Below the pieces are notes generated by a model, which was given only the letters and a program-made list of their open reading frames with translations, made no database searches and was not told the origin of the DNA. Position numbers and translations under genes: made by a program. DNA of 64,000 nt from Sphaerolaimus hirsutus (taxonomy: Eukaryota > Nematoda > Chromadorea > Monhysterida > Sphaerolaimidae), in contig OZ038454.1 of assembly GCA_964036195.1 (NCBI GenBank), positions 29,746,315 to 29,810,314 of the forward strand, read 5' to 3'. This document shows, piece by piece, positions 1-64,000 of this stretch (its first letter is position 1; every line of letters begins with the position of its first letter).

Positions 1-357
1 ATACAAAAATGTACTTTTTTAGCAAATATCAAAAGTGTGGTCATGCAATATCCAAAAATAATTGATTTGTACCAGTAGCTAAGTGTTCTGGCAGTAGCTT
101 TTAGTTGGTCATTTGGTTATTTTATGTTTTGCTTGCAATCTAACTGCTATGAACTAAAGTAGGACGTGATATTTACATGTGATCACACTTGTGATATTTA
201 TTTTTGATGTAAGTGTGCAATTTTAACATAAACATAAAATAACCAAATGACCAGGTAAAAGCTACTGTCAGAACACTTAGCTACTGGTACAAATCATATA
301 ATTTTGGATATTGCATGACCACACTTGTGATATTTGCTAAAAAAGTACATTTTTGTA
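1..357. repeat. Fold-back (inverted repeat) element
   Basis: The first ~130 bases (ATACAAAAATGTAC, then CAGTAGCTAAGTGTTCTG and GGTCATTTGGTTATTTTATG) return as their reverse complement at about 228-357. About 100 bases separate the arms. The left arm starts at the window edge, so the element may extend further left. No coding sequence is visible. Confidence 0.85.
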
Positions 358-360
358 TGA

Positions 361-1700
361 CAGCCCCCTTCCTAAGTATGTTTTATAAAAAATGGAGATA
401 TACAAATGAAAGAGCATTATAAAAAACCTAAGAAGACAATGGAAACTTTTTTCATAAAACTTCATCTGATCTACAAAGTGGAATTGTCTGTGATCATGAC
501 ATCTGTGTTGTTGATCATTTCAAACTGCTGCAGTAAAAAATTGCAGATGTAGTTTTTGGATTAGATTTTTTTATCATAGACTATGCAATTGAGCACAGTT
601 TTTGTGAAAAAAGCTAAGCTCTCAGTTCAGAACTGAAAACTTGGTGCCATTTTCAAAATTTCAGCCATGATTTTCAGTGAGAAAAAAGTCTGATGAAGTT
701 TGTTTGTATGGGCCAATTAATCTCCATAACTAGCTTAGTAAAAATCCAAAATATTTTATTGATAGACAATGTAATTGTAAGGCAAAAGTCATGAATTTCC
801 AAAAAACAGCCTGAAAAACAATGACTTTTGACTTTGATCAATTTTTTCAGTAGGAAGATGACATTTTCAGATACATGAATGGAATTTTTTTGAGTTTCTA
901 TATATGTAGAAATTCTGATGAAATTTGATTATATGGACCAATTAATGTACACAACTATCTTAAAAAAAATCCAAAATATTAAATTGATGGATGATGTCAA
1001 GAAAAAGTTTTGAATTTCTGAAGAAAGACCTGTAAAAATGATGATTTTTGACTTTGATCAAATTTTTTAGTAGAAAGATGACATTTACATATGTATGTAC
1101 AGAGGAATATTTTTAGTTTCTATGTATGAAGATTCCAAATGGGGGTCAGAATTTTTTATGTGAAAAGTGCATCTTTGTATGACAGAACCCATCCAAAGTA
1201 TGTTTAATAAAAAATGGAGATATGCAAATGAAAGAACATGATAAAATAACCAAGTTCATGATGGAAACTTTTTTCATAAAACTTCATTTGGGTCTTCAGA
1301 GTGGAGTTGTCTGTGATGGTGACACAGCTGTCTGGCCATTTCAAACTGATGTAGCAAAAAAAGTGCAGACCTAGTTTTTGGATTTTTTTAAATCATAAAC
1401 TATGCAATTGAGCACAGTTTCTGTGAAAAAAGCTAAGCTAACTTCCAAAAACACTGCCTGAAAAACGATGTCTTTTGACTTTGATCAATTTTTTCACTAG
1501 GAAGATGACATTTTCAGATTTATGTATAGAAATAAATGTTGAGTTTCTATATATGTAGATTACAAATCCACCATAAAAACCGCAAAAAAATTGTTTGTGG
1601 TTAGTTCCTGTGGGGTATGTTTGGTTCTTATGCAAAGCGAGTCTTAGCATACATTCAACATTAACATTAACCGATGTTAGGTAATCAGCAAACATAGATG
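361..1700. repeat. Diverged tandem duplication, period 822 bases
   Basis: The block around GTATGTTTTATAAAAAATGG at 376 recurs at 1,198, a shift of 822 bases. Downstream blocks (AACTTTTTTCATAAAACTTCAT; ATGCAATTGAGCACAGTTT) recur in the same order. A shorter block, TTTGACTTTGATCAATTTTTT, occurs three times (about 825, 1,050 and 1,470). No gene recognised. Confidence 0.75.
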
Positions 1701-1849
1701 AGTGTATCGGGCTAAAGACAGTGTAATTATACTGGAAATTAACACAAAAATGACTGTGTTTCCAATTAAACTTTTACCCTTGCAAAATAAATACACATTT
1801 TGTGTTCAATAATCAACACACATTTGTGAAACAGTGCTTCATGCCTCTT

Positions 1850-1990
1850 TTTAGTGGCTACTAGTGTCGGAATGGCGTCATGGGCCAATTTTCTGTGGCA
1901 CCGGTCGGTGGCATTGGCGCTTTTTCAAATGGCACCGTGGCGCCATTGGCGCTGGCGCGCTGCCGTAAAAGAGCGCCAGTATGGGAAACA
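1850..1990. repeat. GGCGC-rich repeat fragment
   Basis: A short copy of the GGCGCCATTGGCGC-type family seen in fuller form at 18,057, 19,130, 35,363 and 49,703. Small reading frames here are by-products of the GC-rich repeat. Confidence 0.6.
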
Positions 1991-2069
1991 ATATTTCAGG
2001 TTTTCAGCCTGCAAATTAGGTATTCCAGGCGTATTTAAATAAAGTACCTACATACCTATACAAAATGCT

Positions 2070-3770
2070 GTTTTTCCACCATGGTTTCTCGATGTGTAAC
2101 GTTCGCGTAAAAATTCTATCAGTTTTCATAGTAAATAATCGCGTAGAATAAATCGAGGGTGGCATTTTAGGGGGGGTGGGGGTCACGGGTCTTTGGTGTC
2201 GTCCCAGTCCGTTCTACGTCGGCCAATTTTGATGCCCTTCCAGTATGTTGGGGTTTAAATTGGCACTGAGAATAAAATCTTCAGGTTAGTCTGATCATTT
2301 TAAGTATTCATTGACGAAAATCGGCCACGAAATGGCCGAGATACCTATACACTTTTGAATTAACGTGCATCGTTCTTCATGACCAGGGTTGGTTTTATAA
2401 AAATTCATTTTAGTAAAATTGTATAAAAATTGTATAAAATTTTTTTATTTTTTTAATTTTATTCTTGTTTCATTTCATTTTATTTTATTTTATTCCCAAA
2501 AGTCATTAATAAAATAAAATGACACCTTTTACAAAAATTTTACAGAAATTGTACAAAATTTTTACAAAAAACCAGAATCATGCATGCAAGGCCAGAAAAA
2601 TGTTATAATTAGACCTATACATGAAAAACCTGTGACAAATTTTTCCCTTACTTTTCAAAAATTGCATGCAGTATGTATGTCATGCAAAGTGTGAATTGTG
2701 TATCCAAATTTTGTGTTTTTGTATCCATAGTATGTTTTGTATCCAAATCTTATGTTTTTGTATCCAAATGTTCACATAAGATTTGGATTCAACAACAACA
2801 TAATTTGGATACAAAACATAAGATTTAGAAATAAAACATTAGATTTGGACACAATTTGCTTGACAATTGATACTTAAATTTTTACATGTCATGACAATTT
2901 ACACTTTACTTCACATTTGTCATGACAATTGACACTTTGCATGACATTTTACATGACATTTGACACTTTACAATGCTTGGGACTGCCCCCAGATCCGTGA
3001 ATAAACAGGTACAAACTCAAGCAATGAGATAAAATTTTTACAAAAAAGATGAATTTTGATACAATTTTACAAAAATACGAATTTTTATACAATTTTACAA
3101 AAATTTTACAAAAATTCGAATTTTTATACAATTTTTATTTTTATTCTGAAATTTTCCATTTTATTTTATTCTTGAATATTCCATTTTATTTTTATTTTAT
3201 TTTTATTTTTTTCTGAGATTTTGCCAACCCTGTTCATGACCATGAGGTGATTTATGTGGATGGATGAAGTTTGAAGTGCTATAACTTTTGATTGGAACTT
3301 ATTATTGAACTTATTATTTTGGTATACGAAGTCTCTTGGTCTAAAGTATACGATAGCATGTTCAAAAAATATATTTTTCGCATTTAAAAACCGGGTCAAA
3401 TCGGCATGAGGAACTTAGACATCACTAATGCGACGTCAAATATGGAATCAACAGTTCATGCCGATCATTTTAAGTGTTGAACGGCACAAATCGGCCCAGA
3501 AATGGCCGATTTATTGATCATCAAACTCGATCCACAAGATCGGCCATGTAAAATGACCATGTTTTCATAGACCCCCCTTATCTCGGGACTGGGGGATTAT
3601 TCGAGGAAACATAAAAATTTGGTCGCGGCCCCGACCCCGAACCCCAACATACTCGAAGGGCATCAAAACCGGTGACCCCCCAAAAATGTCTCCCTCGATT
3701 TATTGTATGCATGGCGCTGGCGCGATTTGATGTGGCTGGCGCCAATTTTTCTGCCAGCTTACAATGGCTA
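2070..3770. mobile_element. Large palindromic element, interrupted by an hAT-like insertion
   Basis: The left part (TTGATGCCCTTCCAGTATGT, GATCATTTTAAGT, AAATGGCCGAGAT) is matched in inverted order on the right (ACATACTCGAAGGGCATCAA, GATCATTTTAAGTGTTG, AATGGCCGATTT). A related copy lies at about 39,700-40,270. The 2,394-3,232 insertion sits in the middle. Confidence 0.65.
2394..3232. mobile_element. hAT-like non-autonomous element, TIR CAGGGTTGG
   Basis: The ends are CAGGGTTGGTTTTATAAA and TTTTGCCAACCCTG. An exact 8-bp target duplication, TTCATGAC, flanks both sides (2,386-2,393 and 3,233-3,240), as expected of hAT transposons. The AT-rich interior has no transposase. Related copies lie at 24,560-24,724, 25,129-26,208 and about 35,881-37,405. 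Confidence 0.85.
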
Positions 3771-4484
3771 GGGCTAAACTGCCCTCCATACGCACTCGCA
3801 CACGTTTGCATTTATTGAGCTAGTGTTCCAGCTCGCAGTGCGGCCGCGTTGTCATGTCAACAGATGAACACAATTCCTTCTCTGTGTGGATATTTTAACT
3901 TGTGTTACGTCGAATTGTCATTGCTTTGCATCCATGATTACCGTATTTTTACACATGTAAATGTAAATACGAGGTTTTGTGATGTTTTTGAAGCATTTTT
4001 AGGTCGTATATATGTTTATGTATCATACACACTTTCTTCCTGTGCATGGCGAGTTTTTTGCGTTCTTATTCCCTTCGATCTCACAGAAATATCTGAATCT
4101 TAATTTCCAAAAAATTATCACCCATCCGCATAATTAGCGATTTTGCAAATAATTTTGAAGCGGTTTTTGTAATCTGTTTTTCTGTTGACTGTTGTCTGCA
4201 TTAAAAACAATACACAGTATTGTAGCACTTAATCTATTCTGAAATTATCAATTCATTCCATTCCCCAAATTAGTATTGTGAAAACGTAAAGTATTTATTT
4301 TTAACTTTTACACTAATGTGTAAAAGGTGAGTAAAAAAAGTTTTTCCAGAGAAAACGTATAAAAACAATGAGTATTTCTCTCACAAAAATAATGTAAAAT
4401 TGGTGTGTGGTTTTCAATTTTTGCTCTGAAATACACTAAAGATATGTTTTTCTCTCCTGATAAGTATTTCTTAGGAAAATGTCC

Positions 4485-4938
4485 TACCGTATTACCTCGA
4501 ATTATCCCCCCTTGAACTAACCCCCACCTCGAATAAACCCCCTTTCAAAATGGGCTGGGGAAATAATAACCCCCCTCGAAATACCCCCCCCCCCACGGAA
4601 TGATGTGCGTCATGTACATAAACAATACGTCATGTATGCAATGTACATGATGTATATTACTGTTAATTTGCATTGCAACTACACATAGACTAGTTTGTGT
4701 AGCTATCAACGTTTTATTGTACAAATGTCTCCTGTTTGGACACATTTATTACCTGTTTTGGGTATGCAAATGACTACTATTTACTACGAAACTTACGAAA
4801 ATTTCTGGCGAAATAATAAAAAAAAACCTCGATAAAAAAACCCCTCGAATTAACCCTCTCGAATTAACCCCCCCTCAAATTTTGCTGGCGAAATAATAAA
4901 CCCCCATGCCCATGGGGGTATTTCTAGGGAATACGGTA
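4485..4938. mobile_element. TACCGTATT-family MITE
   Basis: Starts TACCGTATTACCTCGAA and ends in GGAATACGGTA. The sub-terminal parts are C runs (AACCCCCC) and their G-run complement. The conserved centre contains the motif ATGTACATGATGTA. Confidence 0.8.
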
Positions 4939-5429
4939 TGTTTGTTGCTTTCTGTCTAGGACATTTCTGTCCCCTTAAAATACATTTTCTGTACTCGCGT
5001 ACTTTCAAAAAGTACGCGTGTCATACCGGTATTTTTTCGGGAGGTAACGTAAACATATTTACGCAGTAAGTGAGTATACGTATTTATCGAGTAAACATAA
5101 ATATGCTTTAACAACTATGCTATATGTACCCACCCATATGATGCGCGTCGCCAATTGAAATTGAATGTAAAATGACACTTTATAAATATTTTACGCAGAA
5201 TAAACAGCCGGAATTGCCGCAGACATGAATACAGAAACGACTATACCTAGATATCTATATGTATTCATCATAAACGACAACTCAAAACAGTGCCACACCC
5301 TGTAAAACATGCGTCAGCCATGAGCACGACCAGGTGCCATTCCCAGACACTGTGAAATCCCCACTAGTTGTCGAGTAAATGTTGTGAAATTGTCAAAAAA
5401 ACATGTAATTACAATGCCATGTAAAAGTG

Positions 5430-5610
5430 AAATCAAAGTAAAGAGGGCCATGGCGCTTTTGGCGCATACGCTACCTTGCTGTAGCGCCATTGGTGCTTGG
5501 CGCCATGCCCACGAAAAGCGCCATGGTCTATGGCGCTATTTTCGCCCGGCGCCAGGAAGAAAACGGCTAATGGCACATCACCAGTCATAGATGGCGCAAT
5601 GTCCCAATTT
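5430..5610. repeat. GGCGC-rich repeat
   Basis: Alternating GGCGC/GCGCC words of the same family as at 1,850. No gene inferred. Confidence 0.5.
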
Positions 5611-5995
5611 GCGCCAACATTTCACTTTGAGACATCTTTTTATCAGAGCCCTTATATGAAGATGGCAGGAAGCTAAAAAATTCAAAATCGATATAAATAA
5701 AATTGGCTAAAAATCGGTATATAACCTATATGTATATATTGATGAAGATAGTGATTATAGGGGTGAAAATTAGCAAAATGGAGCAAATTTTAGTGATTTA
5801 GAACCAATTTTGAGCTTTCACTCTTCTTTGTTCAATACAAGCTTGTGAATGTCACAATGTGACAGTGAAATTTGTGCTTGCGGCAACAAAAAGTCCGCTT
5901 GTGACATTCACAAGCGCACAAGCACTTGGGCCGCCTATGTGCCCAGTCTTTGGCTACTTGAGGGGGCTTTTAGCAGTGTGAGCGAGTGGCACCAG

Positions 5996-6199
5996 CAGCA
6001 CAAGCTGGGCCAGTTCCCCTTGGCAAGCAGCCAGCGCGGCGTACTCGACTGGCTCGTTCGCAGTGCCGGGCGAGGTGCCGCGGCTGCACGACGCCAGTTT
6101 GCGGGCGCTCAGTGCGCTGCTGCTCGCCCTGCTCGCCATCGTGTCCTTCGGGGCCAATTTGGCTGTGTTCGCCCTCGTGCCCGCCTCGCCGCAGCTCAG
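5996..6199 (+). CDS. GPCR-like gene, exon with extracellular N-part and TM1
   Basis: This exon encodes a hydrophobic helix (ALLLALLAIVSFGANLAVFA) followed by a short cytoplasmic turn ending PQLR, as at TM1 and the first intracellular loop of class A G-protein-coupled receptors. The GAN triplet sits where the family's GN motif lies. The acceptor is uncertain: GGCACCAG at 5,995 or GGGCCAG at 6,012. The donor is CTCAG|GTTCTA, phase 2. It joins in frame to the exon at 7,055, where the split codon becomes Arg. Upstream exons and any signal peptide were not found. Assignment to a GPCR is by family resemblance; no subfamily is claimed. Confidence 0.65.
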
Positions 6200-6620
6200 G
6201 TTCTATTTTAGCTGGTGCTGGTTGGGAAATTTGCAAATTCACAGATTTGATGGCTTTTTTCGAGGTTTTTTGATTGGTATTTTCGGTTGAAAATGATTCA
6301 TTTTTAGTAGATTATTAGAAAATGCGATAATTTGATGCGGAAAATGTGAAAAGCAATAAAGGATTCGAAATTCAAAAAGAAAAGAAAACCAGATTTGAAA
6401 TAGGTACAAATTTAAAACTGATTTGAAGTTTTGAAGGTTTGAAGTTTTATGATATCTGATTTTCACCCAACCACAACCTGTAAAATGTGAAATGATAAGT
6501 GTAAAGTTATACTGTGAAAATTTTATTGATGCGTATATATTGTTGTTAAATGTCAAACTTTTGTCAAACGTCAGTGGAAAATAACTCCCACCCCCTGAAA
6601 ATGCCCTAGACCGAAGCATA

Positions 6621-7033
6621 TACCGTATTACCTCGAAATACCCCCAGGGGGTTTATTATTTCGCCAGCAAAATTTGAGGGGGGGGATAATTCGAGGGGGG
6701 GGTCTATTATTTCGCCAGAAATTTTCGGAAATTCCCCATACTCAGACGTAGAAAAATCAAACAAATACATAGATGTAGATGTCTTTAAAGGCATATAAAA
6801 CTGTATACAACTGTATATACACTTAAACCCTTCCTTAACATTACTCAATCATCAGTTTTAACGTGTGTTCTGCATTGTACATATCACAAACTGTTGTATT
6901 TGTCATGTACGTTAGCTTTACACTCAATTTTAGGGGGGGGGGGGTATTTCGAGGGGGGGGGGGGTTATTATTTCCTCAGCCAAATTTTAGGGTTAATTCA
7001 AGGGGGGGGGGGGTAATTCGAGGTAATACGGTA
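6621..7033. mobile_element. TACCGTATT-family MITE inside the GPCR intron
   Basis: Starts TACCGTATTACCTCGAAAT and ends AATTCGAGGTAATACGGTA. It lies wholly between the two receptor exons and ends 21 bases before the acceptor. Its centre closely matches that of the next copy at 7,338-7,776, in the same orientation. Confidence 0.85.
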
Positions 7034-7054
7034 ATCAAAAAAGCCACCCCGCAG

Positions 7055-7245
7055 ACGTATAAAATTTTACTGGACGTTGTCGAACGTGGCGCTGGTGAAC
7101 GTGTTGGACACGGGCGCGAACATGCTGCTCTCGGTGCTCTACGTTGCCAACGGACGTTGGTGGCCGGCGGGGCAAACGTACGCAAACGTCACCTGCGCGC
7201 TCAGCGCCGCCCTGGCGCTGCTCGTTGCTATCGAGTCCTTGGCTG
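7055..7245 (+). CDS. GPCR-like gene, exon with TM2-TM3
   Basis: Acceptor CCCCGCAG|A, phase 2, matches the donor at 6,199. The encoded stretch (SNVALVNVLDTGANMLLSVL, then a loop with GRWWPAG, then Cys and ALSAALALLVAIESLAG) reads as TM2, extracellular loop 1 and TM3 of a class A receptor. The Asp in NVLD fits the conserved TM2 Asp, the Trp pair fits the WxxG loop, and the Cys fits the TM3 disulphide Cys. The donor is TTGGCTG|GTTTGT, phase 1. The DRY region and TM4-TM7 were not found, so the gene is incomplete here or continues past the following MITEs. The phase match with the first exon is the main support that both are real. Confidence 0.7.
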
Positions 7246-7337
7246 GTTTGTTTGGTTGTTGGGCCTGTCAAAACTAGCGCGATTCTCTTTCCACCTTCGG
7301 TCCGCTTTTGCTTTATTCTACACTTTTATTTTACACG

Positions 7338-7776
7338 TACCGTATTACCTCAAATACCCCCAGGGGGTTTATTATTTCGCCAGCAAAATTTGAGGGGGGA
7401 TAATTCGAGGGGGGGGGGGGCTTATTCGAGGGGGGGGGGGTCTATTATTTCGCCAGAAATTTTCGGAAATTCCCCATACTCGGACGTAGAAAAATCGAAC
7501 AATTACTTAGATGTTTATGTCTTTATAGGTATATATAACTGTATATACACATAAACCCTTCCCTAATGTCACTCAATCTTCAGTTTTAACGTGTGTTCTG
7601 CATTGTACAGATCACAAACTGCGGTATTTGTCATGTACGTTCTCTTTACACTCAATGTTAGGGGGGTATTTCGAGGGGGGGGGGGTTTATTATTTCCTCA
7701 GCCGAATTTTAGGGGGGTATTTCGAGGGGGGGGGGGGTTAATTCGAGGGGGGGGGATAATTCGAGGTAATACGGTA
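7338..7776. mobile_element. TACCGTATT-family MITE
   Basis: Starts TACCGTATTACCTC and ends GAGGTAATACGGTA. Interior near-identical to the 6,621 copy, with longer G runs. Confidence 0.85.
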
Positions 7777-7832
7777 AATACCGATGGACATTTTTTATCG
7801 GCGTCAATCACCAATTCCCTCAAAAACATAGG

Positions 7833-8284
7833 TACCGTATTACCTCTAATATAAGGTATACCTCAGATTCTCAGATTCGTCAGATTTTTTGGGCCAAAAG
7901 TTATACCTTATATTAGAGGGTACCTTATATTAGAGGGTACCTTCAATTTTGCTCGCCAGATTTTCGTCTGGTCAACTATTCAAAGTTTCTCTTCGAGTGA
8001 ACGGTGTCGCCGTATTTTGACACATTTTTCAGCGGCGGAAATCGACGAAGAGTTATCGCAGTTGCCCTTCGGCACCATTTTCATCATTTTCCGCCATGTT
8101 TAGCAACCGTTTGTATTATTTTGCGCGTTTTGGCACGCAGCCAGCTGTGCTTTATTAGAGATATGCCTTATATTAGAGGGTACCTTATATTTATTTCATT
8201 GCGTTCAAAATGGCCAAAAGTTATACCTTATATTAGAGGGTACCTTATATTAGAGGGATGCCTTATATTGGAGGTAATACGGTA
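7833..8284. mobile_element. TACCGTATT-ended MITE with TATTAGAGGG repeats
   Basis: Shares the terminal TACCGTATTACCTC and GAGGTAATACGGTA, but the interior is different: repeated ACCTTATATTAGAGGGT units. It is a second subfamily with the same ends. Confidence 0.8.
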
Positions 8285-8969
8285 GCTGTAAAGCGATCGG
8301 GATTCGGGACACGGCTTACGCAATTTTTTTATTGTTACTATCATATTTACCTATTTTTTATTGAGGATAGACATTTTGCTTGTGATACGCATGGGCAGAT
8401 AAAGCGAACTTAAAATTTGGATAAACATTTGGACACTGGGAAAAAGCAGAGTTGTTAAAATACCGGTATTTTTGGAAAATGTAAGTGTAAGTGTAAATAC
8501 ACTTTCCAAATTTTGAGTATAGATTCTAAAAGTGTAAGGCGGCGTTTACACGGATTTCATGGCTACGACAAATCTTTTTTTTTAAGTTTCATAACTGCGG
8601 AATAAAGTTCCATATTCACGAGTAAAAATGGTTGAGTATATATCATACTTAGGTGTATATGTGTGTGTAATTTCAGTTCAATTGGCTTAGTCATTAAATA
8701 GTTATGGACCGTTGCATTTTTTTTATTCCGTCGGGCCTTCCGACAGCTTTCCGACAAATCTGAAAAAACTCGATTTTCACGCTGCGACAGTGTGAGGATC
8801 ACAGATTGTCGTCACACGCAGAATCTGACAGTATGACAAAGTGGTTGATATTTGTCAAAAAGCTGTGAACGTGTTTTTTAAGTGACGACAATGTGTCTTA
8901 TTGTGTATGCATTGTAAAATGGCATGAACAAACTGAATTATGTGACTAATTAATGATTTCAGCACATTT

Positions 8970-9169
8970 NNNNNNNNNNNNNNNNNNNNNNNNNNNNNNN
9001 NNNNNNNNNNNNNNNNNNNNNNNNNNNNNNNNNNNNNNNNNNNNNNNNNNNNNNNNNNNNNNNNNNNNNNNNNNNNNNNNNNNNNNNNNNNNNNNNNNNN
9101 NNNNNNNNNNNNNNNNNNNNNNNNNNNNNNNNNNNNNNNNNNNNNNNNNNNNNNNNNNNNNNNNNNNNN
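8970..9169. other. Assembly gap (200 N)
   Basis: Exactly 200 N, a conventional placeholder for a gap of unknown size. Confidence 0.99.
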
Positions 9170-9515
9170 TCATTTCACGTCATCATCATTTCACGTCAGA
9201 GTGTCAGGGAACAACTTGACATTTCACGTCAGACTTTTGCAAGCAATAGTCTGACGTGAAATGTCGAGTTGTTCCCTGACACTGTGACGTGAAATGATGA
9301 TGACGTGAAATGATAAAACTTGAATTTTTCAATTCGCTCTAGTTGTGGCTGATAACACTCAGTTTTGGACACGATTAAGGTATTGATTCATATATTATCC
9401 TTAGAAAATTGTAGACCCGTAGCATGATCCACACTCGTGTAATTAATTTCACGACAACATTTCACGTCATCATTTCACGTCGAATCGACGCTGAGCTCTA
9501 ATTCCCGCTTTATGG
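9170..9515. repeat. Fold-back element with TTTCACGTCA motifs
   Basis: Two arms of about 65 bases around 9,241 mirror each other (GTCAGGGAACAACTTGACAT / reverse complement). Further ACGTGAAATG motifs follow to about 9,480. The left side runs into the assembly gap, which may have failed to assemble because of the hairpin. A related end occurs at about 39,220-39,260. Confidence 0.75.
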
Positions 9516-9944
9516 GTGATTTTGAGAATATAAATATGATTAAATATAATATTGGGAAATGTGTAAAAAAATAAATAAATAGTGCTTTTCCTCGAAATAC
9601 TCCCTCAAAATCAGCACTCGAAACCCGATTGTACCAGTATTTTTACAGGGTTCAAAAAATTCACAACTGCAATATACATTCTAGCGACAAATGCAACAAG
9701 TTGCCTATTCGTAGACGCTCTTTACGAAAAATAACACTTCAAATTTTCAGCTTTCAACAAATAGTTTGCAATCGCTATCCCTCAGACAAAATATTCACAA
9801 AATACGTTTCAAAACACAAAATACACAAAATAAAACTAAAACCATGTCAACACCACCCCCCCAACAAAAAGCCAACCAAAACTCGCAATCCCTAGCCAAA
9901 CTCAGTTCACCATCAGCACCATTTTGCCTGTCAACTCGAATCAC

Positions 9945-10068
9945 GCAAAGCAAGCTGGCATCGAGCCAACCCGACCCGGGGGCCCACGTTTCCGGGTCGT
10001 CGTCGTTGGTGGAGAACAGCGCGAACACCGCGTCGCCGCTGGCGCACAGGCTGCCCAACGTCCAGTTT
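9945..10068 (-). CDS. Unrecognised gene, exon E (minus strand)
   Basis: Acceptor CCCCCAG|A, phase 2; donor CTTTGC|GTGATT, phase 0. The 41 full codons are almost all G/C at position 3 and read NWTLGSLCASGDAVFALFST and onward through a DDD run to LDASLLC. This GC3 bias matches exons A, B and D to its right, so it probably belongs to the same gene or a neighbour. Its phase does not match any visible donor in exon D, and exon D ends in a stop, so the link is unproven. No family recognised. Confidence 0.5.
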
Positions 10069-10085
10069 CTGGGGGTAGAGAGTGT

Positions 10086-10175
10086 GGGTGAATTGAATTG
10101 ATAGGGTGAATTGAGTTGATAGGGTCAATTGAGTTGATAGGGTGATTTGAGTTGATAGGGTGAATTGAGTTTATA
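10086..10175. repeat. 18-bp minisatellite, five units
   Basis: Five head-to-tail copies of GGGTGAATTGAGTTGATA with single-base differences, beginning 18 bases upstream of exon E in gene orientation (intronic). Confidence 0.95.
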
Positions 10176-10404
10176 GTTAATGGATTCAATGAGAAAAGGT
10201 TTATTTTTTCATGTTGAATTAGGATGTGAATGAAATGCTTCCACACACTGTCGGCGTGAAGAAAACAAAATTGTTCAAACGTAAGAATAAAAAGGGTTTC
10301 ATGCGTGGAAAATGCGTTTTTCTCATTTTATTTTTTGTGAAAGTGGGTACATGTGTTGCGTTGGCATATTTTTGCATTTGGAATAAGTATATGCGTATGG
10401 AAAC

Positions 10405-10685
10405 TGGTGATGGAAAAGGCACCGGAAAAAATGGCACCGCACCACACCGGTACCGGTGCCATCTTGGAAAAAATTGCACCGGCACCCTGGGGGCCGGTGC
10501 TAGCACCGAAAGGCACCGCACCGCGCACCAGGCTGGAGGTTCCAAGGTATTTATTGGGTATTTTCTTAGAGGCCCTGCACCCTCGGAAAGGCATTTCTAT
10601 GAATTCTCAGCACCGGTGCTGGTGCCCTTTGGTGCCCAGCACCGGTGCTGGTGCCCCGGCGCCTTTCCACCACTAATGGGAACTA
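10405..10685. mobile_element. GCACCGGTGCC-rich element
   Basis: Begins GTGATGGAAAAGGCACCGG. The body is dense in GGTGCCGGTGC words with self-complementary GCACCGGTGC. Related ends (GGTGCCTTTTCCATCACTA) occur at 32,880. Reading frames inside are repeat artefacts. Confidence 0.65.
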
Positions 10686-10691
10686 GCTGCC

Positions 10692-10830
10692 CGTAACGAT
10701 GGCAAACCCCCTGGAAAAAAAGTATTCAAAATTTTTAAGTATTTTTTTCTAAAATGATTTTTTTCCCAAAGTAGTTTTCTAATTTTCGAATTTAGTTTTC
10801 GAATTTTCGAATCTTTTTTGCCATCGTTAG
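10692..10830. mobile_element. Short TIR element, TAACGATGGCAAA ends
   Basis: Starts GTAACGATGGCAAACCCCC and ends TTTTTTGCCATCGTTAGC. The interior is TTTCGAATTTTCGAA. The same ends recur at about 24,120, 37,970, 41,410, 48,230 and 49,390. Confidence 0.7.
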
Positions 10831-10840
10831 CTGGCCGGAC

Positions 10841-11065
10841 TTATATGCGAGCGCAGGCACCCCAAGCGTGCACCAACTCGTGCTCATAGGACACGAATGT
10901 AAAGGTGTCAGTGGTGGTGAGCAGCGTGGCGGCGCGGTGCAGCTGCAGCTCGATGCCGTGCAGCGTGCAGAAGGCGCTCACGAACGTGTCGCTGTGCCCG
11001 TCCACACCGGCGATCATCAGCCGCGCGTGGTATTGGTACGGCGCCACCGGGTTGTCCACGCGTTG
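10841..11065 (-). CDS. Unrecognised gene, exon D, ends in stop (minus strand)
   Basis: Acceptor GTATTTACAG|CAACGC, then 74 codons and TAA. Third positions are strongly G/C. The peptide starts QRVDNPVAPYQYHARLMIAG and continues through FCTLHGIELQLHRAA to a His/Trp-rich C-terminus. The TAA lies at the edge of the TAACGATGG element, so the true exon may have been longer before that insertion, or this may be the terminal exon. Phase 0 on entry agrees with the shorter version of exon C. No domain recognised; predicted soluble. Confidence 0.55.
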   Translation of the reverse strand, partial: QRVDNPVAPYQYHARLMIAGVDGHSDTFVSAFCTLHGIELQLHRAATLLTTTDTFTFVSYEHELVHAWGACARI

Positions 11066-11174
11066 CTGTAAATACAGTTGGAGTTGCCATTTCAGAGGTG
11101 CTTTGCTTTTAGTTGAAGGCTGCAATTTTGGAAACTGAAAATGATAAGTTTGTTTTAAGCGCGTTTGAGTTGAT

Positions 11175-11586
11175 TACCGTTTACCTCGAATTATTACCCC
11201 CTTGAATAAACCCCCCCTCTTTAATTAACTCCTCCCTCAAAATAGGCTGGGGAAAAAATCCCCCCCTCGAAATCCCCCCCGTCCAGAATGATGTACATCA
11301 TTTGTGCAATGTACATGATGTATTTATTACTGGTAATAAGCATTGAAGGTACACATAGACAAGTTTGTGTAGCTAGGTATCATGTACCAATATATCCTGT
11401 TTAGACACATTTTGTTACCTGTTTTGGGTAAACAGGTGTCTACTGTTTACTACGATCCGTATAAAAATTTCTGACAAAAATATAACCCCCCCCTGGAACA
11501 AGCCCCCCCCCCCTCGAATTAACCCCCCTCCAATTTTGCTAGTGAAATAATAAACCCCTATGGGGGTATTTCGAGGTAATACGGTA
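11175..11586. mobile_element. TACCGT-ended MITE in the C-D intron
   Basis: Starts TACCGTTTACCTCGAATTA and ends TTTCGAGGTAATACGGTA. It carries the same ATGTACATGATGTA centre as the copy at 4,485. Confidence 0.8.
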
Positions 11587-11771
11587 TCTTTATTTGAGTT
11601 GGACAGAGTTGACGGACTGATCTGATCCATAAGGACATCCTTGAATCCCCGCCCCCCCCCCACCGTTGGATAACAGTGCGGAATATTATACCCTTGAGCT
11701 GAGCAAATGCCCGCATAGCATAACACACAATTTCATACGCTCATTAGTCATTAGCATGTTGGCCGCCTTAC

Positions 11772-11946
11772 GTTCCCAATTGGGATCGGGCCCAGGAAAA
11801 TGCAACCGCAAACGTGCACCGACCTCCTGGACGACCCATTTATCCACGGTGAAACAGGTGTGATGTTCGTGCAATGAGCACTTGGCTCTTTTGAGCAGCG
11901 CGACGCAATAGTGAACTCCGACGTCGTTGCCGGACAAGTCAAAGTC
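11772..11946 (-). CDS. Unrecognised gene, exon C (minus strand)
   Basis: Acceptor GATTGCCCCAG|GAC, phase 0, fits exon B. The peptide begins DFDLSGNDVGVHYCVALLKR and has four Cys and a cluster of His. Two donors are possible: GAAC|GTAAGG at 11,772 (consensus, phase 1) or CAGGAG|GTCGGT at 11,824 (phase 0, which fits exon D and coincides with a drop in GC3). The intron upstream consists of a TIR element (see 11,947-12,314). Function unknown. Confidence 0.55.
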
Positions 11947-12314
11947 CTGGGGCAATCGCACATGCTGTCAAGTGTCATGTTGAATGTGAAATGTCGGTTG
12001 AATGTGAAATGTGGTGCAAAGTGTCAAAAATTTTGATTTTATTTTGTCAAACTGGGCGTATGGCATGTTACATTGTATTTGACATGGTTCCTTACACTTT
12101 GCGTGATATTTTACAAGAGGTTTCACACCTGCAATTATTTTTTACATGATGTTTTACACTTTATCTTTTATTTTACATGATAGTTGGCCCAGACATTTTT
12201 ACAAATTTCACATAACATTCTGATTCTACACGATGTTCACAGTCACATTGCACATTCGACACATTGCACGACATCACATTGGACAGGACATCCTACAACA
12301 CGTTCGAGTGCCAC
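11947..12314 (-). mobile_element. Introner-like TIR element forming the B-C intron
   Basis: In gene orientation the intron begins GTGGCACTCGAACGTG and ends TTGACAGCATGTGCGATTGCCCCAG. These match the two ends of the CAGTCCC/TGTAAA TIR family. The interior is made of the family's GTGAAATGT / ACACTTT words. The exon phases on both sides (0/0) are kept. Confidence 0.6.
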
Positions 12315-12489
12315 CTGCAGACTGACAATCAGCGACTCCTTGTCCTTGTCCTTGTCCTGGTCCTTGTGGTTGTCCCCCGCGTGGGGCAGGGCCAACATGC
12401 TGTCCACCCTGCGCAGGTAGAGCGCGCCGCGCAGCAAGTGCTCCGGCCAGTGCTCAGCAGTCGCTGGGTGCGCGTCTGACTGGTCCACG
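12315..12489 (-). CDS. Unrecognised gene, exon B (minus strand)
   Basis: Acceptor AGTAGCACCAG|C, donor CTGCAG|GTGGCA. The exon takes one base to complete the Ser codon left by exon A, then has 58 codons. The peptide includes PEHLLRGALYLRRVDSMLAL and then an acidic/basic run of alternating Asp and Lys (DQDKDKDKESL) encoded by a GGACAA-type hexamer repeat. GC3 is high. The phase agreement with both neighbours makes this one of the better-supported exons here. No family recognised. Confidence 0.6.
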
Positions 12490-12769
12490 CTGGTGCTACT
12501 TCCGGAACATGTAAAGTCACCTGTCCAGTGCAAGTGTAGTGCAATGCAAACAGTCCAAGTGGTGTAAATGGAGAAAGTCATGTAAAGTGTCACAACTGGG
12601 TATACTTCTTTTACTGCTCACTTGACATTTTGCATGACGTCACGTTTTACATGACTTTCACATGAAGCCTGTCAACTAGTGTAAATAATGCTTCATTCAG
12701 ACAAAGATTTCAGATTTCATTAAGATTTGTATGGGCACAAAAACACCCATCAACTAAAGGTCCAATAGA

Positions 12770-13060
12770 CGCTACCGTATTTCTTCTTATATAACGGCGT
12801 ACCACCAATAGAACGGCACCGCCAATAGAATGGCATGTTTTTGCTCCTTCGCACTCATAAAAAAACAAAAGCAAACTTCAAATCGGGATGGGAACCAGAG
12901 GCCAGTTCCGCAAATTGAGAAGTGAAATGGCAAATGCGAAGTGAATTGAGAAGGAAATTGGCAAAAGCGAAGGGAAATCAGTGTTTCTTTTTTTATATTT
13001 TTCTTCGCTTTTGCCAATTTACTGGCCACATCACTTGTGACTTGTCAATTTGCGGAATTG
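12770..13060. repeat. TACCGTATTTCTTC-type MITE end and fold-back inside the A-B intron
   Basis: TACCGTATTTCTTCTTATA at 12,775 with CCAATAGAACGGCACC words marks the CCGTTCTATT subfamily. Next to it, CCAGTTCCGCAAATTGAGAAG (12,900) is mirrored by CAATTTGCGGAATTGG (about 13,047), giving a fold-back around the words GCAAAAGCGAAG. Confidence 0.55.
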
Positions 13061-13118
13061 GCACCAGTTGCGACTGGCTGGCCTTGTCAACGATTGCGTA
13101 TAAAGTGGGCAGTGGCAC

Positions 13119-13259
13119 GAACTCGTGGTGATGGTCCTGGTGCAGGGGATGGACTTGAAGTCGCCCGCCGTGGTGCCGTCGTGCACGTAGACCAGCGGCC
13201 TGGGCGACTGGGGCGAGAAGCACGACGACACCCACGAGCTGGACGCCACGCTCGGCGCC
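13119..13259 (-). CDS. Unrecognised gene, exon A (minus strand)
   Basis: Acceptor GGCTGCAG|G, donor AGTTC|GTGCCA, phase 2 out. In the chosen frame nearly every third base is G or C; the other two minus frames lack this bias. The peptide is Ser-rich, then RPLVYVHDGTTAGDFKSIPC, then a Thr/Ser run. It joins in phase to exon B. The donor GTGCCACT is the same octamer that starts the tetraspanin intron at 37,701. Upstream exons were not identified. Confidence 0.6.
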
Positions 13260-13559
13260 CTGCAGCCAGTTCCAACCCGTCCCAAGTCAGGGCCGAGGGG
13301 ACGGGGGAAGGCTGGGGTTAAGCACGGCCCCGTCCCACATCTCGCCTCACTTGACACAGTGTGGAACTGGCTCCTGCTAGGCGACGCGTGCAAAAGTTGC
13401 AAGCTGGTGTGCATCCTCCGTTCAATGCTGCATTGGAACGTTGCCAAGTTGGCTATATCGCAACTTTGCCACACTTGAAAGGGACACTTGACGCGGCGGT
13501 TTCACTAGTGGAAAGCAAACAATATACTGATCGACCAGCGGGGCAGTCATATTTGAAGT

Positions 13560-13692
13560 AAAAGTTCAAAAAATTTGTCAAATGTCATACAAAATGTCAA
13601 AAGTTCATAAGTATTTTTTTATTCACACGTTAAATGACATTTGACACTTGACTTTACAATCTACAGAGTACGGGACTGCTGCCAGCGATTCG
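13560..13692. repeat. Copy of the TGTCAAA/GGGACTG TIR family
   Basis: Contains TTGTCAAATGTCATACAAAATGTC and ends TACGGGACTGCTGCCAG. It resembles the introner-like family at 37,511-37,701. No flanking exon is evident on its right. Confidence 0.5.
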
Positions 13693-13859
13693 AATAGTTT
13701 ATTATGGAAGAGAAAAAACTACAGTTTTTCCTCCCCAAAAGCGGACGGATTTGAAAGCTGATTCACGGCTTAAAAAGGAGGGATTGAAAACCGCGAAGTA
13801 GCATTGAAAAATGTGTCATTTCGAGAAAATATAATGAAAATATACTGTCAGAAAATTGT

Positions 13860-14475
13860 TTAAAATGAACATATACCTAATTGAATCTCTCTCAGAAAAG
13901 CGAGAAAAATAAATATAAATGCGATGTTTTTCAACTTTTCTAATATTTTTTTAAAAAAATCACAGAAAACCTCCAATTATATAAAGAACAATTAAATATC
14001 CGTGGAAAATCACGAAAAATTTGTTAATATAAAATACATCTTATATTTTAATATTTTCAGACATTTTTAAAATGCAAATGTCCCAGATATTTTTTTCAAT
14101 GCTAACCGCGAAATTGCGCCAAATTCGGCAGTGCGTCAGCGGGCTGAATAATATGGATTTGTGCATCGCGCCTAGCGTTCCAAAAAATGAGTGATTTTCA
14201 AAATATATAATTAAATATAATCTCAGAAAATCTCTCAAAAAATAAAATAAAATTTCTTTTAAATATAATTAAATTAAAATTAGATAAAATTAAATAAAAA
14301 CGCTGAGAAAATATAAATAAATATAAAAGAGAGATTTAATTATATTTTTTCTCAGAAATCAAATATAATGAAATCTCTCTGGAAAAAAACTGGAGAAAAT
14401 TTAATTAAATTTATTTAATAAAAGATTTTTTATATTTATTTATATTTTTTAAATATAAATCTCCCATAGATTTGT
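13860..14475. repeat. AT-rich palindromic element
   Basis: Repeated AAATATAATTAAAT words and their complements, with GAGAGATTTAATTATATTTTT. A shorter relative bounded by GTTCCAAAAA/TTTTTGGAAC lies at 53,465-53,652. No coding signal. Confidence 0.6.
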
Positions 14476-15470
14476 GGAATGTGCATCGCGCCTCGCTTTT
14501 GTTTACACGACCCAGTGGACAGGAATGGAAAATGCGCCTGTCTTCGGCCGCTTCTGCGGTTTCCCGTGTTTACACAGGGCCGGCTCAAGTCCAGCTCGCT
14601 ATGTACTTGTCCCTACTGCCGCAGAGTTCTTTAAGCCTTTATTTTATGTCCATTTTTTCGGCGCTACCGCATTTCGTCCAATAGGGGGGCGTTCTTTTAT
14701 TTTTATTTTTTTTGTCATTTTCTTTACGAGCAGAAATTTTACGTTAATCAGGTATATCTTATGTTTCCCGCCCAACTGTTTACAGTTTTCGTCACTGTTA
14801 ACGTCAAGCAGTTCAGGGATGAATTTCGCTAATGGAAAAGTGAGAAAAAAAAACAATTTTGAAGTGAGAGTGAGAAATTTAAGAAAAAGTTAAAAATTAA
14901 AAAATGAGTTTTCTTCTAGCTTGAGACGAATTACGGTATCTACTTGTATATTTACTTGCGGTTGCGGGATTGTTATCATTCGACGCTACAAAATCTCACC
15001 TATTAGGACTGAAAATACGGGTAGCCGACCGGTGTATGTTATAAATTTGACTTGCATTTTACTTGATAAGTCCGCGCCGAGAAAACAAATTGAATTAAAA
15101 AATCGCAAGTTTGAATATCCGCGAATAAGTCCCCCCTCGAATAACTCCCCCCTCGAATAACTCCCCCCTCGAATAACTCCCCCCTCAAAAACTCTGACGA
15201 AAGAAACTCCCCGGGGGACTTATTTGTGGATGTATGGTATTTACTTTCAGTTCTGTTCTGTGCAGTCCATTTTTATATTCAAAGAAATACGGTACGTAAA
15301 TACTTAGTAGGTATATATGTTTCTACCGGTGAACAGCGCACATCCCGATCCAATGTGAGCGCAGCTGTTTTGTCTTTTTCTTTTTACATATCTTTGGCAT
15401 TTTTAGGGTCTCTATTGGATCTCTAAGCTGCAATCGATAAAAATGTACTCAGTGAATCAAATCATTATAC
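14476..15470. other. No gene recognised; includes a CCCCCCTCGAATAA array
   Basis: 15,127-15,190 contains four tandem units of AATAACTCCCCCCTCG, related to the TACCGTATT family interior. Short reading frames elsewhere show no codon bias. Confidence 0.5.
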
Positions 15471-15854
15471 TACCGTATACCCTCGAATAAAACCCCCGAG
15501 GAGTTGTTTTTTCGTCAGCGTTTTTGAGGGGGTCTTATTCAAGGGGAGGAGTTGTTCAAGGGGTGAGTTGTTTTTTCTCAGAAAAAAATCATATATCTGT
15601 TTCCGCTGCCGTAGGCTAATATTCCTTTGTATTTTTCGTTTCACACACTGCAATGCAGGTGCCGTTCTATTGCTGTTCTATTGGGGGTATGCCGTGCTAT
15701 TAGACGAAATACGTATGTGTATCTGCGATGCAAACTAACATCAATAAATAATACAACATGTACATTGTATACATTATGTACATCATTCCAGACGGGGGTA
15801 TTTCGAGGGGGGGGGGGTAATTCAAAGGGGGGGGTATTTCGAGGAAATACGGTA
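15471..15854. mobile_element. Composite of TACCGTATT-ended elements
   Basis: Starts TACCGTATACCCTCGAATAA and ends TTTCGAGGAAATACGGTA. Part of a CCGTTCTATT-type end lies inside (about 15,660-15,710), suggesting a nested or recombined pair. Confidence 0.6.
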
Positions 15855-15929
15855 CATTGATAATTTTTTCATTCGACACAACACCAGGCGTAACGGTATA
15901 TAAAATAAATGAGTGTAGTTTTTCAAACT

Positions 15930-16043
15930 TCAAAGATCCACTTCAATGACGCAATTTTCCGTTATGGTGGTGATTGTCTCAGTGTCGTCCTCGTCGTAGT
16001 ACTGATTTTCCTGTTCCATCTCCGACTCTGTCTTCACCGGTGC
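15930..16043 (-). CDS. 3'-terminal exon of an unidentified minus-strand gene
   Basis: Acceptor GACTTTCCACAG|GCA with a short pyrimidine tract, then 37 codons and TGA. The peptide opens APVKTESEMEQENQYYDEDD, runs through a Thr/Ile segment and ends VIEVDL. VKTE matches the SUMO consensus (hydrophobic-Lys-x-Glu), and the tail is acidic. This looks like the disordered C-terminus of a nuclear or signalling protein, but that is inference. No upstream exon could be assigned. Confidence 0.45.
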   Translation of the reverse strand, partial: APVKTESEMEQENQYYDEDDTETITTITENCVIEVDL

Positions 16044-16099
16044 CTGTGGAAAGTCTAGTGAACTTTTGTCCAAATGTTTTCTGTCACATTTGACTTGGT

Positions 16100-17880
16100 C
16101 ATAAAGTTCTCGGTCACACACACGATTAAAGTTAAAATTCCAATTAATTTTTTTGGAAAAGGGGTGCTGAGAAAATGAAAAATCCAATATTTTGAACACA
16201 GTAGCAAATTCAGCATGTATTCAGCATGTTGCAGGAAATGCAACAGAGTCTTCCGACTAAAAACTTTTGACCGTACCGTACCCCATCTGAATATAGGAAC
16301 CATTTGTTTGCTGGCTCTCAAGCTTTATGCATTCAGTGAATGGTCAAATTTTGCATAAGTATAGTGCAAAATTGGGTACCTTGTCCATCAGTATGGAAAT
16401 TTTGATTGTGAAGCATTTGCTCTTATCAATGTAATAGTCAATTATACTTATAAGCAGGCTGGTAACTGGCATTGAGCGTGAAACGCGTGAAAATTCTTGA
16501 ATCAATGTTTGATGCACATGCAAGTTCATGTGCAATATACGATTTCCCAGCAATACATTGCCAAAATGGCAATGCAAAACAGGAAAAATGAAATGCATTG
16601 AGAGTTTGCTTGCATGATTGCAATTATATGCATTGAGAGAAATGCATCGAGAGAAATACATTTGAAAGTGATTCACACTCAATGCGTTTCACCAGCAGCC
16701 AGCCGGTTGATAAGATACACTACATTTGTATGTGAAAATACTTACAATTTTAAAGTTGCAAAATAGTTACAACTTAGCACCTCATTAATTTAATCAGATT
16801 TTTGCACACACTGCATTGCCGGCATGCTCACGCACAAGTAGCAAATGAATCATTGTAATGGCCCTGTGCCATAATGCATGTAATCCCATTATGCATCTAG
16901 AACTGGCAGGCATTACACTATGCCAGGCATGCTGAACATATGCACCCATGAAAACACATGATCTAGTTATTTCAAAGGTGAAAATCTACAAAAAGTATGC
17001 AAATTAGTGACTAAGGGTGAAAATTACTGTAAAATTGCTCAAAAGTGCTCCAGATAGCTAGATAGCTAGGCAATTTGCAGGGGGGACTGTTCAGGGGAAA
17101 GTAACCAAAAATATTGCCTCTGGTATAGATAGATAGCTGGGTGGTTTGGGGTGGGGTTACCCAATCGCTTTGTTACCCATGTGGGTATAATGTGTCTATA
17201 ATGGGTCTAGATGCCTAATGGGTTTACATGCATGATAGGCCTTGAAACTGACCCTCTCATTAGCATTCCGTTGCTGATCAGCTGCAATATCAGCTTGGCA
17301 CCCAGGCTCAGGTGCTTCGTGTGGGCGCATGTAACGGAATGGACCAAACATGCCCTGCCTGTACCAGAAATAGCCCGACACGCATGCCATACATATTGCA
17401 AAAATAAAGATTGCCCTGCAAATTTTTTCGGTGATTTGGAGTGGCATTTTTTCGATTTTTTGACAAAATTTCAACTGACAGGGGGATGTAGAAGTTTGGG
17501 TCCAAGGTACAGTTCAACTTGGGTATGTCACATCTTTCGAATCCAAACAGCATGTGTCTACATCTGCGGGGGTAAAATGGAATGTGACGAATTGATGATG
17601 CAGTGTCACTTGTTGAAACAAAAATAGCAATAGGCTATTGGCGCTCGACTCCCTTTGCTGTGGCACTTTCAAAGACTTTGGCGGCATATTTTTGGAAACG
17701 CACAATTTGAAAAATGGGGCCAAACTTTGTTACATTTTTCATAAGTTTCCTAAAGTACAATACTTTTTGGTTTTTTCTTATTGAAATTAAATGCATGTAA
17801 AATGCATACAGTAAAAATAATTCATCAATTTCACAAGGATTTGCTTGTCAGGTGGTGAAAGCATGAAAATATGTTTGTGA
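16100..17880. other. Stretch without a supported gene
   Basis: Contains AATGCATT-rich palindromic sequence (16,480-16,680) and a GATAGCTA microrepeat (17,052-17,140). Overlapping frames at about 17,200-17,470 read on both strands without clear codon bias. Confidence 0.5.
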
Positions 17881-18056
17881 CAACTAACAATGGCAAAAAA
17901 AGATTCAAAAATTCAAAAAGATTTTAGAATTTTAGAATTTTACCGGAATTTTAAAATGTTTATTTCACCCCTAAAAAAACACTTAATAATCGATTTATTT
18001 TTCAAAAAATTCGAAAATTCGAAAATACTTTTCGAATTTTTCAGGCAATTCAAGGT

Positions 18057-18290
18057 AGTGATGGAAAAGCGCCATGGCGCTGGCGCCTGGCGCTAGCGCC
18101 AAAGCAAAAAGCGCCATGGCGCTTTTGGCGCTTGGCGCCTTTTTGCTGTGGCGCCATTGGCGCTTGGCGCTGGGGTTTGGAAAAGCGCCATGGCGCTTTT
18201 GGCGCTTGGCGCTATGACGCCGTGGCGCCATTGGCGCTTGGCGCTAGTGTTTTAAAAAGCGCCAAAAAAGCGCCAAGAAGTACTAAAAAT
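18057..18290. mobile_element. GGCGCC-rich hAT-like element, TIR TAGTGATGGAAAAGCGCC
   Basis: The left end TAGTGATGGAAAAGCGCCAT is the complement of the right ends seen at 19,325-19,341. The body alternates GCGCCATTGGCGC words, so it can form extended hairpins. Confidence 0.65.
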
Positions 18291-18554
18291 TCATTATTAT
18301 TTTATGCAGAACGACCTGTTAAATTTAATTTACATAAGTATATGTGCTACTGTAAGTGTATTCCAGGATCAACATACCTTATTCTTGATTACTTTGTGAA
18401 CAATGTCTCTGTGATTGCATGGGTATTCAACACTTTTCCCATCTAATCCGAATTATGTAAGGCTTTATGTGACTATTCATCGGACTGGTAACACTCTCCA
18501 CATAGGTTTTAGCTCAATCACTATACTGAGCTCGTTCCTTGCAGTTTTGTTTAA

Positions 18555-18765
18555 GCAGGGTCAAAGGACCCTGTAAAGTGTAAATTTAAGTAAAAAACAT
18601 CATCCAAAATTTCGTAAATACAACTTTGTTAAGTGTCATGCGAAATGTCAAAAGTTCAATCAAAATAAGTTCTTTTTTGTTTTGATTGACATTTTACATC
18701 ACATGTAAAATTACATTTGACGTTTGACACCTGATTTTACATTGTGTGGAATCACTTTCTGAAGC
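18555..18765. repeat. Copy of the TGTAAA/TTTACA TIR family
   Basis: Begins GGACCCTGTAAAGTGTAAAT. Contains the inverted pair AAATGTCAAAAGTTCAAT / TTTTGATTGACATTTTACAT. Ends TTTACATTGTGTGGAATCAC. Confidence 0.55.
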
Positions 18766-19129
18766 TATTCCAACAATGGCAATCCAAAATTTGAAACCTC
18801 AAAATCCTGTGTTCAAAATTGACTAGCAAAACTCGAAACTGCAATATCTTAGTAGAAAAATCGAAAGTATTCCAAAAAATTGAATACTTCATTAGAAAGT
18901 TAAAATTATTTTATGGGAAAAACTACTAAATTCCTAAAGTAATTTTAAAAAAAGCCTATAAATCTTAGCAGTTTTTACACATGGTTTGCTATAGTTAGCC
19001 CAAACACCCAGCTGTAAATATAATGTCAAGACAAAAAAAACAAAAGTGACTGGAGTTGACTTATATCTTGCGCCAAAAACAAATTAATAGCAGTGCATTA
19101 GCATGGCTGTATATATGAGAAGCAAAAAT

Positions 19130-19343
19130 TTTTGGCGCTGGCGCTATTGGCGCTTGGCGCCAACATCCTCTGGCGCCATTGGCGCTTGGCGCCGTAGTCT
19201 AAAAAAGCGCCATGCATGGCGCTTTTGGCGCTTGGCGCCATTTTGCTCTGGCGCCATTGGCGCTCGGCGCTGGGGTTCGGAAAAGCGCCATGGCGCTTTT
19301 GGCGCTTGGCGCCAAAGCCCTGGCGCTTTTTCCATCACTAATT
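19130..19343. mobile_element. GGCGCC-rich hAT-like element
   Basis: Ends with TGGCGCTTTTTCCATCACTA, the complement of the left end at 18,057. The body is GGCGCTTGGCGCC repeats. Confidence 0.65.
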
Positions 19344-19504
19344 CAAGGCACTCTTAAGTTCAACGTACTAAATACAACGACAATTGATACGCGGTGCTTA
19401 TGAAAAAGCGCAACAAAACAAAAAAAACGTCCAAAAACGTTGAAATGTAAACTGCCCTGTAAAATGTGAATTGTCATGCAAAGTGTCAAAAGTTATGAAT
19501 AGTG

Positions 19505-19735
19505 ATGTAAAGGCACCGGGGCACCGGTGCCCCGGTGCTGGGCACTGAAGGGCACCAGCACCGGTGCTGGTGCGGTGCCATTGCAATCTTCAGGGGTGCC
19601 ATGCCGGTGCCGGTGCCATTTTTTTCAGAATAGCACCGGTGCCGGTGCGGTGCGGTGCCATTTTTTTGCCGGTGCCAAAGGTGCTAGCACCAGGGCCAAA
19701 GTGAAAGGCACCGGGAAAGGCACCGGCCAAGGCTT
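19505..19735. mobile_element. GCACCGGTGCC-rich element
   Basis: Begins GTGATGTAAAGGCACCGGGG. The body consists of GGTGCCGGTGCC words, matching the copies at 10,405, 31,533 and 32,632. Confidence 0.6.
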
Positions 19736-19787
19736 CATGTGCTGTGCAATTTTGTCCATAGTATGTAGGGTGTCAAAAATTTTTTTT

Positions 19788-20035
19788 TACGGAAAACGGA
19801 AAACGGAAAGGTAAAATTTTTTCACTTTAAGGAAAACGGAAAACGGAAAGGTAAAAAAAAAATTTCTGCCGGAAAACGGAAAACGGAAAGGTAAAAAAAT
19901 TTCACTCAGCGGAAAACGGAAAACGGAAAGGTAAAAAAAAATTGTCGGCCGGAAAACGGAAAACGGAAAAATGAAATGCCGGAAAACGGAAAACGGAAAG
20001 CAAAATTTTCACGGAAACGGAAAAAAAATAAAGTG
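19788..20035. repeat. Left GGAAAACGGAAAACGG minisatellite
   Basis: About six irregular units of CCGGAAAACGGAAAACGG followed by AAAGGTAAAAA. The same array in the same orientation resumes at 21,485, right after the pol fragment. Confidence 0.85.
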
Positions 20036-20235
20036 AAATTAGCATGGTAATAGACAAATTTGCAGAAGGAAAACCTGCATGCAGGTTTGCCTGTTTGGCT
20101 TTGATTGTGGTAGCTGTACATTCTGCAACTATAGATCATGCCTGTAACTTCACTTGTAGTTCAAGCTTAACTGAACCAACAAAAAATCATCAAAAAGTAG
20201 CCATAGTGGCCATAGGAAAGGAAATACTATGACAA

Positions 20236-21486
20236 TTTCACAGTCTAGAAGCAGTGGGAATCACTGATGACCACTATGCAATTGATGACAACATTGCAGA
20301 GGAGATGATAATAAATAGCATAAAATGCAACGACAACCACAAATGATACTTTATTGACTGGCCATATAAAGAGAGTATCAGTGACCTGCCCACGGGAAAA
20401 GCAGAAGCCTTGGTGCGGTTTAAATCACTTATAAGAAGATTCAACAAAGATCCAAACTTATTCGAACAATACCGGAAAGTTTTGGACGACCAACTAGAAA
20501 AGGGAATAATTGAGATCTGTGACAACAAAACAGACAACAAGGGGATTCATTACCTGCCACACCAGCCAGTAATCACGCCGGGCAAATCGACATCATGCAG
20601 AATCGTGTACGATGGGTCGGCAGGTAAGCCCAGTTTCAACGAGTGCCTTTTTAGAGGACCAATTACAACACCATTAGCACTGGGCCTACTCCTGAGGTTC
20701 AGGGCAGGCAATCTAGCATTAATTGCTGATATTGAAAAGGCATTTTTGCAAATAGGATTGCATGACCAAGCTAGAGACTGCACACAATTTTTCTGGCTGA
20801 AAGATGCCTCAAAACCAGTAACTGAAAATAACTTAATAGTACTTCATTTTAAATGCGTACTGTTTGGACTTGTCTGCAGCCCAGCAATTTTGGGAGCAGT
20901 CATAAAATACCATTTAAATGTGACAATAAACAACATGAATGAATATGAAGAAAATGAAGGGGAACAAAACCAGTTGGTGATGATAATAAACAACATTTAC
21001 GTCGATAACTTCATCATGAGTGTCACGAATGAAGTTGAAGATTTAGAACTATATTACAAAGTCAAAGCTTTATTTAACCAATGTTCTATGAACATGAGGG
21101 AATGGCTGTCAAACTCCAGATCAGTCATGAATGAAATAGCAGAAAACGACAGGAGTCCAAAGGTGAATAAAATTGTCGCAGTAATGGGCATGAAATAAAA
21201 TCACCCAATGGACATGCTGGCAATATCAACACCAAAATGGCAAGTTGACAGCATCACAACACCAACCAGACAAAACTTGAAACAATTATTGGTGTCAGCT
21301 TATGACCCAATTGGGTTCACAGCACCTGTTTCACTGACCCTGAAATCCCAGTTGTCAATGCTGCTCCAAGAGACAAAAACAACACAATGGGATGAGCCAA
21401 TTGAAGATAAATACAGATTGGAAAAACAATGGAAAAATGCCAGAAAACTGAAAATCAAGCCAGAAAATGGAAAAATGGATTGGTAA
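20236..21486 (+). pseudogene. Decayed BEL/Pao-type pol fragment (reverse transcriptase)
   Basis: One frame holds the reverse transcriptase core of BEL/Pao elements: an upstream LEAVGITD motif, RIVYDGSA, IADIEKAFLQIGLHDQARD, the FG..CSPAILGAVI block, and the YVDN form of the catalytic loop (Tyr-Val-Asp-Asn in place of YxDD). After it comes the SAYDPIGFTAPV block. Two in-frame stops interrupt it: TGA at 20,344 and TAA at 21,196. It ends at TAA 21,484-21,486 at the boundary of the flanking minisatellite. No protease, integrase or LTR is present. It is a dead fragment. Its preservation inside the GGAAAACGG array suggests that the retroelement landed there or was carried with it. Confidence 0.85.
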
Positions 21487-21740
21487 AACGGAAACGGAAA
21501 GGTAAAAATTTTTCAGCCGGAAAACGGAAAAATGAGCCGGAAAAACGGAAACGGAAAGGTAAAAAATTTTCAGCTGCCGGAAAACGGAAAACGGAAAGGT
21601 AAAAATTTGTCAGCTGCCGGAAAACGGAAAACGGAAAGGTAAAAATTTTTCTGCTGCCGGAAAACGGAAAACGGAAAGGTAAAAAATTTTCCTGCGGAAA
21701 GGCGGAAACGGAAAACGGAAACGGAAATTTGACACCCTAA
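21487..21740. repeat. Right GGAAAACGGAAAACGG minisatellite
   Basis: Continues the array seen at 19,788-20,035: about six units of GGAAAACGGAAAACGGAAAG with AT-rich spacers. Confidence 0.85.
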
Positions 21741-22203
21741 TAGTATGTGCTTATTCATATTTCAAAAAACAGCGATATATTCACCCAACCGTTTATGCCT
21801 ATTTTGTAAACCTCCCATCAAATAAATATACCTACTGTGAAATCCATTATACACAATACGTGATCTGATGAGCTAGTCTAAAATTTTGTTGAATTTTAAA
21901 CATTTTTATATTTATCTTACTTTTTTGTTCAAAATTTGTTGTCAGTTTATGACAGAGAAAGTTCCATTCTCTGTACAGCAATGACTCCGATCAGTAGATA
22001 ATAGTGGCTATGGGCGATGTAGTGTATTAAATATTTTACCGTACATTTGTAATCATTGTAATTGCTTCATAAAAGTGATTGCCACATCAATCTGATCATT
22101 TTAAGTGCTCAACCATCAAAATCAGTTGAAAATTCATGGAAATATGCACTTCCAAAGGTGAGACCACTAAGAAACTGCCCGATATTTACTTCAGAAATTC
22201 CAG

Positions 22204-23215
22204 CCCGGTGCGGTGCCTTTCGGTGCTAGCACCGGCAACCCGCCGGTGCCCATCGGTGCCGGTGCCATTTTTTTCAAAAGGCACCGGTGCCGGTGCGGTG
22301 CGGTGCCATTTTCTGGCCGGTGCCCCATGGTGCCAGGTGCCCTTTTCATCAGAGTTGTTAAAATACCGGTATTTTTGGAAAGTGTAAGTGTAAGTGTAAA
22401 TACACTTTCCAAATTTTGAGTATGGATACCAAAAGTGTAAGGTATTTTAAAAATACCTAGGAAAGTGTAAAAAAAAGTGTAAGTGTAAAAAATTTTTTTA
22501 GAAAGAGCTCTCACTGTTGAACATTGGAAAACACCACCGTTTTCACCGTTAGATCAATTTATTTGTCATTTTCATGCATTATTTCACATTTTACTGCCTT
22601 TTTTGAAACATTTCAGACTGTAACAAATACTGTAGTGGTATGAAGTTCTCTAATAATGTCACTTTTTCAGTGTTGATAATTTACTGATTAAGCAATGTGA
22701 TACACAATGTTTAAATGCAAGAATGGACATGCAGCAAATGTCAATGCAAAAGCCAGTTGACTTTGTGTCCAGCTGGTGAATTTCCATTGATCTTGTCCTT
22801 TTTACAAAAGTATGATGAAACTTTAGAATACCATGAGTACTGATCAAAGGTTGGAGATCAAAGCCTAGTTTGTACATTTGCCATATTTTCTACATTCAAT
22901 GCATAACTGCATGTGTGCACTGTGCAGTTATTTTTTCGTCATGTCCCTATTTTATGCTTTCTCAAAAGCATAAAGCAGGGTTATCTGAAAGAAAAAAATA
23001 CACTTTCTGTACCCGGGTATTTTGCTCAGGAAAGTGTAAAAAAAGTGTACGGGTATTTTATGAAAGTGTAAGTGTAAGTGTAAATATAAATACCCGTTTA
23101 CCCGGGTATTTCGGGTAAGTGTAAATACACTTTGTCAACTCTGCTTTTCATGCGTTGGCAAAGGTGCCGGTGCGGTGCGGTGCCATTTTTCCAGGTGCCT
23201 TTAACATCACTAGTT
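22204..23215. mobile_element. GCACCGGTGCC-rich element split by an hAT-like insertion
   Basis: The left part ends AGGTGCCCTTTTCAT and the right part resumes CTTTTCATGCGTTGGCAAAG. At 32,822-32,850 the same sequence is uninterrupted (GGTGCCCTTTTCATGCGTTG). Ends AGGTGCCTTTAACATCACTA. Confidence 0.85.
22350..23143. mobile_element. hAT-like element, TIR CAGAGTTGTTAAAATAC
   Basis: The ends are CAGAGTTGTTAAAATACCGG and TTGTCAACTCTG, with an exact 8-bp duplication CTTTTCAT. Sub-terminal AGTGTAAGTGTAAGTG repeats. No transposase. A near-identical copy lies at 30,122-30,907. Confidence 0.9.
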
Positions 23216-23383
23216 ATGAAAATGCCCTGGAAAAATGGCAAACATATTTGCCATTTTCCACAGCATTTCCATGACTTTAGACACTTTACATAACATTTGA
23301 CATTTCACAGAGCATTTTACAGGTGTCTGGGATGGCCCATAGGAACTGCAGCTATTTATAAGTAAAAGAGATGTGATCAAAGA

Positions 23384-23578
23384 TATACTCCAGCGACATT
23401 ACACTTTACAATGAAATCTACCATATCCCATCTGAATAAAAGAACAAACAAAGAATTTTCATCATATAAAAAAATATAAAAATTGCTTTGATAAATATGA
23501 TGAAAAATTTTTTGTTTGTTCTTTTATTCAGATGGGTTATGGTAGATTTCATTGTAGGTGTAGTGTCGCTGGAGTATA
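23384..23578. repeat. Fold-back element
   Basis: Arms of about 80 bases (TATACTCCAGCGACATTACA ... reverse complement ending TGTAGTGTCGCTGGAGTATA) around a ~30-base AT-rich loop. Confidence 0.85.
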
Positions 23579-23929
23579 AGAGTGGTTTTGAGTTTTGGTT
23601 TGAGAAGTACCCATATTTCGTGCAGTTAGCACTGTATGCACTGAGTACGCTCAGTGTGCTATACTCGGGCGACATTACACCCTCCATTTTTCTGGTGGTA
23701 ACACTCCATCATGACGTCATTATCGCAGTGCGCAGTGAACTTACGGCTGACTGAACCGGTTCAGAGTCAGGATGAAATGGAGTGGAGTGGTGAATCAGTT
23801 AACAAGTTTTCAGTTGGCTGTCTGCCAGCCAAAGATATAAATCATATCTATTTATTTGTAGATTAGCACGTCTGCCGAGTATAGCCACTTCCAAAACAGT
23901 CCAAATTCTGTGTTGAAAGCTCAATATTT

Positions 23930-24130
23930 TTCTGAAAATTATTTGAAAAAATGTGAAAAATAGCCAAAAAATTCGAAAATTGCCAAAAAAGATTCAAAAA
24001 TTCGAAAATTAAATTCAAAATTCGAAAATAAATTTCAGGAAAAATTTGAAAATTTGAAAATTCATTTTGGAAAAAAACACTTAAAAATTTAAACACTTTT
24101 TTTTGGAGGGTTTGCCATCGTTTGTGACAA
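23930..24130. repeat. ATTCGAAAA-type TIR element
   Basis: Ends GGAGGGTTTGCCATCGTTTG. The body is AAAATTCGAAAA words, as in the 47.9-49.4 kb copies. Confidence 0.55.
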
Positions 24131-24305
24131 CAAGTTGGATGCCTGCCAATAAAGTAATATGAATTGAACCTGGTCCAAAAATCGGAAATGCAGAATCCGA
24201 AAAATGATGCAATGAATGCAACAAAAAACAAAAAATATTTTTTTTAAATCAATGTGCCTATATGAATTCGAAAACTGTTTCTTTTATCCAAAATTCTAAA
24301 ACGCA

Positions 24306-24530
24306 TTAATCGTTTTTATTACTTTTTCCAAGAATATTTGCTAAACTGTAAACTGTATATAAAATAAAAACGGTGACCAACTGCCAATACAGAGTGACGG
24401 TAGCAGGTTTTTCCAGTGTGGCGTTTGCCACAGTTGACAGATGTCCATGGGCGAACTGGGCGAAGTAATGCTGGATTTGATCACTGCCGTCCTGCCTCAT
24501 CAGGGCCACGTTCGCGGTGCACACGCTCGT
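24306..24530 (-). CDS. 3'-terminal exon with a membrane helix, unidentified gene (minus strand)
   Basis: Acceptor CATCTCGCAG|ACG, phase 0, then 74 codons and TAA. The peptide begins TSVCTANVALMRQDGSDQIQ and has an NAT glycosylation sequon. It ends with a ~20-residue hydrophobic helix (WQLVTVFILYTVYSLANILG) and a short Lys/Asn tail. That would be a type I arrangement if the upstream part is extracellular. It is phase-compatible with the tetraspanin exon 11 kb upstream, but a tetraspanin should end soon after TM4, so I treat it as a separate gene. A 165-bp hAT-like element lies 29 bases upstream of the acceptor. Confidence 0.5.
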   Translation of the reverse strand, partial: TSVCTANVALMRQDGSDQIQHYFAQFAHGHLSTVANATLEKPATVTLYWQLVTVFILYTVYSLANILGKSNKND

Positions 24531-24559
24531 CTGCGAGATGCACTTTGCGAATTACTGAA

Positions 24560-24724
24560 CACGGTTGTTTTTAGTAAAATCCTTTTTACTAAAATTGTAG
24601 TAAAATTGTATAAAAATTGTATTTTATTTAAATTTTGTTGATGTTTCATTTTAATTCATTTTATTTTATTTTATTCTTCAATTTCCCATTTTATTTTTAT
24701 TTTATTTTGATTTTGCCAACCCTG
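24560..24724. mobile_element. 165-bp hAT-like element, CAGGGTTGG family
   Basis: Left end CACGGTTGTTT, right end TTTTGCCAACCCTG. The flanks TTACTGAA and CTACTGAA fit an 8-bp duplication with one mismatch. It is a short internal-deletion relative of 2,394-3,232. Confidence 0.7.
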
Positions 24725-25128
24725 CTACTGAACACATCTGCAGAGTTGTTAAAAGTACCAAACGTTTTCAACCTTTGCGTAAGCATAGAAAAATGTAAAA
24801 AAAATCTTTACTCGTAAGAAAACGTGGGCAAAATGCTTACCCCGTAGCAAACGGAAGTATGAGTATTTTTTGCTCATGAAAGGATAACAGCGAGTAAAAT
24901 TATCTTTTGTTACTGGGAAATGTAGAAGGGAGCATTATGAATACACACTGTGGACCATAGGCGGCGTAAGTGCTTGTGCGTTTGTGAATGTCACAAGCGG
25001 AATTTTCGGTGTCACAAGCAGAAATACCTATGTTACCTAGTAAAAAGTGCACAAGGTCAAATTTTGGCCAATGTGATTGTGAATGTCACAAGCACAAACT
25101 GGGAGCTTGAGCCGCCTATGCAGTGGAC

Positions 25129-26208
25129 CATGGTTGGCAAAATCCCAGAAATAAATAAAAATAAAATATAAATAAAATGGAAAATTGAAGAATAAAATAA
25201 AATAAAATAAAATGGAAAATTTTAAAATAAAAATAAAAATTGTATACAAATTCGAATTTTTGTAAAATTGTATACAAATTCATATTTTTGTAAAAATTGT
25301 ATAAAAATTCATATTTTTTGTAAAATTTTCATCTTGTTGTTTATCGTTCAACCAGTTTATTCGCGGAGCTGGGGCAGTCCCAATATGAAATGAAATGTAA
25401 AGTGTCAATTGTCATGACAAATGTTAAGTAAAGTGTCAATTGTCATGACAAGTGTTGAGTAAAATGTCAATTGCGATGACAAATATAAATTATATTTGGT
25501 AACTGTAAAGCAGATTGTATCCGAATCTTATTTTATGTATCCAAATATTGTTGTTGTTTTTTCTATTCCAATTTTATGTGATCATTTGGATACAAAAAAA
25601 ACATAAGATTTGGATACAAAAACATAAGATTCTAACATAACATAACATAACATAAGAACATAACATAACACAAGAATATAACATAAATAAGATTCAGATA
25701 CACAATCTACACTTTGCATGACATTTGTCATCACAATTATACCTTGCTTGACATTTGAGATGTCAATTGACTCTTTACTTTACATTTGTCATGACAATTG
25801 ACACTTCTCTGACATTTTACAAATGTGCCCAGCACACTCCAGTAATCCTTCTACTGAAAATGCAAACCATTTTTATCAATAATTGTAACTTTACACTTGA
25901 AACTAGGTAACAATACCTACTGCATGCAACTTTTGCAAAGTAATGAAAAAATTTGTCACACGTTTTTCATGTTCAGGTCTAATTAACACATTTTTCTGAC
26001 CTTGCATGCAAGATTCTGATTTTTTGTAAAATTTCTGTAAAATTATTGTAAAATTTTTTGTAAAATGGTTCCATTTTATTATTTTATTAACATTTTGGAA
26101 TAAAATAAAATAAAATAAAATGAAACAAGAATAAAATATAAAAAAAATACATTTTTATACAATTTTTATACAATTTGTATACAAATGATTTTTATAAAAC
26201 CAACCCTG
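25129..26208. mobile_element. hAT-like element, CAGGGTTGG family, reverse orientation
   Basis: Left end CATGGTTGGCAAAATC, right end TTATAAAACCAACCCTG. The flanks CAGTGGAC/CTCTGGAC match at 6 of 8 bases. The interior repeats the TTTGGATACAAAAACATAAG and GTCAATTGTCATGACAA blocks of the 2,394 copy. A GGGGCAGTCCC end (about 25,372) marks a nested TGTAAA-family piece. Confidence 0.75.
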
Positions 26209-26861
26209 CTCTGGACAACAAAAAGTTGTTCTCTTTCTATTAAGTAGTATTTTTTATGAAAGTAAGTGAATTCATGGTTAGCATTCCAAAATGGGTAAAA
26301 CGCATATGCGTATTGAGTCAGTACTCGTGTATGCATTATTTTTCAGTAAAAGTAAATACCCATTAACATCATAGTGCACATCTGAGTCTACCAGTCACCA
26401 GATTTAATTAAATCTGATTTTATCAGCTGACACGCCTGGCACAGCCAACAAATGCAAAGTTTGTGTTTTTTTAAATTTATTTGATGGTTATAAATTTCCG
26501 TTTCCATCTTCCGGCACGGCAAGTGCACAAAATTTACTGTTTCGATTTTCGGTAAAAATTTTTTTTGTGATACTCTAGGCCTTTGGCCTAGTTCTCACCA
26601 TCCAATTTCAGAAATTTTTTTATTTTGGCATCCTTCAAATGTATTTTTCACCTGCCGCTCTATTGGAGGCTGCTGTTCTATTAGAAGAAATATGGTAAGT
26701 AAAAAAAGTTTGACACCAAACATACCCCAAAATTAGTGCGGCCTCCTGCAGCGTATTCATAGAAATATGGTCGTTCTTCCCTTGCTTTGATACGAACTGT
26801 CCGGGCGAATCCTTTGACAAACTCATCGAAACTGTGCGATAAGAAATTTGGTATATACCTA

Positions 26862-26955
26862 CCGTATTTCCTCGGAATCAACCCTCGAATTATGCCCATC
26901 ATAACATGCACTCGAGGAAAATACCTAAACCGGTATTTCGAGGAAACCGGCAAGT
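26862..26955. repeat. Short TACCGTATTTCCTCG fragment
   Basis: Starts TACCGTATTTCCTCGGAATC and ends CGGTATTTCGAGGAAACCGG. It is a minimal or truncated member of the family. Confidence 0.55.
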
Positions 26956-27217
26956 AAAATGCTTAAAATACAATGCAACTTCGCATACATTTTTACTTGG
27001 GTCAGTTTACATAGACAAGTATTTACCAAAAAGCATTTACATAAAAAAATATTATTATACTCGGGCGACATTACAGCCTACATTTTTCTGGAGGTAACAC
27101 TCCACTTACCTTACTTTTTCTCAACTTTTATTGATGAAGGTGCAGTAAAATCGGGTTAAACAATTTTCACTAACGAAATTTCAACTTCATTGCAAGTGGT
27201 GCTTAGAATTAGGTAGG

Positions 27218-27621
27218 TACCGTATTTCCTCGAAATACCCCCCCCCCTCGTTTGACCCCCCCTCTCGAGAACACTATGAAGCAATCACACCCCCCTCGAA
27301 ATACCCCCCCCCCCAGATTGAGTGTAATGAGAACGTACATGACAAATACTGCAGTTTGTGTTCTGCGTAGTGCAGAACACACGTTAAAACGATGTCGTAA
27401 TCACGTTAGAACAGTGTTTATACCATCTACGTACTAATATTAGTCACATGTCAGTTACTGATGCATTTTTCTACCCCAGTGTACATCACAAACGACGATT
27501 TTGTACTAGGATTGGAAAAAAATTTTGTCGAAATAATAGCCCCCCCTCGTTTAGCCCCCCCCCCCTTTCGGGACCACTGTGAAACAATCACCCCCCGGGG
27601 GAATTTCGAGTAAATACGGTA
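27218..27621. mobile_element. TACCGTATT-family MITE
   Basis: Starts TACCGTATTTCCTCGAAATA and ends TTTCGAGTAAATACGGTA. The centre has TTGTGTTCTGCGTAGTGCAG, shared with the 38,185 and 40,815 copies. Confidence 0.85.
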
Positions 27622-28039
27622 GTTTCTCTGAAAAATAACAATTCAATTTATCCATGCATTGCTCGTGCCGTGCGTTACAGGCTTTTTGTGATTCTAAAAT
27701 TTTGCAGCCGGTTTTGAAAAAATTCCGGCTTGACAATTTTTCCCACGGTATCCAAAATACCACGTTTTCAAACACCATCTCTTACTTTTGCAAGCGAAGC
27801 AATTGCTACAAAACTGAGATTCACCTGTCTTCTCCGCCAATGTACCCTCGCTCATCATATCTGCTGGAAATAACAAATGGATCCATTTTTATCGCAGAAA
27901 AAATTGATTCATTTCAAAAACTCCATTTGTTCAGTCATATGGCAACCACCTGAGTTGGTGTATACCTAATATAAAATGCAAATGTTGCCAAATGGCTGCG
28001 GTTCCGCTGGGGGCAATTTGAGCCAGCGCTAGTGATGGA

Positions 28040-28530
28040 AAAGCCACAGTTGTTAATGCGAATTTACATTTACTCAAAAAGTACACAAACTCGAGTACTG
28101 AGTAAATACACATATGCATACTTTGAAAAATGTATTTGTACTCACCTGTACACTTACTTTTAGAGAGTACTTGAGCACAGTGTAATTTTTGCAAGTACAT
28201 AAGGAGGCATTTTTGACTTTCGAGACACTTGCTTTTCATAATCGACATTTACGTATTAATAAATTAGAAAGAAAACACCTTTTGTTGTCAGGAGTAAAAA
28301 AAAATGCATTTGCCAGAAGGAAAAAGTAATTTTACTGCATTAACGCGCTGAGAAAAAATACTCCAATTTACACTTTCTAGGAAAGAAGGATTTTACTCCC
28401 ATTTACTCAGGAGTAAAAGTTTGTAAATTTTATTTTACGCTTTCTGTACTCGAGGGTGAGTAAAAACAGAATACTTTATGCATACGCAAACTAATAAAAT
28501 TTGGTACTTTTAACAACTCTGGAAAAAGCG
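28040..28530. mobile_element. hAT-like element, AGTTGTTAA...TTAACAACT ends
   Basis: Begins CACAGTTGTTAATGCGAA and ends ACTTTTAACAACTCTGG, with ACTCGAGTACTGAG palindromes inside. It is inserted in a GGCGC-family element (AGTGATGGAAAAGCC / AAAAGCGCCATGG). Confidence 0.65.
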
Positions 28531-29351
28531 CCATGGTACTGGCGCCGAGCCGACGCAAAAAAGTAACATGGCTCTGTTGGCGCTTCTTACATCCGTAGTA
28601 AAGGCAGAGAGAGAATGGCAAAGATTATCGGAAAAGTGTAAAAAATCAGGTTTTCGTTCTCACATTTTTCTAGAAAAAATCGATTTTTCATGCTTGTTTC
28701 AAGTCCTGGATTACACAGTTTAAAAAAATGAAAAATCCAAAATGTTTTCATTTGCCATCGTCAGCAATGTCACGCGTTTGTGCCGCGCGTCACCATGGTA
28801 ACGCGGGCGGCGCTGCACTGGGCTGCCATGTGAAACGACGATGAACGATGGGTAAGTTCTCCAGAGAAACACTTTCTGTGTTTTGAGTTTTTCAAAATTG
28901 AATACCTGTGTTTTGATTTTTTTTGTAGAAAAAAACTTGAGTAACTCTGTTTTTATTTCTGTGTTTCTGAGGAAAACTCTAGTTTTTCTCCATAAAATGC
29001 AAGATTTTACCCAAATACAGTGTTTCAAGGCAAAAAGGGTGGTTTTCTCATGTAAAATTGGTTTATGCATGTTCAGGGGGCACTCAAACACCTTGTAAGA
29101 TGTGTTGAAAAATGTAAACAGACATGTAAGATGTTTTTTAACTGGGTATTTGGCATTTTTGATAACATTTTACTTTACTGTTTACACAGCATAAGAAATT
29201 TTACAGGAACTGTTATTGATACCATATAAACATCACTGTACCAACACGTCTATCATTGAAAAAGCACCACAAAAATCAACAAGATGTCCACATGGTCAAC
29301 AAAATCCAATGGGGCGCCAGTTGTAGCCCAACGAATTGGCCAGTAATATAT

Positions 29352-29997
29352 TTGAGGCGTCTAATTCTAAAAGTCGACAAGTCCACAAAATGTTATTTTG
29401 AGTAAATCGCATTTTAAGTTTCCGATCCAATTCCAGGCCCGTTGTGCATGTCCAATTTGGCTCTCTCATGGTTTTCATAAAGTTCCATATGTTGACAACA
29501 AAGTGTCAAATTTTCAGCCCCTAATCTCAACGTAAATGTGAAAAATGGGGTGTCCATAAAATTCCATTCGGTCAGAGCAAAACTGTTTCGGGGAGGGAAA
29601 TGGACTTGTCGCCTTCTTCCACGCGAGAACATTTTTGTTCCCGGGGAAGCCGAGGCTGCCTTATGGGCAAATTATGGACTTGTCGCCCTTTAGAAATCGG
29701 TTTCCATAGTGGACTTATCACATTTCTTGCGTTTTTTTCCCCAAAAAAAAGGAAGCGGAGGATGGACTTGTCGCCTTTTAGCCCAAAACTACGTGGACTT
29801 GTCGACTTCTTGCCCAAACTTTTTGCATTTTTCCCCAAAAATGTCAGATTTGGCACTTTGCCATATGGGCATGTGAGGTCAAAAAATTTATGGAAAATGA
29901 TGAAAAATGTGCAGAAGTAGCCCCAGATGACGTTTCCGGGCCTAACTCTAAATTTTCATATTTTGGACTTGTCGACTTTTAGAATTGGACGCCTCAT
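29352..29997. mobile_element. TTGAGGCGTC-TIR element (copy 1)
   Basis: The ends TTGAGGCGTCTAATTCTAAA and TTTTAGAATTGGACGCCTCA form ~38-base TIRs including AAGTCGACAAGTCC. A second copy in opposite orientation is at 36,201-36,809. Frames inside are not conserved between the copies. Confidence 0.8.
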
Positions 29998-30121
29998 TTA
30001 TCAATCACTGTTTATTGCAAATTGCATATTGCAAATCTATCGAGCACCTGCGAGGGTTAAAATCCTGGCTATCCCTGATCAAATGCACATTACTTATTTT
30101 GTTCAGTCAAAAACATCACAG

Positions 30122-30907
30122 CAGAGTTGTTAAAATACTGGTATTTTTGGAAAGTGTAAGTGTAAGTGTAAATACACTTTCCAAATTTTGAGTATGGATA
30201 CCAAAAGTGTAAGGTATTTTAAAAATACCTAGGAAAGTGTAAAAAAAAGTGTAAGTGTAAAAATTTTTTTAGAAAGAGCTCTCACTGTTGAGCATTAAAA
30301 AACACCACTGTTTTCACCTTTAGATCACTTTATTTGTCATTTTCCTGCATTATTTCACATGTTACTGCATTTTATAAAACATTTCAGACTGTAACAAATA
30401 CTGTAGTGGTATGAAGTTCCCTAATAACGGCACTTTTTCAGTTTTACTGATAAAGCAATGCGATACACACTGTTTAATTGCAAGAATAGACATGCGGCAA
30501 ATGTCAATGCAAAAGCCAGTTGACTTTGTGTCCAGCTGGTGAATTTCCATTGATCTTGTCCTTTTTTACAAAAGTATGATGAACTGTAGAATACCATAAG
30601 TACTGATCAAAGGTTGGAGATCAAAGGCTAGTTTGTACATTTGTCATATTTTCAACATTCAATGCATAACTGCATGTGTGCACTGTGCAGTTATTTTTTT
30701 GTATATGAACCTATTTTATGCTTTCTCAAAAGCATAAAACAGGGCCATCTGAAAGAAAAAAATACACTTTCTATACCCGGGTATTTTGCTCAGGAAAGTG
30801 TAAAAAAAGTGTATGGGTATTTTATGAAAGTGTAAGTGTAAGTGTAAATATAAATACCCATTTACCCGGGTATTTCGGGTAAGTGTAAATACACTTTCGC
30901 AACTCTG
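30122..30907. mobile_element. hAT-like element, TIR CAGAGTTGTTAAAATAC (copy 2)
   Basis: Near-identical to 22,350-23,143. Flanked by the exact 8-bp duplication CATCACAG. Confidence 0.9.
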
Positions 30908-31532
30908 CATCACAGTATTCCTCAGATCCAACGTAAAAAACTCAAACAAAACTTTTATGTGTTTCCGTGTTTCTGTGTTTCCGTGTTATCCAATAAAAAA
31001 CTCATTTGAGTTTTGAGTTTTTCAAAGTTTTTGAGTTTCCATGTTTCTGTGTAAAACAAAAACACAGAAACTCAATGAGTTTCTGTGTTCAATTTCTGTG
31101 TTTTCCATTGTTGGCCATGTAATTGTTTTGTGAGGTCGTGCCGTTTCACAGCTGTTCTTTGCATGCATGCCTCCATTCCATACGCTTGCATAATTGAACT
31201 GCACTGGAGCTGGTCAGTTTTGAGTCCAAATTTTGGACTTTTCAATTAAGTGGATTTAAGGTGAATTTACAGCATAATGAGAAACATATAACGATGCAAT
31301 TTGGCAGCAATTAATACATCATCTACATTTCTATATTTTTTCTTATTTATCGATACATAAAAAATTTATAACATCAAAAATGTTTGAAATGCTACTCCTG
31401 GCACACACTCAAACATCGTAGCACAAATGCAAAAATACTGTTTTTGCAAATACAAATCCAGAGTGGATTTAAAGTAAATGAATAAAAGTGAAAACTGTTC
31501 AAACTGAGCAATAAATTTATCAGGGGTAGTGT

Positions 31533-31690
31533 TGGAAAGGCACCGGGGCACCGGTGCCCCAGTGCTTGGCCACCGAAGGGCACCAGCACCGGTGTCGGTG
31601 CGGTGCGGTGCCATTTTTCAACTTGTGCCAAAGGTACTAGCACCAGGGCCAAAGTAAAAGGCACCGGGAAAGGCACTGGCCAAGTCGTAA
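31533..31690. mobile_element. GCACCGGTGCC-rich element
   Basis: Begins TAGTGTTGGAAAGGCACCGG. Same body as 19,505-19,735. Confidence 0.6.
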
Positions 31691-31959
31691 AAGGGTGTGA
31701 AATTTCGTCAAGTCAAGAGCATGTGCTTATTCATATTTATAAGATCAATATTCTAGATTCAACTGTTTTTAGTCATTTTTAGAAAAACGTTTCATCAAAT
31801 TGTGAAGTCAAATCAAAAGAGGGAATACATGATTGTGTCTTCTATAAACATTCAGAAACATACAATAAACGATTGTGATGAAAAAACGTATTTATGATTT
31901 TTGTTCATTATTCAAACGGGTTATGGTACGTTTCCGCACTAAGTGTGATGTCCGCCGAG

Positions 31960-32407
31960 TACCGTATTACCTCGAAATACCCCCATGGGGGTTTATTATT
32001 TCGCCAGCAAAATTTGAGGGGGGGTTTATTCGAGGGGGGGGGGTTTATTCGAGGGGGGTCTTATTATTTCGTCAGGAATTTTCGTAAGGATCGTAGTAAA
32101 TAGTAGGCATTTGCATGCCCAAAACAGGTAATAAATGTGTCCAAACAAGATGTATTTGGACATAAAAACGTAGATTAGCTACACAAACATGTCCATGTGT
32201 AGCTGCAATACAAATAAACAGTAATATACATAATGTACATTGCATACATGGCGTATTTATTATGTACATGACGTACATCATTCCGAAGGGGGGGGGGTAT
32301 TTCGAGGGGGGGGTTTATTATTTCCCCAGCCGATTTTGAGGGGGGGTTAATTCGAGGGGGGGGGTTTAATTCAAGGGGGGGGGGGGATAATTCGAGGTAA
32401 TACGGTA
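31960..32407. mobile_element. TACCGTATT-family MITE
   Basis: Starts TACCGTATTACCTCGAAAT and ends ATTCGAGGTAATACGGTA. It carries the ATGTACATGACGTACATC centre. Confidence 0.85.
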
Positions 32408-32479
32408 TAAGAACTTAGTTTGCTGTAGGTGGTGCAGCTATTTTGAACGTATGAAAGTGTGATAGATCGGAATTTTTTT

Positions 32480-32632
32480 TAACGTTTTTCCTAGTATCCG
32501 GGTATTTCCGTCAGGAATACGTAACAATACGTAACGGTATTTTCCGAATACGTAAACGTAAACGTAAGGATAAATACCAAAATACCCGTGTATTTCGGTT
32601 AAACGTAAATACGTTTTTGCAACACTGCCTTT
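32480..32632. repeat. ACGTAAACGT-rich hAT-like end
   Basis: AATACGTAAACGTAAACGT words and the end TACGTTTTTGCAACACTG. Related to the TTTACGTTTACG element at 52,304-53,159. The left end is missing. Confidence 0.5.
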
Positions 32633-32900
32633 CGGTGCTAGCACCGGCAACTGGCCAGTGCACCAGGGTGCCGGTGCTATTTTTTCAGAATGGCACCGGT
32701 GCCGGTGCGGTGCGCGGTGCCATTTTTTGCCGGTGGCCAAGGTGCTATGTGCCCTTTCTGGGGAATGGCACCGGTGCCGGTGCGGTGCGGTGCCATTTTC
32801 TGGCCGGTGCCCCAGGGTGGCAGGTGCCCTTTTCATGCGTTGGCAAAGGTGCCGGTGCGGTGCGGTGCCATTTTTCCCGGTGCCTTTTCCATCACTAATC
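32633..32900. mobile_element. GCACCGGTGCC-rich element, including the empty site
   Basis: Ends GGTGCCTTTTCCATCACTA. Contains the uninterrupted CCCTTTTCATGCGTTGGC that is split at 22,350-23,143. Confidence 0.75.
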
Positions 32901-33028
32901 AGGGGCCAGTCCTGAATCCAACAAGAATCACAAAAATCACAAAAAGATCAGCGAAGACAACAGGAACAGAAATTACACACCGTATTTCCTCTTATTCGAT
33001 AACGCACCAGCAAAATACCTGTACTTAT

Positions 33029-33145
33029 TTGGGTTCAAACGAGACCAGCTTTTTGTACCGGGACCGGGACCATAAATTTTTTCCAGTCCCAGTCCCGGAA
33101 ATTTTTCGAACCATCTACCGGAACCGTGGTCCCGTTTGAACCCTA
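33029..33145. mobile_element. 117-bp TIR element, TAGGGTTCAAACG ends
   Basis: The ends TTGGGTTCAAACGAGACC and GGTCCCGTTTGAACCCTA, with an exact 8-bp duplication GTACTTAT. hAT-like and very short. Confidence 0.8.
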
Positions 33146-33599
33146 GTACTTATTCACGTCCTACTTTTACAAAAAAAGACAAGGCAGAGTTGCGAAAAAG
33201 CGACAGATGTTTTTCCTGAAACATTTTATTTTTTTCAGCGATGACGTCATGATGGCGCGTTTACTTCAGAAAAATGCATAGCATGGGGTCCGCAAGTTAC
33301 ACACAGTACAAAACAAATGTGAAAGGCATGGTAAAACGTGAGTATAAATATTTAGTACCTACCCTAAATCCTCGAATAGGACCCCTGGGGAGTTATTTTT
33401 ACCTCAGACGTTTTTGAGGGGGGGGGGGGTTATTCGAGGGGGTGTTATTCGAGGGGGGATTTTTTTCCTCATCTGATAAACAGGGGGGAGTTATTCGAGG
33501 ATTTGCGGTATTCACCAAAAAAAAAATAAAGAAGGCACGATGGAATCTTCAATAATCAATATTCAATTAGAATGTATTTACATTTACTAGAAAAATAAA

Positions 33600-34153
33600 T
33601 ACCGTATTTCCTCGAAATACCCCCCCCCCCCCCCCCTTGAAATACCCCCTCCCTCGAAATACCCCCCTTGAAATACCCCCTCCCTCGAAATACCCCCCTT
33701 GAAATACCCCCTCCCTCGAAATACCCCCCAATGAAATACCCCCTCCCTCGAAATACCCCCCTCAAAATGGACACAATAAATTTATAAACCCCACCCTCGA
33801 AATACCCCCCCCCCACAATTTAGTGTATAGAGAACCTATATGATAATAGATGCGGTTTGTGATCCGGACAACGCGGAACAGACGTTAAACACAAAAACTG
33901 TGTTATGTTAGAGCAGGGATTATATTTACCGCACCTGCATGCTTATCTAAGTCTATAGAGTCATTGTTTTCGTGGTTTTTGTCGCATTTTTCTACATATG
34001 CGTACATTACAGACAACGATTTAGTACTGGGATTTCGAAAAATTTCTGGCGAAATAACCACCCCTCGAAATACCCCCGCCCCTCGTCTAACCCCCCCTCA
34101 AAATTTCCACTCTGAAAAAATAACCCCCCGGGGTAATGCGAGAAAATACGGTG
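33600..34153. mobile_element. TACCGTATT-family MITE with a CCCTCCCTCGAAATA array
   Basis: Starts TACCGTATTTCCTCGAAAT and ends GCGAGAAAATACGGT. The first 200 bases are tandem ~31-base units of GAAATACCCCC(T)CCCTC. Confidence 0.75.
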
Positions 34154-34664
34154 GTATACATTTTACAGTATTTTACATTTCCTGTACTCAGTGGTAAGTA
34201 AAGAAAGGTGTTTTACATATAAATATACTTTGTTGAAAAATGAAAAATGTTTAGTAATTTAAACAACCCTGATTGGAACGCATAAAGCTCTTGCGTCAAT
34301 CGATATCACTTATAGTCAAATCTCATATTTTTCCCCCCATTATACGACTTTAATCTTAAAATATCAGGTGAATTTCGTTCACACTTTTGCACATGACGTG
34401 AGTTTATTCATCACAAGCTGGCAGCAATCTTTGTAAAGCGTTCACCACAATTCATTAAATTTTTAAAAATACTTGGTATCCAATGTCCCTTGATAAAAGT
34501 TCAGTAACTCCATCTGTACAGAAGCCACGAAACGCCGATTAGTATGACCTGCGTGTAATTATTATGAAACAATAAGCAAAGTTGAACTCACAAATTGACA
34601 ATGTTCCAAATAGGAACATGGCCACTTCTAAAGGTGGGAAATGAAATCACAGCAAAAAATGGAT

Positions 34665-35175
34665 TTGTGAAGCAGGTGGACGCGGACTGGATGCGTGTGA
34701 AGTGGTTGCGCTTCCACACGCTTCCACACGCTTCACCAAGCATGGTTGGTGAAGCGTGCTGAAGCGTGTGGAAGCGTGTGGAAGCGCCGCCGCTTCACGC
34801 GCATCCAGCCCGCTTCCACACGCTTCACAAACCCATTGTTGCTGTGTATGGCGGTCTACAGTCTACACCACAGCAAATAATGTGCTTGTGAAGTGCACTG
34901 AAGTGGTCTGATGCGCCCCTTGTGATCACACTTCAGAGCCTGATCACGCCTGATCACCAGGCACTTCGCCGCCCGTGATCATACTTCAGAGCCTGATCAC
35001 CCCGGATCACCGATGGAATGCACTTCACCGACACTTCACGCATTTTATCACTAAATTGTTTAGAGAAATAAAAAATCAGAAATTCGTGAAGTGTGTTGAA
35101 GTGCCTGCGAGCATCTGCGTGAAGGCACTTCACCGCAGATCACGGCATATCACCAGCGCATTCAATGGTTGAGCG
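34665..35175. repeat. GAAGCGTGTGGAAGCG / CTTCACGC inverted repeat cluster
   Basis: CGCTTCCACACGCTTCCACA at about 34,710 faces GAAGCGTGTGGAAGCGTGTG at about 34,762. A second pair, GTGATCA...CTTCA, follows to 35,165. No coding use. Confidence 0.7.
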
Positions 35176-35362
35176 GCCGGGCGGCCAGTAAACGGCAAGC
35201 TGAACTGTAAATCAGAGACAACAGTACCGGTACCGGTCCATAATCACAAATTCACGCCGTTTACGGGATCTTTCCGGTGCGGTACAGCAATTTTTGGAAA
35301 ATATGATTAAATATAATCTTAGAAACTCTCTCAAGAATCTCTCGACCCACTCGCACATGCCT

Positions 35363-35495
35363 AGTGATGGGAAAGCGCTCTGGCGCTGGCGTTTGGCGCT
35401 ATTTTGCTCTGGCGCCATTGGCGCTTGGCGCTGTGGTCCGAAAAGCCATGGCGCTTTTGGCGTTTGGCGCCAAAGTCGTGGGGCTTTTGCATCAG
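35363..35495. mobile_element. GGCGCC-rich element
   Basis: Begins TAGTGATGGGAAAGCGCTC and ends GGGGCTTTTGCATCA. It abuts the 3' side of the tetraspanin exon at 35,514. Confidence 0.6.
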
Positions 35496-35513
35496 TACAC
35501 ACGACCGACCCAC

Positions 35514-35732
35514 CGTGCTAGCGGCGAGCAGGAAGCCAGCGCCAGCGAGCGCCGCGGCCGCGCCAGTGAGCGCCCGGGCGAGCGGCTTTGCGCAGCCGCG
35601 CGTGTGCACGAACGCCTCTGCGGGCCAGCCGAGCGGCGGCTGCAGCTGGCCAAGGCACAGCGCCCGGTTGCTCGGCCGCTCGAGCCACGGGTCCGAGCAC
35701 ATGGTGCGCAGCGCCACGCACACCGGCTTCGA
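35514..35732 (-). CDS. Tetraspanin, exon with the end of the large loop and TM4 (minus strand)
   Basis: Acceptor GGCACCAG|TCG and donor AGCACG|GTGGGT give exactly 73 codons, phase 0/0. The peptide carries Cys residues in PVCVALRTMCSDPW and RALCLGQL, then the FVHTRGCAKPL motif (the family's conserved Gly-Cys just before TM4), then a hydrophobic helix (LTGAAAALAGAGFLLAAST). This is the layout at the end of the large extracellular loop of tetraspanins. GC3 is nearly complete. The short C-terminal tail was not located. It joins in phase to 37,456-37,510. Confidence 0.7.
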
Positions 35733-35880
35733 CTGGTGCCACTGGCGCTAGTGCGAGCTTGGAACCAGTTTACCAGTGACCAGTAGAGTCAGTAGTGAAA
35801 TGAGAGCTGAGCATGGGCAAAAACAGTCCCAAAGTTGGACGATTTTTTTTGCCAGATGGTGTGCCATCGTTACTCGTTAT

Positions 35881-37405
35881 CGAGATTGGTTTAAAAAAAT
35901 TATTTGTATACAAATTGTATAAAAATTGTATTTTATTTTATTTTATTCCCAAAAGTCATGATTAAAATAAAATGACACCATTTTACAAAAATTTTACAGA
36001 AATTTTACAAAAAATTTACAAAATTTCACAAAAAATTTACAAAATTTTTACAAAAATCTGAATCATACAAAAAAAGGCCAGACGAAAGTTATTATAAGAC
36101 ATGTACTTTAAAAACGTGTGAGAAAATGTTCCATTACTTAGGTAAGTGTTGCCTGCAGTAGGCATTGTTTTGTTAGCTTGCTGCAAGTGTAAACATATAA
36201 TTGAGGCGTCTACTTCTGAAAGTCGACAAGTAACAAAATTGAAAATCTGGAGTTAGGCCCGGAAACATCATCTGCGGCTACTTCCGCACATTTTTTATCA
36301 TTTTCCATAAATTTTTGGACCTCTCATGCCCATATGGCAAAGTGCAAAATTTGACATTTTTTGGGAAAAAAGCAAAAATTTCGGGCAAGAAGTCGACAAG
36401 CATAAAATTTTTTTTGGGGAAAAAATAGCAAGAAATGCGATAAGTCCGTCATGGACAGCTACTTCTAAAAGTCGACAAGTCCTTAAATTGCCCATAAGGC
36501 AGAGTCGCCTTCACTGGGAACAAAAATGTTGTCTAGTGCAAGAAGTTGACAAGTACATTTTCCTCCCAAAAGCAGTTTTGCTCTGACCGAATGTAAATTT
36601 ATGGACACCCCATTTTTCACATATATGTTGAGAGCAGGGGCTGAAAATTTGACACTTTATTGTCAACATATGGAACTTGATGGAAAGCATGAGAGAGCCA
36701 AATTGGACACGCACCACGGGCCCACTGGAATTGGGTCTGGAACTTAAAATGCAATTTACTCAACATCGCATTTTGTGGACTTGTCGACTTTTAGAAGTAG
36801 AGGCCTCAATTATTGCTAACTTTGGTTTGCATTTTCAGTAGAAGAACTACTGGAGTGTGCTGGGCCCATTTGAAAAATATCATGCAAAGTGTCAATTGTC
36901 ATGTCAAATGTCAAGCAAAGTGGTAATTGTCATAACTTTGCAGAGTAAATTGTGTATCCAAAGCTTATGTTTTTGTATCAAAAGCTTATGTTTTTTGTAT
37001 CCAAATCTTTTGCTTTTATTGTATCCACATGTTCACATATGATTTGGATTCCAAAGCAATAAGATGTGGATACAAAACATAAAATTTGGATAAGAAACAT
37101 AAGATTTCAATACAATTTGCTTGACAATTGACACTTATTTATATTTGTCATGACGATTGACACTTCACTTTACATTTGTCTATACAGTTGATACTTTGCA
37201 TTACATTTTACCTAACATTTGACACTTTGCAAAGCTTGGGACTGCCCCAGTTTCACTAGAAACTCAAGCAACAAAATACAAAAACATACAAAGATATGAA
37301 TTTTAATACAATTTTATTAAAATTGGGATTTTTATGCAGTTTTTATTTTAATTTGAAATTTTCCATTTTATTTTTAGTTTTATTTGTGAGATTTTGCCAA
37401 CCAAG
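35881..37405. mobile_element. hAT-like CAGGGTTGG-family element in a tetraspanin intron, with a nested insertion
   Basis: Left CGAGATTGGTTTAAAAAAAT and right GAGATTTTGCCAACCAAG are diverged ends of the 2,394 family. The interior holds the shared CAAAAATCTGAATCAT and TTTTTGTATCCAAATCTT blocks. The TTGAGGCGTC element at 36,201-36,809 is inserted in it. No clear 8-bp duplication remains. Confidence 0.65.
36201..36809. mobile_element. TTGAGGCGTC-TIR element (copy 2, inverted)
   Basis: The ends TTGAGGCGTCTACTTCTGAA and TTAGAAGTAGAGGCCTCAA. Opposite orientation to 29,352-29,997. Confidence 0.8.
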
Positions 37406-37455
37406 CTGGTCACCGCCAAACTGGTTTTCCACTTCCACACTGGCGTCACTGGCAC

Positions 37456-37510
37456 CTGGTCCGTCTGGCTGCAGTGCGTCCGGTGCACGTGGACACAGCT
37501 GGCGCAGCAG
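37456..37510 (-). CDS. Tetraspanin, short exon with the second Cys-Cys motif (minus strand)
   Basis: Acceptor GTGCCCCCAG|C, donor GACCAG|GTGCCA. The first base completes a Ser codon from the upstream exon, giving VAASCCASC, which matches the family's P-x-S-C-C motif position in the large loop. The peptide continues to CSQTDQ. Third positions are G/C-rich in this frame but not in the alternative. Phase 0 at the donor agrees with the 35,732 acceptor. Confidence 0.65.
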
Positions 37511-37701
37511 CTGGGGGCACTCCCAGACCCTGGAAAATGCCCTGTCAAATGTCAAATGTCATAAAAGTGTCAAAAGTCATGGAAAATGCCCTGCAAAATG
37601 GCAACTCGGTTGCCATTTTGCAGGGCATTTTCCATGACTTTAGACACTTTGCATGACACTTGACATTTGACAGGGCATTTTCCAGAGTCCGGGAGTGGCA
37701 C
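37511..37701 (-). mobile_element. Introner-like TIR element that is the complete 191-bp tetraspanin intron
   Basis: In gene orientation: GTGCCACTCCCGGACTCTGG ... CCAGGGTCTGGGAGTGCCCCCAG. The long TIRs (CTGGAAAATGCCCTGTCAAAT and its complement) enclose a second internal palindrome (GCAAAATGGCAACTCGG). The splice sites fall in the terminal bases, so the element and the intron coincide. Confidence 0.75.
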
Positions 37702-37836
37702 CTGGCTGCGACGCGCCACCGCGGCGACCGGTCCTGCCGCGCGAACCAACTCGTTCTGGTGTAGATGCCGTGGTCGTGGCTGCCGTTGACGGCGCAGCAG
37801 TGCATCTGCGCGCTTTGCGCATTTGTGTTAAGGTAT
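37702..37836 (-). CDS. Tetraspanin, exon with the CC(G)-type motif (minus strand)
   Basis: The acceptor is probably CCAGTAG|A (GCGCAG|ATG is possible). The donor is GCAGCCAG|GTGCCA, phase 2. The peptide YLNTNAQSAQMHCCAVNGSH carries Cys-Cys-Ala where tetraspanins have Cys-Cys-Gly, followed by ...TSWF and VAAS leading into the next exon's CC. The Gly-to-Ala change is notable, but the surrounding CCxVNG pattern is typical. TM1-TM3 should lie on upstream exons at higher coordinates; none was recognised. Confidence 0.65.
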
Positions 37837-37969
37837 CTACTGGCCACCGAGTGCAGTCCCGCACCCGGTCAAGTGAAACTCAGATGTCAAACCTCACGTT
37901 ACCGTAAATACTCTGTTATTACGACCGCTTCCAAAAAAGCGACCCCTTCAATCGTGCGACCCCTTTGTA

Positions 37970-38180
37970 ACGATGGCAAACCCTCCGAAAAAAAGTATTT
38001 CAATTTTTAAGTGTTTTTTCCAAAATGAATTTTCAAATTTTCGAATTTTTCCTCAAATAAATTTAGAATTTCGAATTTAATTTTTGAATTTTCGAATCCT
38101 TTTGGGCAATTTTTGAATTTTTTACATACTTTTCGAATTTTTTTGGAAAAATATTCAATTAAGAGCTTTAAGCTGTTAAG
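37970..38180. repeat. TAACGATGGCAAACCC-type TIR element, one end
   Basis: Starts GTAACGATGGCAAACCCTCC. The body is AATTTTCGAATTTTT words. The right end is not clear before the next MITE. Confidence 0.5.
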
Positions 38181-38184
38181 TAGT

Positions 38185-38622
38185 TACCGTATTTATCCGA
38201 AACACCCCCCCCTCGAAATACCCCCCTCGTTTGACCTCCCCCCCTCTCGAGACCACTTTGAAACAATCGTCCCCCCCTCGAAATACCCCCCCCCTAGATT
38301 GAGTGTAAAGAGAACGTACATGACAAATACTGCAGTTTGTGTTCTGCGTAGTGCAGGACACACGTTACGTTAAAACAATGTCGTAATCACGTTAGAACAG
38401 TGTTTATACCATCTACATACTACTATTAGTCTACAGGAGTCTATACATGTCAGTTATTGATGCATTTTTCTACCCCAGTGTACATCACAAATGACGATTT
38501 TGTACTCGGATTTGAAAAAATTTCTGGCGAAATACCCCCCCCCTCGTTTAAAACCCCCCCCCCTCTCGGGACCACTATGAAAACAATCACCCCCCAGGGG
38601 GTATTTCGAGGAAATATGGTAT
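38185..38622. mobile_element. TACCGTATT-family MITE
   Basis: Starts TACCGTATTTATCCGAAACA and ends TTTCGAGGAAATATGGTA. Close to the 27,218 and 40,815 copies. Confidence 0.85.
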
Positions 38623-38837
38623 GTTGAAATAGTTATGGGTACTCAGTGCATTCCTGAGCATTCTTCTATGTGGCTGAGTCAGCCCATAGCTGGGGGATAA
38701 CAGCCACCACCATAATTGGGGGTGACTGTTATGGGGGAGGGGAGTCTAAAGACTTTTATGTCATTCCATTCTGTTGTACATTTGCTGATTATATAATTTC
38801 AAAAATTTTATGTCAATTTGACCCTCTATTTATGAGA

Positions 38838-38841
<4 letters not shown>

Positions 38842-38871
<30 letters not shown>
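38842..38871. repeat. (AT)n microsatellite
   Basis: About 15 uninterrupted AT units. Confidence 0.95.
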
Positions 38872-38876
<5 letters not shown>

Positions 38877-38950
38877 ATAAATCCTCGAATAAGTCCCCCT
38901 CTAATAACTCCCCCTCAAATAACTCCCTCAAAAATCACTGACAACAAATA

Positions 38951-39150
38951 NNNNNNNNNNNNNNNNNNNNNNNNNNNNNNNNNNNNNNNNNNNNNNNNNN
39001 NNNNNNNNNNNNNNNNNNNNNNNNNNNNNNNNNNNNNNNNNNNNNNNNNNNNNNNNNNNNNNNNNNNNNNNNNNNNNNNNNNNNNNNNNNNNNNNNNNNN
39101 NNNNNNNNNNNNNNNNNNNNNNNNNNNNNNNNNNNNNNNNNNNNNNNNNN
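38951..39150. other. Assembly gap (200 N)
   Basis: Exactly 200 N inside a TACCATAAATCCTCGAATAA-type MITE. Confidence 0.99.
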
Positions 39151-39289
39151 TTACACACAATTACTAGAACTATCTAAATCTGAAATTTAAATGCTGTACC
39201 TTTGTCCATTTTGATGTAATCAATTTTACGACGTAATCATTTCACATCAAATGCCGCTGAGCTGTAATTCCGGCTTAAAGGATGATAAA

Positions 39290-39548
39290 CACAGTGAAAC
39301 ACAACTATCTGACAACTCGCTGCCAGCTTGCTTGCCAAACAACTAAAATGGTGCCAGCTCGCTGACAAAAAATCACAGCTTGCTGCCAACTCGCTGACAG
39401 TAAGCAATGGGCTGGTTTCAGCTCGCTGACAACTGTGTTCCAACTCTCTGCCACTCGCTGACAACTACGTTCCAACTCGCTGCCAACAGTAAACAAAGCG
39501 TTGTAAGCCAGTTGGAAGCGAGTTGTTGGAGAGTTGCGTTTCACTGTG
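39290..39548. mobile_element. TIR element with CAACTCGCTG repeats, CACAGTGAAAC ends
   Basis: Starts CACAGTGAAACACAACT and ends GTTGCGTTTCACTGTG. The interior repeats AGCTCGCTGACAAC-like units. Confidence 0.75.
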
Positions 39549-39699
39549 AAACTGCGGCCTTTGTCATTTACGTTCTCTATACACTAAATTGGTGGGGGGT
39601 ATTTCGAGGGGGGGTTTCGAAGTTCATAGTCAAAAGTTATATCACTTTAAACATTCGCCTCCCAACATAAATAGAAAAATCTGCATGACGAGCAAATGC

Positions 39700-40275
39700 A
39701 TGTGAGATCAGAAATCCATATCTCGACCATTTCTCAGCCAATTTCCACCAATGAACACTTAAAATGATCAGAAAAACCTGTAAGTTTCATTTTTATGCTC
39801 AGGTTATCTGTATTCATCGTTCTTGATTAGTTATTTACATGTATGGGAGACGGAAGTTTAAAGTTCTATTACTTTTGATTGGAAAGAGATATTGAAATAA
39901 TTTTTTGGTATATGAATCCCCATTGTCTGAAGTATATGATAGCATGTTTAGAACAATTTATTTTTGGTGTTTTAAAACTGGGTCAAATCGGCATACGTAA
40001 TTTAGACATCACTAATCCGACCACAAAAATGGAATATACTGGTTGTGCTGATCATTTTAAGTGTCAAACGATCCAAATTGGCCCAGAAATGGCTGAGTGA
40101 GTAAGGTTCAAAGTGAATGTGTAGATCGGCCATGCAAAATGACCACCTTTTTATAGACCCCCTTATCTCGGGACTGGGGGATTATTCGAAGAAACAAAAA
40201 CATTTCCTCATAGCCCAGACCCCAAACCCCAACATACTCAAATCGCATCAAAATCGGTCAACGTACAAAAGAATG
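39700..40275. mobile_element. Second copy of the 2,070-3,770 palindromic family, without the hAT insertion
   Basis: Shares GATCATTTTAAGTGT, CCCCTTATCTCGGGACTGGG and CATGCAAAATGACCA with 3,420-3,660. At about 39,815 ATCGTTCTTGATTAG corresponds to the occupied site at 2,380-3,240. Confidence 0.65.
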
Positions 40276-40814
40276 TGGGATGCACAAATGTATATTTGTA
40301 TGAAATCGAAAAAAGACACTTCATTAGTTTACAACCTAATACATAAACCCTGTTCTAACGCGACTCCGTCATTGTTATAACGTGTGTTCTGCATTTCACA
40401 GAACATAAACTGAAGGTTTTGTTATTTACGTTCTTTTTACACTCAATTTGGGGGGGGGGGTTCGACGGGGGTCTATTAGGTAATTCGTAGTGGCCATTTT
40501 GAGTGGGGTACTTCGAAAACGTACCCAGTTCTATATATTCTATGAAGAAAACTGCTCGCTTTTGCAATTTACTGGGAATAAATTTTGTACTCGCATTTAC
40601 GCGTACGTACAAGTAAAAGAAAAGTATTTTACGTTTTCTATACTTTTTGATGCGTGAAATAAAAATACTTTACGTTTACATATACTTTTAAAAAAGTTCA
40701 GTAATTCTAACAACTCTGATTTATAGCTGCAAATTTACATCGCAGCTATACATGGCATTTTTCATGGAACCATCTTTCATAATATGAACATCCTTAATAT
40801 CCTTTTTGGTCATC

Positions 40815-41270
40815 TACCGTATTTCCTCGAAATACCCCCCCCCTTGAAATACCCCCCCCCCTCGTTTGACCCCCCCCCCTCTCGAGACCACTATGAAACA
40901 ATCACCCCCCCCCTCGAAATACCCCCCCCCCAAATTGAGTGTAAAGGGAACGTACATGACAATAACTGTAGTTTGTGTTCTGTGTACTGCAGAACACACG
41001 TTAAAACAATGTCGGTGTCACGTTAGAACAGTGTACATACCATCTACATACTAATATTAGTCTACAGAACCTTATAAATGGCGTTTTTTGTTGCATTTTT
41101 CGACGTCTGCGTACGTTTCAGACGACAATTTCGTACTTGGTTTTCAAAAATTTTCTTCTGAAACAATCACCCCCCCCCCTCGAAATACCCCCCCCCTCGT
41201 TTAACCCCCCCCCTCTCGGGACCACTATGAAACAATCACCCCCCGGGGGGTATTTCGAGGAAATACGGTA
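40815..41270. mobile_element. TACCGTATT-family MITE
   Basis: Starts TACCGTATTTCCTCGAAAT and ends TTTCGAGGAAATACGGTA. Confidence 0.85.
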
Positions 41271-41319
41271 ATTACATTTTGGGTACAAAAATACTTTACT
41301 TTACTTTAACTCTTCATAA

Positions 41320-41930
41320 AAATCAACCCCCCCCCCCCCCGAATAAGCCCCCCTCGAAACTCCCCTCAAAATTTGCACCCTGAAAAAATAAACCCCCTGG
41401 GTGTATTGCGAGTAACGATGGCAAAACAAGATTCGAAAATTCGAAAACATTTTCGAATTTTCGAATTTTTTCAGAATTTCAGAATTCACCCCTAGAAAAA
41501 ACACTTAAAAATCGATTTATTTTGAAAAAAATTCGAAAATTCAAAAATTCAAAAATAGTTTTCGAATTTTTTTAGGAAATCAAGGCAACAAAACACACCG
41601 TTAAGTTCAACGTACTAAATAAATCAACAATTGATACGCGGCGCGTATGGAAAAGCGAAACGTAACAAAAAAAACGTTGAAATGTCATCCACGGCGGAAG
41701 AGGCGGACTTTGACATATCCGTTTTTACACTGTATTTCCTCGAAATATCCCCCCTCGAAATACCCCCCTCAAAATTTACACTGTTAATTTATCAACACCC
41801 CTCGAAATACCCCCCCAATTTGGTGTATAGAGAATGTAATGCAGTTTGTGGTTTGGGAAACACAGAACACACATCAAAACATATACAATTGTGAAAGAAT
41901 TGCGTGCTAGGTATGCCTAATGTAAAAGAT
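41320..41930. repeat. Mosaic of CCCCCTCGAAATA and ATTCGAAAA repeats
   Basis: Pieces of the TACCGTATT family (41,325-41,410; 41,728-41,890) around a TAACGATGGCAAAACAAG-type piece. No gene. Confidence 0.5.
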
Positions 41931-42269
41931 AGGACGCACAATCACAGGCCTCATTGTGCCCAATTCGTGTGTGTTTTTGCACACAATGCAGTCACTATTT
42001 ATTAGTACAAATGCCCTTTACAAACACGATCCACAATCTTGACAAACAGGGTTAGTAGATGGCAAAGTTGCTTCCCAAGAATGCAATTGCACATGTATAG
42101 GGGGTTGACTTGAGTTTTTAGGGGCTGAGTTTACAATTGAGGGTTGAGTTGATGGGTGTTTGCCAAATTAGGGGCTGAGTTTATGGGAGTTAACAATAAC
42201 ATTACCATAATCCTTAAGTGAGGCCCCCGGGGCTAAAAAATATAAATTGTGATATAATGCATTTGTGGG

Positions 42270-45200
42270 TTACTGATTACAATGATTTGAAATATGCACT
42301 CCATTCTGACAGTACATTACAATAACCCTGAAATTGAACCCAAAATGGGGCCAAAACTTTCAAATTGTGAAATGATGCATTGTGGGTTTCTAATTGCACT
42401 GATTTGATATATAATGCACTCCATTTTGACACTACATTACCATAACCCTGAAAATGAACCACTGGGGCCAAAAACTTTCAATTTGTGAAATGATGCAATT
42501 TTGGGTTTCTGATTGCACTGATTTCAAATTTAGGTTTCTGATTGCACTGATTTGATATATGCACTCCATTGACACTACATTACCATAACCCGTTAATGAA
42601 CCCATGGGGCCAAAAACTTTCAATTTGTGAAATGATGCAATTTTGGGTTTCTGATTGCACTGATTTCAAATTTAGGTTTCTGATTGCACTGATTTGATAT
42701 ATGCACTCCATTGACACTACATTACCATAACCCGTTAATGAACCCATGGGGCCAAATACTTTCAATTTGAGAAATGATGCATTTTTGGGTTTCTGATTGC
42801 ACTCATTTGAAATATGCACTTCATTTTGACACTACATTACCATAACCCTGAAAATGAACCACTGGGGCCAAAAACTTTCAATTTGTGAAATGATGCATTT
42901 TTGGGTTTCTGATTGCACTGATTTCAAATTTGGGTTTCTGATTGCACTGATTTGATACATGCACTCCATTTTGACACTACATTACCATAACCCTCAAAAT
43001 GGACCCATGGGGTTAAATACTTTCAATTTGAGAAATGATGCATTTTCGGGTTTCTGATTGCACTCATTTGAAATATGCACTTCATTTTGACACTACATAA
43101 CCATAACCCTAAAATGAACCCCCTGGGCCAAAAACTTTCAAACCATAAAATGATGGATTTGTGGGTTTCTGAGTGTAGCGATTTCAAATATGCCCAGGGC
43201 TTAAAAAATTAGAAATTGTGAAATGATTCAATGTGGGTTTCTAATTGCACTGATTTGAAATATGCACTCTGTTTTGACACTACATAACCCTGAAAACTAC
43301 ATAACCATAACCCTGAAAATGAACCTCTGGAGCCAAAAACTTTCAATTTGTGAAATCATTCATTTTTGGGTTTCTGATTGCACTGATTTCAAATTTGGGT
43401 CTCTGATTGCACCAATTTGATATATGCACTCCATTTTGACACTACATTACCATAACCCTAAAAATGAACCCATGGGGCCAAATACTTTCAATTTGAGAAA
43501 TGATGCATTTTCGGGTTTCTGAAAGCACTCATTTGAAATATGCACTTCATTTTGACACTACATTACCATAACCCTAAAAATGAACCCCCTGGGCCAAAAA
43601 CTTTCAAACCATAAAATGATGGATTTGTGGGTTTCTGAGTGTAGCGATTTCAAATATGCCCAGGGCTTAAAAAATTAGAAATTGTGAAATGATTCAATGT
43701 GGGTTTCTAATTGCACTGATTTGAAATATGCACTCTGTTTTGACACTACATAACCCTGAAAACTACATAACCATAACCCTGAAAATGAAGCTCTGGAGCC
43801 AAAAACTTTCAATTTGTGAAATCATTCATTTTTGGGTTTCTGATTGCACTGATTTCAAATTTGGGTCTCTGATTGCACCAATTTGATATATGCACTCCAT
43901 TTTGACACTACATTACCATAACCCTAAAAATGAACCCATGGGGCCAAATACTTTCAATTTGAGAAATGATGCATTTTCGGGTTTCTGAAAGCACTCATTT
44001 GAAATATGCACTTCATTTTGACACTACATTACCATAACCCTAAAAATGAACCCCCTGGGCCAAAAACTTTCAAACCATAAAATGATGGATTTGTGGGTTT
44101 CTGAGTGTAGCGATTTCAAATATGCCCAGGGCTTAAAAAATTAGAAATTGTGAAATGATTCAATGTGGGTTTCTAATTGCACTGATTTGAAATATGCACT
44201 CTGTTTTGACACTACATAACCCTGAAAACTACATAACCATAACCCTGAAAATGAAGCTCTGGAGCCAAAAACTTTCAATTTGTGAAATCATTCATTTTTG
44301 GGTTTCTGATTGCACTGATTTCAAATTTGGGTCTCTGATTGCACCAATTTGATATATGCACTCCATTTTGACACTACATTACCATAACCCTAAAAATGAA
44401 CCCATGGGGCCAAATACTTTCAATTTGAGAAATGATGCATTTTCGGGTTTCTGAAAGCACTCATTTGAAATATGCACTTCATTTTGACACTACATTACCA
44501 TAACCCTAAAAATGAACCCCCTGGGCCAAAAACTTTCAAACCATAAAATGATGGATTTGTGGGTTTCTGAGTGTAGCAATTTCAAATATGCCCAGGGCTT
44601 AAAAAATTAGAAATTGTGAAATGATTTGATGTGGGTTTCTAATTGCACTGATTTGAAATATGCAATCCATTTTGACACTACAAAACCCTGAAAACTACAT
44701 AACCATAACCCTGAAAATGAACCTCTGGAGCCAAAAACTTTCAATTTGTGAAATCATAAATTTTCAGGTTTCTGATTTCACTCATTTGAAATATGCACTT
44801 CATTTTCACACTACATTACCATAACCATAAAAATGAACCCCCTAAGCCAAAAACTTTCAAATCATAAAATGATGCATTTGTGGGTTTCTGATTGTAGCGA
44901 TTTCAAATATGCACTCCATTTTGACACTACATTACTAAAACCCTGAAATTGAACCCCTAGACCCAAAAATTTCTTATTGTGAAATGATGCATTTTGCAGG
45001 TTTCTAATTGCACTGATTTGAAATGACTCAATTTCAACTCTACATTACTGTAAGCCTTTAATTGAACCCATGGGGCTAATAAATTAGAAATTGTGAAATG
45101 ATGCATTTGTGGCTTTTTGATTGCCTTGATTTGAAATATGCACTTCATTTTGACACTACATTACCATAACCCTGAAAATGAACCCCCAGGGCCAAAAATT

Positions 45201-45540
45201 TTCAAATCATAAAATGATGTGTTTGTGGGTTTCTGATTGTAGCGATTTCAAATATGCACTCCATTTTGACACCACATTACTAAAACCCTGATAATGAACC
45301 CCTGGGCACAAAAACTTTCAATTTGTGAAATGATGCATTTGTGGGTTTTTTATTGCACTGATTTGAGATGTGCACTCCATTTCTACTCTACATTACCATA
45401 ACTTTTTAAGTCTAACCCCTGGGGCTAAAAAATTGAAAATTGTGAATTGATGCATTTGTGGATTGATGATAGTGATTTTTTGAAATATTCATACCATTTT
45501 CCAAATTAGGGGCTGAGTTTACAGGAGTTTCCAAACTAGG
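42270..45540. repeat. Tandem array with ~115-bp units and a 466-bp higher-order repeat
   Basis: Units contain TTTCAATTTGTGAAATGATG, GGGTTTCTGATTGCACTGAT and TTTTGACACTACATTACCAT. The marker GCCCAGGGCTTAAAAAATTA starts at 43,192, 43,658, 44,124 and 44,590, a spacing of exactly 466 each time, with near-identical sequence between. Flanking units are more diverged. Confidence 0.95.
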
Positions 45541-47060
45541 AGCTGTGTTTACAGGATTTAGAGGGGGTCCCCATGGGGTGCCATTTTTGGGGGGTCTCCA
45601 GGGGGTGCCATTTTCTGGAGGTACATATGGGGGTGCCATTTCAAGGGGGTCCACATGGGATGCCATTTTTTGGGTGGTCCCCAGGGGTGCCATTTTTTGG
45701 TGGTCCTCAGGGGGGTGCTATATTTTTTTTTGCGGGGGGGGGGGGGGGTCCATATGGGGTGCCATTTTGAGGGGGGGTCCCCAGGGGGGTGCCATTTTTG
45801 GAGAGTCCCCAGGGGGAGCCAACTTTGGGTGGGTCCCCAGGGGGTGCCATTTTTGTGGGGGTTCCTAGGGGGTGCCATGTTTGGGGGGTCCCCAGGGGGT
45901 GCTATTTTTGGGGGGTCCCAAGGGGGTGCCATTTTTAGGGGGTCCCTAAGGGGTGCCATTTTCTGGTGGTCCTCAGGGGGTGCCATATTTGTGGGGCCCT
46001 AGGGGGTCCCATTTTTGGGCGGTTCCCAGGGGGTGCCACTTTTGGGGGGTTCCCCAGGGGGTGCCATTTGGAGGGGGGTCCCCATTGGGGTGTCAGTTTT
46101 TGCAAGCCTCTGAGAAGTGGGTACCTAAAGCAGGATTCTCTCCAACCTTCAGTTGGGTTTTGTAGAGTCACCAGGGGGAGCCAACTTTGGGTGGGTCCCC
46201 AGGGGGTGCCATTTTTGTGGGGGTTCCTAGGGGGTGCCATGTTTGGGGGGTCCCCAGGGGTGCTATTTTTGGGGGGTCCCTAAGGGGTGCCATTTTTGGG
46301 GGGTCCCTAAGGGGTGCCATTTTTTGCTGGTCCTCAGGGGGTGCCATATTTGTGGGGCCCTAGGGGGTCCCATTTTTGGGCGGTTCCCAGGGGGTGCCAC
46401 TTTTGGGAGGTTCCCCAGGGGGTGCCATTTGGAGGGGGGTCCCCATTGGGGTGTCAGTTTTTGCAAGCCTCTGAGTAGTGGGTACCTATAGCAGGATTCT
46501 CTCCAACCTTCAGTTGGGTTTTGTGGTTCTCTACAATTTATACCACAAGGATTTACAAACACAAAAAGAACAGCAAAGCACAAATGTAACCAATTGAAGA
46601 TTACAACAAAGTTTGACACCTTGCAAAAACCACACTATCATATCACAAAACCTATACCACACAGAATGCACAGGGTCCCCAGGGGGGTGCCATTTTTGGA
46701 GAGTCCCCAGGGGGAGCCAACTTTGGGTGGGTCCCCAGGGGGTGCCATTTTTGTGGGGGTTCCTAGGGGGTGCCATGTTTGGGGGGTCCCCAGGGGGTGC
46801 TATTTTTATGGGGTCCCAAGGGGGTGCCATTTTTGGGGGGGCCCTAAGGGGTGCCATTTTCTGGTGGTCCTCAGGGGGTGCCATATTTGTGGGGCCCTAG
46901 GGGGTCCCATTTTTGGGCGGTTCCCAGGGGGTGCCACTTTTGGGAGGTTCCCCAGGGGGTGCCATTTGGAGGGGGGTCCCCATTGGGGTGTCAGTTTTTG
47001 CAAGCCTCTGAGTAGTGGGTACCTATAGCAGGATTCTCTCCAACCTTCAGTTGGGTTTTG
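45541..47060. repeat. G-run tandem array (GGTGCCATTTTTGGGGGGTC)
   Basis: About 30-base units of GGGGTGCCATTTTTGG with CCCCAGG. Many G4 and longer runs on the plus strand could support quadruplexes. Proline/tryptophan-rich frames on the other strand follow the repeat period and are not genes. Confidence 0.95.
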
Positions 47061-47476
47061 TGGTTCTCTACAATTTATACCACAAGGATTTACAAACACA
47101 AAAAGAACAGCAAAGCACAAATGTAACCAATTGAAGATTACAACAAAGTTTGACACCTTGCAAAAACCACACTATCATATCACAAAACCTATACCACACA
47201 GATTGCACACTGCACACCATCATACCAAATCGCAAACTGTCTACATTTTACTACCGAGTTTCATGCCCAACCATTTTACAGAAGTTTACAAAAATCCATT
47301 CCAAAACATTGCATCTTTGGTATTGGTCTTGTTATTGTTGGTAGATTACATACCGCATTTCAAAACACATGCCTAGCATGTGGGCAAACTTAACTAAAGT
47401 ATCATATTTTCTCCAATGGTATTAATTGTAGAGAACCACAAAACCCGACCGAAGGTCGGAGAGAATCCTGCTAGTT
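46126..47476. repeat. 537-bp duplication and inverted GCAGGATTCTCTCC ends
   Basis: CTCCAACCTTCAGTTGGGTT at 46,501 recurs at 47,038 (shift 537) with the following 150 bases. The complement, GGTCGGAGAGAATCCTGC, lies at 47,452-47,469, so the unit resembles a TA-flanked TIR element duplicated together with the G-run array. A partial third end is at 46,130. Confidence 0.8.
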
Positions 47477-47479
47477 AAA

Positions 47480-48235
47480 AACAATGACGGTGTTGTGTAG
47501 AACAGGGTTTGTACCATCTACGTACTTAGTCTGTAGACTCTTATACATGGTGGTTTTTGTCACTATGGTGGTATAAGTACATAGAGTCTTAAAAAATACA
47601 TTTTTGTTGCATTTTTTGACATCTGTGATTCTTGACTACAAACAACAATTTATACTGGGATTTCGAAAAATTTCTGGCAAAATTATACACCCCCCTCGAA
47701 ATACCCACCCTCGTTTAACCCCCCCCCCCCCCCCCAAGTATTGACACTGAAAAAATAATATGGTATTTGATGCCAATTTTGTATTTTATGCTGATATTTT
47801 ATTTGACGCCAATTTTTAAATTGTTGCTTTTATTGCCTTTGCTCTGTTGGTGAATTAAATGTATCAATGTGTGAATTAAATGAAGAAGCAGCACACTGGT
47901 TTGCATAACTCCTTCCACCATTTTGAATGCTAATTTATGGTAAACATAAGGTTAAAACAACTGAGCAGAACATGAAGACAGTCCAAATTCTGTGTTTAAA
48001 GCTTCAGATTCAATATTTTTCCAAAAAGATTCGAAAATTATTTGAAAAAATTCGAAAACTAGCCAAAACAATTCGAAAATTGCCAAAAAAGATTCGAAAA
48101 TTCGAAATTAGAAAATTAAATTCGAAATTCGAAAATTATTTTGAAGAAAAATTCGAAAATTCGAAAATTCACTTCAGAAAAAACACTTAAAAATTTAAAT
48201 ACTTTTTTTTCGACTGTTTGCCATCGTTAATTGCG
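47480..48235. repeat. TACCGTATT-family remnant and ATTCGAAAA element
   Basis: CCCCCTCGAAATACCC at 47,690, then AAAAATTCGAAAATT words ending TTTGCCATCGTTAATTG. Confidence 0.55.
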
Positions 48236-48564
48236 AGTAACAATGGCCAAAAAAGATTCGAAAATTCAAAAACATTTTCGAATTATCGAATTTTTTTGGA
48301 ATTTTCAAATTTTTATTTCACCCCTAGAAAAAACACTAAAAAATCGATTTATTTTTCAAAAAATTCGAAAATTTGAAAATTCGAAAATTCGAAAATAGTT
48401 TTCGAATTTTTCAGGCAATTCAAGGCAAAAAAACGCATTCTTAAGTTCAACGTGCCAAATAAAGCGACAATTGATATGTGGCGCGTATGAAAAAGCGAAA
48501 CGTAACAAAAAAATTGAAATGTCATCCGCGGCGGAAGAGACAGACTTCGACACATCCGTTTTTA

Positions 48565-48917
48565 TACCGTATTTCCTTGAAATATCCCCTCCCATCAAAA
48601 TACCCCCCTCAATATATTCCCCATGAATTTATAACCCCCCTCGAAATACCGCCCCCAAATTTGGTGTATAGAGAACGTTTGTGTGGTTTGTTATCTGGGA
48701 AACACGTTAAAAACAATGACTGTGTTGCGTTAGAACAGTGTTTGTACCGTCTACGTACTTATATAAGTCTATAGAGTCTTATAAATGGCGGTTTTTGTTG
48801 CCTTTTTTACATCTGTGTTACTTACAAAAAAAAACAATTTAGCACTGAGCATCAGAAAAATCTCTGGCAAAGTAATAGACCCCCAGGGGGGGGGGGTTAA
48901 TTCAAGGAAATACGGTA
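48565..48917. mobile_element. TACCGTATT-family MITE
   Basis: Starts TACCGTATTTCCTTGAAATA and ends TTCAAGGAAATACGGTA. Confidence 0.8.
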
Positions 48918-49400
48918 TTCGATGCCAATATTTGATTTGATGCCAATATTCTATTTGATGCCAATATTTTATTTGACACCGATTTTTAAATTGTTGTTTT
49001 TATAGCCTTTGCTGCGTTGGTGAATTGAATGTGTCAATGTGTGAATTAAATGAAGAAGCAAGACACTGGTATGTATAACTCCTTCCGCCATTTTTAATGC
49101 TAAATTATGGTAAAAATAAAGTTATAAAAACTGAGGAGAATATGAAAACAGTCCAAATAATGTGTTTAAAGCTTCAGATTCAATACTTTTCCAAAAAAAT
49201 TCGAAAATTATTTGAAAAAATTCGAAAACTGGCCAAAAAAATTCGAAAATTGCTAAAAAAGATTCGAAAATTCGAAAATTAAATTCGAAATTCGAAAATT
49301 AATGTGGGGAAAAATTCGAAAATTCGAAAATTAATTTTAGAAAAAACAATTAAAAATTTAAATACTTTTTTCTCGGGGGTTTGCCATCGTTAATTGCAAG
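48918..49400. repeat. Direct duplicate of 47,780-48,235
   Basis: ATTTGATGCCAATATT, AATGAAGAAGCA and ATTCGAAAATT blocks recur in the same order and end TTTGCCATCGTTAATTGC, about 1.15 kb downstream of the first copy. Confidence 0.7.
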
Positions 49401-49702
49401 GAAATACGGAAGGTACTTCATGCCGGTACTTCATACCACAGCAACAATACAACACAATGCATTTGAATGCTGTTCGTCGGCTCGTCATCAAAAACCAGTT
49501 GACATAAAATGTCGTTGAAAACTAGTGCGTGTAGTCCCATTTTTTGGTAAAAGTTTTGAATATCCTTGCAATTGCATGGACATGGTTTACAAAATAAGCA
49601 AGTAGAGGGTTTGTTCTTCCTGTAACACACTAACAGTAACACATTTTCTTATGTAACTCATGCAGGCAAGGTCTTTTTACATAAGAAAAATGATTATTTT
49701 TT

Positions 49703-50775
49703 GTAGTACTTGGCGCTTTTTTGGCGCTTTATAAAACACTAGCGCCAAGCGCCAATGGCGCCACAACATTATAGCGCCGAGCGCCAAAAGCGCCATGGCG
49801 CTTTTCGGTAGCACAGCCAACGATGGGTAAGTTCTCCAAAAAAAACACTTTCTGTGTTTTGAGTTTTTTTTTCGAAAAAAAACTTGAGTAACTCTGTTTT
49901 TATTTCTGTGTTTTTTGTTAAAACTCTAGTTTTTTTTAGTTTTTTTGAAAAAACTTGAGTTTTCCCCCAAAAAATTCTGATTTACAGCATTTTGATGTGG
50001 AAACAGTGTTCTTATAAAATATTGGTTTTGCACATGTTTTAACCCCACATAACATCTGTGTATTCATTCAAGTGTCGGAAAAGTCCATAAAAATGTCCTC
50101 AATGAGGACATCCACCCACATCACAACACCAGCATCAACAAAATGCTCACAAACAACAATTTACGCACTACTCCAAAATTCTTCAATGGATGTGCACTGT
50201 ATGGAAGACTACAGAATTGATTTGAACTACAACTATATTCAAACATGTCCACCAGGAGATGTGCATGCCATCTTTAATTTATTTTTTGTTCCATCATAAA
50301 ATATGAATACATTATGTACATATTTACATGCTTTACATGCATATCTTATCTTGTTTAGTTTAACTGAATTCATGTGCATTCTGAAAATGTGTTCAACCAC
50401 TTCGCTGAAAAAACTCAAAAAACTTTTCTGTGTTTCCGTGTTTCTGTGTTCTCCAAAAAAAACTCATTTGAGTTTTGAGTTTTTCAAAATTTGTGAGTTT
50501 CCGTGTTTCTGTGTAAAACAAAAACACAGAAACTCAATGAGTTTCTGTGTTCAATTTCTGTGTTTTTTCCATCGTTGAGCACAGCGCCAAGCGCCAATGG
50601 CGCCACAGCAAAAAGGCGCCAAGCGCCAATGGCGCCACAGCAAAAAGGCGCCAAGCGCCAAAAGCGCCATGGCGCTTTTTGCTTTGGCGCTAGCGCCAAG
50701 CGCCAGCGCCATGGCGCATTTTGCTTTTGCGCTAGCGCCAAGCGCCAGCGCCATGGCGCTTTTACATCACTACTG
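49703..50775. mobile_element. GGCGCC-rich element split by a CAACGATGG element
   Basis: Left half to CGGTAGCACAGC, right half from AGCACAGCGCCAAGCGCC, ending GCGCTTTTACATCACTA. Confidence 0.8.
49818..50577. mobile_element. hAT-like element, CAACGATGG TIR, 760 bp
   Basis: Starts CAACGATGGGTAAGTTC and ends TTTTTTCCATCGTTG, with an exact 8-bp duplication AGCACAGC. The sub-terminal TTTCTGTGTTTTGAGTTT repeats are inverted at the other end. Confidence 0.9.
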
Positions 50776-50789
50776 ACAATATAATAAAC

Positions 50790-51095
50790 ACCCTGGAAAC
50801 AGATTTAATTCTCCCCACAGATTTTGTAGTATAGGGCATACGCACCATAGATTTTCAACGTTCCCCCAGGTCGACGCACACGCACCGAGAGCAATGCAGT
50901 TGGTGAAATAAGGGAAAGTTTTCATCGACGTCGTCGATATTGCAATATGGGCGACTCCGAGGTAAACTTTCCTGTATTTCACGACCTGCCATGCTCTCGT
51001 GCGTGTGCGCCGACCTGGCGGAAGGTCGAAAATCTATCGTGCGTATGCCCTATACTACAAAATATGTGGGGAGAATTAAATCTGGTCCCAGGGAG
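50790..51095. repeat. Fold-back element
   Basis: Arms of about 115 bases, AGATTTAATTCTCCCCACAG ... and its complement ending GTGGGGAGAATTAAATCT, around a GACGTCGTCGATATTGC centre. Confidence 0.8.
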
Positions 51096-51243
51096 TATTT
51101 CCAGAAAACACGGTATATAATATTCATGATAATATGAGTTTTGTGGCTTGAGTCACCGTCAGAAAAAAATGGTATAGCACGTTTCCTTTCTGTAAATGCA
51201 TCCGAGTTGATAAATATATAGGCTGAAATACTGATTTTTCTTG

Positions 51244-51365
51244 TTGGCGCCATTCTGGCGCCTGGCGCCATTGTTTCTGGCGCCATTTGGCGCCCGGCGC
51301 CATATTTTCAGATGGCGCCATTGGCGCCTGGCGCCATGTTTTCTGGTGCCCTTTGGCAAGGCTTA
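51244..51365. repeat. TGGCGCC repeat fragment
   Basis: TTGGCGCCTGGCGCCAT words, related to the GGCGCC family but without clear ends. Confidence 0.5.
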
Positions 51366-51488
51366 TCCCTTGAAAATTGCCCGCTCGGGCCGACGTTCAA
51401 AGTGATGTTTCAAATGCGATTTTGGAGAAACCTAAAATGATGGAGATACCGGATGGATGGAGATACATTCGGAACTAGAACATTTGTA

Positions 51489-51660
51489 GGGTAATTGGGT
51501 GGGTAAAATTGGGAGGGTAAAATTGAGTGGTGATTCTGGGAGGGTAAAATTGGGAGGGTAATTGGAAGGGTAAAGTTGGGAGGGTAATTGGAAGGGTAAA
51601 ATTGGGAGGGTAATTGGAAGGGTAAAATTGGGAGGGTAATTGGGAGGGTAAAATTCTCCA
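51489..51660. repeat. GGGAGGGTAAAATT minisatellite
   Basis: Alternating GGGTAATTGGAAG and GGGTAAAATTGGGAG units, about 14-15 bases each. Confidence 0.9.
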
Positions 51661-52303
51661 GTGCCCCATAAGGACGGTGAATTCTCAAAAATATCAGTTT
51701 ATTTTCCAGCGGTCCACTCACAGGGGGGGTCGCCAAAGGGCTGAACCTTCCGTGAAAAGTAGTGAGGGGTGTCGTACTCGTGTACACCCCTCAAAATTTT
51801 GATCAATTCCCCCCAACAGTTTTAGATTAGCAGTCCGTTATACTGTAAAAACACGGGGTGCCAGATCTCGTTTTTTTACCTGTTTTTCCAAAAAAATCTT
51901 CACGTATACAGCGGCCCACACTCAGGTGAGTCGCCGCCCCCCCCCCCCCTGCAGTGTATAGTCGAAGCGGGGTCTAAAGTATATACCCCAAAAATTTCAA
52001 TTTTAACCCCCCCCCCTAGAACCGGAGTTATAGGCTCCGGAACCGACTCAACTTTTTGGTGCCGGACCTGGCGTGTCCCCTGTTGAAATGCTTCTAAATT
52101 TATGTGCCCAAATCGCAACTTTTTTTCTATGGCGACATTTTTCCTGGAGCTTTTTCATCACTAGATTGATTTCATACTGTATTTCTTATAATAGAATGGC
52201 ATACCTTAAAATGAACGGCACCTCCAATAGAACGCAGGTAGAAATAACATTGGGAGGCTGCCAAAATACCAAAAAATTCAAATGCGTGGGGAGAACGTCC
52301 GAG

Positions 52304-53159
52304 CAGAGTTAGAGTTGGAAAAACGTATTTACGTTTACCCGAAATACCCGGTTATTCGGGTATTTATACTTACGTTTACGTTTACGTTTTCCAAAAATAC
52401 CATTACGTTTTGTTACGTTTTCCTCACCAAAATACCCGGGTACTAGGGAAAACGTAAAAAAACTTGTGATCGTTCACGCGTGCACATGTTCTAATGAGCC
52501 GCACAACCTAAAAAGTGACTGCACGCTTGCACTTACACATGGAATGCTGGGTAGATATTCATAAATGTGTTCAAATGCTGAACACTTTTTGTTTGTTTGT
52601 GGAGTCTTTATAAATTTTTTTATGATGAATTCTGACGACGCACTTGCAACAACTGTGAAAAGCACACGTTTTAAAACTGGCAGAGTGAGTGCAAGCTCTG
52701 GATCCAATCCCAGACTCTGTAATATGCCCTGTAAAATGTAAAATTTCATGCAAATGTCAAAACTTATGTAAAGTGCTCAGCGAAATGGCAAAGATTTGCC
52801 ATTTTCCAGGGCATTTTGCATGACTTTAGACACTTTGCATGCCATTTGACATTTTCAAGGCATTTTACAGGGTCTGGGACTCCCCCAGAATCACCAGCGT
52901 AGTTGGATTGCACCACACTTAAAACAGAAAGTGGTGCAGATGGAGCGATTTACACATCTAAAGGTGAAAATAATGGTATTTTCCAAAGCACAATGGCAAA
53001 TACTGTGTGTAAGTAAAAATTATACGTTTATGTTTCTTTTTACGTATTCCTTGGTATTTTAAAAATACCTTACGTTTTAGTATTTATACTTTTGATTTGG
53101 AAAAGGTATTTACGTTTACGTTTACGTTTTCCAAAAATACCAGTATTTGCACAACTCTG
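52304..53159. mobile_element. hAT-like element, CAGAGTT...AACTCTG, 856 bp
   Basis: Exact 8-bp duplication CGTCCGAG at 52,296-52,303 and 53,160-53,167. Sub-terminal TTTACGTTTACGTTT repeats. It contains a nested TGTAAA-family copy at about 52,713-52,886. Confidence 0.9.
52713..52886. mobile_element. Copy of the introner-like TIR family nested in an hAT-like element
   Basis: ATCCCAGACTCTGTAATATG ... CAGGGTCTGGGACTCCCCCAG with an internal GCAAAGATTTGCC palindrome. Its ends match the tetraspanin intron. Confidence 0.7.
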
Positions 53160-53464
53160 CGTCCGAGGTGTTCAGAACTTGATTGAAGGGTTGTTTTCAC
53201 TTGTGGTGTTGTTTTTATTGATGCTCCGGATATTAAAATGTGCACAAAATGCACAAAATGTCACTAAACATACTGTGTTTCAAATGAAAAAATGTGTTAA
53301 AAAATTACAAAAAAAAATACAACGGCAGCCTCCAATAGAATGGCAGGTAAAAAGATGAAAAAAGGGGCTCTTCTATATTAGAAGAAATACGGTGGTATTT
53401 ATATTAGTTTTTTAGGTTTTTATTCAGATGGGTCGCGCTACATTCATTGTCAAGTGTGCCGTTC

Positions 53465-53652
53465 GTGAATAGCGTTCCAAAAACGAAATCGCTGAGAAAA
53501 TATAAATGAGAGATTTAATTATATTTTTTTCTCTTAAATAAAATATAATTAAATCTCTCTGAAAAAAAACTGAACAAAATATAATTAAATAATAGATTTT
53601 TCTATACTTAATTATATTTTTAAATATAAATGTCACAGAGATTTTTGGAACA
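53465..53652. repeat. AT-rich palindromic element, GTTCCAAAAA ends
   Basis: GCGTTCCAAAAACGAAATC ... GAGATTTTTGGAACAC with GAGAGATTTAATTATAT inside. Related to 13,860-14,475. Confidence 0.7.
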
Positions 53653-54023
53653 CTATTCGTGAAGTATATCGCTGGGTCGTTTACCGTCGCTCTACACATT
53701 TGCGTGTGTATTCACAACTGCGCGCGGCACCTTGCAGTTGGGGGGGGGGCTTTGTTTGCTTATTGCCAGCTCAAATACGTGTAAACATTGCGTGGCCCCA
53801 TTGTGCTGCACTGCGGGGAAATGTTCGAGGCAGGTACCTGGGCTAGCATTGAAAGATGGCTGATTTTGAGCAAATGTAATTAAATACCTACACCTGAATC
53901 AGAAAATTTCACCAAAACAGTAAATCTGTTTTTTTCAACAGGAATAAAATCTAAACGCGATATTTCTTACATTTTCTGCCATTTTTCATCTAGAGCCGCT
54001 CCCGAGATTTTTTCACGTACAGC

Positions 54024-54427
54024 TACCGTATTTCTTCTAATAGAAGAGCGCCGTTCTATTTTTTTCGTCAACTTTTTACCTGCCGTTCTATTGGAGGTGC
54101 CGTTCTATTGGACGCTGCCGTTCTATTTTTTTCACCATTTTTTTTCATAGATCTCTCAATTCAAAATAGCATTATTTTGAATGAAGCTTAGCATTTTTAG
54201 AATATCAGAGCATCAATTAGAGATTTAACACCTACTTGAATGCTATGCATATTCTCACCATCCGTTTTTGATTCATTTATGTGTTTTGAAACACCCCCAA
54301 CGCAACTCCTACCTATTGGTGGTGCCATTCAATTAGAGGCTGCCGTTCTATTGTTTTCATGAGCGCAAAAATGTGCCAAAACCTGCCCTTCTATTTGAGG
54401 TGCCGTTCTATTAGAAGGAATACGGTA
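54024..54427. mobile_element. CCGTTCTATT-type MITE with TACCGTATT ends
   Basis: Starts TACCGTATTTCTTCTAATAG and ends TTAGAAGGAATACGGTA. The interior repeats GCCGTTCTATTGGAGGTGCC. Confidence 0.85.
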
Positions 54428-55150
54428 ATCGCTTTTTTACTGTTTGCACCCAAGTTTGATGGAAGCGTGATCGGATCAAATGACGCTTATTCGAGGTTAA
54501 TAATTGTGGGTTGTTAAGTTTATCAAGTCACATAGGTACCTCCTAATTCGGATGGACTATTCTGTTAGCAAAATACCTTTTGCAAACAACGCTCTGCAGT
54601 TTTGAGTGCTTCTGAAATTCAACTGGACTTGATCGATTCACTATGGTTGATCTGGGCCAGTTCCGCAAGTGGACACGTCAAATGAGAAGTGAAAAGAACA
54701 AGAAAGAAAAAAGAAAAACGTGAAGGGTGAATTCTGTCTTAGACAGTATTGTTTCTGATAACGTTTACGATGATTCAGTGGTGTAGTATTTGATTGAATT
54801 ACTACAACATTATGTTGTAGTAATTCAATCAAATACTACAAGTGGGAAATGTGCCGATTGTTCGCTTCCATCGGAACTTTAGAATTGAAAGTTCAAACTT
54901 ATTCAAAAAACTTTACGCCAAAATATCACTTCGATTTTCACTTTTCATTTCACTTGTCCTCTTGCGGAAGTAGCACCTGGTTAGACTCGTGCAGCCAACC
55001 TCCCGTACAACAAATCCGTAACCTGGACGCCCAAACCCGCCACCTGGCAGCAGTCCCGCGCTTTGCAAAGTGGCATCCAAAATGTCAACCATTGAGTAAG
55101 AAATCTTATCGTTTTCTATTTTTATTGACACTTTGCTATTAAACATTTTA
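54428..55150. other. No supported gene; contains a perfect short palindrome
   Basis: At about 54,790-54,840 the sequence GTAGTATTTGATTGAATTAC is mirrored around ATGTTG. A fold-back relative of the 12.9-kb intron (GCCAGTTCCGCAAG) lies at 54,658. Confidence 0.5.
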
Positions 55151-55154
55151 CCAT

Positions 55155-55640
55155 AGTTGTTAAAACGTATTTACGTTTACTCAGAAAGTACTTATACTCG
55201 AGTACTGAGTAAATACATTTACGCATACTTTGAAAAAGAACCTGCACTCGCGTTTACGCAAACTTGTTTGAAGTACTCGAGTACAGAAAACGTATTTCCG
55301 TCAGGTTTTGTGATAGACTTATTCAAGGGATAGATTGGGGAAAGGGAGAAAAAAGTGAAAACTAGGGTGAAAAAATTCGAAAAATAGCTTAAAATCGCAA
55401 ATAACACATAACCTAGTGATTTTAGTGAATTTAGTGATTTTGAGTGGAAATTGGGGCAAAATTCCTCAAAAATTTTCACTTTTACGTTTTCTGGGCAGAA
55501 AAGTATTTAACTAATGTTTACTCATGAGTAAAAGTAAAAAAATTACTTTACGTTTTCTGTACTCGGGGTGTGAGTAAAGACTAAATACTTAACGTTTACG
55601 TATACTTTGAAAGAAGTTGAGTACTTTTAACAACTGAGCA
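55155..55640. mobile_element. hAT-like element, AGTTGTTAAAA...TTTTAACAACT
   Basis: Starts TAGTTGTTAAAACGTATTT and ends AGTACTTTTAACAACTGAGC. ACTCGAGTACTGAGTAAATA words inside. Related to 28,040-28,530. Confidence 0.7.
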
Positions 55641-55667
55641 TTTTACACGGTGCGGGACGGCCGCCAG

Positions 55668-57112
55668 CCGAGAGCGCGATTGTCCGCCGCCGCGGCAGCT
55701 CGACGCCCGAACGGCGCTGCGGCGCGGCGACGCGGCCCAAAGTGGCACTAGAGCGGGCGCGAGTATGCGAAGGAACGCAAATGCCCCCGTCGGAAGTGCG
55801 GACCTGCGCCGCCGCGCCGCTGTTTGGATTGCATCGAGTCGGATCGAGTCGAAACGGACGTCGCGGCCGCATTCGATCCACTGTGCACGTGGACGCCCTG
55901 CACCCGAGTCGCTCGCAAACTTCTGGCTCAGACCTCGCGTGCTAGAAATCACGTCAATTTTTTTGATTTTGTTTTTACTATAAATTACTTTTTTGATGTC
56001 TATGTTTTTCTAAAAGCAGTCTTCGAATTTTTTATTTTTTCAATATTGGATTATTGTATTTTCGATATTTTTGAGTAATTTTGGGCTCATTTTTATGTTT
56101 TACGGGTGCGCTTCCGGTGTTGGTCTGTTGCCACGGAACTAGTTGCACATTTTTTGCCATGAATAGATCCATGTCAAATTGAAGTTTTTACCATATTGTG
56201 TTTTTTGCATTTTACGTGAATTTTGCACCAAAATACCGGAAAAAATTGGACACACTTTCCGAAATTTCAAATTTCTCCAGAAAATCTCATTTCAAGTGTT
56301 TCTTCTCACCCTGGAAAAAAATTCGAAAAAGCTTTCTAATTTCAACAAAACATTTTCCATCGCCAGTAGGTGCTGACCTCAGTGGCCATTCTGCAGCCGC
56401 TACATACTTTTGGGCGCCCGCAAATGGACACTTGCAGCAGACCCACGCTGCTTTACTATCAGCAGTCGCAAAGCCGTCCGAACAGGCCTTCAGGGGGCAG
56501 TCCCGAGCCCTGTAAAGTGTGAAGTAAAGTGTCAAATGTAAAGTCAAATGCAAAGTAAACTGCCAAAAGTAAAGTAAAGTGTCAAATGTAAAATCAAATG
56601 CAAAGTTAAGTGTCAATCAAAACAAAAAAGAAAAGAATTTATTACTCAACTTTGCATGCCAATTGGCAGTTTACTTTGCATTAGACTTTACATTTGACCC
56701 TTTACTTAACACTTTACAGGGCTTGGGACTGCCACCAGGTGTTTATCAGCGGCAGCGTCAGGTGTTTCATGCGCGCTACCTCACTTGGCTGCTGCTATTG
56801 CTCAATGTCATCACTTTGGTATGTGCTTTTGAGTGTGAGCATGTGTCTGTCTGGTGTCAGTCCCGCACCCTGTAAAATGTAAGGTCAAATTGTAGGTAGA
56901 AATATGGCTAGCTAATCATGCGTAAAAACATAACGACAATTTTGTGCAGACACTCCGACGACTCGAGAACGACCATATGCGACCGAATGACGACCCGCGG
57001 TGCACAGGGAAGTCACAGTGAACGTGCGGTTCGCTGTGCACTGCAAATCCGCCAACGAAGCCGCAGCCCCAGGACGGTACGCCCGAATGGACACTTCTGC
57101 GGCCATGAAATT
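55668..57112 (+). other. GC-rich coding-like islands, strand and frame unresolved
   Basis: Four islands stand out from the AT-rich background: 55,668-55,945, 56,380-56,508, 56,742-56,861 and 56,940-57,112. Plausible acceptors precede three of them on the plus strand (GGCCGCCAG, ATTCTGCAG, GCCACCAG), and the third has the donor-like TCTG|GTGTCAGTCCC. One frame of the third island gives a membrane helix (RYLTWLLLLLNVITLV). The second and fourth read openly on both strands and codon bias does not decide between them. The 56,509-56,741 spacer is a TGTAAA-family TIR element. I do not recognise a product. The retroelement begins just after the last island, which it may interrupt. Confidence 0.35.
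56509..56741 (+). mobile_element. TGTAAA/TTTACA TIR element between two coding-like islands
   Basis: GGGGCAGTCCCGAGCCCTG ... CAGGGCTTGGGACTGCCACCAG. Internal units AAGTGTCAAATGTAAAG are repeated and inverted. The same family as 37,511-37,701. Confidence 0.65.
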
Positions 57113-57727
57113 ATTAATTGTTCTTTTCCGTTAATTATTTTATTACTTCCCGTGTGACGCTAATTTTTTAATTTTTATTTTAGCGATTCATTAATTAAGC
57201 TAATTAGGTTACCCGCATTTTTGAGTTAATTAAGTGAATACTTTCGTTTTCTTTTGCATTTCCCAATATGTACTTTCGAACGTTATAATTATTAGGCTTT
57301 CACCAAGTTTACATTTTTGATTAAAAGGGTGCAGTGTCTGGGAATGATTAGAAAGGCTTTTTACGTTTCTAGTTAAGCTAACAGGTGTTGACTCTGTTAA
57401 ATGCTTAGACGCCCCGATAGATAACATTCAGAAATTTCCCCGACCAAGTGCATTTTTATGTAGGACTAGGTAATGGGTGGAAAAGTGGCAAACGGCAATT
57501 ATTGTCGGCATGCGACTGCAAGACACATGCAGAGCACAGTTTACAGTGAAGAGCACAGCAGTGCCAATTAATTATTCCCATCACCCAGGGTGATTGGCGA
57601 ACTCACAAGTGCTAGTGTCTTGTGGCGTGTGTTCAGGCCCGAAGTTTCCAACCCTTACCCGGCAATGCAATAACCTTGAACAACCCCCGCAAATGAGCGT
57701 TCTTTCTGTGGCCTTGGTCGGGCGCGC

Positions 57728-57736
57728 TATAAAAAT
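57728..57736 (+). promoter_or_regulatory. TATA box
   Basis: TATAAAAAT, preceded by a GC-rich stretch, about 690 bases before the polyprotein frame opens. It probably drives the retroelement transcript. Confidence 0.5.
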
Positions 57737-58204
57737 ATTTTTCACCTAAAGGGGCGCAGGTTGATAACACGTGTCACACCACCTGCTATCGACTGTACCG
57801 TAACCTCTGAATAGAAACCCAGTTTCCCGACACTCACCTACGAGATAAATTGTATTTTAATTACGTCATTGGTAATTACAGTTACTTTACACTTGGTTTA
57901 ACTCATGTTTTACCCGTTTTGTCTAATTAGATATTTTTCCCGCATTTAATTAATTTACTTGTGCCTTGTACGTTATGTTTACAGTTTTTCCAGTGATCAT
58001 TGAATTTGCCTTATTAATTCGCTTATTATGGTTAATTGTTGTGTCTTTGATTTAGTATTCATTTCATTTATGGTATATTTTGGTGATTATAAAACGCGCT
58101 GATTTTACATTTTTTCACCCACTAGAGGCTATACGACTCACTTGAGCTATTGTGAATTTGACTCTGACTACATTGCTAAACAAAGTTCCAGTGAAAAAAA
58201 GTAC

Positions 58205-58222
58205 TGGCGCCGTTCCTGATTT
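58205..58222 (+). other. Candidate tRNA primer-binding site
   Basis: TGGCGCCGTTCCTGATTT starts with TGGCGCC, as do Lys- and some Ser-type primer sites. The preceding bases do not end in a clear CA, so this is tentative. Confidence 0.3.
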
Positions 58223-58425
58223 GCGTGTAAACATCCCCGTACCATAAAACCAATTATTTATTTAATTAAGCACGCATTTGGAAGCGCAAAGGGACCGGAA
58301 TTTGCAATTCTCTGCCGCGGCAAAATTCAACGAGTGGTGTATTTTTGTGGTAAAAACGGAAACTAGTAAAATTAGTAAAAACGTAAAATATCTGACAACT
58401 GGTAGCGTAGCGAGTGGTTTCCTAA

Positions 58426-61400
58426 GCAAGCCATAAAGTTTTCTGTCTGGGGCGCCTGATCAACGCCTCTACAAAAAACGGCTTCACGGATAACGAGTCA
58501 CCCCAAAGGGAATTGAGATCGAGGGGGCCAGCAAGCTTACAAGGGGACACCATAGAACAAGTTTGGCACGCTGCGTTGGAGAAGCAAAAACAAGCACGAA
58601 GGCGCGCGCGACAACAGAAGGCTGGGCAAGAAGTGGACGCACAACTTGTTGCAGCTGAGAGTCAAGCAGGAGACAGTGAGTCGAACGATTCGGTTAACCC
58701 TGAAACAGAAGCGCCGGAAGCGCTAGAGGAGAGTGAAAGTCAGCGCTGGTCTGGACAGACAGCTGAGGACACCCCGGTAATCAGATTATCAACGGTTGAA
58801 GGTGCAGGGCCTGCGCCAGACAGTTTCAGTCAGTGGAAGACGCCGGCTGTACCGACAGCGGCACGGCAGCTAACGTCCAGCGCAGAAGCTGAAGAAGCGC
58901 CTGGGACAAGCAGACAAGCCGCAGGAAAGGAAGCAGGTAAGACAGGTAAGTGGTCTAAGCTTCGGAGGACATTGGGTTGGAGCGCGGGCAGCTCATCCAT
59001 ATCGCCTGGAGTGCGATCGGGTTCTGAAGTCGGTTCAGACGGATACGTTGGTGACAGCGAGCCTCTAGGGCAGCCGTCGATTCAACGTGATTATCCTGTG
59101 ATTGCAGCTGAGCTTGGAGCTACTGCAGATCAATTTCCCGTGATTGAAAATACCGTAGAGGAATTATTGGAGACAGCGGCGCAGAGTGGAGACACTTCCC
59201 CGGCGCTGCAGTTAAGCCCCCCGAAGAGCACATCGACGCCGAGAGACGTGTCAGGCAACAGCAGCCGGAATTTATCGAGCGACCAGTCGAGATCGCAGAG
59301 CGCAACTGCAAAGGCTAGACGCCAGTTAATTAAGACCGAATTTTCAAGTAAACCCCCCGTGATAATTATTAGCAGTCCTGCTAGCAGAATGACAAGCAAT
59401 GGCGCAAACCAGACGGCGGCCCCGGCGCTGGAAGACAGATACGCGAATGTCAATAATGCTAATTTAATTTACCAAGCTACCATAATGGACCTGGACCCGG
59501 TGCAAACAACGCCAACCTGTGCACAATGGACACCTAAAAAGGCATGGGCAGCTGCAAAGAAATGGGCAAACATGATGAGTCAGGCGAGACCGGTTGGTGC
59601 TTTTTCACAGAATGGTGAACCAGGGGACTTGCGTATGGTGGCGCTAATTAAAACTGCTATGAATTTATGGGGAAGTGACCCAGTCAATGAGGTACCCAGG
59701 GTGGAACATTACTTGAGGGAATTCGAAGCGCACCACAGCGCACATGGCGATGATATAGTTGATCTGGCGACTGCGTACCAACAGCATAATCAAGCTCTAC
59801 AAAATCAGAACGCGACGCTGGGAGGAAATTCGCCGGCCAGTGGTCAGCAGCCAATAGTACTGACCAATGGTCAAGCCGCGCCCTTGCAATCATCAACGAC
59901 ACCAGCGGCGCCCCTGTCGACAGCTGGAGCAAGCCAGGTGAGAACTGTTGCGCAGCGACGCGCTCGATCCCGCTCGCCGGCATCGTCAAGAAGCGCGTCG
60001 GCTAGGTCCGAAGTGGCAGGGCCCACGGACCCGGGACAAAATTGGCAATTAGAACAGAGCAATGCGGCAGTTATTACAGCCCTAGCACAACAATGTGGAT
60101 ATTTTCGCGGTAAACCAAATGAGGGTTTCAGGGAATGGAGAAGGAGCTGGGACACGGTATGTGACGCGCTGCGCATAAAATTACAGGAGCGGAAGCCGCT
60201 GGTAAAATTATTTCTGAAAGGCAGTGCCCGGGCCATTTTCAACACGCGATACAGAGAATTGCGCGACCTGAACTACAAGGACATGATGCAAGCGCTGGAG
60301 AAGTTCTATGAAAATCCGAATGACAAACATCATGCACAGAGAGAGATTTTTGAGACGCGACAGGGCGCAGATGAGTCGGTACTGGAATGGGCGGTACGTT
60401 TGGAAAAGTTGATAAAACGCGCCTATCCAGGCATGGGTCATGAAAAGCGAGGTGACACATGCATGATAAAATTCCATGGAGGACTGAGGAATGAGATTCG
60501 GCGCAATGTACCTGTCACGGCTTCTATCACATGGAAGGAAATGGTTGATAACGCACGTGCTCAGGAGAGCTTTTTGGAGGCAGAACAAAGCCAGAATAAG
60601 GGAGAAAAATCTAAACAGGATGTGGTTGCCAGCGCGACTGACAAGGTAATGGACAGGTTGATGGCGCTGAACATGCCCGCCATGGCCGGACTGCCGTCCC
60701 AGGCCGACAAGACGCTAGAGACAATGGAACAGAAAATGACTGAGAGTGTTGCTAAATTTGACTCGGTGCACCAAGAGATAGCGAAGAAATTAGCGCAACT
60801 GGGCGCGTTGGAAGGTAAACTTTTGGGATTGAACAGGGACCCCCCTAAATTGCCCCCGCGCAAGTTTGACAAAGGATGTTGGGAATGTGGCTCTGAAGAG
60901 CACATCAGATATGAGTGTCCGAAACTCTCCCCTGAACAAAGGGAACAGTATCTCCAAAGGAGCCGCGGCGGCGGAGCATCCAGAGGAAATGGACGTGGGC
61001 GCGGCGGAGGACAACGTGGTGGATATCAGAGAAATGACCAAGCTCAAGCGATGCAGCCAGGTATGATGCCCATGCAATATGCATACCCGCAGTGGCAACC
61101 AGCCCAGCCGATGCCTGTGCAGCCGGCGCAGACGGTACAGAGGGCTGGTGATATGAACATGCAACCGCAGATGATGGCTTATCAAACGCCGCCAGCTAAT
61201 TGGATGGCTATGGGACCGGATGGGCGCATGCAACAATATAACATGCAACCGGTACAGGTGAGCAATCCCCACGTAGAGTCGCTGAACCCCACGCGAGTGT
61301 CCAGTACGACTGGAATGACCATGCATGTGCGCGAAGATGATCGCTGCATGATGATACGTCCCGTTAACAAATTAATCCCTGTGATGCAAGGCTTGGAATT

Positions 61401-64000
61401 AGAGGATGAGGAACCTGACGAACTGGTTCCAGAGTCACCCGAAGAGCAGCAGCGCACTACTGGAATGCATGTGCTCGCGCAAGAGCGGGAATTTTGGATC
61501 AAACCCTGGGCATATATGCGAACTGAAAAAGGTTACTTGTTTCGAACTACTTGGCTGGCCTTCTTACGCAGGATCGGAATGCATGATTTGAGGGAAACGG
61601 ACTGTACGCTGTGGCCTAATTGCCCTGCAGACGACCACTCGGACACGCTGACGGAGGTGCCCTTGGACGTGCTCATGAACATCAATCTGGACCCGTTCCT
61701 GTACGCCACGCCGGCCGCTCTGCCGCCGCGCACGGGATCCAGCAACCAGATAGACAGGTATATGGGCTTTTTGTCTACTGAGGAAGGGGTGCGTCCCGCG
61801 CCGCGCGCGTACTCAGAACCCCCCTACATGCCCCAGGTCGCACAGTCGCTGTTTTTTGTGTTGACAATTGGATTAATTATAATGGGATTAGCCTTACTAC
61901 CGGGCGCGGGCGCGACTACCATGCCCTCGTTTCCATTGTTATGCAGTGACTTGACGGATCACTACGATTTATACACGTACCCCCCCCTGCCCAATTGCAC
62001 GGCTATTGTTGACACTACGGCGTCATTAGAACGGCCACGAAAATTGACACTGACAATCTACAAGCGAAATATGGTAGAATATCGTGCGGCAGCACACAGG
62101 TGTGTGGCCTCTATCAGAACGGCAAAGACGTATCAGAACTTCTGGGGCGATGTCACGCTGGAAAAGTTTGATTCTAACCCCCGATCTGTGGGCGCCGCCG
62201 AGTGCGAAGGCATGATTAAATATCACAAGTGCAACAATGGGCCCATGACCCCTGTGAGTGATTTGGACAACGCATGGGACACTCAATACCCCACCAATGT
62301 TAGTTACTCAGGACATGGACTGTACTGTTGCAAATGGGTGAGTGAAACGACGCCACACTGTGGGTTGTTTCGAGGGGAAGTACGAATGAGATATGGAGCC
62401 AACACCATGCAAAGCACGCTGGGTGATGTTAGTAAGTGCAATTATGAAATGGGTGCATGCACACTAGAAGACGGCAGCCAATTAACATGGAAACCGAACC
62501 CGAAGGCGGAATGCCCTTATGAAAAATGGCGTGAAATGCATGGACGCATTAGACAGGATATCTGGCTAGCCGATGATCATACGCTATCATTGTCTTTCAG
62601 AGCCCATGAAGAGGTTGAGTCATGCGGCATTAAATTATGGAAATCGGACCAGGATATTGTAGTGGCGCCATTTGAAAAGGCAGTGATTCGAAGCGTCAGA
62701 CAAAAACGAGCGCAAGGTCGACCCACGCTGGGAATAGTGAGCGCAGGTCAATTAGCAGCCAGCATGCAGGCGGTATACGAAACAGCAGAACAAACCATGC
62801 GTGCACAGGCCGTAGCCACCTGCAAGAACGTGCAACACTTCCAAGAATTTGTGCGACTGGCCATGAGTGAACACGCCACTACGACAGCCCGCTGGTACAT
62901 GAATGATAATGAAATAATTGCCAAACCCGCGCCGGATGGATTTTTGGTTCACAAATGTTTTGCGGTAAAAACGTACGAGATAATGAAAGAGAAGAAGTCT
63001 CCAGAATGTTACGAAACAGTACCTGTGCAAGTTAGTGTACACGGGCAAAATGTGACGTTGCACATGAATAGGCTGACAAACATTTTGCATTTTCAAGCGA
63101 TCCCGGGATCATGCACCAATGCGCACAATCGTGTGGTAATGTTAAATGGACAGTGGTACAAATATCTACCGGAAGTCGGCGGCCTGGAACATTTACCTAT
63201 GTATAACACACACAGTTTCCCGCAGAAATGGCAACAGGAAAAAGTCAAGGATGTGCATCATCAGATTTTTGCCGCCACGACTATGTACAACTTGTCAGAA
63301 TTATTGCCGACGACCACCCTGAATGACGTATGGCATGCATATTCAATCGTGCGGCAAATTACGCAGGGGGCGGAGCCGAGGGTGGAATCACACATGCAAA
63401 GGCATCGAACCTTGGCAAAATCGGTCTTAGCGCTGGGATGGTGGGATTTTGACACCTGGCGCACCTGGCTACAAGTATGGATTTATCTGGTATGTGCACT
63501 GGTCACCATGCAGTATTTACTAGCCGCGCTCATGGCTGCAGCGCCGGAAACGGCCGTGACTTTGGTGAACAGGGCAAAGGAAAAAATTAAAAGGCGACCG
63601 AAGACAGAAGGAAAGTCCAATATCATTGTCGAATTGGCTGAGGACCGCCCTAACGAACAGGTAAAGGTAAGAACGGTAATTAACCCGTGCGTGGGAATGC
63701 CAAGTGGCATGCCCGCACTCACGGGCGCGCGTCGTTTTCCCGCTATACAATACAGTATCAACAGAAAATGCGATCTGGAAGAAGAATCGGTGTGCATGAT
63801 CACTTTCTCGACGGAAGAAAGAGACAACATCCATCAAGTAGCCAATCGACGTGAAGAGATTGTGCATGTGTACTACAGCCCATCCATTACCATAACCATT
63901 GACGGGAGAGAATATCGGAGATGTCTACTGGACACAGGCGCCATGCGTTCATTATGCAATAGGGACGTGCTGATGCGACACAAGGAAAAGGCTACTAAGC
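58426..64000 (+). CDS. Retroelement polyprotein Gag-Env-Protease (continues past the window)
   Basis: One frame is open for 1,858 codons with no stop or shift. It opens after a TAA at 58,423 whose context TTTCCTAAG could be a splice acceptor. The first ATG is codon 322 (59,389), so initiation is non-AUG or uses an upstream exon. Residues 1-560: charged, Ser/Ala/Gln-rich. About 566-722: Retrotrans_gag-type capsid region. 818-831: CCHC knuckle. About 846-870: RGG-rich. 1142-1160: membrane helix. About 1165-1680: Cys-rich ectodomain. 1425-1428: RQKR. About 1682-1706: second membrane helix. 1836: catalytic Asp of LLDTGA. Reverse transcriptase and integrase are not in the window. No decay is visible, suggesting a recent insertion. 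Confidence 0.9.
60121..60590 (+). other. Gag capsid-like domain (Retrotrans_gag type)
   Basis: Reads FREWRRSW ... LVKLFLKGSARAIF ... YKDMMQALEKFYENP ... RQGADESVLEWAVRLEKLIK ... MIKFHGGLRNEIRRNV. The spacing of the conserved Trp, Phe-Leu-x-Gly and 'ES-V-L-E-W' segments is that of Ty3-type and Arc-like Gag capsid domains. It probably forms the particle shell. Confidence 0.75.
60877..60918 (+). other. CCHC zinc knuckle and following RGG box
   Basis: CWECGSEEHIRYEC fits C-x2-C-x4-H-x4-C exactly. It is followed by SRGGGASRGNGRGRGGGQRG (60,961 onwards). Together they form the nucleic-acid-binding end of Gag. Confidence 0.9.
61849..63540 (+). other. Envelope-type glycoprotein segment within the polyprotein
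   Basis: Starts with the hydrophobic helix LFFVLTIGLIIMGLALLPGA, which could act as an internal signal sequence cleaved after GAGA. The ectodomain has many Cys, sequons at NCTA, NVSY, NVTL and NLSE, and a block with GACTLEDGSQLTWKP and a downstream Cys that resembles class III fusion glycoproteins of the gB/chuvirus kind (weak, by pattern only). RQKR at 62,698-62,709 fits the furin consensus and is followed by an Ala/Gln-rich helix. It ends with the helix VWIYLVCALVTMQYLLAALM. In place it would mediate membrane attachment and fusion. Confidence 0.7.
63880..64000 (+). other. Retroviral-type aspartic protease, N-terminal part
   Basis: SITITIDGREYRRCLLDTGA places a beta-strand, a turn and the catalytic Asp-Thr-Gly-Ala as in retroelement proteases. 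The window ends 70 bases after the active-site codon, so the flap and the C-terminal part are not seen. Confidence 0.8.

Follow-up and report, generated by a model that had tools for sequence, protein, structure and literature searches.

A predicted Monjiviricetes-type fusion glycoprotein encoded in frame between Gag and a protease motif in a probable Ty3/Gypsy-type retroelement from Sphaerolaimus hirsutus

A single plus-strand frame in a 64,000-nucleotide stretch of the genome of the nematode Sphaerolaimus hirsutus (assembly GCA_964036195.1, contig OZ038454.1; hereafter the window) encodes first a Ty3/Gypsy-type Gag with a single CCHC knuckle, then an ectodomain of 16 Cys that contains an RQKR site and is preceded by a signal helix and followed by a second helix, and finally an LLDTGA motif (Table 1). 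On balance, this is probably the intact-looking left part of an endogenous Ty3/Gypsy-type retroelement, in which a captured fusion glycoprotein of the Monjiviricetes type, known from negative-strand RNA viruses, is carried in frame between Gag and protease and made as Gag-Env-Pro-Pol. This reading is based on the continuous frame, the profile matches of Gag and of the glycoprotein, and the two helices that flank the Cys-rich RQKR region. The part that falls within the window would comprise a presumed 5' LTR and leader, followed by Gag, Env and the start of the protease.

Table 1. Features of the element on the plus strand, with positions counted from the first base of the window
Feature	Position	Strand	Evidence or remark
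TATAAA, candidate promoter box in presumed 5' LTR	57728..57733	+	motif; another at 58088
Candidate primer-binding site, starts TGGTAGC	58400..58417	+	two bases after ...CTGACA
In-frame extension before first ATG, 321 codons, Ser/Ala/Glu-rich	58426..59388	+	stop-free
Splice-donor-like CAG/GTAAGT, perfect consensus	58946..58951	+	best donor score in 57701-63990
Gag	59389..60876	+	starts at first in-frame ATG, followed by one at 59485; Retrotrans_gag match 60202-60441
CCHC zinc knuckle, single	60877..60918	+	one CX2CX4HX4C match in frame
Linker between Gag knuckle and Env, 303 residues, Pro/Gln/Arg/Gly/Met-rich	60919..61827	+	composition
Acceptor-like site, exon start 61572	61572..61581	+	rank 4 of 330 AG sites at 59000-63990 (simple matrix, approximate weights)
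Env signal helix	61828..61914	+	ATG start; hydropathy peak 2.44 (at 61849)
Env ectodomain, 524 residues, 16 Cys, 4 sequons	61915..63486	+	PF24664 match 62404-63177
RQKR, furin-type cleavage site	62698..62709	+	sole R-x-K/R-R match found in frame
Second transmembrane helix	63469..63549	+	hydropathy peak 2.05 (at 63487)
LLDTGA, putative aspartyl protease start	63925..63942	+	motif; window stops 58 bases downstream

The open reading frame

The frame is stop-free over 58426-64000, up to the end of the window, and comprises 1858 codons. None of its segments contains a stop, whereas the other two plus frames carry 14 and 23 stops over the 5' extension, 32 and 32 over Gag, 16 and 15 over the knuckle and linker, 39 and 30 over Env, and 7 and 7 after Env. 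Open runs in 200 dinucleotide shuffles of the element region reached at most 232 codons in any of the three frames, and a chance open frame was rejected on this basis. There are no N runs inside the element, the only two of the window being at 8970-9169 and 38951-39150. The lack of stops as compared with the other frames and the shuffles, together with the distance of the N runs, led us to conclude that the frame is real and that its parts were not joined by an assembly gap. A preliminary description of this DNA had reported a continuous frame leading from the CCHC knuckle through a signal helix, a Cys-rich ectodomain with RQKR and a second helix to LLDTGA. All of these parts were located, and neither a stop nor an N run occurs between Gag and Env, where a stop or a misassembly would, according to the same description, have undone the claim. 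At the threshold used, hydropathy analysis of all 1858 residues detected the two hydrophobic helices but no other. Four of the ten N-glycosylation sequons in the frame fall within the ectodomain.

As controls, ten further open frames in the window were scanned with Pfam (E up to 1); nine had no match and the tenth matched a Pao peptidase. The whole frame had no match in an NCBIfam scan, and Rfam and tRNA scans across the 64,000-nt window gave no match either.

The window holds one copy of the element. The presumed 5' LTR was not found a second time in it (50000-64000 was checked, and 56000-64000 was compared with the whole window), nor were RT, RNase H, integrase or a 3' LTR found within the window, whose end falls just after the protease motif. 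A single copy with no pol past this motif, where the window ends, would also be seen if this were a former element since turned into a host gene, or a chimera in decay, in which Env came to adjoin Gag through later insertion or misassembly. We regard this as very improbable, given 1858 codons without a stop or N gap and a frame maintained both before and after Env.

Gag and the linker

The Gag is of the Ty3/Gypsy (Metaviridae) type, that is, a Ty3-type capsid Gag with a CCHC motif. The Retrotrans_gag profile matched residues 593-672 in a search with the whole frame (E 8.6e-6) and was above its curated cut-off on the Gag piece (E 1.7e-7). PNMA was likewise above its curated cut-off on the Gag piece (E 1.5e-6), scoring 24.1 bits on the whole frame, just under the 25-bit cut-off, and Ty3_capsid on the Gag piece remained below cut-off (E 0.0069). 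The zinc knuckle is present as a motif, the best zf-CCHC profile score being 17.9 bits, below the cut-off of 20.8 bits. Membership in BEL/Pao was considered and rejected, since Gag matches Ty3-type families. The nearest relatives by sequence in the PDB were the Arc2 capsids, at weak significance (E 0.0038); Arc is a tamed Ty3/Gypsy Gag. A search of 5.8 billion protein sequences with the Gag region found no relative at E up to 0.1, under a requirement for exact shared 5-residue words and a limit on candidate length that may let distant relatives escape. Scanning viral contigs with Gag returned two pattern matches, neither of which was confirmed. The linker that follows the knuckle had no match to any Pfam family over 61015-61827 at E up to 10.

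The Env glycoprotein

The Pfam profile Monjiviricetes_fusion (PF24664; curated cut-off 27 bits) matched three Env spans with 30.9, 31.1 and 33.0 bits (E 9e-8 to 2e-8), the whole frame with 28.4 bits and the piece after RQKR alone with 27.8 bits, all above cut-off. The piece before RQKR alone had no match to PF24664; its only hit was to BDV_G, the Borna G profile, and was not significant (E 0.42). Two things therefore underlie the predicted family assignment: a single curated profile, whose match lies mainly downstream of RQKR, and the anatomy. In this anatomy, twelve of the ectodomain cysteines precede RQKR and four follow it, and the signal helix ends in Ala-Gly-Ala, a candidate signal-peptidase site as judged by eye. 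The preliminary description had placed a viral-type glycoprotein in frame between Gag and the protease start and had proposed a Pfam profile search of this segment as a check; as PF24664 exceeds its cut-off on each of five query spans, that placement holds.

Relatives of Env were sought in several ways. Against 5.8 billion protein sequences, the Env region within the long frame had no match at E up to 1e-3 (exact 5-residue words needed, candidate length limited), and a word-based search with Env alone, which may miss distant relatives, was likewise empty at E up to 1. A viral-contig scan with Env gave two pattern matches, neither confirmed, and comparison with PHROGs gave no match. Searching the PDB by sequence produced no credible relative (best E 0.38 and 0.66), and an AlphaFold model of the ectodomain built from the single sequence had a pLDDT of 35, too low for a fold search.

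Protease start and left end of the element

The LLDTGA motif lies 125 residues downstream of the second helix. Profiles applied to the protease fragment ranged from E 0.07 to 0.16 overall, all below cut-off (on the piece, Asp_protease_2 E 0.073 and RVP E 0.14). The window ends so soon after LLDTGA that the putative protease is called from this motif. At the other end, one TATAAA is a candidate promoter box inside the presumed 5' LTR, a role assigned by inference only because the window contains no 3' LTR. The candidate primer-binding site presumably resembles the 3' end of the animal initiator tRNA-Met, with only its first bases fitting, and an alternative candidate, TGGCGCC, is found at 58205.

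The ATG-free leader and splice signals

The first in-frame ATG corresponds to residue 322 of the frame, a fact absent from the preliminary description, and the 321 codons ahead of it are free of stops. In none of 2000 shuffles did any frame stay open over this extension. Its codon score is 0.029 in the main frame versus -0.113 to -0.339 in the other five (-0.174 and -0.339 in the other plus frames), a modest margin, and no Pfam family matched it at E up to 10. No ATG occurs in any plus frame over the 1318 bases of 58071-59388, whereas 2000 shuffles contained 16.6 on average and at least 7. This ATG-free stretch overlaps the fully open frame. It may reflect either non-AUG initiation of an extended Gag or a leader for scanning that unspliced and spliced RNAs share.

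In retroviruses the envelope usually comes from a spliced RNA of its own, and the same anatomy might be used in that way here, with Env produced mainly from a subgenomic RNA spliced from a donor at 58946 to an acceptor at 61572 or 61817. We consider this a realistic, though less probable, alternative. Among donor-like sites of the element, the one in the ATG-free leader scores highest, and with approximate matrix weights its score is not reached at any of the 3205 GT sites on the remaining plus strand of the window (to 57700); a second donor-like site, CAG/GTAAGA, is at 58937. The first ATG after the acceptor-like site at 61572 comes 7 bases on, at 61579, and lies in the Env frame, and Env also has its own ATG ahead of the signal helix. 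Together, the perfect donor, the leader without ATG and an acceptor-like site followed by an in-frame ATG make a spliced env mRNA possible. On the other side, the would-be intron carries an open frame throughout. The two top-scoring acceptors, at 61947 and 62601, fall inside Env, so that the acceptor score by itself is not telling, and the site at 61817 ranks only 59 of 330. The first ATG after 61817, at 61828, has T at -3. Splicing from 58946 to 61817 would keep the frame of the extension, as happens one time in three by chance, while splicing to 61572 would not. We have put the single polyprotein somewhat ahead of a spliced env because the frame is unbroken through all parts, which the spliced design does not need. 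The preliminary description held that the glycoprotein is made as part of every polyprotein; this may not be so, since the donor, the leader and the acceptor at 61572 would also suit a spliced env mRNA.

Proposed working of the polyprotein

If the element makes a single polyprotein, as we favor, a full-length RNA would yield Gag-Env-Pro-Pol on translation. In it, the helix at 61849 would act as an internal signal that directs the ectodomain into the ER, and the helix at 63487 would stop transfer, leaving both Gag and Pol in the cytosol; with two helices and no third, Gag and Pol are predicted to lie on one side of the membrane. Signal peptidase could cut after Ala-Gly-Ala and free the N-terminus of Env, furin could cleave RQKR, and the element's own protease would separate the cytosolic parts. 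This threaded arrangement goes beyond the sequence and draws on an analogy with flaviviruses, whose polyprotein runs from capsid through an internal signal and glycoprotein to the enzymes; no kinship is claimed. With Env between Gag and Pol, either all three are made together in a polyprotein threaded twice through the membrane, or splicing provides an escape. A separately made Env would rely on these same two helices.

Comparison with known elements

Contrary to the preliminary description, which knew of no described element with this order, the giant Gypsy-like Burro elements of planarians have env in frame between gag and PR, an arrangement that a 2019 paper calls the first case of its kind (PMC6431247). 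The same text gives Burro a length of more than 30 kb with LTRs and ORF1 proteins of 4,873 and 5,140 residues, in which two or three CCHC knuckles occur along with domains of MATH, BIR, ankyrin and BCL2 type (PMC6431247). That paper was the sole match in the open-licence literature on in-frame or between-gag env, and other precedents may exist. Like the present element, Burro places Env between Gag and protease within one ORF and has an Env that matches mononegavirus fusion glycoproteins; it differs in its extra domains and two or three knuckles, in contrast to one knuckle and a 303-residue linker without known domains here (PMC6431247).

The shared unusual order, with a mononegavirus-type glycoprotein in a Gypsy-like element, would be accounted for if our element were a member of the Burro lineage or a near relative rather than the product of an independent capture, and such kinship is compatible with either way of making Env. 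However, no MATH, BIR, ankyrin or BCL2-type domain was matched by Pfam at E up to 1 in the visible 1858 residues, which have one knuckle; the region beyond the window could hold such domains, and Burro was compared by its published description. We judge this kinship possible but somewhat unlikely. Still less likely, in our estimate, is the full combination in which a glycoprotein of a negative-strand RNA virus was captured a second time, independently, at the gag-pro junction of a compact element with one flavivirus-like membrane-threaded polyprotein and an extended Gag that starts without AUG from the ATG-free leader. If the element is unrelated to Burro, the gag-pro junction would have received a captured glycoprotein more than once.

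The one-polyprotein design has a precedent as well. The hookworm Atlas virus likewise has an RNA-virus-derived envelope within one uninterrupted polyprotein, but it is a BEL/Pao element with the order Gag-Pol-Env and a class II phlebovirus-type glycoprotein (PMC9094657). Both the order (Burro) and the one-polyprotein design (Atlas virus) have thus been published. The difference here is that the element seems compact and, within the visible 1858 residues, lacks the extra Burro domains. Such a compact example would make the question of co-production versus splicing testable.

Captures of related glycoproteins are described in several other reports. The mosquito Anakin element also captured a chuvirus-type glycoprotein but belongs to the Pao family, whereas the Gag here is of Ty3/Gypsy type (PMC7642597), and chuvirus-type glycoproteins are found in mosquito Pao elements (PMC7642597, PMC10084718). 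Jingchuvirales glycoproteins adjoin Gypsy fragments in Hymenoptera and Coleoptera, where no clear evidence of capture by Gypsy elements was reported, and one from Bemisia tabaci lies inside an unclassified complete element (PMC10084718). The Env of lokiretroviruses is similar to Mononegavirales fusion glycoproteins; these viruses are a vertebrate retroviral lineage with a dual RNase H domain (PMC9040795). TelKA of bdelloid rotifers is a retrovirus-like LTR element with an Env-like glycoprotein of a negative-strand RNA virus, although of paramyxovirus F type and in a separate ORF3 (PMC5408684). Odin elements were set aside as a comparison, no env-like gene being predicted in the excerpt consulted, and the accessible passages of annelid LTR surveys contain nothing on env between gag and pol.

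Other features of the window

The tenth control frame belongs to a BEL/Pao remnant at 20347-21486 (+), in which an RVT_1 match below cut-off (E 7.4e-5, 23 bits) is followed by the Pao retrotransposon peptidase above cut-off (E 3.3e-7). The window also contains many tandem repeats. Satellite arrays at 42229-45461 have two unit lengths, about 116 and 466 bases; the 466-base unit is present in 4.2 copies with 97% matches. The 27-base G-rich repeats at 45563-47000 have open frames on both strands; the one scanned, 46492-47025, had no Pfam match. Foldback or MITE-like inverted repeats are located at 50788-51096 (98-base arms, 91% complementary) and 56493-56736 (88-base arms, 88%), and stretches similar to the latter occur near 2866-2993, 25419-25483 and 37127-37250.
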